From: Bacteroidales bacterium | Lineage (GTDB): Bacteria > Bacteroidota > Bacteroidia > Bacteroidales > Dysgonomonadaceae | Length of the DNA: 37,595 nt | Direction of reading: 5' to 3' | NCBI GenBank assembly: GCA_012837345.1 | Contig: DURL01000101.1 | Location: forward strand, 1 to 37,595 | In this document: positions 1 to 37,595 of the stretch, piece by piece | Layout: each line of letters begins with the position of its first letter | How positions within the stretch are numbered: position 1 is the stretch's first letter | The notes under the pieces: model-generated | The model's database searches: none | Told to the model about the DNA's origin: nothing | The model's input: the letters and a program-made list of their open reading frames with translations, nothing else | Translations under genes and position numbers: made by a program

Positions 1-1569
1 ATCCCCATTAGCAGTAATCTGTAGGAGGAGAGGTTTGCCAGTCTCTATGGTGGTACTGGCAAGAATGGTTGAGGCTCCTCTTTCAGTACGCTGGAGAACC
101 AGATAATCCTGTTTTCCTTTCCGGGTGATTCCGAAGAGGTAATAGAATCGCTCACTCTGGTAACAAACCATGCCGGCCAGATCCTTTTCAGAAGCAGGCT
201 GATATTGTAGAGTGGTGGTGGCAGTGAAATATCTGTGTTGTTGGCGGTGGAAGAGGGTAGAGGTGGGGGCAACCGCTTTCAGGTTGACCGGGAACGGTGT
301 GAGCGTGATCCCTTTGTTGTCAGCTTTAGTAAACTCCTCCCTGGAACCTCTCACCCCTATCCAGCGATAGTCCAGTGTTGCTGAACGGAAGTCATCGTGA
401 AAGGTGAAGTTGCCGTTGGGAAAGAACCCATCCCTGCCGGTTTTGTTCTCCACACCCTCCGGCATCTTTAGCTTGGGTGACATGGGGATCAGGCCGTTTT
501 CAAAGACGGGATACCTGCCACTCCAGACGACCGGCAGTATAAAGGTCTCACGACCGGTGTTCACCCTGTTTTGTTCGTTGGGGCGGACGGCCAGGAACAC
601 ACCGTAGTACTTCCCGTCGGGACCCTCCACCAGGTCGGCATGTCCGGCCCAGTCTACCTTGTTCTCCCTGTCGGGATGCAGGTAGCGCTGTGACAGTATG
701 GGGTTGTTGTTTGCAGGCGTGTAGGGACCCTTGGGGTGATCGCTGGTGAAGATCACCTCACTGTGCCAGTCGCCGGTACCCCCCTCGGCACACATCAGGT
801 AATAGATGCCGTTTCGCTTGTAGATATGGGGTGCTTCGATCCAGATCGGTTGCTGGGTGATGTCAACGCCACCATCCACGATGATCTGATCACTGCCGGC
901 GATCACCTGATCCTTCTCCATGTCATACTCCCATATCTTGATCACCCGGTGACCTTCATAGAGCTCTTTGCCCCTGTCGGGTGCATCGTTGTGGACCACA
1001 TAGGCCTTGCCGTCGTCGTCGAAGAAAAGTGAGGGATCGATACCTCCAAAATTGAGTTTCTGTACCTCGCTCCATCCCTTGAAGGGATCTTTAGTTTTCA
1101 CCACCATGTTACCGATGTCACCGGCAAATTGTGTGGTGATCATGTAGAAGGTATCATTGTGGGGGTTGTACTTGATGGCCGGTGCGTAGATCCCTTCACT
1201 GATGCCGCTGTTGTGCACCATTAACTGGGACTTTCTGTCGAGCACATGGCCTATCTGCTTCCAGTTCACCAGGTCTTTGGAGTGAAAGATGGGGACACCG
1301 GGGAACATGGCGAAGGAGGAGGATACCAGGAAATAATCATCGCCTTTCCGGGTGATGGATGGGTCAGGATAGCAGCCCTGCAGGATAGGATTATAAAACT
1401 CATCCGTTTGCAAGGTATACTTTTCATAAACGGGGTCTGCACCCTGGTATCTGTATTGCGTGAAAACAGGATGATTCGATTGCGCACTCTTCTGTGCATG
1501 GCTGCCTGAAATGACAGATAGTAGGGCGCCAACGGTCAGTAGCAGCGACAGATTAATTTTTGCTTTCAT
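1..1569 (-). CDS. GH43 beta-xylosidase / alpha-L-arabinofuranosidase (3' end cut by window)
   Basis: The reading frame starts at ATG 1569 and stays open for 523 codons to the window edge, so the C-terminus is missing. It begins with a signal peptide (MKAKINLSLLLTVGALLSV). A five-bladed GH43 propeller follows, with the expected acidic triad: D69 in YPDPS (general base), D178 in GGIDPS (pKa modulator) and E245 in WIEAPH (general acid). From about residue 395 a beta-sandwich region starting FHDDFRS resembles the C-terminal accessory domain of xylan-active GH43 enzymes. By family it should remove xylose or arabinose from xylo-oligosaccharides in the periplasm. The substrate cannot be told from sequence alone. 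The gene lies 108 bp downstream of the HTCS on the same strand and has its own candidate promoter at 1600-1607. Confidence 0.93.
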   Translation of the reverse strand, partial: MKAKINLSLLLTVGALLSVISGSHAQKSAQSNHPVFTQYRYQGADPVYEKYTLQTDEFYNPILQGCYPDPSITRKGDDYFLVSSSFAMFPGVPIFHSKDLVNWKQIGHVLDRKSQLMVHNSGISEGIYAPAIKYNPHNDTFYMITTQFAGDIGNMVVKTKDPFKGWSEVQKLNFGGIDPSLFFDDDGKAYVVHNDAPDRGKELYEGHRVIKIWEYDMEKDQVIAGSDQIIVDGGVDITQQPIWIEAPHIYKRNGIYYLMCAEGGTGDWHSEVIFTSDHPKGPYTPANNNPILSQRYLHPDRENKVDWAGHADLVEGPDGKYYGVFLAVRPNEQNRVNTGRETFILPVVWSGRYPVFENGLIPMSPKLKMPEGVENKTGRDGFFPNGNFTFHDDFRSATLDYRWIGVRGSREEFTKADNKGITLTPFPVNLKAVAPTSTLFHRQQHRYFTATTTLQYQPASEKDLAGMVCYQSERFYYLFGITRKGKQDYLVLQRTERGASTILASTTIETGKPLLLQITANGD

Positions 1570-1599
1570 TGAGGTAGAAAATTTGAGTTAGAACCAGGA

Positions 1600-1607
1600 C
1601 AAATATA
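1600..1607 (-). promoter_or_regulatory. Candidate Bacteroidota -7 element for the GH43 gene at 1-1569
   Basis: The minus strand reads TATATTTG, a match to the Bacteroidota -7 consensus TAnnTTTG. It lies 31 bp before the ATG, so the leader would be short. No clear -33 TTTG is seen at the usual distance. The rest of the 108-bp gap to the HTCS stop shows nothing else recognisable. Confidence 0.4.
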
Positions 1608-1677
1608 GTTTGCGGTGGTGAGATCTTATCCTGATATTGGATAGTTAATTCACGTTTATAGATAAAACAGACAGTTT

Positions 1678-4600
1678 TTACAGCTTTGAGGGCGATTTGC
1701 CGAAATAGGCTTTGAAGGCAGCGCTGAAATACTTCACACTGGAGAAGCCACACAACTCACTCACCTCCGTGACGGTATATTTCCCTGATTGTATCAGCTT
1801 TAGTGCATGGTTTAATCGTATGCTCCTGATGAAATCGATAGGGGAGAGATCAGTCAATGACTTGATTTTCTTGTACAACAGCGAAGAACTGACATTCATC
1901 TCTGAGGCAAAGGTCTCTTTGTTGAACTGCGTGTTATCCATGTGGGTATGGACTACCTGAACTGCTTTTTTGACAAACTGATTGTCCAGTTCGTTCAGAT
2001 AAATCGATTCACCCTCTTCCTCATCGATCAGACGGAGTGCCTTCTCCCTGACGACCTTCCGGTTCTGAATGATGTTGGTTATGCGCTGGTGCAGCAGTGT
2101 CATGTCGAACGGTTTGGTCAGATAATCATCAGCCCCCAGTCCCAGCCCGTGAAGTTGTTGCGATTTTTCATTCAAAGCGGTGAGCAGGATGACCGGAATA
2201 TGGGATGTCTCGTATGTCGATTTGATCAGCCGGCAGAGTTCAAATCCATCCATATTGGGCATCATCACATCGGAGATGATCAAGTCAGGCATCTTTTTCC
2301 GGATGATATTCCAGGCTATTTCACCATCTTTTGCGGCAACAATTTTATATCTACCCTGCAATGAATGCTCCAGGAATTCTTTTAATGTATCGTTGTCTTC
2401 CACGATCACCAGAGACTCTTTATGTTCACTATCCTGGTTTGGTCCCGGGATGGATTCATCTTCCGTGAGGATGAGGGATGTCTGATTCTCATCCCATTCA
2501 ATATCTGATAGCAGTGATGGGGAAGATGACGATACCTCCTTGTAGGGTATGGTGATCCGAAACAGGGCGCCTTCATTCTCTTTGCTCTCAAGCGAAATGG
2601 TCCCTTCGTGCATGGCTACATAGTTCTTCACCAACAGCAGGCCAATGCCAGAACCGACAATGGTTGAGTTAACCACATTGTCGCCCCTGTAAAACTCCCT
2701 GAAGAGTTTTCTCTGGGCATCTTCTGAAATGCCCAATCCATAATCCTTCACTTCAAAAATCCATTTGCTTGGATCACAAGTTAGATTTATTACGACTTCA
2801 CCCTCAGGATGTGAATACTTGATGGCATTTGATAACAGGTTGTCAATCACCTTCTCAATTTTCAATTCATCCACTGCTGTTACATAAGCATCTTTGTTGC
2901 TGTTGAAAACAAGCTTAACTTTTCGTTTTGAGGCAGCAGCATCGAACATCGATTTTCGCTGGCGGATAATTTTCACCACATCTGTCATCATGAAAAAAGC
3001 CTGGCCTTTACCGATGTCTACCTTTTGGAAATCGAGCAGTTGATTCGCGACCGAAGAGAGTCGTCCTGCCTGCTCTGTGGCCAGGTTGAGGTAATAGCGT
3101 CCCTCACTGGAAAGGTTAGGCTCCTTGTTCAGTTCCTCAATCGGAGCATTGATCAGTGTCAGTGAGGTGCGTATGTCATGTGCCATGTTGGCAAAGAAGC
3201 GGATCTTGTCTTCCGCATGTTGTTGTCTGATCCGATCGATGTAAAAACGGATGATGAAGACGAGGAGTGCAACCGTCAGCAGGGTAATGATCAAACGAAA
3301 CCAGAAAGACCTCCACCAGGGAGGTGTAATTCGAATCCCCAGTGATCGTTCCTCAACAACCTGTTTAAGTGAGCTGTCGTACATCCTGATCTTAAGTGAA
3401 TAGTCACCACTGGGCATGCTGGCATAGGTGATGGCACCTGAGCTGGTCGGCTGCGTCCACTCTTCATCTGTTCCTTCCATTTTCCAGGAGAATTTCGAGT
3501 AGAGGGAGGAGGTACCGATGGGCAGAAACTCCAGTGTCAGTGTGTTTTGGTCATATTTCAGTGAGATCTCTTCCAATTCATCGATGGGAGAATCGATGAT
3601 GAAAGACTCGTTGTCACGAATTGATCGTCCGGAGATGACGATATCCTGGAAATAGATTCTTCCCTTTGAGGGTGAGAAGAGCATTGCGTCCGGTTCGAAC
3701 ATCAGTGCCCCGCTGCTGGTACCCCAGATGAGTTGTCCGTTGGTGAGCTTCAGCGATGCGTTCTGATTGAATGAGACGTTGAAAAAGGAGGGCAGGGAGG
3801 AGAATATCTCAACATTCTTTTCCCCGGTATCGAATTTACAGAGCCCCGATTCTGTACCCAGCCACAGATATTTTCCTTCCCGGAGGATACTGTTGACATA
3901 GTTTGAGAGCAACCCGTCATCCGTGGTGAACTTCTCAAATGTGTTGTCCCTCAGATTGTACCGTAGCAGGCCATCGCCGGAGGAGCCCATCCATACGTTA
4001 TCACCGATGACAATCAGGTCATGCAGGAGATACCCATCCAGGATGGTGCGTGTCTGCTCCGTTTTTTTGTCCATCAACAGCAGTCCGTAGGTGCAGGCCA
4101 GGAGCAGGTTGTCGGGCGATAGCTCCTCAATAGCATAGACCGGTTGATAAGGATAGGCTTCAAAGCGCCTTTCGCTTTCATCATAAAGGAAGATCTGTCC
4201 CAGTGGACTACCCAGCCAAAGGTCACCCTGGCTGTCCTTGAAAATATCAAAGATATAATCATTGGTAAGGGATGAAAACCCATCCTTACTGGAATAATGT
4301 GCGATCTCACGGCCCGTTTTTCCATCAATAACATAAACGCCTGATGAATAGGACCCTGCCCAGATGTTGCCGTTCCGGTCCTCACAGAGGGAGAGGAAAA
4401 CCTGTGCCTGTTCCTGCAAGTTCTGATAATAGGTGTGCCATCTGCCTGTTGCGACCTCCCAGCGGTTCACACCGTTGTTGGTGGCAAACCATATGTTTCC
4501 CCTGCTGTCCTCGATCACCTTGTTGACATTGTCATTGCTCAGTGAGTTGGGGTTGTTGATCTGATGGGTGATCTGTGTAACCTCAGCCGATTCCTGATCA

Positions 4601-5565
4601 AAGTAGGAGAGTCCACCACTGTAAGTGCAAACCCAGATACGTTTGTCCTGGTCATGGTAGATATCATAGACCCCGTTCCCTTTCAGCGAGAGCGGATTGT
4701 CAGGGTTCTCCTTGTATATGTTTAGTAACCGGTGGTTCTCAATTGTCAACTCCCAGATACCCTGCCCGTCAATACCTACCATCACGGTGGAGTCAGTATT
4801 GGGCACAATGGCATGAATGGGTTGATTGGGAAAAGGTTTCAGGGGTGATTCGCTCAACTTGTTACTGTCAAGGTCATACAAATACAAACCATTGGCACTG
4901 GTACCCACCCAAACCATTTTGTCTCCTTGCACGTGATGTAATTTAGACACCTTCAGCTCTTCACCCTCTTCATATGTGTATAGGTGCCGGTCGGTAAGTG
5001 TGTAGGTGTTCAACAGCCAAAAGCCATTGTTGGTTCCCATTAACAGATGCAGCTCGTCGAGCCAGATAAAATCCTGGATATCGGTATATTTCTCTTCTCC
5101 TATTGTGATCAGCTTGTTGTCCTGGAATTTATGCAATCCGGTTGTAGCCGCGATCAGGATCGATCCATAACGGTCAACAGCGATCCTGTTCAGTACCAGA
5201 TGGGTGTCGTTCAGTGGTTTGCGGATGTCAATCAGCAAGTCAAAACGGTCATACAGTTCGTTGTAGTGAAATATCTGCCCGTTGTTGGTGAAAGCAAGGA
5301 GTGAGTCGTTGTCGTACAGCAGCTTTGTATAGATGATGTTGGGTGTTTCGTAGGGTAACTGATAGATGTGGTAACTGTTGTCAGTCAATCGCAGTATGCC
5401 GCTTTTTGAGGATGCCCAGATAAAGCCGTCCCTGTCCTTGCATACCGAAGCCACCTCCCTCATGCTGATCCCGTGTATGGAGTTGATGTCATAGAACTTC
5501 ACATTGGAGGAGTAGCTGAAAGAGACAGAAAGAAGGAGAACGGCAATTATGATTCGGGTTTTCAT
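1678..5565 (-). CDS. Hybrid two-component system sensor/regulator (HTCS) no. 1
   Basis: Single-protein sensor and transcription factor of PUL-type HTCS architecture, 1295 aa from ATG 5565. An upstream in-frame TTG at 5571 adds only two residues. After a signal peptide (MKTRIIIAVLLLSVSFSYS) comes a long periplasmic sensor of about 700 residues made of Reg_prop beta-propeller repeats (motifs such as DRDGFIWASS and DSRGNIWFATNNG) and a Y_Y_Y domain. One membrane helix follows at about 756-776. The cytoplasmic part has a HisKA domain with phospho-acceptor H796 (MAHDIRTSL), an HATPase with GSGIGLLLVK, a receiver domain with D1099 (IISDVMMPNMDG), and an AraC-type helix-turn-helix at the C-terminus ending SPSKL. 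It should bind a xylan-derived oligosaccharide in the periplasm and activate this locus. Which operon it controls, as opposed to HTCS no. 2, cannot be read from sequence. Confidence 0.96.
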   Translation of the reverse strand: MKTRIIIAVLLLSVSFSYSSNVKFYDINSIHGISMREVASVCKDRDGFIWASSKSGILRLTDNSYHIYQLPYETPNIIYTKLLYDNDSLLAFTNNGQIFHYNELYDRFDLLIDIRKPLNDTHLVLNRIAVDRYGSILIAATTGLHKFQDNKLITIGEEKYTDIQDFIWLDELHLLMGTNNGFWLLNTYTLTDRHLYTYEEGEELKVSKLHHVQGDKMVWVGTSANGLYLYDLDSNKLSESPLKPFPNQPIHAIVPNTDSTVMVGIDGQGIWELTIENHRLLNIYKENPDNPLSLKGNGVYDIYHDQDKRIWVCTYSGGLSYFDQESAEVTQITHQINNPNSLSNDNVNKVIEDSRGNIWFATNNGVNRWEVATGRWHTYYQNLQEQAQVFLSLCEDRNGNIWAGSYSSGVYVIDGKTGREIAHYSSKDGFSSLTNDYIFDIFKDSQGDLWLGSPLGQIFLYDESERRFEAYPYQPVYAIEELSPDNLLLACTYGLLLMDKKTEQTRTILDGYLLHDLIVIGDNVWMGSSGDGLLRYNLRDNTFEKFTTDDGLLSNYVNSILREGKYLWLGTESGLCKFDTGEKNVEIFSSLPSFFNVSFNQNASLKLTNGQLIWGTSSGALMFEPDAMLFSPSKGRIYFQDIVISGRSIRDNESFIIDSPIDELEEISLKYDQNTLTLEFLPIGTSSLYSKFSWKMEGTDEEWTQPTSSGAITYASMPSGDYSLKIRMYDSSLKQVVEERSLGIRITPPWWRSFWFRLIITLLTVALLVFIIRFYIDRIRQQHAEDKIRFFANMAHDIRTSLTLINAPIEELNKEPNLSSEGRYYLNLATEQAGRLSSVANQLLDFQKVDIGKGQAFFMMTDVVKIIRQRKSMFDAAASKRKVKLVFNSNKDAYVTAVDELKIEKVIDNLLSNAIKYSHPEGEVVINLTCDPSKWIFEVKDYGLGISEDAQRKLFREFYRGDNVVNSTIVGSGIGLLLVKNYVAMHEGTISLESKENEGALFRITIPYKEVSSSSPSLLSDIEWDENQTSLILTEDESIPGPNQDSEHKESLVIVEDNDTLKEFLEHSLQGRYKIVAAKDGEIAWNIIRKKMPDLIISDVMMPNMDGFELCRLIKSTYETSHIPVILLTALNEKSQQLHGLGLGADDYLTKPFDMTLLHQRITNIIQNRKVVREKALRLIDEEEGESIYLNELDNQFVKKAVQVVHTHMDNTQFNKETFASEMNVSSSLLYKKIKSLTDLSPIDFIRSIRLNHALKLIQSGKYTVTEVSELCGFSSVKYFSAAFKAYFGKSPSKL

Positions 5566-5669
5566 CGACAATTATATTCTTGTAGTTCTGTCATGCGGTC
5601 AACGAGGTTTTTTATCTAACCGGCAACGGTATTCCCTCTCACAACATGGAAAATGGCACAATGATACAT

Positions 5670-5677
5670 CAAAGATA
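5670..5677 (-). promoter_or_regulatory. Candidate -7 promoter element for HTCS no. 1
   Basis: The minus strand reads TATCTTTG, matching TAnnTTTG, about 105 bp before the HTCS start codon. The -33 region is A/T-rich without an exact TTTG. A weak A/T hairpin followed by seven T residues on the minus strand (about 5691-5713) lies just upstream. It could end transcripts arriving from the enzyme operon, which would give the regulator independent expression. Confidence 0.4.
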
Positions 5678-5745
5678 GGTATAATTGTATAAAAAAAGCT
5701 AAAAGCATTTTTATTCTTCCGATTCAAAACCGCTCTTCTTCTTAC

Positions 5746-5877
5746 TCACTGTTTCATCCCATCATAATCAATCCCCGAATTCTGAATCCGGAAGAAATCG
5801 AAAGAGACCTCAAATGGTGTCTCCGGCTTGGTGGTATCGGAATCAAACCAGGAGATAATTGAAAAAATTATTCCGTC
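5746..5877 (-). pseudogene. Probable 3' remnant of a lost gene (C-terminal beta-sandwich tail)
   Basis: Downstream of the amidohydrolase the minus strand holds 43 sense codons ending in TGA at 5746-5748, with no start codon of their own. The peptide is protein-like in composition and codon choice: it includes SIISWFDSD, TTKPETPFEVSFDFFRIQNS and GIDYDGMKQ. The FDFFRI motif near the end recalls the DFDYFRI-type strand that closes GH43-associated C-terminal domains; the GH43_12 protein in this window ends with DFDYYRI. I infer a decayed gene whose 5' part was deleted when the sugar-oxidation genes were inserted or the locus was rearranged. It could instead be chance. The frame overlaps the last three codons of the amidohydrolase. 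The rest of the 302-bp gap holds the HTCS promoter. Confidence 0.35.
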
Positions 5878-6791
5878 ATATTTTTGATATAGGGCATCTC
5901 CGGTAATGCACCGAAGCCATAGAACTTTTGTGCGTTGAGGCCCAGGAAGAGTGCTTTTTCGGTATCGGTAAGCAGGGAAGACCGGACGATGAAATCATAC
6001 GACATCCGATAGGTGATGGCCACCATGGTGCGGGGATAATCCGATCCCCACATCAGCTTGTCGATCCCCACCAGGCTGATCGCTTCGCGGATGGCCCGGA
6101 CAGCCCCTGCAAAGGGGTAAAACTCATCGTTAAAGAGCCAGGTGATTCCACCCGACTCAATCATCACCTGGTCATACCGCGCCAGCCTGATCTGTTCCTG
6201 CCACCCATCACGCGTCACCATGCCGAAATGACCGATGGCGATCTTCAGTGAGGGACAGGCTGCAATGATCTCCTCCATCTCCGCCACCTGTGTGGCGCCG
6301 TCGGCCAGGTCGATGGAGAGGATGATTCCCTTCTCCTGCATCAGGTGAAAGAGCTGCATCATCTCATCACCGGTGAGCCATATCCTGCCGTTGTCGGTGA
6401 TCAGCCGTTGTGCAGGTATCTTGATGGCCCTGAACCCTTTTCCGATCAGTTGCTCCGCCTCCCGGTAGAAACCGGGCTTGCGCAGGTCCACCATGCCGCA
6501 GCAGAGAAACCGGTCGGGATAGGTCTGCTGCACCTCCATCAGGTAGTCGTTTTGGTTCCCGTCGATATATTCCTGTGTGATCACGCTGGCTGCCACCTGT
6601 GCGTAATCCATATTGGATAGAAATATCTCCGCGCTGTTCCTGCCGTCGGTCATGTAAGGCGGCAGCATCTGCCGCACTTCACCCATGAAGAGCGATCTGC
6701 CGTTCGTCATTGTTTTGATCTGCAGGCCGTTCACCTCGGCATCCTGTGACAGCCAGAGGTGAGCATGTGCATCTATCAGGAGGGTGCTCAT
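5868..6791 (-). CDS. Amidohydrolase-fold sugar lactonase (COG3618-like; L-fucono/L-galactono-lactonase candidate)
   Basis: 307-aa cytoplasmic protein with no signal peptide, of the Amidohydro_2 TIM-barrel family that includes L-fuconolactonase. Visible motifs are the N-terminal metal-binding HxH (IDAHAHLW, H9 and H11), a strand-end histidine in IAIGHFG, and the catalytic aspartate D251 in MWGSDYPR. The start overlaps the stop of the alcohol dehydrogenase gene by 4 bp (ATGA), so the two are probably translationally coupled. Its neighbours are a sugar dehydrogenase of the aldo-keto reductase family and a GH95 glycosidase. I infer that it opens the aldonolactone made by the aldo-keto reductase. 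A decarboxylase or another hydrolase of the same fold cannot be excluded. It is the last intact gene of the operon. Confidence 0.85.
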   Translation of the reverse strand: MSTLLIDAHAHLWLSQDAEVNGLQIKTMTNGRSLFMGEVRQMLPPYMTDGRNSAEIFLSNMDYAQVAASVITQEYIDGNQNDYLMEVQQTYPDRFLCCGMVDLRKPGFYREAEQLIGKGFRAIKIPAQRLITDNGRIWLTGDEMMQLFHLMQEKGIILSIDLADGATQVAEMEEIIAACPSLKIAIGHFGMVTRDGWQEQIRLARYDQVMIESGGITWLFNDEFYPFAGAVRAIREAISLVGIDKLMWGSDYPRTMVAITYRMSYDFIVRSSLLTDTEKALFLGLNAQKFYGFGALPEMPYIKNMTE

Positions 6792-7810
6792 GATTCAAAG
6801 CCGATTAGATACCTGAATACCTTGCCGGGGTTTGAGGCCCAATGCTCCAGTGCAGCCTGTGCCTCTTCCGGGGCAAAGATACCGGAGATCAGTTTCTCTA
6901 CCGGGCAGCGTCCCTCCCTGAGATAGGCGATAACAGCCCTGAAATCGGATGGCAGCGCATTGCGTGATCCCCTGATGTCCAACTCTTTCTTTACAAAGTA
7001 CTGGGTGTCGAAAGCGATCTCCTCCTTTGCATAACCGATATAAACCACTCTGCCGGTGAAGGCAGCGGCAGCGATGGCTGTGCGATAGGTCTCGGGGCGG
7101 CCCACCGCCTCAATCACCACATTGACACCCCGTTGCCCTGTGATCTCCATGATCCGTGCCCTGATATCCTCTTTCGAAGAATCGATGACCTCGCGGGCTC
7201 CCAGCTCTGCTGCCAGGGAGAGTTTCTCTGCATCGAGATCCACGGCGATCACCCTGGCACCCCTGTTTACTGCGCAGATGATGGCTCCCAGTCCGATCAT
7301 ACCGCAGCCGATCACCATCACGCTATCGCTGTCTTTCACCTCTGCACGGTTCACGGCATGAAAACCCACACTCATGGGCTCCACCAGCGCCATGTCGCGC
7401 ACGGAGAGCCGGTCGTCGGTGAGCACCTTCTCCCAGGGCAGTGTGATATATTCAGCCATGGCACCATTGCGCTGTACCCCCAGTGTACGGTTGAACTCAC
7501 AGGCATTGGGTCGGTTGTTCAGACAGGCAGGACATCTTCCGCAACTGGAGTAGGGGTTGACGGTGGCGTGCATGCCGGGACGAAGGTGGGGAGGGAGATC
7601 AGCGGCTACCGCCTCAATCGTTGCCCCAATCTCGTGGCCGGGAATGACGGGGTATTGTGCCAGAGGGTTGGCACCCCTGAAGGTGTTGAGGTCGGAACCA
7701 CAGAAACCGACATATCCGATCTTTAACAAGACTTCTCCTTCTGATAATTCCGGTTTGGGAACCTCAATAAGCTGAGTGATTCCCTGACCTGTTATTTGTA
7801 ATGTTTTCAT
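6788..7810 (-). CDS. Zinc-dependent medium-chain alcohol dehydrogenase (L-galactonate 5-dehydrogenase-like)
   Basis: 340-aa MDR-family dehydrogenase. Catalytic zinc ligands are C37 (GFCGSD) and the H59-E60 pair (PGHEI). The structural-zinc cysteines are all present: C90, C93, C96 and C104. The Rossmann motif GCGMIGLG is followed by an aspartate in VIAVDLD, which favours NAD+ over NADP+. The stretch VKKELDIRGSRNALPSDF closely recalls the corresponding part of E. coli YjjN/LgoD (L-galactonate oxidoreductase) as I remember it, and sorbitol or threonine dehydrogenases to a lesser degree. If so, it would turn L-galactonate into D-tagaturonate, which joins standard hexuronate catabolism. It lies 27 bp after the aldo-keto reductase and overlaps the lactonase gene. 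The family is certain; the substrate is inferred from context. Confidence 0.88.
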   Translation of the reverse strand: MKTLQITGQGITQLIEVPKPELSEGEVLLKIGYVGFCGSDLNTFRGANPLAQYPVIPGHEIGATIEAVAADLPPHLRPGMHATVNPYSSCGRCPACLNNRPNACEFNRTLGVQRNGAMAEYITLPWEKVLTDDRLSVRDMALVEPMSVGFHAVNRAEVKDSDSVMVIGCGMIGLGAIICAVNRGARVIAVDLDAEKLSLAAELGAREVIDSSKEDIRARIMEITGQRGVNVVIEAVGRPETYRTAIAAAAFTGRVVYIGYAKEEIAFDTQYFVKKELDIRGSRNALPSDFRAVIAYLREGRCPVEKLISGIFAPEEAQAALEHWASNPGKVFRYLIGFES

Positions 7811-7837
7811 CTTCTGTTTCTTTTCAGAATATAACTG

Positions 7838-8776
7838 TCAACTATTCACCCAGCTGTCCCGAAAACCCGGCTCGAGAATAGCCCGTACTTCGCGCAGCAG
7901 TGTCATATCCAGCGGCGTGTAAGCATATCTGATTGTTCGTGATACATTCTCCGGACTGCCGGAGCTGAACAGCGTGGTGGCAATCCGCGGATTGGCCGTG
8001 CTGTAGCTTACCGCCAGCTGTTCAATGGAGACCCCCTTCGACTTGCAGTAATCGACAGCCTTTCTGGCGAGCCGTTGAAGGGCTGCCGGTGCGGGATGCC
8101 ACGACGGTGCTCCCCGTTCAGTCAGCAGTCCCATGGAGTAGGGGGATGCATTGATGACGCCCACACTGTGCGCCTCAAAAAAATTGAGGTAGTCCGCCAG
8201 TGAATCATCATTCAGCGTGTAGTGACAAAAGGAGAGGATGCTTTCAACCGTGCCGGCAGGTACATGTTCAATGACATATCTAAAATGGCGCAGATTCAGA
8301 TTGGTGATCCCGATGTGTCTGATGGTTCCCTCGTCGCGTAATTCAACCAGGGCCGGCAGGGTCTCATTGCAGACCTGCTCCAGGTCGGCAAACTCGATGT
8401 CATGTACATTGATCAGATCAATGTGGTCCACACCCAGTCGTTCCATGCTCTCATAGACGCTCTCCTGCGCCCTGGTGGCGGAGTAATCCCAGTGGTTCAC
8501 CCCATCGCTGCCGTAGCGGCCCACCTTGGTGGAGAGGTAGTAACGACTTCGATCCACCCCTCTCAATGCCTTGCCCAGCACGTTCTCTGCTTTCAGATGG
8601 CCATAGTAGGGAGAGACATCGATGAAGTTGACACCCTGCTCCAGGGCAGTGTGTACCGCCAGGATACCTTCTTCCTCCTTCATCGGGTGGAAGACAGCAC
8701 CGAGGGAGGAGGCACCGAAGCTGATCCTGGAGAGTTTCATCCCGGTCTGGCCCAATTCGCGGTATTCCATATTCAT
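7838..8776 (-). CDS. Aldo-keto reductase, L-galactose/L-fucose 1-dehydrogenase-like
   Basis: 312-aa cytoplasmic AKR. The tetrad is D53, Y58, K84 and H125 (IDVSPYYG, STKVGRYG, NVHDIEF). Several stretches parallel plant L-galactose dehydrogenase as I recall it: FGASSLGAVF, the HDIEF...ETLPAL region, PAGTVESILSFCHY, SPYSMGLLTERGAPSWHPA and CKSKG. These go beyond the general AKR fold, so I favour NAD(P)-dependent oxidation of L-galactose (or its 6-deoxy form L-fucose) to the aldonolactone. D-threo-aldose dehydrogenases belong to the same group and are the main alternative. The gene starts 38 bp after the GH95 stop. A second ATG lies two codons in. The lactonase expected for the next step is two genes downstream. 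Confidence 0.88.
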   Translation of the reverse strand: MNMEYRELGQTGMKLSRISFGASSLGAVFHPMKEEEGILAVHTALEQGVNFIDVSPYYGHLKAENVLGKALRGVDRSRYYLSTKVGRYGSDGVNHWDYSATRAQESVYESMERLGVDHIDLINVHDIEFADLEQVCNETLPALVELRDEGTIRHIGITNLNLRHFRYVIEHVPAGTVESILSFCHYTLNDDSLADYLNFFEAHSVGVINASPYSMGLLTERGAPSWHPAPAALQRLARKAVDYCKSKGVSIEQLAVSYSTANPRIATTLFSSGSPENVSRTIRYAYTPLDMTLLREVRAILEPGFRDSWVNS

Positions 8777-8814
8777 TCTTCTCTGTGATAAGTAATGGGC
8801 GGTTTGATACCTGC

Positions 8815-11232
8815 CTATTTTTTTTTGATCTGATATTGCTTGCCCGCTTCGGTCCGGAGATCATACTCATAGACCTTTCGGAGCTCACTCTTCACGGCCA
8901 CAACCGCCTCATCGCTAATCAGAGGTTCTTTCACGGCTGCTTTTCGGAAGAGAGCATTGGGATTCACACCAGTGGCGGTGGTGAGTCCTTTGCCCTTCAG
9001 TGGCACATAAGAGCGGATACGCAGGTTCCCACCGAGTTGTGAGGTGACAATGGCCTCTTCCAGTGTCCCTTCTTTCCATTTTATTTCCACTTCGAATCCT
9101 CCACGGGCAACGATGCCTGAAACCGATCCGCGATCCCATTGCTGTGGCAGTGCCGGCAACAGATGCACCGCTCCGTCGTGACTCTGCAGCAGCATCTCCG
9201 CCACACCGGCTGTCAGGCCGAAGTTGCCGTCGATCTGAAAAGGGGGGTGGGCCGTGAAGAGGTTGGGATAGGTTCTCCCGTTTCTGTTGCCATCGGGACC
9301 GGCAAGCGTGAGCATATTCCGGACAATCCTGTAGGCATGATCCCCATCCAGGAGACGAGCCCAGAGGTTCACCTTCCAGCCGATGGACCAGCCGGTAGCC
9401 TGATCGCCACGATAGAGCAGCGACTGTCTGGCGGCATCAAACAGCTCCGGTGTGGTGTAGGGGGATATCTGGTTGCCGGGATAGAGACCATAGAGGTGCG
9501 ACACATGACGGTGTTCGTTTTTGGGGTCATCCACGTCCTGCAACCACTCCTGCAGCTGTGCATGTCTGCCGATCTGCATCGGCGGCAGCCTGTAGGCCAT
9601 GTCACGCAGCTGTTGGCTGTAATGCGGATCCCTGCCCAGCAGTTCGTTTGCTTCGGCTGTACGCGTAAACAGATCGAACAGCAGCTGGTTATCCATGGTG
9701 GTGCCGGCCGTCACAGGACCCTGCTCGGGCGACACAGATGGGCTTACCACCATCCATTTGTTGTCGGGGTCCGGAATCAGTGTGGAGAGGAAAAAGTCGG
9801 CCGCCCCCTTCATCACGGGGAAGTATTGTTTCAGAAAAGCCTTGTCGCCGGTAAACAGGTAGTGCTCCCAGAGATGCTGGCAGAGCCATGCACCACCGGT
9901 GGGCCACATCCCGGCTGCTGCAAAATCGACCGGGCCGGTGATTCTCCAGATATCGGTGTTGTGGTGTACCACCCATCCGTCGGCGTTGTACATGCTGCGT
10001 GCCGTATGTTGTCCGGTGCGACTCAGCTCCTCCATCATCCGGAAGAGGGGTTGATGCGTCTCGGTGAGGTTGGTAACCTCCGCCGGCCAGTAGTTCATCT
10101 CGGCATTGATGTTGAGCGTATACTTGCTGTCCCATGCCGGGTAGGTGCTGTTGTTCCAGATGCCCTGCAGGTTGGCCGGCTGTCCCCCCGGCTGTGAGGA
10201 GGAGATCAGCAGGTAACGGCCAAACTGTGTCAGCAGGGTGACAAGGGCGGGATCCTCTGTCTCTTTGAAAGAGGTGATCCGCTGTGTGGTGGTCCGCTTC
10301 CGGCTGTTATCCTGTTGTCCCAGATCAAGGCTGAATCGGTGAAACTGATGGCTATAGATCTCACTGTGACTTTTGAGCGCTTTGCTGTATTGCTTCGTGA
10401 GTGCCGCTCCCAGCAGTCCGGAGGCCACTGCGGCAGGATCCCTGTCCAGCGTTTGATAATCCCGGAAGCTGGTGCCAATGGAGAGGTAAAGTATCGCTTC
10501 CGTGGCGTTGGTGACGCGGATCTGCTCCTCACTTACCTCCACTGTCCCACCTTTCTGACGGATTGTTGTCTGAATCTCATATTCTATTTTCCCGTCGATC
10601 CCCTCATGGTCTACTCCCCTGCCACGCAGCACCAGCCGGTCACCTCTCTGCATGACGGTGTGTTGTGAGGGATTGCGGTAGGCCGCCGCAAACGAGATGC
10701 TTCTCTTTTTGTCGGCGGTCAGACGCAGGATGATCACGTCGTCGGCAAATGAGGAGAATAGCTCACGCGTGAAGGTGATGCCGTTCACGTTGTAACGTGT
10801 TGTGGCGACAGCACGATCAAGGTCCAGTTCACGGTAGTAATCCTGCCACTTGTCGTGACCCTCGAAATGGAGCAGCAGGCAGCCGGCTGTCTGGTAGGGC
10901 ATGCCATGGGGACCCCCGAAGAAGGTCTCGTTGATCCGTTTGTCGGCCTCCCCATACGCTTTCCGGAAGATCATCTCCTGTACTTCCCTGAGTGCACCGG
11001 CTGCTTTGAGATTGTCGTTCCGGTGAGGTGCTCCTCCCCAGAGGGTCTCCTCGTTGAGCTGGATCTCCTCTTCTGCGGGATTGCCATAGACCATGGCACC
11101 CAGCCTGCTGTTTCCCAGGGGGAGTGCCTCTTCCCATACCTTCGCCGGTGTATCGTACCACAGCTTCAGCTCCTGTGCCGGGAGATGAAGTGAAAAGATG
11201 AGCAGGAGTGCCAGATATACGATTCGTTGCAT
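8815..11232 (-). CDS. GH95 alpha-L-galactosidase / alpha-L-fucosidase
   Basis: 805 aa with a signal peptide ([20 protein letters not shown]), so probably periplasmic. The GH95 signature is clear: an N-terminal beta-sandwich ([18 protein letters not shown]), the asparagine pair N374 and N376 in [10 protein letters not shown] that activates water, E503 in SVSPEQGP (general acid) and D668 in FQIDGNFG. Length is normal for the family. GH95 includes both alpha-1,2-L-fucosidases and alpha-L-galactosidases. The B. ovatus complex-xylan locus has a GH95 reported to act on L-galactose of corn xylan, and the xylan context here makes that the better guess. The start codon shares one base with the GH31 stop (TAATG), so translation is probably coupled. 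Three sugar-oxidation genes follow directly. Confidence 0.95.
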
Positions 11233-13877
11233 TATCTCTCTTTTTTATCCAGTAATGTGATCTTTTTTCTCTTTCCGTTGTAGGTGATTGTCACTGTTTC
11301 GCCCGGGTCAGATTGAGGCTTCATCACCAACAAACGGAAGGTGCGATGATGCTCCATGCCGGGGAAAGTACCTTTGCGTGCTCCGATCGTCAAGGTTGCA
11401 GCCGACTCGTTCCATCTCATCTCAATGGTGCTGCAGAGGCCCTTTTCATAGTGATAATTGTCCCCTTCATCTTCGTAGAGGGTGAAGGATGCATCGCTCC
11501 CCGGGTAGATGCGTATCTCCATCGGTTCATCCGATGGCTGTGAGGTCTGTTGCCCGGCAGGTCCCATCGGAATAATGGAACCGGCCCTGACAAAGAGGGG
11601 GATGGCGGTGAGATCGACCGGGACATCCAGTATCCGGCCTCCCTCAAATTGTTCCCCGCTCCGAAAATCGATCCACCCCTTCTCCTGTCTGGGAAGATAG
11701 AGCGACCATTGTTTTACCCCCGGTTCGGTTACCGGTGTCACCAGGAGCGAGGGACCGAACAGGAACTGATTTTTTTGTTCCAGCGCTGTCGAGTCGTCGG
11801 CAAAGTCCATCACCAGCGGACGCATCAGAGTGGAGCCGTACATGCTGACCCGCGATGCTTCCGAATAGATATAGGGGAGCAGCCGGTAGCGTAGATCGAG
11901 GGTCTGCGACACCACCTCTTCCACCGCTTCACCATATCGCCATGGCTCGGTGTTGCTCATGTAGCCATGTACCCGCAGCAATGGGAAGAAGGCAGCGGTC
12001 TGAAACCAGCGGATGAAGAGCTCGTGATAGAGTGTGTTGGAGTACTGGTCTGCGGGCCTGAAAAAGCCACCGGCGTCGTATGTCCACCAGGGCAGGCCCG
12101 TGCTCATCTGACCAAGCCCAGCGGTGATCTGGCGACGAAGTGTCTCCCAGTCGTGACCGACATCACCCGACCAGGTAGCGGTGCCATACCGCTGCATACC
12201 GGCAAAGGCGCTGCGTGTAAGGATGAAGGCACGCCGTGTGGGATCATCCTTTCGCAGTCCTTCAAATACCGTCCTGTTCACATAGAGTGGATACACATTG
12301 CGCAGCAGCTCGCCAGGCAGGGTGCCGTTCATTATCTTCCGGTGTTGCAGGTCATCATTCTCCGGTTCAGTGGCATCCAGCCACCAGGCATCGATGCCGT
12401 AAGGGAGCATCTTCGTGGAGAACTGCTTCCAATAGGCGGCAGCCGCCTCAGGATTGAAGAAATCAATCCACTCGCTGTCAGGGATATAGTATCCCTTTTT
12501 GTCCATCTCTTTGCCTACCTCCGACTGTTTGTCAATTTTCGACCAGACAGAGATCATCATCCGCAGGTTCATTGCATGCAGCTGGCGTACCATCTCTGCC
12601 GGATCGGGATAGCGCTCCTCGTCAAAGCGCATGGCATTCCAACCATGCTTACCCCAGTATTGCCAGTCCTGCACGATCACATCGACCGGAAGGCCCCTCT
12701 CCCGGAAGGTGCGGGCGTTCTCCAGCAGCTCCTCCTGTGTGTGGTAGCGCTCGCGGCAATGGATATACCCGAATGCCCAGCGCGGCAACATGGGTGTCGC
12801 ACCGGTCAGCTGACGGTAGCTTGCAATCACCTCGTCACCGTTCCCGGCAAAGATGGTGTAGTCGAGCGCCTCAGCCACCGGTGAGGAGAGGATGGTTTCA
12901 TCGGTGACCGCTCTCCAGTAGAGCTGCGGTCGATCCTGCTCCTCTCCCTCCACGATGACTTGATGGGTACCTTTCGACAGCTGCGCGATGAGTGAGGTGG
13001 TGGGTGGCAGCCAGATGTTGTTTACATCGACCAGTGTGTCGCCGTTGATCACCAGGTGATGCTTGCGCGCCATGGCCTGTCCCACGTCGAGCAGCAGTGC
13101 ATAGCTGCCGGCGGCAGGAAGCGTCAGCGTGCCGGTGAACCGGTTCATCTGTCGGGTCTCTCTTCTGTTACCGCTGGTGCCGGTGGCGTCCACCGTCACG
13201 CGCTCTCCCTGTTCATCATTGCGCAACAACGGCAGCACCTCCTCCGCCGGATTGAGGTCGGTGAGCCCGTAGTTGTTCCAGAGCAGTCCATACCCTTTGC
13301 TGGAGAGGATGAAAGGAATGGCTATCTGGCTGTTCACCTGTGTGAGCCGGCGTGACAATCCCCTGATGTTCAGCTGGCCGTCCTGAAACTGACCTGTGCC
13401 GAACAGATATTCGTCGGGAGGAGAGTGAAACCGCTGCATCACCTTGTATACCTCGATGTTATCCAGGCTGTCCGCCTCCATGATGCGCCCCCCTGCTTTT
13501 TCGCTCAGCAGGAGCGTTCCCTGCCGATCGGTAAAACTGAGCGTTCCTTTCTCCCGGTTGAAAATGGCAATGATCTGTTCCAGCTCCATCCTTATCGACG
13601 TTTCATCTTCACTCACCCTGTAGGGAGGTGGTGTCACCTGTTCGCTGTAGACCAACTCCTCCGGATATAGGCGTCTCTCCTTTTTTGTGAACGTGACACG
13701 GATGGAGCGTTCATTCAGCGGGGTGAGACGAAGCATACCCCCGCCGGTCTCGATCATCACTCCTTTCCCGGCATCAGGCACAGGAGACCGTGGTGATGCG
13801 CTGAACGACAGGAGCATCAACCAGCAGGCAATCAGGGAAACAGTTTTACAACGGGGCATTGCTGTAGAGCGTGGCAT
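11232..13877 (-). CDS. GH31 alpha-glycosidase with inserted PA14-like domain, probable alpha-xylosidase
   Basis: 881 aa from ATG 13877; the ATG at 13859 gives a more usual signal peptide ([19 protein letters not shown]) and may be the true start. The N-terminal beta-sandwich is interrupted at about residues 225-335 by a PA14-like domain ([21 protein letters not shown]). The GH31 barrel follows, with nucleophile D501 in WWLDATEPE and acid/base D572 in [11 protein letters not shown]31 enzymes with PA14 inserts in Bacteroidota PULs are typically alpha-xylosidases. An alpha-xylosidase fits complex xylans bearing terminal alpha-xylose, but alpha-glucosidase activity cannot be excluded. The gene is 19 bp from the GH43-CE6 gene and overlaps GH95 by one base. 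Confidence 0.93.
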
Positions 13878-13896
13878 TGTAGTAATGATGGTTGGT

Positions 13897-16773
13897 TCAC
13901 TTGTTCAGGATGGAGAGCATCTGATCGGCATAGCGTTCACCCAGCATCCTGTAACCCTCGGCGGAGAAGTGAAGATTGTCAGGTCCGTCTTTACAACCGG
14001 CAGAAGAGATGACATAGCTGTTGGGAATCACCTCAGGCAGTGTCTGAATAATCTCATTCATCGATGCGCAGATGCCCCCCTGATCGGCATGTACCACCTC
14101 ACCAGCCAGCAGTGGCACGGAGTTGGGTGCCAGACCCACATCATTGAGCAGACGGTCATACACCTTTTTCACTTTCAGCGGCCATTCCTTCTCACCGGTA
14201 TTCGATTCACCCTGATGCAGCAGGATTCCCTTGATGACGCCACCGTTTTTCTGGGCAAGTTGTGCCATCTCCACGAGACGTTTGTAGGGGTTGCCATCAT
14301 ACTCCGCAACCATGCTCTTCAGCCAACCGGGAGAGGTGGAAACATACTCCTGGAAGTTCTCCTTATCGAAAAGCTCAATCTTGCATCCACCCACAGCTAC
14401 GTTGATGACTCCTACTTTGATGTGAGGGGGTAATTCAGCCGTCATCTTGCGTCCGAAAAAGTCAACCGGTCCCAGACCTGTATGGCAACGTACCAAAGGA
14501 GGGATGGCTTTGTACCACTCACCTTTCACCCGTCCCAGGTCGGGGCAGTCAACTGTCTGCAACACCATGAACCGATCATCGATGCCGGTGGTATCTTCCG
14601 GTTTGAACCGTACATGTCCTTCCATGTTCGATTGCCCCAGGCAGAGATAGACATGCATCTCTTCTTTTTGTGTCTTAAACTGAATCTGATAAGTCTTCAC
14701 CACACCGTTAAAATCAAATTCAACCTTCGCAACACCCGTAGGTGAGTCAGCCTGTGTCACTGTTGCTTTCACCTTCTTATGATTGGAAGAAGCGCTCACA
14801 GTGGGGGTCATGGTTGTACCGAAAGGTAGCATATAGGAAGTCTCAAAAAGATTATATCCTACAATACCGTTTGCATTGGTCGATCTGACAGGGTGAGCTG
14901 GAATCTCAATCTCATTGCCGTTGACGGTGATGGTGACCGATGGAACCACCGGAGGAGCGATCTTCTTCTTTTTCGAACTGAAGCCAAGGCCTGTCAAATC
15001 GAAAAGTTCGGTTGATTTCGGACCTTCCGCTACCAGGAAGATGGCATGCTTGCCGTCGAGGTGATCTACATAGCGGGCCACATCGATTGTATAGTGTGTC
15101 ATCTCCTGTGCTGAGTTGGCCGGAACCACAATTTCCCCAATCTTGGTTCCTTTCCAGGTCTCATTCTCCCAGGGACCGTCGAGCCATACATTCACCTTGA
15201 ACGCATCCGATGTCCTGGGTGTCAGGAACAGATTGAATGCGGTTTTGTTTCTTTTTTTGGTTCCCTTGAATGCTTTCAATCCTTTGGTCTCGTTTTTCAA
15301 ACCACCAAAGCCGAAGTACTTGTAACCGATCACATGACCATCCTTCACATTGCCGATTGGCATGTGGCTGTTCCAGATATCCCATGCATCCTGCTGGATG
15401 CTGATATCCGAAAGGTAGCAAGCATAGCCGGCGGAATAGTATTGATAGGGATCGAGACCGTAGATGTGGAACCCTTCGGAGGTGACTTCCGCACCTTTGT
15501 ACTCTCTCCCTTTGCCGTCTTTGGCGCTCCATATTTTGTCATCGCCGTAGGGATCGTATGCCCTGATTGTCACCATACCCCCTTCCGATACCGGCTTCTC
15601 ATCCCATTCCACCTTGATGGGAGCCACCATCGGCTGGCGTGCAAAGCCGAAGCTGCGCGGCGGCCTGTGGTAAAAGACATACCATTGGTCGTTGATCAGC
15701 TCGATGCTGCCATGGGTGTTGTGCCCGGCGTAGGATGTTTCGATAGCCGATCCATCGCGGTTCAATACCGGAGCCCTCGAATCGACCAGCACCCCACCAC
15801 TTCTCCAGGGACCCAGGGGAGAGTCACCCACTGCATAACGCAGGGTAGAGTTGGAGCTTTCAATACCGTAGTCAGGACCTGAATATCCGCTGAAAACCGT
15901 GACATACTTGTTGCCCACCTTGCGGATGGAGGATGCTTCAAAGAAGTTGAATGTCTTGAGGTCCTGATCGGGGTAGATCTGCGGGTATTTTGTGCCTTCC
16001 GGATCACGGATCATACCGTAACGGGCACTTGCAGGCAGGAAATAACTGATCACCTCTGTTCCCGGTCTGAGTGAATACATGGTGTTCTGATCCAGCTGGG
16101 CGGCCAGCGATCGCTGGAATCCCCAGTAACCGTAAGCCCTGAAACCAATCTCATAATCGGGGTCGGCGGGATCGGTGACATACTCAATATAGACAGCCGG
16201 ATCAAAACCCAGGATGCTTCCGGGAATGGTACTTTTGCCATCTTCGGTCAGATTGATGGGGGTGAAAGGACCATCGGGGCGACTTCCCTTGGCAACCATC
16301 GCCTCTCTGCGTGGTCCACGGCTGTGCGGATAGAGATAATACTCTTTCGTGCCATCCTTCTTTCTGACCTCTATCAGGTCGGGGGCATACATTACATCCC
16401 ACTGACCATCTATCTGATAGGTAAAGATAGGGCCTTCATCTCTCCAACTGGAGAGATCCTCCACGGGTGCAGACCACATTCTGATATCTGGGCCGCAGTA
16501 ACTGGTAACGCGCAGGTCATGCGAGCCGATGATGTAGGCGCGGTATTTACCCGGATTGTCAGGATCCTCAAAAACACGGGGTTCTCCATCGGGCAGGTGC
16601 TCCCAGAGTGGCAGATAGGGATTGCCGGCTCCCTGGTGTACATACTTTTCTCTTGGACTGTAGGGTGGTGTAGGATTGTGTTGCCCCCTCACCAGGGCAG
16701 TTGAGATGAGTAAAAGCCCCATACAGAGCATCATTAGTCTCTCTTTTTTAGAGGTTAATCGTAAATTTTTCAT
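13897..16773 (-). CDS. Two-domain enzyme: GH43 glycosidase fused to CE6-type acetyl xylan esterase
   Basis: 958 aa with an N-terminal hydrophobic signal (LMMLCMGLLLISTALVRG). Residues about 40-390 are a GH43 propeller of the DGEPRVF / YIIGSHD type, with pKa modulator D191 (GFDPAVY) and general acid E279 (FNFFEASSI). The base is probably the aspartate of LPDGEPRVF. A carbohydrate-binding-like beta-sandwich spans about 400-600 (YQYYSAGYACYLSD, HAIFLVAEG). An Ig-like linker follows at about 620-700. From about 705 comes an SGNH/SASA esterase with S715 in CLGQSNMEG, a conserved LLHQGESN block, and D932 with H935 in DNLHFSAEGYR. The protein should deacetylate xylan and remove a side-chain or terminal sugar in one polypeptide. 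The gap to the upstream GH115 is 43 bp. Confidence 0.92.
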   Translation of the reverse strand: MKNLRLTSKKERLMMLCMGLLLISTALVRGQHNPTPPYSPREKYVHQGAGNPYLPLWEHLPDGEPRVFEDPDNPGKYRAYIIGSHDLRVTSYCGPDIRMWSAPVEDLSSWRDEGPIFTYQIDGQWDVMYAPDLIEVRKKDGTKEYYLYPHSRGPRREAMVAKGSRPDGPFTPINLTEDGKSTIPGSILGFDPAVYIEYVTDPADPDYEIGFRAYGYWGFQRSLAAQLDQNTMYSLRPGTEVISYFLPASARYGMIRDPEGTKYPQIYPDQDLKTFNFFEASSIRKVGNKYVTVFSGYSGPDYGIESSNSTLRYAVGDSPLGPWRSGGVLVDSRAPVLNRDGSAIETSYAGHNTHGSIELINDQWYVFYHRPPRSFGFARQPMVAPIKVEWDEKPVSEGGMVTIRAYDPYGDDKIWSAKDGKGREYKGAEVTSEGFHIYGLDPYQYYSAGYACYLSDISIQQDAWDIWNSHMPIGNVKDGHVIGYKYFGFGGLKNETKGLKAFKGTKKRNKTAFNLFLTPRTSDAFKVNVWLDGPWENETWKGTKIGEIVVPANSAQEMTHYTIDVARYVDHLDGKHAIFLVAEGPKSTELFDLTGLGFSSKKKKIAPPVVPSVTITVNGNEIEIPAHPVRSTNANGIVGYNLFETSYMLPFGTTMTPTVSASSNHKKVKATVTQADSPTGVAKVEFDFNGVVKTYQIQFKTQKEEMHVYLCLGQSNMEGHVRFKPEDTTGIDDRFMVLQTVDCPDLGRVKGEWYKAIPPLVRCHTGLGPVDFFGRKMTAELPPHIKVGVINVAVGGCKIELFDKENFQEYVSTSPGWLKSMVAEYDGNPYKRLVEMAQLAQKNGGVIKGILLHQGESNTGEKEWPLKVKKVYDRLLNDVGLAPNSVPLLAGEVVHADQGGICASMNEIIQTLPEVIPNSYVISSAGCKDGPDNLHFSAEGYRMLGERYADQMLSILNK

Positions 16774-16816
16774 CAGTGTTCAGTTATCATGTGGTACAAT
16801 ATATCATTTCTTGACT

Positions 16817-19375
16817 CTATTCTCTTTTCATCTGATGTTCCGCACCCTTGCGACTGCTTTCCGGGGGACCCAGATAGGCTGGGTTCAAACCACCCGTGTT
16901 GATTACAATTTTCTGCAGCACGATTCCCTGATCCAGAACACGATAGCGGAGGGTGTGGATGCCGGGCTCAGTGACGGTGTGCCTGGTAGTGGATCGGATG
17001 ATATGCTCAGCCTGCCACTGCCCCAGCTCACCACGGTAATGACCATTGAAATTGACCTGCTGTGGTCTCCCTCCATCGAAGTTAACCTCGTAGCGCAATC
17101 CTCTGTTATCGTTGAAGTTGAGGGTGGGTGCCAATATCAGTTGCACTTCAACTTCTCCTGTTGATTCAAAGAGGATGTCATACTCCAGGTAAATATCCTC
17201 CTCCGGTGAGGGATATTCATTTTGTGGCAAGGTGGTGACACCCGACAGGGTTTTTCCAAAGTGGGGAATCACTGTCCAATGGATGGTACCGCTCTCTTGG
17301 CGACGGGCAAAATTTTCTGCCTCAATGGACACATATCCGTTTTGCTCAATGAAAATCTTTTCTGCTGCTGCCTCCTCCGGTGTGATGTAGGTGACACGGG
17401 GTATGATGTTGCGAGGGGGTTGCTGCCAGGAGGTGTAGCCGATACGGGGCTGGTCCATCATATGTGCCCATTTGCCATCGGCGATGACCTCGTTGTATTC
17501 CACCTGCAACAATGAGTCGCGCGTAAAACACTCTTTCACCTGGTCGGCATATTGGTTGGCACGCAGATCTTTTTTTTCCGCCAGATGGCGGTTCATTGCC
17601 ACGGCGTAGTACATCTCATAGAGGTTGCTGCTGGCATTTACCGGATAGAGCACCAGCTGATAGTAAGCATCCCACAGCTTTGCCGGCAGTTGTGCATAGA
17701 GACGAAAAGCATCAAGTGCCAGAGCGCGGTACTCGTTCACCACTCTTTCAAACTCACCGTAGTGTGCCAGGCTGTAGGTCTTTTCGTTCAGCATTTCCGG
17801 GGTGACCCTTCTGTTGTATTTCGCATAGAGGGTGAGGATACGGGCAATCTCCTCTGCGTGGGTTGCACCAAACTGTTGTGCAGCCCACTCTCTGGTATGT
17901 TCCACCAGGTTTTGCGGATTAAATTGTGCGGGATCCCAGGCCATATCGAGAAAGAAACTGATAGGGTACTCCATCGGTTTGAGGTCTCCTACGTTGACGA
18001 TCCAGAGCTTTTCCACCCCATGCTCATAGGCAAGGTTCATCTGTTCCCATACCCGCTGAATGGGATTGATGTTGATCCATTTGGAATTGCGCGGAGCTCC
18101 CACATAATCGAAATGGTAATAGATGCCGTAACCCCCTTTTCTGGGTTTGGCATCCATGCCGGGCAGCTTACGGATGTTCCCCCAGTTGTCGTCGCACAGG
18201 AGGAGCGTCACATCATCCGGCACCCGCATCCCGTGGTCATAGTAATCCTGTACCTCTTTGTACAATGCCCATACCTGTGGTGTCTGTTCCGCTTTTTTGC
18301 CGGTCACCTCGCTGATGATCTTTCGCTGATCCGCCACGATCTTTTCCAAAAGAGCGATGTTCACACCCTCTTCCATCGCTTCGTCGCCATCACCCCGCAT
18401 GCCCACGGTCACCACCTTCTCCCAGTCGCGACTTCGTTCGATGCCATATCGCCACGATTGTTGCAGTGCATCGGCGTTTTTGTTGTAGTCCCAGATATCG
18501 GGGAGGTTGTTTCGCTGCACATACCGGTGCCAGTCGGTCTGTGCCATCGCCATCGGCTCGTGGTGTGAGGTGCCCATGATGATTCCCATCTCGTTCGCCA
18601 AAACACCGTTTCGAGGATCATCATCGTAAAAGGCACTGCCCCACATTGCCGGCCAGAGATAGTTGCCTCTCAGGCGTAGGATCAATTCGAATACCTTCTC
18701 ATAGAAGGCACTGTTGAACCCTCCGAAGGTAGCGTTGGCCCATCCACTCAGTGCCGGTGCTTCATCGTTGAGGAAGATACCGCGGTAGGTCACTGCCGGT
18801 TCGCCGTCGCTATAACTTCCTTTTTGAAAATAGAGCGCCTCTTTTCTCTCTACCGGCACATCGGCCCAGTAGTACCAGGGTGAGACCCCTATCTGTTTCG
18901 AGAGCTCGTAGATGCCATAAATGGTTCCTCTCTTATCGCTGCCGGCAATCACGATGGCTTCCGCAACACCCTCACAGGGGTTGGATAGTGACTCAATGAG
19001 ATACATCTCATGCTTCCCCTTAAGTTTCGTTGCATCAAGCTTCTTTTGCTTTATGAGGGCGTCAATGGCAGAACCTGTTCCCAGGGTGCCGATGATGATT
19101 AACGGCATTTCGGTAGGGGTGAACGTTATCTGGAGGCCGGGGAGATGCCCGGTGACCTTTTCAAAATCAGTTTGCAGGTCGGAGACTGCACGTTCGATTC
19201 CTTTATCTGCGCCCGGGAAAAGCAGGATCTCCGCTCTCCTGTCGCCATTAAAAAGCACCAGGCTGTTCTCCTGCTGCTGTCTGGTGATGAAACGCTCCGC
19301 TGCATTCAGACCAGAGGTGATGAAGACGATGGCCGAAATCAGGATGAGAATAATTACTCTTTGTTTCATAAGCAT
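16817..19375 (-). CDS. GH115 xylan alpha-1,2-(4-O-methyl)glucuronidase
   Basis: 852 aa with signal peptide (QRVIILILISAIVFITSG); ATG 19369 is an alternative start two codons in. The GH115 core is unmistakable: GTIYGIYELSKQIGVSPWYY, the block YLWPAMWGSAFYDDDP with GTSHHEPMAMA, and LLCDDNWGNIRKLP. The C-terminal part (from about 690, FIEQNGYVSIEAENF) is the usual beta-sandwich that completes the active site. Family members remove (4-O-methyl-)glucuronic acid from internal as well as terminal xylose residues, which GH67 enzymes cannot do. It is predicted to act in the periplasm. The start lies 8 bp after the GH8 stop, firmly inside the operon. It is the most specific pointer to glucuronoxylan as the target. 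Confidence 0.97.
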   Translation of the reverse strand: MLMKQRVIILILISAIVFITSGLNAAERFITRQQQENSLVLFNGDRRAEILLFPGADKGIERAVSDLQTDFEKVTGHLPGLQITFTPTEMPLIIIGTLGTGSAIDALIKQKKLDATKLKGKHEMYLIESLSNPCEGVAEAIVIAGSDKRGTIYGIYELSKQIGVSPWYYWADVPVERKEALYFQKGSYSDGEPAVTYRGIFLNDEAPALSGWANATFGGFNSAFYEKVFELILRLRGNYLWPAMWGSAFYDDDPRNGVLANEMGIIMGTSHHEPMAMAQTDWHRYVQRNNLPDIWDYNKNADALQQSWRYGIERSRDWEKVVTVGMRGDGDEAMEEGVNIALLEKIVADQRKIISEVTGKKAEQTPQVWALYKEVQDYYDHGMRVPDDVTLLLCDDNWGNIRKLPGMDAKPRKGGYGIYYHFDYVGAPRNSKWININPIQRVWEQMNLAYEHGVEKLWIVNVGDLKPMEYPISFFLDMAWDPAQFNPQNLVEHTREWAAQQFGATHAEEIARILTLYAKYNRRVTPEMLNEKTYSLAHYGEFERVVNEYRALALDAFRLYAQLPAKLWDAYYQLVLYPVNASSNLYEMYYAVAMNRHLAEKKDLRANQYADQVKECFTRDSLLQVEYNEVIADGKWAHMMDQPRIGYTSWQQPPRNIIPRVTYITPEEAAAEKIFIEQNGYVSIEAENFARRQESGTIHWTVIPHFGKTLSGVTTLPQNEYPSPEEDIYLEYDILFESTGEVEVQLILAPTLNFNDNRGLRYEVNFDGGRPQQVNFNGHYRGELGQWQAEHIIRSTTRHTVTEPGIHTLRYRVLDQGIVLQKIVINTGGLNPAYLGPPESSRKGAEHQMKRE

Positions 19376-19383
19376 CTAACTAT

Positions 19384-20655
19384 TTACAACACGTTTTGAG
19401 GAAATATAATCCGGTAGTTGCCACTAAGGTGCATATAGGCAAAAAGTTGCAACAAACCATCATAATAGGCATCGAAGTAGCCGTCGTCGTAAGGCTCATG
19501 CCGGCTCTTCCAGAGCTGATCCACAAACTCCCGGCTCTTCTCGTGAGAGCAGACCAGGGAGACCGCGGCAGAAGAGGCCACCAGGCCCAATGAGTGACGC
19601 AGCTTCTCATATCCGCCGGCACCCAGGATCTCAGCCACCCTGGTTCCGTCTACATTGTATTGGTCCACAAACTGATCCACTCCCTGCGCATAGAGGAAGT
19701 TCTGGATGTTATGACCATATTGCTGTTGCCACTCCTGATCCTTGCATGCCCAGCTGTAATCGAGAGCGATGTTCATCGGTACGCGCCAGGAATCGAAACG
19801 GAAGGCATCACCGATGATGTGCCGGCTGTTGAGGAGTGATCCGTCGTAGTGGCTATAATCGGGGTTCAGACCTGTTTCCGGATGAATGACCTTCTGCAGG
19901 TAATCACGACTTTTACGGGCACATTCCCTCCAGTAATCGGCTCTCCCGTCCTCCGCCCAGCGTGCCCACACTTCGTAGAAGGCTGGCAGGTGATAGGAGG
20001 GATCGGTGAAGCCGGCGCCAAATCCGACCGGCACGAAAGTGATCAGCTGATGTTCGGGATGGATCAGCGCCGTCACACCCTGTTCACCGGTTTTGTCCAT
20101 GGAGTTGTTGAGGATGAACTGTGCCTCTTTGAGGTAATGAATACCGGTCTCATTGCCCCAGCGGTTGGAAGCAAAGATGAGTGAGGTGATGAAGTACAAC
20201 TCACCGTCGGAGGCAGGTCCCTGCGAATTGGGCGTGCCGTCGGTGCTGCAGCTCCAGCGGAAGTATCCTTTCATTGGTCCTTCCCGGTGCTGCATCTGTT
20301 GCCTTGACCAGCGCCAGAGACGGTCGAACATCTCCTTTTTGTCCAGCTGGACGGCAATCATCATGCCGTATGACATGCCTTCTGAACGGACATCGTTGTT
20401 CTTGATGTCTGAGATGTATGCCATTGAGTCTCCTGATTCAAAGTAGATCTTCTGTGATCCCTCAAACAGGTTTGAGAAAACCTCCTCCAGCCTCTCATCG
20501 ATCTCATGCTGTTTGTAACCCATCTCGGCGAGGAGGTTACGGTACTTACCGGTTTCAAAAGCACCTTTGTTCCAGGGTTCAAGTGCGGCGGATGTGCAGT
20601 TGGTCAGTTGCATGCAACTTATAAAATAGAATAACAATAACAATCTGTTTCTCAT
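19384..20655 (-). CDS. GH8 reducing-end xylose-releasing exo-oligoxylanase-like enzyme
   Basis: 423 aa, close to the usual length of Rex-type GH8 enzymes. The (alpha/alpha)6 family motifs are present: general acid E92 in VRSEGMSYGMM, PASDGELYF, and the probable base D288 in RFDSWRVPMN. Xylan-active GH8 enzymes of this type remove one xylose at a time from the reducing end of xylo-oligosaccharides; chitosanase and cellulase GH8 members are less likely here. The N-terminus is hydrophobic with two cysteines, C14 (FISC) and C20 (LTNC). Neither is a perfect lipobox, so lipoprotein status is uncertain. The gene is 52 bp after GH43_12 and 8 bp before GH115. Confidence 0.93.
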   Translation of the reverse strand: MRNRLLLLFYFISCMQLTNCTSAALEPWNKGAFETGKYRNLLAEMGYKQHEIDERLEEVFSNLFEGSQKIYFESGDSMAYISDIKNNDVRSEGMSYGMMIAVQLDKKEMFDRLWRWSRQQMQHREGPMKGYFRWSCSTDGTPNSQGPASDGELYFITSLIFASNRWGNETGIHYLKEAQFILNNSMDKTGEQGVTALIHPEHQLITFVPVGFGAGFTDPSYHLPAFYEVWARWAEDGRADYWRECARKSRDYLQKVIHPETGLNPDYSHYDGSLLNSRHIIGDAFRFDSWRVPMNIALDYSWACKDQEWQQQYGHNIQNFLYAQGVDQFVDQYNVDGTRVAEILGAGGYEKLRHSLGLVASSAAVSLVCSHEKSREFVDQLWKSRHEPYDDGYFDAYYDGLLQLFAYMHLSGNYRIIFPQNVL

Positions 20656-20707
20656 ACAATTGGATGGTGTGCTTGATCTTGATTATGCGAATGGATTCAT
20701 GGATCGA

Positions 20708-22294
20708 TTATCTTTCAGTGATATGCGTATCGATTCGGTAGTAATCGAAATCGGTATATCCCCCGGTCTCTTGTGTGGCATAGTATATCAGTCCAAAGCG
20801 GTAACCCATGAAATGGGGCAGTGTATAGGCCATCTGCAGGGTGTTGCCGATGGGCTCCCAGCTCACGCCGTCGAGACTATAAAAGCAGGTTGCCTTGTCG
20901 GTACGATCTCTGAAATCACATTCTACCTTGAGATGCACGCCATTTTGGTTCAGCGGTATGGAGGCGACCTCCACCGGCTTCTCTCCTTCTCCGTTGATCA
21001 TCACCACCGCATAGCGGTCGTTCTCCTTTTTCACTCCTACAAAGGCATATCTCTTTTGGAGGGCAATCATGCCCGCATAATCACCATTCTTCATCTGGGT
21101 GACCTCTATGAAGGTGGAGGCAGCGCTCTCCGGCCCGAAGGTGCGTTGTGTCAATGTGTTCCTGGCCTGCAGGGGGGAGTTGTCAATTCTCCCGCTGGTG
21201 AGCCGGAGATATCCGGGTGAATCGGTGAGCGACCAGCACCGGTTGTCGGGATTGTGGTTCCATTGCCAACAGAGGGGTAGGGGATCATCACCGGGCATGC
21301 GGTTGAACTCATCAGATGCCACGATGCCCCATACCCCCAGCTGTTCACCTGCCGGGATATCAAGCCTGTCGGGAACAGCTCCTTCTATCCCCAGCACCGG
21401 CCAGTCGTTTTCCCACTTCATCGGCATCAGGTAGGGGATGCGACCCACCGCTCCGTAGTCGCGGAACATATAGGCATACCAGTTACCCTCCGGGGTGTCG
21501 ATAATACTCCCCTGGGCGATGCCCCTATCCCGGAGCAGCCGTTTGCCCTCATAGGGTCCGGTGATGCTTTTCGACCTGTGCACGAGCACAGTCCGCATGT
21601 CATTAGGAGGCCATGTGATGTTAAAGAGATAGTAATAGCCGTTGTGCCGGATCATCTGTGATCCTTCAGCAGGAAGCCCTACTTTTTCAGAGGCCACCCT
21701 GCTGGCATTGGGTATGATCACCTGGTGTACGCCTCCCTCCCTGAGTCCCGTGAGCTCCGGGGTGAGTTCTGCAATACGGATGTCACCGGCACCATAGATC
21801 ATATAGACCCTGCCATCCTCATCGAAGAAAAGGGTGTGATCATGCAGTACAGGTTCAAAGCTCCTCTCTTTCCACTCTCCTTTTTCAATGTTGTCGGTGG
21901 TGAAGACGTGTGTCTTTCCCGAAGTGGCGGAAAAGGTGGAGACGTAATAGATCCCGTTGTGATGACGGATGCTGCTGGCCCAGGAGCCGGCACCATAGGC
22001 GTTGTTCCCGTTCTCAAGCCGGAGCTTCTCATTGTCTGCAAGGGTGTCATAGGCGTAGCTGACCAGCTTCCAGTTCACCAGGTCTTTCGATTTCATGACC
22101 GGCAGGCCGGGGCTCATGTGCATGGTGGTGCTGCTCATGTAGTAGGTGTCACCCACCCTTACCATGGCCACATCCGGCACATCAGCCCAGATAATCGGGT
22201 TGGTGGCTTTCAGCTCATCACTGTCGGACTGTGTACCCCCTTTTAACGAGAATAGGCCCAGGATTGAAAGAGATATAGCAAAGAATCGTTTCAT
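20708..22294 (-). CDS. GH43 (subfamily 12-like) arabinofuranosidase / xylosidase
   Basis: 528 aa with signal peptide (MKRFFAISLSILGLFSLKG). The opening NPIIWADVPDVAMV with STTMHMSPGLPVMKSKDLVNW is characteristic of GH43 subfamily 12. The triad is D41 (VPDVAM), D152 (LHDHTLFF) and E210 (LPAEGSQM). The C-terminal domain from about 315 is a beta-sandwich ending in DFDYYRID. Subfamily 12 members act mostly on arabinose side chains of arabinoxylan, some on xylose. It is likely periplasmic. A 281-bp gap separates it from the GH10 gene upstream and contains a hairpin and a candidate promoter, so it may start the long enzyme operon that continues with GH8. Confidence 0.94.
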   Translation of the reverse strand: MKRFFAISLSILGLFSLKGGTQSDSDELKATNPIIWADVPDVAMVRVGDTYYMSSTTMHMSPGLPVMKSKDLVNWKLVSYAYDTLADNEKLRLENGNNAYGAGSWASSIRHHNGIYYVSTFSATSGKTHVFTTDNIEKGEWKERSFEPVLHDHTLFFDEDGRVYMIYGAGDIRIAELTPELTGLREGGVHQVIIPNASRVASEKVGLPAEGSQMIRHNGYYYLFNITWPPNDMRTVLVHRSKSITGPYEGKRLLRDRGIAQGSIIDTPEGNWYAYMFRDYGAVGRIPYLMPMKWENDWPVLGIEGAVPDRLDIPAGEQLGVWGIVASDEFNRMPGDDPLPLCWQWNHNPDNRCWSLTDSPGYLRLTSGRIDNSPLQARNTLTQRTFGPESAASTFIEVTQMKNGDYAGMIALQKRYAFVGVKKENDRYAVVMINGEGEKPVEVASIPLNQNGVHLKVECDFRDRTDKATCFYSLDGVSWEPIGNTLQMAYTLPHFMGYRFGLIYYATQETGGYTDFDYYRIDTHITER

Positions 22295-22399
22295 GCGTAC
22301 AAATAATTAGTAAATTATTTCCGAAAGATATACATTTTTGATGACAATCGGTCTATTTCCTGATGACCAGAAACCGATGATGTAGATGAGGGAGGGAAA

Positions 22400-22407
22400 C
22401 AAACTTA
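22400..22407 (-). promoter_or_regulatory. Candidate -7 element upstream of GH43_12
   Basis: The minus strand reads TAAGTTTG, matching TAnnTTTG, about 106 bp before the GH43_12 start. A clear -33 box is not present. A promoter here would make GH43_12 and the genes after it a separate transcript from GH10. Confidence 0.3.
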
Positions 22408-22514
22408 TGGAGCTACACATGGAATGATGAATAAACCATTTTGGATTATTCAGTCAATATCTTCCGTAAATTGAAAAAACAACCACTGGCAGGGTGAGTA
22501 TTACGCGATGAAAG

Positions 22515-22556
22515 CAGACCAATGAAGGTTTGATGATGCATTCCTTCATTGGTCTG
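22515..22556 (-). terminator. Perfect 14-bp hairpin downstream of GH10
   Basis: CAGACCAATGAAGG at 22515-22528 and its exact complement CCTTCATTGGTCTG at 22543-22556 enclose a 14-nt loop. It begins 20 bp after the GH10 stop. On the minus strand only a short T-containing tract (CTTTCATC) follows, so it is a weak terminator by the classic rule. It may instead end or stabilise the GH10 transcript. Confidence 0.55.
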
Positions 22557-22575
22557 TCATATCTTTTCTGCAGGT

Positions 22576-23712
22576 TTATTCATTCTCCCCGGTGGTGAGT
22601 TGGCTGATCAGATCTGTTACAACTGCTTTGGGTTGATGATCACGGTCGAAAAGAAGCGGGTAATCGGTACGTCCCGGTACCGGGAAATTGTTCTTCCAGG
22701 AATCTCCATCGCTTACTCCCCACATGGTAACGCGCAGCACATTGTCACTGTTTTTCAGGAAGAGATTGAAGAGATCCATCATTCGGTTGTTCCATGCTTG
22801 TGCTACCTCTTCAGGCAATCCTTCGGTATAGGGATCGATCTCGTTGCGATATGCTTCCATGTCGGCCAGATTGGCACCTCCCATGCGGCGTGGTTCAGGC
22901 AGTGGGCTGACATCCAGTTCCGTAATCAGTACCTTGACACCAGCGTTCACATAGTCGCTGATGGTTTCCTGATACTCTTCAATGGTGGGATTGTCCATGC
23001 CAAGGTGTCCCTGCATCCCGATGCCGTCGATACGAATGCCCCGTTCCTTAAGTGTGTTGATCAGTCTGACAACCGTTTCGCGTTTCCCCGGATACCATTC
23101 ATTGTAGTCGTTGTAATACAATTCAGCGTCGGGGTCAGCTTCCTGGGCATATTGAAAAGCCAGCGGGATGAACTCTTCTCCCAATATCTCATAGAATTTG
23201 CTCTTGCGGTAGGAGCCGTCTTCCAGAATGGCCTCGTTTACCACATCCCACCCCTTTATTACGTCTTTATAACGGCCTACAACAGTGTAGATATGCTCCT
23301 TCATCCTCTCTTTCAATACCTCCGGAGTCACATTCTCTCCATTTTCATCCACGCAGAACCAGGCAGGCAATTGTGAATGCCAGATCAGACAATGGCCGGT
23401 AATGGTCAGGTTGTTGTCAACACCAAACTGTACAAACTGATCGGCCTGCCTGAAGTTGTACCGATCTATTTCCGGGTGGATCTCAGCGCTCTTCATACAG
23501 TTTTCAGCCACAATGGCATTGAAATGATTCTGGATAATGTATGTTGCTGCCGTGTCGTGACCGGCTGCCTGTCGTGTGTTCAGGGCCACACCAATCAGAA
23601 ATTTATCAGCCAGCACATCTTTTAATCCGGTTTCCTCTTTCGCCGTACGATTGCTACAAGCCGCAAAAACAACGGTAGCCGTCAGCAACAATGCAATTCT
23701 CATTTTTTTCAT
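22576..23712 (-). CDS. GH10 endo-beta-1,4-xylanase, lipoprotein
   Basis: 378 aa. The lipoprotein signal ends in FAAC with acyl-cysteine C19, so the enzyme is membrane-anchored and probably on the cell surface. The GH10 barrel is complete: HCLIWHSQLPAWF, acid/base E160 in WDVVNEA, YYNDYNEW, and nucleophile E265 in LITELDV. It is a single-domain enzyme without visible binding modules. It would cut the xylan backbone into oligosaccharides for SusC/SusD. The gene is preceded by a 355-bp gap holding the terminator of the CE1 transcript and a long inverted repeat, and followed by a hairpin, so its expression may be set independently of its neighbours. Confidence 0.97.
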   Translation of the reverse strand: MKKMRIALLLTATVVFAACSNRTAKEETGLKDVLADKFLIGVALNTRQAAGHDTAATYIIQNHFNAIVAENCMKSAEIHPEIDRYNFRQADQFVQFGVDNNLTITGHCLIWHSQLPAWFCVDENGENVTPEVLKERMKEHIYTVVGRYKDVIKGWDVVNEAILEDGSYRKSKFYEILGEEFIPLAFQYAQEADPDAELYYNDYNEWYPGKRETVVRLINTLKERGIRIDGIGMQGHLGMDNPTIEEYQETISDYVNAGVKVLITELDVSPLPEPRRMGGANLADMEAYRNEIDPYTEGLPEEVAQAWNNRMMDLFNLFLKNSDNVLRVTMWGVSDGDSWKNNFPVPGRTDYPLLFDRDHQPKAVVTDLISQLTTGENE

Positions 23713-23753
23713 GTTATTCTTGTCGTTTGATTAGGTAATATTTCACTTTGAAA

Positions 23754-23819
23754 AGTTCAATTATTGTGATGATCGTAACCGGAGAAAGAATTGAGAAACC
23801 GTTATACAATAATTGAACT
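23754..23819. repeat. 14-bp perfect inverted repeat upstream of GH10
   Basis: AGTTCAATTATTGT at 23754-23767 and ACAATAATTGAACT at 23806-23819 are exact reverse complements separated by 38 bp. The nearer arm begins 42 bp before the GH10 start. The pair could form an RNA hairpin in the GH10 leader or be two half-sites for a dimeric regulator such as an HTCS. No exact copy was noticed at the other promoters of the window. Confidence 0.7.
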
Positions 23820-23993
23820 GCAAATAAAATATGTTTGGCGGATACCCGGTGCCAATATTAGATACTTTTCTCCCTTTTTTGGGTATTTAACAGAACATTG
23901 TATAAATATAACACATGGTTCATCTCTACTACAGAAAGGAGACGCATTGATGGCGGATCAATTATAACCAGATATACCCGTTCATCAAGGCTG

Positions 23994-24040
23994 AAAAAAA
24001 ACCCCCCATGCTGTATTTTATATACGGCTACGGGAGGTTT
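23994..24040 (-). terminator. Rho-independent terminator after the CE1 gene
   Basis: Read on the minus strand, AAACCTCCC pairs with GGGGGGTTT (one mismatch) and the inner arms GCCGTAT and ATACAGC pair with one wobble around a 5-nt loop; seven or more T residues follow directly. It lies 28 bp after the CE1 stop codon. This is the strongest intrinsic terminator seen in the window. It should end most susC-susD-CE1 transcripts. The rest of the 355-bp gap up to GH10 holds the inverted repeat and no gene. Confidence 0.8.
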
Positions 24041-24067
24041 GACGATCAGTCAGGGAGAGCTCTTACT

Positions 24068-25402
<1,335 letters not shown>

Positions 25403-25428
25403 TCATCAAAAATTGAAAAGGAAAATGT

Positions 25429-27108
25429 TTACCATCCCGGATTTTGAACCAGGTTTGGATTGATAGAGGTTACATTGTAAGGATAGGGAAACCACTCATG
25501 CTTTCCTGCCTGGAACCCAACCTGATTCCCTGCATTGGGTTCCGAGTAGGTGAGATAGCCTCTGTGTGCAGGCTCCCCATCGTTGATAAAGGCATCTTTC
25601 AGGGAAGGAATATGCTTACCTGCATTCTTCACTTTCTCAAACTCTCCCCATCGTTTCATATCGACCCAACGGGAGCCTTCCATCCACAATTCATAGTTTC
25701 TTTCTTTCTTCACGTCAGCAAGTGTCAGGGATGAACTTACGTAGTCAGATCCTGCACGTTGCTGCACCATTTGGAGATATTGAAGACCATCGTTGTCGTT
25801 TGTCTGGGCACAGGCTTCTGCATACATCAATAGCACATCCGCATAGCGCATGATGATGAAGTTGTTGAAGCGATACGAGTTGGCTGAACGGTCTTCCTTG
25901 GCAACGATATGTTTTCTCTGCAGATAATTGCTCTGTCCGTAGAGACCATCAGGATTCACGATTCCCCTGTTCGGGTCGGCAAGCTTCTGTGCCTTGCTCA
26001 TTCCGTTGATGTCACCACCGTCACTGGGCCATTCAAGCTCGGTAAGAAACTCTTCATAAGATATGATGGTGGCTTTGCGACGATAGGAGTCGCCGTCGTT
26101 GGCCGCAAACTCGTTAGCGAAAGTCTCCTCTACGGCCAGACCGCCCCATCCCTGGTCAGCCTGCATCGTGGGAGATGCTGCCAGACGGGACGATCTCCAT
26201 CCCCAAAGGTTCATCTCCATCCAGGTTGAACGCTGTATCTTTCCATCCCAATCGCCTATACTGGCGTTGTTGATCAGATTCAGCTCAAATACTTTCTCCG
26301 GAGAACCGTCACCTGAGAGATGGAAGAGGGTCCCAAATTGCTCACCGGGCACGAGTGCATACTTACCGGATGTGATCACATTCTTGAGAACTGTTTTCGC
26401 ACCCGCATAATCGCCAGCGTTGAGAAGCGCTTTACCCTGCACCGCCCAGGCAAATCCCTTGGTTACTTTCACTGCGCCATCCTTGTCTGCAGTACTCTCT
26501 CTTTGGTCAAGATATTGCACCGCCTCGGCACACTCCGTTGCACACCACTTGAGCAGATCCTCGTGACTGCCTTCATAATTTGTCGGTTTGTCTTCGGGGG
26601 CAAGCAGATGATCCACAAGTGGCGGGTTGCCCCACGCCAGCGCAGCCGTCATATGACACCAGGCACGGATCACCCTGGCTTCAGAGATACAGCGGTCCTT
26701 GACGGCGCTTTCACCATATTCGAAATTGTCAATTACCAGGTTGGAATGATAGATCACGAAGTATAAACGTCTGTACAATTGATACACAACAGAGCTTTGC
26801 GAATCGAAACGAAATTCATTGATGCTGGCGAACTGATCATTGTCCCCGTAGAATTCTCCTGCTGCGAGCACGTTGTCTGCACAGTAATTGAAAATGATAT
26901 TATAGGGAACATAGATGCCATCATTGCCTCCGATATTGGTAATGAAGTCACCGTATAGATTGACCAGTGCAGATTCGGCATCCTCATCGGTCTGGTAAAA
27001 TGAATCTATACCGATGACACCCTTCTGGGGTATGTCAAGCAGATCCTCGTTGCAAGCCGAGAATAAGGTGACAGCTATGATGAGTATGGGTAGTATATAT
27101 TTTTTCAT
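25429..27108 (-). CDS. susD: SusD-family surface glycan-binding lipoprotein
   Basis: 559 aa. The lipoprotein signal (MKKYILPILIIAVTLFSAC) has acyl-cysteine C19. The mature start CNEDLLDIPQKGVIGIDSFYQTD is typical of SusD proteins. The helical repeat core is visible in YRRLYFVIYHSNLVIDN, ISEARVIRAWCHMTAALAWG and KGFAWAVQGKALLNAGDYAG. The C-terminal RagB/SusD region contains ELWMEGSRWVDMKRWGE and ends with NPNLVQNPGW. It caps the SusC transporter and delivers xylan oligosaccharides. The start is 17 bp after the susC stop. No SusE/F-like surface glycan-binding protein gene follows, unlike many PULs; the next gene is an esterase. Confidence 0.97.
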   Translation of the reverse strand: MKKYILPILIIAVTLFSACNEDLLDIPQKGVIGIDSFYQTDEDAESALVNLYGDFITNIGGNDGIYVPYNIIFNYCADNVLAAGEFYGDNDQFASINEFRFDSQSSVVYQLYRRLYFVIYHSNLVIDNFEYGESAVKDRCISEARVIRAWCHMTAALAWGNPPLVDHLLAPEDKPTNYEGSHEDLLKWCATECAEAVQYLDQRESTADKDGAVKVTKGFAWAVQGKALLNAGDYAGAKTVLKNVITSGKYALVPGEQFGTLFHLSGDGSPEKVFELNLINNASIGDWDGKIQRSTWMEMNLWGWRSSRLAASPTMQADQGWGGLAVEETFANEFAANDGDSYRRKATIISYEEFLTELEWPSDGGDINGMSKAQKLADPNRGIVNPDGLYGQSNYLQRKHIVAKEDRSANSYRFNNFIIMRYADVLLMYAEACAQTNDNDGLQYLQMVQQRAGSDYVSSSLTLADVKKERNYELWMEGSRWVDMKRWGEFEKVKNAGKHIPSLKDAFINDGEPAHRGYLTYSEPNAGNQVGFQAGKHEWFPYPYNVTSINPNLVQNPGW

Positions 27109-27125
27109 ATGTATAATGTGTTGAA

Positions 27126-30100
27126 TTAGAATGTGATGTTAAGACCAAATGTAATCTTCTTCGATTGCGGGTAGGTACCGTTGTCGAACCCGGCTCGTTG
27201 AGGGGCCGTACTGACAGTAGCTGTCTCCGGATCCACACCGGGATAATCGGTAAAAGTGAAGAAGTCATCCAGTGATACATAGAGCCTCAATCTGTTGATC
27301 AGTGCTTTTTGGGTTATCTCTACCGGAAGGGTGTAGCCGAGCTGAAGCTGTTTGATCTTGAAGTAGGCTCCGCTGAACATGGATGCCGACGATCCCCAGA
27401 AATGCCAGTCAGTTGCGACAGCCTGCGGATTGGGCATGGAGGCATTCCTGTTGTCTGTTGTCCAGGCGTTGTCATAATAATATTTCAGTGAGTTGCGCAT
27501 CGGTGTATCGGCACGATACAACACGGTGAAAATATCGTTGCCGCCCACACCTGCACCAAACATATTCAGATCCAGTCCTTTGTATGCGAGGCTGATGTTC
27601 ACGCCGTAGGTGTAATCAGGAATAGCCTTACCGAGATAGGTCATATCGCCATCCGAGATAGCCCCGTCACCGTTGATATCGGTGAGGATCGCTTCACCAG
27701 TATCAGGATTCACCCCTTCATACTGGTATCCTCTGAAATACCAGATAGGATGTCCCACCTCGAATGCGGTGCGGACAGGGTTGTTGGTGCCATCTACACC
27801 ACCTGTGGCACCTTCCAGCCGTGCGATGGAGGGATCAAGATAGGTTACTTCGTTGTGTAATGTAGAGAAATTGGCACTCACCGAGTAACTGAAATCCTCA
27901 CCGATATTGTCTCTCCAGGAAGCCTCCAGCTCGAAGCCTCTGTTGAGTACAGATCCTGCGTTGACTGTGGTTTCTGCCACACCCAGTTCAGGAACCGGGT
28001 TGATGTTTACCAGGAGATCCTCGGTTCTCTTGTCATAATAGTCTGCCGAGAAAGCGAGTCTGTTTCTCAGAAATCTCATTTCAACACCCAGGTCGAGCTG
28101 ATCCGATGTTTCCCATCTGAGGTTCGGGTTGGCCAGTCCAGAAGGCTTGGAACCATATGAGGGTCCACTATCCTCCACACCATACTGATACCAGGAGCTG
28201 TTGTAAGCGATGGTGGTGCTGTACTTGTAATCGTTGAGTACATTGATATTCCCATTCCTACCCCAGGAAGCACGGAGTCTCAGGAATGAGAAAGTATCCA
28301 TGTTAAGGTTTTCGGAAAAGAATTTTTCGTTGCTGACAGTCCAGCCTGCAGAAAATGAGGGGAAGTATCCCCAGCGATTGTCAGCAGGAAGCTTGGAAGA
28401 GTCGAACGCATCGGCACGGAAGTTGGCCTGAAGGGTATAGCGATTGTCAAAAGTGTAGACAAGACGTCCGAAATAGGAGATCTGGGTCGACTTGCCGGGT
28501 AGATTGCCGTAACTCTTTACCGTCTTCTCTTCTCCGTCGACCATATTACTCTTCACATAATCCATGTAACGGAAGTTGGGTTCATATCCTGTCAGGATAT
28601 CAGGTCCCTGCGCACTGGTAGAGACGTTGTCCCAACTGTTCTCGATATATGACATACCGGCCATGGCGGTGATGGCATGCTGATCGAGAGTGATGTTGTA
28701 GTTGACAAAATTCTCAAACTGATAATATAGGCCGGTATTGGCGTTTGCAGAGATGTTGTAGTCGTCCGACTTCGCCTGCGGTGTTGCATAATAGGGCGTA
28801 TTGAAGCTGTGAGAGTTGCTCTGTGACACCCTGTAACCCAGACGGGAGGTGATCACAAGCCCCTTCACCGGTTTCAGATTCCCGTAGATCATACCACGCA
28901 GTGTGACACCCTTGTTTTCAGAGTCCACCCGGTCTCTTTGCAACAATGGGTTTCCGCTATCGTCAGTGATATACTTTGAAGTGGCATAGTAAAGCCCATT
29001 ATCAGGATCCCTGAGTATGATCTTGCCTTCATCATATGCCTGCTTCATGGTGGGAGCGAATTGATCCGGACTGGAGTAATATACAGGTGTTAATGGGTCC
29101 AGTGTCAGCACTGAGTTCATCAGTGAGCCATACTGTGTCATATGGGGAACCGATTTGGTGGACCATTTCTCGATGGAGTTGTTGGTTCCTACCTGTAACC
29201 ATTTCTTGATGTTGTAATCGGCATTGATCTGTGCTGAGAGACGCTTGTAGACATCCTTGTCTCCTTTTACGATGCCATCGTTGTGGATGTAATTGACGGA
29301 GGTGAAATAATTACCCTGGTTGTTGCCTCCCTGGAAGGTAACGGTATGCTTCTGACTCCAGGAGGGAGCAAATACCGCTTCAAACCAGTTGGTATCGGTA
29401 TTGTCATAATTGTTTGCCTCCAGCTGTGTGTCGATCGGCAGACCTGACATTCTTTTATAATCAATGAAATCATCCGCACCGAATATTTGCGGGTGACGTG
29501 CAAGACTCTGATTGGCATAACTTACATCATAGGTGATGCTGGAGGTGCCCCTGGCGGATGCACCTGATTTGGTGGTTACCAGAACGACACCGTTCCCTGC
29601 CGCAGCACCATAAATGGCTGCAGAAGCAGCATCCTTCAATATTTCAATTGATTCAATCATTGAGGGATCCAGGTATTGAATATTGTCTACCTGAAGACCA
29701 TCTACGATAAGCAGTGGTCCGATCTTATCAGAATTGGATGAATAACCGCGTACCCGAATGGTTGCCCCCTGGCCGGGAGCACCCGAATTGGTGAGCACCT
29801 GTACACCGGACGCCTTACCCTGCAGGGCTGCTGCAGCATCAGGCGTCACCACATTTTGGAGCGCATCCGATCGGACCGATGAAATGGCACCGGAAATATC
29901 ACTCTTTCGCATGGTGCCGTAACCGACCACCACAATCTCATCCAGGTCGGTTGCGGTTTCGGTCATTACCACATTGATGACTGACTGATTACCGACCACA
30001 ACCTCCCAACTGTCCATACCGACAAACGAAAACTGCAGTACGGAACTTGATCCAGCCACAGAAATTGTGTAGTTACCATCAATATCGGTAATGACACCAT

Positions 30101-30173
30101 GTTGTGTTCCTTTTTCCAGAATGGTCACACCCGGAATCGGTTCGCCTTGATTGTCTGTCACACTACCTCTCAC
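27126..30173 (-). CDS. susC: SusC-family TonB-dependent outer-membrane transporter (start region frameshifted)
   Basis: Uninterrupted frame of 1015 codons from the GTG at 30173, but this cannot be the real start because no signal peptide would be present. The protein opens with a carboxypeptidase-regulatory-like domain (VRGSVTDNQGEPIPGVTILE). The motif DEIVVVGYGTMRKSDISGAI follows, then the plug (ALQGKASGVQVLTNSGAPGQ, IRVRGYSS) and a 22-strand barrel whose last strand ends KKITFGLNITF. It should import xylan oligosaccharides with SusD. The in-frame upstream codons (30174-30239) encode a good signal peptide, but the only ATG lies in another frame; see the leader entry. Function depends on whether the frameshift is real. 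Confidence 0.93.
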   Translation of the reverse strand: MRGSVTDNQGEPIPGVTILEKGTQHGVITDIDGNYTISVAGSSSVLQFSFVGMDSWEVVVGNQSVINVVMTETATDLDEIVVVGYGTMRKSDISGAISSVRSDALQNVVTPDAAAALQGKASGVQVLTNSGAPGQGATIRVRGYSSNSDKIGPLLIVDGLQVDNIQYLDPSMIESIEILKDAASAAIYGAAAGNGVVLVTTKSGASARGTSSITYDVSYANQSLARHPQIFGADDFIDYKRMSGLPIDTQLEANNYDNTDTNWFEAVFAPSWSQKHTVTFQGGNNQGNYFTSVNYIHNDGIVKGDKDVYKRLSAQINADYNIKKWLQVGTNNSIEKWSTKSVPHMTQYGSLMNSVLTLDPLTPVYYSSPDQFAPTMKQAYDEGKIILRDPDNGLYYATSKYITDDSGNPLLQRDRVDSENKGVTLRGMIYGNLKPVKGLVITSRLGYRVSQSNSHSFNTPYYATPQAKSDDYNISANANTGLYYQFENFVNYNITLDQHAITAMAGMSYIENSWDNVSTSAQGPDILTGYEPNFRYMDYVKSNMVDGEEKTVKSYGNLPGKSTQISYFGRLVYTFDNRYTLQANFRADAFDSSKLPADNRWGYFPSFSAGWTVSNEKFFSENLNMDTFSFLRLRASWGRNGNINVLNDYKYSTTIAYNSSWYQYGVEDSGPSYGSKPSGLANPNLRWETSDQLDLGVEMRFLRNRLAFSADYYDKRTEDLLVNINPVPELGVAETTVNAGSVLNRGFELEASWRDNIGEDFSYSVSANFSTLHNEVTYLDPSIARLEGATGGVDGTNNPVRTAFEVGHPIWYFRGYQYEGVNPDTGEAILTDINGDGAISDGDMTYLGKAIPDYTYGVNISLAYKGLDLNMFGAGVGGNDIFTVLYRADTPMRNSLKYYYDNAWTTDNRNASMPNPQAVATDWHFWGSSASMFSGAYFKIKQLQLGYTLPVEITQKALINRLRLYVSLDDFFTFTDYPGVDPETATVSTAPQRAGFDNGTYPQSKKITFGLNITF

Positions 30174-30241
30174 CTGCAGCTGTGCATATGTGGTAATGCT
30201 AAGACATAAGCCAAAAAAGAAAAACAGTACTCTTTTTTCAT
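30174..30241 (-). other. susC leader: signal-peptide codons out of frame with the ATG at an A6 tract
   Basis: In the susC frame, codons upstream of 30173 read KRVLFFFFGLCLSITTYAQL, an excellent signal peptide. This frame has no ATG, GTG or TTG before the TAA at 30264-30266. The expected ATG is at 30239-30241, followed by six A residues (T run 30233-30238 on the plus strand). With seven A the frame would read Met-Lys-Lys-Arg-Val-Leu-Phe and join susC exactly. As given, translation from that ATG stops after 23 codons. Causes could be a homopolymer sequencing error, a phase-variable tract, or -1 slippage on AAAAAA. Confidence 0.8.
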
Positions 30242-30442
30242 AGACATAGAATTTAAAATATACTTAATTTAACAGAATAGGGAATTCCAACGATACTTCG
30301 ATACTGGTGTAGGTGTTTCACCAGAGAATTACATTAAAATGCTTTTTATAAACAAGGTGAAAATACTTCTAATCATAAATATAAAGGAGAGTCAGACGAT
30401 CGATCGCAATATATTTCATCTGCCTGATATGATAAATTTTTA

Positions 30443-30450
30443 CAAAATTA
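30443..30450 (-). promoter_or_regulatory. Candidate -7 element for the susC operon
   Basis: The minus strand reads TAATTTTG, matching TAnnTTTG, about 200 bp before the presumed susC start. This would give a long leader containing the palindrome CGATCGATCG at 30397-30406. No exact -33 box is seen. HTCS-activated promoters often have poor -33 boxes, so this is compatible with activation. The 450-bp gap between susC and the divergent GH43 gene shows no gene. Confidence 0.35.
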
Positions 30451-30650
30451 ACGGAGTCGGGGTAGCATAAGGTTAATTAATTTTTGATATTGGGGGATTA
30501 TTTCGTTAGAAAAAGGATTGTCCTCAAGATTGTATAAAAAATCCACCCGGCTAACTTCTTACAGTTTTCACTCCGGAGTATCTGTCTGATTTTCATAGCC
30601 TCATCCACCGTTTATGAAGATTCGTCCCCCCCGGAAATGGAAAGAATGTC

Positions 30651-30658
30651 TATCTTTG
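30651..30658 (+). promoter_or_regulatory. Candidate -7 element for the GH43-CBM6 gene
   Basis: TATCTTTG matches TAnnTTTG and lies 61 bp before the preferred start codon at 30720. The -33 region has no exact TTTG. It supports independent transcription of this divergent gene. Confidence 0.4.
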
Positions 30659-30719
30659 CTTACCCGTATAGCATAGAGAGCCTGAAGTGAACCAAATGGG
30701 TATAGTTGAAATATTTATC

Positions 30720-32066
30720 ATGAATCGTATGCATCAACATGTAATTAAAAAAGCAATCTTGCTATTCCTGTGCTCCTGTTTTCTCATATCAATGAGTGCG
30801 CAGAATCCCGTTATCAGGGATCAGTTTACCGCAGATCCCACAGCCAGGGTTTTTGAAGGTAAGATTTATCTTTATCCCTCGCATGATATTCCCAGTCCCA
30901 TTGAACGGCTGAAGGAGTGGTTTTGTATGGCTGACTATCATGTCTTCTCATCCGAAAACCTAACCGACTGGCAGGATCATGGGGTGATCGTCAGTCAGGA
31001 GAAGGTGCCCTGGGTAGCATCCGGGTCCTACTCGATGTGGGCACCGGACTGTGTGTACAGAGACGGGAAATATTACTTCTATTTTCCCTCTGCACCAGCT
31101 GGGAATAACCGGCGGGGATTTGCAATTGGCGTGGCGGTAGCTGATAAGCCCTATGGTCCTTTCCGGCCCGAAGAGAACCCCATTGAGGGCATTGGCGGTA
31201 TTGATCCCTGTGTCCTGATCGATCATGACGGGCAAGCCTATATCTACTGGTCCGGACGAGGTATGTCGGTGGCAAAGCTCAAGGACAACATGGTGGAACT
31301 GGATAGCGAACCGGTGCAAATTGAGGGGTTGCCGGAGGGATTCAAGGAGGGACCATTTGTGTTTGAAAGAAATGGGATCTATTACTACACTTTTCCCTGG
31401 GTGAGAGACAGTACCGAGACGCTGGCCTACGCCACCGGGGACAATCCCACGGGACCCTTTACCTTTAGGGGTCTCATCATGGATGAATCACCTACAGGTT
31501 GCTGGACCAACCACCATTCCATCGTGGAATATGAGCATCAATGGTATCTGTTTTATCACCATAACGATTATTCACCATCGTTTGACAAGAACCGATCGGT
31601 GCGAGTTGATTCACTCTTTTTTAATCCGGATGGCACCATCTGCACGGTGACACCCACCTTGCGGGGGGTAGGCATAACGGCTGCAACATCCGAAATTCAT
31701 CCTGACCGTTACAGTGCCATCAGTGAAAAGGGAGCCTCGATTGCATTTGTCAACGAACAAAACTTTTTTGAGGGATGGAAGATTCTGCTGAATGAGGGAG
31801 GATGGGTGCGTTACAATCGTGTTGATTTCGGCAATGGAGCTCAGCAGAAAGTGACGGTGAGGATATCATCACCATCGGGCAGTAAGGTGCGATTGCAATT
31901 GAGCGATACCGATAAGCCGTTTTTGGCAGAGATCAATGTGCCTGCCGGGATCAGTTGGCAGGAGATAACCCTTCCGGTTCGAAATGTTGTACAGGGGATA
32001 CAGGATATCGAGTTGTCGCTCGTTGAAGGCGAGGGGAGTGAAATCGATTGGATTCGATTTGAGTAA
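30720..32066 (+). CDS. GH43-CBM6 arabinoxylan arabinofuranohydrolase-like enzyme
   Basis: 448 aa from ATG 30720. The frame extends 11 codons upstream, but the signal peptide (VIKKAILLFLCSCFLISMSA) fits a start at 30720 or 30729 better. The GH43 propeller has D39 in TADPTARVF (base), D162 in GGIDPCVL (modulator) and E210 in FKEGPFVF (acid). A C-terminal CBM6-like beta-sandwich starts at about 320 and ends SEIDWIRFE. GH43 plus CBM6 of this type is typical of arabinoxylan arabinofuranohydrolases that remove arabinose from substituted xylose. It is the only complete plus-strand gene and lies between susC and HTCS no. 2 with its own promoter candidate. It converges with HTCS no. 2, 73 bp apart, with no obvious terminator between. 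Confidence 0.93.
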   Translation: MNRMHQHVIKKAILLFLCSCFLISMSAQNPVIRDQFTADPTARVFEGKIYLYPSHDIPSPIERLKEWFCMADYHVFSSENLTDWQDHGVIVSQEKVPWVASGSYSMWAPDCVYRDGKYYFYFPSAPAGNNRRGFAIGVAVADKPYGPFRPEENPIEGIGGIDPCVLIDHDGQAYIYWSGRGMSVAKLKDNMVELDSEPVQIEGLPEGFKEGPFVFERNGIYYYTFPWVRDSTETLAYATGDNPTGPFTFRGLIMDESPTGCWTNHHSIVEYEHQWYLFYHHNDYSPSFDKNRSVRVDSLFFNPDGTICTVTPTLRGVGITAATSEIHPDRYSAISEKGASIAFVNEQNFFEGWKILLNEGGWVRYNRVDFGNGAQQKVTVRISSPSGSKVRLQLSDTDKPFLAEINVPAGISWQEITLPVRNVVQGIQDIELSLVEGEGSEIDWIRFE

Positions 32067-32139
32067 GACCGGCAGGTCCAACCCCGCCCCGGCAGTATCG
32101 TAACACCCTTTTATTCAACCGAACGCTAAACATAGACTC

Positions 32140-35100
32140 CTATGATTCCTGACAGATTATGGAACTGGGGGTCGTGTTGTATTGCTTCACAAAACAACGG
32201 GTGAAATACTTGGGATCGTTGAAGCCAACGCGATAGGCTATCTCGGAGACAATGACATTGTTGTGTCTGTTCTTCTCGAGGATCATCTTGGCTATTTTTA
32301 AACGATAGAGCAATAGAAAGCGTACCGGCGGGATTCCGGTGAGGGAGACAAATTTCTTGTATATCAGGGTGTAGCTCATGTTAAGTTTCTGAATCAGCTC
32401 TTTTACCCCGAAATTGGAATCGGCATAATTGTGCTCGATCACATCCATCACCTCCTTCATGAACTGCTGATCAGACTGACCTACTTCCAATACCGAGAGG
32501 TTCATCTCTTCCTCCATGAATTTCTTCTGTCGCAGATTCCTGTTTTTCATGATCGCATCGATCTGAGCCGTCAGGATGGAGTCCTCGAAGGGTTTGGTGA
32601 TGAAGCCATCGATCCCGTTCTCATAACTCTCTACATAGGCCTGTTCACTCGAGTTGGCGGTAAGCAACAGGAAGGGGATGTGGCACAGTTCCACGTTGTC
32701 CCGTATCATCCGGCACAAGCGTGCTCCGTCGCAAACAGGCATCATCAGGTCCGATACGATGAAATCGGGGAGGATCTTACGGGCGATCTCGTATCCTCCT
32801 TCACCGTTATTGGCTTCCGCCACATTGAATTTATCGGAGAGCATCTTTTTGATGTAATGCCGCATATCGGGATTGTCTTCTACCAGTAACAGGGTGGGCT
32901 TGTCCCGGTCTACCGGTATGAACGGGGGTATGATATCATCATTTGACAAGGGCAGTTCTGTTCCCTGCAAGGGGGATGTCTCTTCCCTGTCAGAGAGGGT
33001 TAACGGGAAATAAAACCGGAATGTAACGCCGCTGCTTTTCGTTGATTTCACAGAAATGGTTCCCTGAAGCAGTGTGACCAGCTCTCTCACAATGTGCAAT
33101 CCTATTCCTGTACTGCTTTGACCAAACTGTGAATATTTCTGCTGCTTGGGTATCCGGTAAAAACGGTCAAATATCTTTTCCATATCCTCTTTCTCAATCC
33201 TGCTGCCACTGTTGGTGACGGAGATATATTGTAGCAGCCTGCCGGTTGGAGGATCGTAAAACTGAGAGGCATGAAGTGTGATCTTCCCCATGTCAGGTGT
33301 GTACTTGACAGCATTCGACAAGAGATTGAATAGGATCTTGTGAATATTCTCTCTGTCTGTAACTACATCTGCCTGTTTGAGTCGGTATCTTTTCTCTAAC
33401 CGAATACCCCTGTGCTGCATCAGACCTGAAAAATCAGAAGTAGTCTGGTCGAGCAGTTCAACGAGGTTGAACGGTACCGGATGCAGCGTCAGATTTTTGG
33501 TCTCTATTTTCTGCAGATCGATCAACTGATTTACCATGGAAAGGAGGTAGCGGGCATTGCGGTTGATCATCTCCAGGTTCTCTTTTCCTTCGCTGTTGGC
33601 GGCCTTTCTGATCAGTTGCCCGGTTGGACCCAGGATGAGTGTCAGCGGTGTTTTAAACTCATGGGCAATATTGGTGAAATAGGAGATCTTATCTTTGTTC
33701 AATTGTTCCATCTGCTGCGACATCTCAAAGATCGCATTCTTTTGCTGGTTGATCTCTTCGTTTTGATGTTGCAGCTGTTCATTTTTATCGATGATCTCGC
33801 ACTGCGTGAGTTCCAGCTCCTCGATGGTACGGGTCAGTGCTGAGGTCCGCTCCCCGATCTTCTCTTTCAGTAGCAGTTGGATCTTCTTTTGCCGCTGATT
33901 GTACCAGTAGAGGAGATAGCACAATATCGAGATACATAGCAATGCGATGAGTGAATAGAACCAAGTTGTCTGATAGAAAGGAGGATGTACGACAATGGTG
34001 AGATAGGTATGTGCAGAGGACCATGCATTGTCCTGATTGGTGCACCATACCTCGAAGGTGTATTTGCCGGCGTTCAGGTTGGTATAGCGTGCATCTCTTC
34101 TGGCAAGTCCCACATTGATCCGTTCATTGAGCTCCTGAATGCGATGGAAATAATAGATCTTTTCCTGTCCGGTATATTCAAGAGAGCTGAACGTGAGTTC
34201 GAAAGAGTTGTGTGGTGGGTAGAGATGCAGTTCTTTTGTTTGGGTAATCGACAATGAGAGGTTTTTATGATGAAGGATGGGGGTCATCTCCTCGCCATCA
34301 CAATTGAGGCTGGTCAGGGTCACCACTCTTTCTTTTTTTTGGGGAAGATGGATAAGGGAATTAAATGAAACCAATCCGTTGGTGGTGCCCAATATCACCC
34401 GGAAATCGGCTGTCTTGCATCCGGATCGTTTGTAGAACTGTTGAACCTGTAATCCCTCATTTTCATCAAACAGAATGGCTTTTTTGGTAAAGGCGTTAAA
34501 GAGATAGACCCCCTTTGAAGTGCTGATCCAGATATTCCCGCTTCCATCTTCCAGTAGATTCGTGATGCTTGTGTTCGACAAACCTGAACGGCCGGCATAG
34601 TTGGTGAAGGTGTAGTTGCCGTTTGAACTGCCCGGATCGAGCTGATAGATACCGTTACCCATACTACCCAGATAGATTTCACGGTCTTTGGTTTCCAGGA
34701 TGCAGGTGATTCTTTCCTTTATCTTGCTCTCCGGGTCATCCAGTTTCTGTTTGTAATGGATACTTTCATATCCGTTCCTGTAATCTCTCAGATCGATAAT
34801 GTAGATGCCGTTACCACCAATCCATAAGCGTGATTGTGAATCCACAAAAATCGTACTCATATGATCATGGATCTCACGTGATCGTGAGTAGTACTGAAGT
34901 CGGTTCATCTGGCCGGTGGTCAGGTCCAGAGTTTGGATATGACGGCTGCTGCAGATCCAGATGGAGTTCCTGACCGGATCGAGGCAGAGATCATGGATCT
35001 CATTGGAGAGCAATCCGGAGTTCTCAGTCGTGAAATGTTCAAACCTGGGGCGAGACAGATTCTCTTTCGATAGTTTATCGATTCCTCCGCCAAGGGTCGA

Positions 35101-36378
35101 GATCCAGTAATCACCATGGAAATCCTGTACGATATCAGAGATATTGTTATGACCCAACGAAGTGAGGTCATGAGTGCGATGACGGTATATCGTGAAAGAT
35201 TCCTTCCCTTTCAGTTTAATGGCAAGCCCCCCATCCACGATGCCAGCCAGCAGATTTCCCTCCTCGTCTTCCAGGATGGAGCTGATGACCGATGGGCTCT
35301 CACTGGCAGCGCTTTGCAGTGAATGAGTGAAATGAATCTGCCTGGGGATCATGAGATTGATACCCCCAAATAGGGTGCCTGCCCATATGCAGTTGTTCTC
35401 ATCCACCAATAGATTGTTGACAATGTTGTCATTAAGTGAGAAACGGTCTGCTCCCTTGTTGAACACCACAAATCGCTCGTTGCGTTGAAAGATGTTCAAC
35501 CCATTTCGTGTGGCTACGACAATGTCACCCGACTCATTTTTGGCAATGTCGGTTACCTGATTGGAGGAGATGCTGTTCGGATCATCCGGGTTGTGTTGGT
35601 AATGGGTCATAAATCCATTTTGGCTGTTCAGACAGTACAATCCTTCTTCAGTGCCTATCCATAGGTAATCACCGAAGGAAGAGAGTGTGTTGACAGTTAC
35701 TTTTGAAAAGTCTGAGTCGGCAGGCGTGTTGATTTCCTGATATCTGCCCGGAATTGTGTTTCCATACCGTAGTAACTGGTTTTTGCCACCTGTCCATATC
35801 TCGTTACCATGTCGGATGAAAGACCTGATGTCTACACCTCTTTTCAGGATTTGGATCTCTTCAATCTCCCTCTCCCGGTTCAGGATCAGATAGGCCAGGC
35901 AGTCTCCCTTACCCACCCATAGATTTTGATGTTCATCCAGAAAGATAGCCTGAACAGGTGAGGTGAGAATATCACTGTTATCACCTTCGTAATCTTTTAG
36001 AAACGAGATTCTCTCCTGTTGCAGGTCGATGCGCATGATCCCTGCATCGGAGGCCACCCATAAATGGCGGGAGGCATCTTCTGTGATGTCGTGGATGTAG
36101 TTGCTTTCAATAAAACGGTTTGGAAGAGCCGAGCCCGCTGAATAGTGTTTCAGTTCATAACCATCGTAGCGATCCAGACCGTTGGAGGTGCCAATCCAGA
36201 TAAATCCTTGATAATCCTTATGAATGGCTCTGATGGAGTTGTCGCATAATCCCTGGTTGATTGTGAGATAGGTTGTGAGATAGGAATCGTTATAGCCGGA
36301 AATATTGTTCTGTGCCGGCAGCATGGCCCAGATCAACTTGATCAGCAGTGAGAAGCAAAATGCTATCCGGTATCTCAT
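32140..36378 (-). CDS. Hybrid two-component system sensor/regulator (HTCS) no. 2
   Basis: 1412 aa of the same architecture as HTCS no. 1 but diverged throughout. A signal peptide (MRYRIAFCFSLLIKLIWAML) is followed by Reg_prop propeller repeats (DYQGFIWIGTSNGLDRYDGY and others, to about 680) and a Y_Y_Y domain (KYTFEVWCTNQDNAW). One membrane helix is at about 806-826. A long coiled coil (EELELTQ...EINQQKN) leads to HisKA with H906 (NIAHEFKTPL). HATPase follows (STGIGLHIVREL), then the receiver with D1210 (IVSDLMMPVCDG) and an AraC-type DNA-binding domain ending FNDPKYFTRCFVKQYNTTPS. Its position near susC and its strong promoter suggest constitutive expression. It is probably the main sensor for susCD, but this is inference. 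Confidence 0.96.
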   Translation of the reverse strand: MRYRIAFCFSLLIKLIWAMLPAQNNISGYNDSYLTTYLTINQGLCDNSIRAIHKDYQGFIWIGTSNGLDRYDGYELKHYSAGSALPNRFIESNYIHDITEDASRHLWVASDAGIMRIDLQQERISFLKDYEGDNSDILTSPVQAIFLDEHQNLWVGKGDCLAYLILNREREIEEIQILKRGVDIRSFIRHGNEIWTGGKNQLLRYGNTIPGRYQEINTPADSDFSKVTVNTLSSFGDYLWIGTEEGLYCLNSQNGFMTHYQHNPDDPNSISSNQVTDIAKNESGDIVVATRNGLNIFQRNERFVVFNKGADRFSLNDNIVNNLLVDENNCIWAGTLFGGINLMIPRQIHFTHSLQSAASESPSVISSILEDEEGNLLAGIVDGGLAIKLKGKESFTIYRHRTHDLTSLGHNNISDIVQDFHGDYWISTLGGGIDKLSKENLSRPRFEHFTTENSGLLSNEIHDLCLDPVRNSIWICSSRHIQTLDLTTGQMNRLQYYSRSREIHDHMSTIFVDSQSRLWIGGNGIYIIDLRDYRNGYESIHYKQKLDDPESKIKERITCILETKDREIYLGSMGNGIYQLDPGSSNGNYTFTNYAGRSGLSNTSITNLLEDGSGNIWISTSKGVYLFNAFTKKAILFDENEGLQVQQFYKRSGCKTADFRVILGTTNGLVSFNSLIHLPQKKERVVTLTSLNCDGEEMTPILHHKNLSLSITQTKELHLYPPHNSFELTFSSLEYTGQEKIYYFHRIQELNERINVGLARRDARYTNLNAGKYTFEVWCTNQDNAWSSAHTYLTIVVHPPFYQTTWFYSLIALLCISILCYLLYWYNQRQKKIQLLLKEKIGERTSALTRTIEELELTQCEIIDKNEQLQHQNEEINQQKNAIFEMSQQMEQLNKDKISYFTNIAHEFKTPLTLILGPTGQLIRKAANSEGKENLEMINRNARYLLSMVNQLIDLQKIETKNLTLHPVPFNLVELLDQTTSDFSGLMQHRGIRLEKRYRLKQADVVTDRENIHKILFNLLSNAVKYTPDMGKITLHASQFYDPPTGRLLQYISVTNSGSRIEKEDMEKIFDRFYRIPKQQKYSQFGQSSTGIGLHIVRELVTLLQGTISVKSTKSSGVTFRFYFPLTLSDREETSPLQGTELPLSNDDIIPPFIPVDRDKPTLLLVEDNPDMRHYIKKMLSDKFNVAEANNGEGGYEIARKILPDFIVSDLMMPVCDGARLCRMIRDNVELCHIPFLLLTANSSEQAYVESYENGIDGFITKPFEDSILTAQIDAIMKNRNLRQKKFMEEEMNLSVLEVGQSDQQFMKEVMDVIEHNYADSNFGVKELIQKLNMSYTLIYKKFVSLTGIPPVRFLLLYRLKIAKMILEKNRHNNVIVSEIAYRVGFNDPKYFTRCFVKQYNTTPSSIICQES

Positions 36379-36404
36379 TTATGGGTTACGTTATGAATGA
36401 GGAA

Positions 36405-36436
36405 CAAATGTATGATATTTCTTCAATTCTTACAAA
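36405..36436 (-). promoter_or_regulatory. Promoter of HTCS no. 2, near-perfect Bacteroidota consensus
   Basis: On the minus strand TTTG (36436-36433) and TACATTTG (36412-36405) are separated by 20 nt, matching the sigma-ABfr consensus TTTG-N19~21-TAnnTTTG. The predicted start of transcription is only about 20 nt before the ATG, so the leader is very short. This is the best promoter match in the window and suggests steady expression of the sensor. Confidence 0.7.
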
Positions 36437-36642
36437 CGGTGTTCTATGGTCCCGGTGAGAAGAAAACATCCTATTGCAAACTTAGAAAAGAGTACTGATC
36501 ATCAAGAGGATTTTTTTATCGTTGATGGGTACAAAATTTGTCAAACAGATCTCACCCTTTTTTTAATTCTGTTTTTCTCCAAATATGTGAATTAATCCTC
36601 ATAATATGAGAGTTTGGTCTCCACATTTCATGGAAATCTGGT

Positions 36643-36650
36643 TATGTTTG
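36643..36650 (+). promoter_or_regulatory. Candidate -7 element for the rightmost GH43 gene
   Basis: TATGTTTG matches TAnnTTTG and is 23 bp before ATG 36674 and 74 bp before ATG 36725. A TTTG at 36613-36616 is 26 nt upstream, somewhat too far for a standard -33 box. The rest of the 295-bp divergent gap holds the HTCS no. 2 promoter and no gene. Confidence 0.45.
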
Positions 36651-36673
36651 TACATTGAAAAACTGATTGTGTG

Positions 36674-37595
36674 ATGTATAGAGAAAATCAAAACGTTGAT
36701 CCCTGCCGGGAGACAGGTGTCAGCATGTTGTCATGGAGATCGATGAGTTATGGAATCGGTTGTCTGTTGTCTCTTTTTTTGATCCTGAACGGGTGTCACA
36801 ACCTTGATAGTGGCAATGATGAGCAATCCCATTTTATCTTGCTGAAAGGGTTGGGAGCGGGAGAAGTGCGTACCATCCCGTACGACTCATTGATTGCTCC
36901 CGATCCCTATATCCTGGCAGATGAAGCGACTCGCACCTATTACCTGACCGCTTCCGGGGGGACGATGTGGAAAAGCCCCGACCTGCGGAGCTGGGAAGGA
37001 CCCTACAGCTATATTGAGATAGACACCACCTCCTGGATGGGATCCGACCCGATGATCTGGGCTCCCGAGCTGCATCATTACAACGGTAAATATTATTGTT
37101 TTACCACCTTTACCAACACCGATATCATTGTCGATACAGTACCCGAACGGTGTGATGTGTTGCGTCGCGCTACTCATATTCTGGTAGCAGAAAAAGCTGA
37201 GGGACCTTACCATCCCATTTCTGACATCTCCTACTTGCCTGAGGAGTGGTCAACGCTCGATGGAACACTTTTTGAGGAGGAGGGGGTCCCCTATCTGGTA
37301 TTCAACCACGACTGGATGCAGCTGGAAAATGGAGAGATCAAACATATCGCCCTGGCTGAAGATCTTTCTCACACAGAGGGTGTAGCAACCTCTCTTTTCT
37401 CAGGAAGAGACGCTCCCTGGCCGCGTGAGATGCAATCGATCGGAGAGCTCACCTTTGGTATGTCACTTAGTGGATATGTCACTGACGGCCCTTTTCTTTT
37501 CAAAACCGGAACCGGGAGACTGGGGATGCTCTGGTCCAGCTGGAGCGACAAAAGATACGCACAGGGGGTGGCTTATTCACTCTCGGGACGTCTGG
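36674..37595 (+). CDS. GH43-family lipoprotein glycosidase (3' end cut by window)
   Basis: The frame runs from ATG 36674 to the window edge without a stop (307 codons). The N-terminus before the hydrophobic stretch is long, so translation may really start at ATG 36725, which has GGGAGACAGG upstream and gives a normal lipoprotein signal ending ILNGC. The GH43 propeller is recognisable: IAPDPYILADEATRTYYLTA (base in PDP), MWKSPDLRSWEGPY, WAPELHHYNGKYYCFTTFTN, LDGTLFEEEGVPYLVFNHDW (modulator) and TDGPFLFKTGTGRLGMLWSS. The usual glutamate of the general acid near TDGPF was not seen as an E at that place, so the acid residue is unclear. It probably belongs to the same locus. The substrate is unknown, and it could be a non-xylan GH43. 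Confidence 0.88.
   Translation, partial: MYRENQNVDPCRETGVSMLSWRSMSYGIGCLLSLFLILNGCHNLDSGNDEQSHFILLKGLGAGEVRTIPYDSLIAPDPYILADEATRTYYLTASGGTMWKSPDLRSWEGPYSYIEIDTTSWMGSDPMIWAPELHHYNGKYYCFTTFTNTDIIVDTVPERCDVLRRATHILVAEKAEGPYHPISDISYLPEEWSTLDGTLFEEEGVPYLVFNHDWMQLENGEIKHIALAEDLSHTEGVATSLFSGRDAPWPREMQSIGELTFGMSLSGYVTDGPFLFKTGTGRLGMLWSSWSDKRYAQGVAYSLSGRL

Follow-up and report, generated by a model that had tools for sequence, protein, structure and literature searches.

Why does a locus for xylan breakdown carry three sugar-oxidizing enzymes behind a GH95 glycosidase, and where would their product go? The locus belongs to a Dysgonomonadaceae bacterium of the Proteiniphilum group and lies in a contig stretch of 37,595 nucleotides, called the window here. 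Our reading is that it most probably represents a module for releasing and oxidizing L-galactose that has been inserted in a complex-xylan polysaccharide utilization locus (PUL), from which D-tagaturonate would leave through the epimerase UxaE. G and L numbers below are our handles for genomes and loci, and C numbers for contigs; papers cited by PMC number are used in excerpt.

Organization of the locus

Four genes are transcribed in the order GH95, aldo-keto reductase (AKR), zinc dehydrogenase and lactonase, the last three being called the trio:

5868..6791, minus strand: lactonase (307 aa), predicted L-galactono-lactonase; amidohydrolase PF04909, 140 bits
6788..7810, minus strand: Zn-dependent medium-chain dehydrogenase (340 aa), predicted L-galactonate 5-dehydrogenase; PF00107, 111 bits, and PF08240, 81 bits
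7838..8776, minus strand: AKR (312 aa), predicted L-galactose 1-dehydrogenase; PF00248, 163 bits
8815..11232, minus strand: GH95 glycosidase (805 aa), predicted alpha-L-galactosidase, probably exported; PF22124, 602 bits

All four proteins score well over their Pfam cut-offs. GH95 overlaps the preceding GH31 gene by 1 base, gaps of 38 and 27 bases separate GH95 from AKR and AKR from the zinc dehydrogenase, and the zinc dehydrogenase overlaps the lactonase by 4 bases. Reading-frame coordinates and Pfam families thus bear out the row of closely spaced or overlapping genes described in the first-pass annotation. Its xylan PUL setting is equally confirmed by the genes upstream, listed here with the regulator downstream of the trio:

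1678..5571, minus strand: hybrid two-component system regulator (Reg_prop, HisKA, HATPase_c, Response_reg, HTH_18)
11232..13877, minus strand: GH31 of the same gene row (PF01055)
13897..16773, minus strand: SASA-domain carbohydrate esterase (PF03629)
16817..19375, minus strand: GH115, alpha-glucuronidase family (PF15979/PF17829)
19384..20655, minus strand: GH8 (PF01270)
20708..22294, minus strand: GH43 with C2 domain (PF04616/PF17851)
22576..23712, minus strand: GH10 xylanase family (PF00331)
24068..25390, minus strand: putative esterase (PF00756)
25429..27108, minus strand: SusD-like protein (PF07980)
27126..30173, minus strand: SusC-like TonB-dependent transporter (PF00593/PF07715/PF13715)

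The GH31 protein stays below its NCBIfam cut-off (236 of 606), and we would guess from its counterpart in PMC4491172 that it is an alpha-xylosidase. A scan of positions 5400-14000 found 3 promoter-like sites where 4.8 were expected, and 8 terminator-like ones where 5.7 were expected; these counts are not used as evidence. The module had also been called complete-looking, which overstates the case, since the L-galactose cluster holds neither a permease nor a mutarotase gene and no KDPG aldolase (PF01081) was found in the genome.

The GH95 glycosidase

L-galactose is a minor but recurrent sugar of plant fibre, occurring in complex xylan and in rhamnogalacturonan II. Its presence in corn xylan is supported by PMC4491172; eucalyptus, also named as a source by the earlier annotation, is a word absent from the text of that paper.

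The best solved match of the window's GH95 is 4ufc (1007 bits), that is BACOVA_03438, the crystallised alpha-L-galactosidase of Bacteroides ovatus (PMC4491172), while the fucosidase 7kmq (PMC8245568) scores 714 bits. Residues T370, N372, N374 and E501 of BACOVA_03438 are all kept, as T372, N374, N376 and E503. The protein is also 54.9% identical to the GH95 of B. xylanisolvens, with which these residues align and which in turn matches 4ufc with 1881 bits, and its N-terminus, judged by eye, is signal-peptide-like. We therefore predict from these relationships an alpha-L-galactosidase of the BACOVA_03438 type.

The genome encodes a second GH95, on the same contig as the L-fucose isomerase FucI and FucP, with nearly equal scores to 4ufc and 7kmq (602 and 577 bits) and a histidine at the position of the BACOVA_03438 threonine. 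This Thr/His difference was considered as proof of substrate and dropped, because the fucosidase XacAfc95 shares the threonine (PMC8245568); it counts no further than as being in agreement. Against the reading, the GH95 beside the trio of another genome (G094, locus L088) is closest to 2rdy (823 bits), with 4ufc lower (625 bits).

The oxidative trio

The best solved match of the AKR is an L-galactose dehydrogenase (7lh6, 433 bits), the four that follow carry the same name (288-344 bits), and the next AKR falls to 89 bits. Residues D53, Y58, K84 and H125, which we take to be the AKR tetrad, are conserved in at least 98% of 78 sequences, and the protein appears by eye to lack a signal peptide.

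In the zinc dehydrogenase, C37, H59, E60, C90, C93, C96, C104, the glycine motif and D191 are kept in at least 98% of 78 sequences. The protein had been described as YjjN/LgoD-like, a name that holds at family level but not beyond it, since no curated model is reached: its best NCBIfam scores are 180 of 450 bits for IolM and 177 of 376 for NF007489, and a comparison with the PDB at a cut of 1e-40 gave no match. Escherichia coli LgoD (YjjN) is reportedly an L-galactonate 5-dehydrogenase; the window's enzyme, judged by family, is likewise a zinc medium-chain dehydrogenase and is predicted to catalyse the same reaction.

The lactonase conserves H9, H11, H188 and D251, again in at least 98% of 78 sequences. 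Three weak matches were found in the PDB by sequence, and its AlphaFold model (pLDDT 90, pTM 0.91) retrieves by Foldseek, at 15-20% identity, the COG3618 enzymes 4dlf and 4do7 together with pyrone-dicarboxylate hydrolases. Together with PF04909, these fold matches agree with the COG3618-type family first assigned to it, and a lactone is its predicted substrate.

From these assignments we infer the following course. The exported GH95 would strip terminal alpha-L-galactose off xylan oligosaccharides, and the free sugar would be imported by a permease encoded outside the cluster. In the cytoplasm, the AKR would oxidize L-galactose to L-galactono-lactone. L-galactonate would arise as the amidohydrolase opens this ring, and its oxidation at C5 by the zinc dehydrogenase would yield D-tagaturonate. 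The chain from L-galactose to D-tagaturonate, as first proposed, is well supported by the nearest relatives of AKR and GH95, by the separate L-fucose locus and, as described below, by the UxaB-UxaA neighbours of related trios and the place of the trio in B. xylanisolvens.

A pathway of this kind is said to have been reported for Phocaeicola (Bacteroides) vulgatus by Hobbs et al. in 2014, as BVU_0219 / BVU_0220 / BVU_0222. BVU_0219 is cited as the L-galactose dehydrogenase and BVU_0222 as the L-galactonate dehydrogenase in a 2025 paper (PMC12632266). Compared by enzyme type and not by the BVU sequences, the two systems share the same three enzymes and the end product D-tagaturonate, so the coupling of these enzymes is not new; what differs here is its place in a xylan PUL and its exit. 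The Bacteroides relatives L169, L170 and L189 have the order AKR-LAC-MFS-ZnDH, consistent with the P. vulgatus locus numbering, whereas the window has AKR-ZnDH-LAC, carries no permease, is joined to its own GH95 within a xylan PUL and probably uses a UxaE exit instead of UxaA/UxaB. P. vulgatus itself is absent among the best 80 of the 572 relatives.

Linkage and spread of the trio

Within five ORFs of the AKR, the zinc dehydrogenase occurs at 34 of 35 family loci examined and 67 of 78 named loci, and the lactonase at 32 and 63, respectively; some of the named loci end early, and 11 trios are common to both sets. Coupling depolymerization to a cytoplasmic pathway for a side-chain sugar had been called unusual. 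Closeness to glycan-degrading genes is not rare: with a limited set of labels, such a gene was found within the same distance at 22/35 family and 30/78 named loci.

AKR and GH95 (E of 1e-200 or better) also tend to occur in the same genomes. Among 101 family genomes, 32 have both, 4 the AKR only, 14 GH95 only and 51 neither (Fisher p 3.5e-11, treating genomes as independent despite their kinship), and the two genes lie within 62 kb of each other in 12 of the 36 AKR genomes. At three named loci (L127, L128, L138), a GH95 that is 51-52% identical to the window's adjoins trio genes. Three family genomes show the trio as an insertion that separates GH95 from GH3; the arrangement of the window recurs in G065 (77% complete). 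At L212-L214, which hold the closest relatives of the xylan PUL, the trio is missing from that place, which argues that the linkage is not old. At L157, the start of a GH95 (80%) follows the trio; this piece carries little weight, as the contig ends after 96 of its residues. The window's regulator proved unrelated to the large gene beside the trio of G087, which is a GH3.

In B. ovatus, the xylan locus PUL-XylL (bacova_03417-50) likewise combines a GH95 of this type with GH31, GH115 and GH43, the fate of L-galactose not being stated in the excerpt (PMC4491172). The matching complex-xylan PUL of B. xylanisolvens XB1A has the trio directly upstream, in the order LacI, AKR-LAC-MFS-ZnDH, then GH43, GH3, GH43 and, further on, SASA, HTCS, GH95 and GH115. 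In two other loci (L175, L191), UxaB and UxaA follow the trio immediately, and in L078 they lie on the far side, beyond the trio's LacI gene; they were identified by Pfam in L175 and by 59-64% similarity in L191 and L078, the L078 UxaA also by a separate UxaA search.

These neighbours bear on whether the module might serve L-fucose, with GH95 as a fucosidase and the trio acting through L-fucono-lactone and L-fuconate. We consider this unlikely and have set L-fucose aside as the substrate, even though fucosidases occur within GH95 (PMC8245568), a GH29-family gene lies within five ORFs of related AKRs at 6/35 family and 18/78 named loci, and the genome has three MR_MLE-type matches, two of them above the cut-off. 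The lactonase gives a weak hit to the L-fucono-lactonase model NF052480, with 26 bits against a cut-off of 400; the cluster holds no dehydratase; the AKR has L-galactose dehydrogenases as its nearest solved relatives; and FucI, FucP and the His-type GH95 form an L-fucose isomerase locus on a separate contig. Moreover, two related trios lead into UxaB-UxaA, a pair that would be unfit for 6-deoxy sugars. The separate locus, the missed lactonase model and these neighbours weigh most in our low rating.

Proposed exit from D-tagaturonate

UxaB and UxaA, the homologues to which the first-pass annotation had pointed, do not appear to provide the exit: PF04295 and PF08125 were both detected in control genomes and were not found in the organism's own genome, which is 92% complete in 236 contigs and was, controls aside, the only one covered by the PF08125 search. 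Contig C83 of this genome instead carries, in a row, UxaC, a UxaE homologue (PF16257, 186 bits against a cut-off of 27.1), a D-mannonate-oxidoreductase-type SDR (UxuB-type, 368 bits, cut-off 281) and a PfkB kinase, and UxuA is on contig C128. The combination suggests a route from tagaturonate over fructuronate and mannonate to KDG. UxaE would most likely epimerize D-tagaturonate to D-fructuronate, the SDR-type UxuB would reduce it to D-mannonate, and UxuA would dehydrate D-mannonate to KDG. A single route would then take up both L-galactose and the glucuronate side chains that this xylan carries. UxaE is the tagaturonate-fructuronate epimerase of Thermotoga maritima (PMC6353982), and it also appears in a figure legend on Flavobacteriaceae PULs (PMC4891872). 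The homologue described here stands beside UxaC and the UxuB-type SDR and, by prediction, would differ from the T. maritima enzyme in serving L-galactose besides galacturonate.

The distribution of the two exits points the same way. Among the 101 family genomes, UxaE is present in 44 and UxaA in 25, with an overlap of 0. One or the other occurs in 33 of the 36 AKR genomes (UxaE 19, UxaA 14). Against this stand the remaining G021, G060 and G065, which show neither, and the match to UxuA in 14 of the 19 with UxaE. Within the genus, 39 genomes, some of them on a single contig, yielded no UxaA, and one of the single-contig genomes (G054) has AKR, GH95, UxaE and UxuA. The same module might still discharge D-tagaturonate through UxaB/UxaA as in E. 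coli, the genes having been missed through incomplete assembly. The 92% completeness and the presence of UxaA in 14/36 AKR genomes would allow for it, but the control detections, the UxaE homologue and the count of zero across the genus make it improbable.

For the UxaE exit, we lean slightly towards a broader formulation: UxaE would have wholly replaced the altronate branch in the Proteiniphilum group, with L-galactose, galacturonate and glucuronate all passing through D-fructuronate and D-mannonate, and a xylan PUL would have gained, between its GH95 and GH3 genes, a trio that differs in descent from most others in the genus. The locus would thereby have come to remove its rare side-chain sugar and also to burn it.

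Very little speaks for a dual L-glucose/L-galactose pathway like that of Luteolibacter LG18 (LguA, LguD), or for another L-hexose or D-arabinose: AKRs are often promiscuous, but the window carries an L-galactosidase-type GH95 and L-glucose is not known as a side chain of xylan. For LguA and LguD, both L-glucose and L-galactose are substrates, as are the corresponding acids (PMC12632266).

Should the L-galactose reading with its UxaE exit hold, Bacteroidales would own a portable L-galactose cassette that has joined L-galactose-releasing loci on several occasions. Its lower half would come in two forms, UxaBA or UxaE, never together among the 101 family genomes, and the fate of L-galactose would thus be predictable from the genome. 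Testable substrates would also follow for the neighbouring permease, LacI regulator, mutarotase-like protein, GH29 and DUF5703 proteins. Our literature search, for which subscription papers were mostly out of reach, returned no paper joining L-galactose, aldo-keto reductase, xylan and Bacteroidetes. Catabolic genes adjoining a depolymerizing locus are described for xyloglucan in Xanthomonas (PMC8245568).

Insertion of the oxidative trio into the xylan PUL

The genome that carries the window is a draft of 2.49 Mb in 236 contigs (91.9% complete), the window being contig C13, of 37,595 bases. We infer that the source organism belongs to the Proteiniphilum group of the Dysgonomonadaceae; its genus comprises 39 genomes, among them ones labelled Proteiniphilum, Petrimonas and Fermentimonas, and Dysgonomonas falls within the same family. 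The xylan PUL runs on the minus strand in the order SusC, SusD, esterase, GH10, GH43, GH8, GH115, SASA esterase, GH31, GH95, aldo-keto reductase (AKR), Zn dehydrogenase and lactonase, followed by a hybrid two-component regulator. AKR, Zn dehydrogenase and lactonase are hereafter the trio. With GH95 they lie at:

8815-11232, minus strand: GH95, predicted alpha-L-galactosidase
7838-8776, minus strand: AKR
6788-7810, minus strand: Zn dehydrogenase
5868-6791, minus strand: lactonase

Gaps of 38 bases (GH95/AKR) and 27 bases (AKR/Zn dehydrogenase) and a 4-base overlap (Zn dehydrogenase/lactonase) bear out the first-pass description of GH95 and three enzymes close-packed in a row within a xylan PUL.

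Among the family AKR loci read, the trio lies inside this PUL in the window and in two further genomes, G087 and G065, and in none of the others. In Proteiniphilum UBA1403 a 4-base overlap joins the GH95 and GH3 genes of the same PUL. The trio sits between these two genes in G087 and G065; it is lacking at that place in the PUL of Petrimonas and Fermentimonas genomes. Both G087 and G065 have the GH3 gene (1273-1311 aa) between the trio and the regulator (L071:3225-7046); in the window (5572-5867) it is missing. A tree built from 78 concatenated trios places the window together with G087 and G065 in one clade (support 1.0). This clade nests in a group of 14-15 (0.99) alongside trios from Parabacteroides, Tannerella and Marinilabiliaceae and the GH29-linked trios that G051 and G064, both of the window's own genus, carry; the inner nodes of the group are weak (0 to 0.79). 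The remaining own-genus trios in the tree cluster separately, and G064 has one of each kind. Taken together, the PUL comparison and the tree therefore indicate that the trio is an insertion, its source, transfer or paralogue, being compatible with the tree in either case.

Substrate of the module

The five top solved relatives of the AKR (433 to 288 bits) are all named L-galactose dehydrogenase, and the sixth match falls to 89 bits. The window GH95 scores 1007 bits against the alpha-L-galactosidase BACOVA_03438 (4ufc) vs 714 against the fucosidase 7kmq, and is 54.9% identical to a Bacteroides xylanisolvens XB1A GH95 that itself scores 1881 bits to 4ufc. Both share the Thr, two Asn and Glu named for BACOVA_03438 (PMC4491172). 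The Thr is consistent with L-galactose and is no proof of it, since a GH95 fucosidase is described with the same residue (PMC8245568). The Zn dehydrogenase and lactonase can be assigned at family level only, and their presumed metal and cofactor residues are kept across the 78 trios.

Across 101 family genomes, AKR and GH95 (E 1e-200 or better) occur together in 32, AKR only in 4, GH95 only in 14 and neither in 51 (p 3.5e-11, in a statistic that ignores kinship). GH95 enzymes that are 50-55% identical need not act on the same substrate. Of the 36 AKR genomes, 12 have the two genes on one contig at most 62 kb apart, and in 3 of these the genes are adjacent; the GH95 adjoining the trio in G094 belongs to a different type, closest to 2rdy.

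L-fucose as the sugar oxidised is disfavoured, as the genome carries a separate L-fucose locus on contig C24:

L104:6932-19994: GntR regulator, FucI, 142-aa protein, FucP and, further along, a second GH95

Its isomerase scores 1134 bits vs a cut-off of 850 and FucP 598 vs 280. The second GH95 has His at the galactosidase Thr position and is nearly equidistant from 4ufc (602 bits) and 7kmq (577 bits). L-galactose is probably the substrate, as the first-pass annotation proposed from a sound observation; the core pathway is already known, and the insertion and a probable UxaE exit are the variant aspects.

Fate of tagaturonate

An exit through UxaB and UxaA had also been proposed. Profile searches of this genome (91.9% complete), with positive controls, found neither UxaA (PF04295) nor, in a search confined to this genome, a mannitol-dehydrogenase-type UxaB/UxuB (PF08125). 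Contig C83 carries in a row UxaC, the predicted tagaturonate-fructuronate epimerase UxaE, an SDR above the D-mannonate oxidoreductase cut-off and a PfkB kinase; on contig C128, the neighbour of UxuA is another SDR of this kind (57% identical), and GH67 and GH10 genes lie nearby. Of the 101 family genomes, 44 have UxaE and 25 have UxaA with an overlap of 0, a distribution that tracks genus lines (own genus: 28/39 and 0/39). The 36 AKR genomes divide into 19 with UxaE, 14 of which have UxuA, 14 with UxaA and 3 with neither. The single-contig own-genus genome G054 has AKR, GH95, UxaE and UxuA and lacks UxaA. At the level of gene content, this pattern favours a route in which L-galactose would pass via D-fructuronate and D-mannonate, and in some genera the whole altronate branch seems to have been replaced.

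Elsewhere, UxaB and then UxaA directly follow the trio (L175, L191), UxaB follows it (L159), or UxaB-UxaA lies beyond a LacI gene on the other side from the trio (L078); in L099 the reading frame of a nearby UxaA contains a stop. A search of the window's genome for KDPG aldolase found none. A DHDPS-family aldolase follows the trio in three family loci and might substitute for it.

The second xylan locus of the genome (L112, on C128) comprises an FGGY sugar kinase, a D-mannonate-oxidoreductase-like SDR, UxuA, GH67, one unlabelled ORF, GH10 and an MFS_2 transporter.

Neighbourhoods of the trio

A close AKR is present in 36 of 101 family genomes, at 37 full-length places, of which 35 were read, omitting the window and a 3.5-kb contig of G004. 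Among the best 80 of 572 relatives (named loci), 78 have a recognisable AKR ORF.

Genes within five ORFs of the AKR (named loci drawn from the best 80 of 572 relatives)
Gene; family loci (n=35); named loci (n=78)
Zn dehydrogenase; 34; 67
Lactonase; 32; 63
MFS permease; 12; 30
LacI regulator; 8; 16
RhaM-like mutarotase; 7; 15
GH29; 6; 18
GH95; 3; 4
Any labelled glycan gene; 22; 30

Lactonase or Zn dehydrogenase is missed in L080, L087 and L092; the contigs that hold L087 and L092 measure ~7 and ~6 kb. As the last row indicates, the trio stands beside glycan genes often, not always. A GH95 with 51-52% identity to that of the window adjoins trio genes in L127, L128 and L138. L100, L101 and L109 come from a single genus of the family, to which D. 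alginatilytica belongs; in them the trio lies beside GH78 and BT_1020-like genes, the latter presumably tied to rhamnogalacturonan II degradation; these neighbourhoods may be read as serving that process. L-galactose is among the rhamnogalacturonan II sugars listed in PMC6353982.

In XB1A (L170, L209, L210) the order is LacI, AKR, lactonase, MFS, Zn dehydrogenase, then GH43, GH3, GH43, GH31, SusC, SASA, HTCS, GH95 and GH115, over ~50 kb with unlabelled ORFs interspersed. This cassette lies directly upstream of a complex-xylan PUL with a near-copy of the crystallised alpha-L-galactosidase. The B. ovatus PUL is given as bacova_03417-50, and bacova_03416 does not appear in the main text (PMC4491172); because of this, and judging from the XB1A gene order, an L-galactose cassette seems to lie just beyond the published border.

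The MFS permease beside the trio (e.g. L088:12347-13603; 12/35 family, 30/78 named loci), absent from the window, is a candidate L-galactose importer. A 128-aa PF05336 protein (L073:12649-13035; similar proteins in 7/35 and 15/78) is a candidate L-galactose mutarotase and scores below the L-rhamnose mutarotase cut-off (21.6 vs 99.6 bits). Upstream of the trio, several Proteiniphilum-group and related genomes (L075, L076, L090 and relatives) carry GH2-like (873 aa) and DUF5703 (767-795 aa) genes, joined in L090 by a SASA gene.
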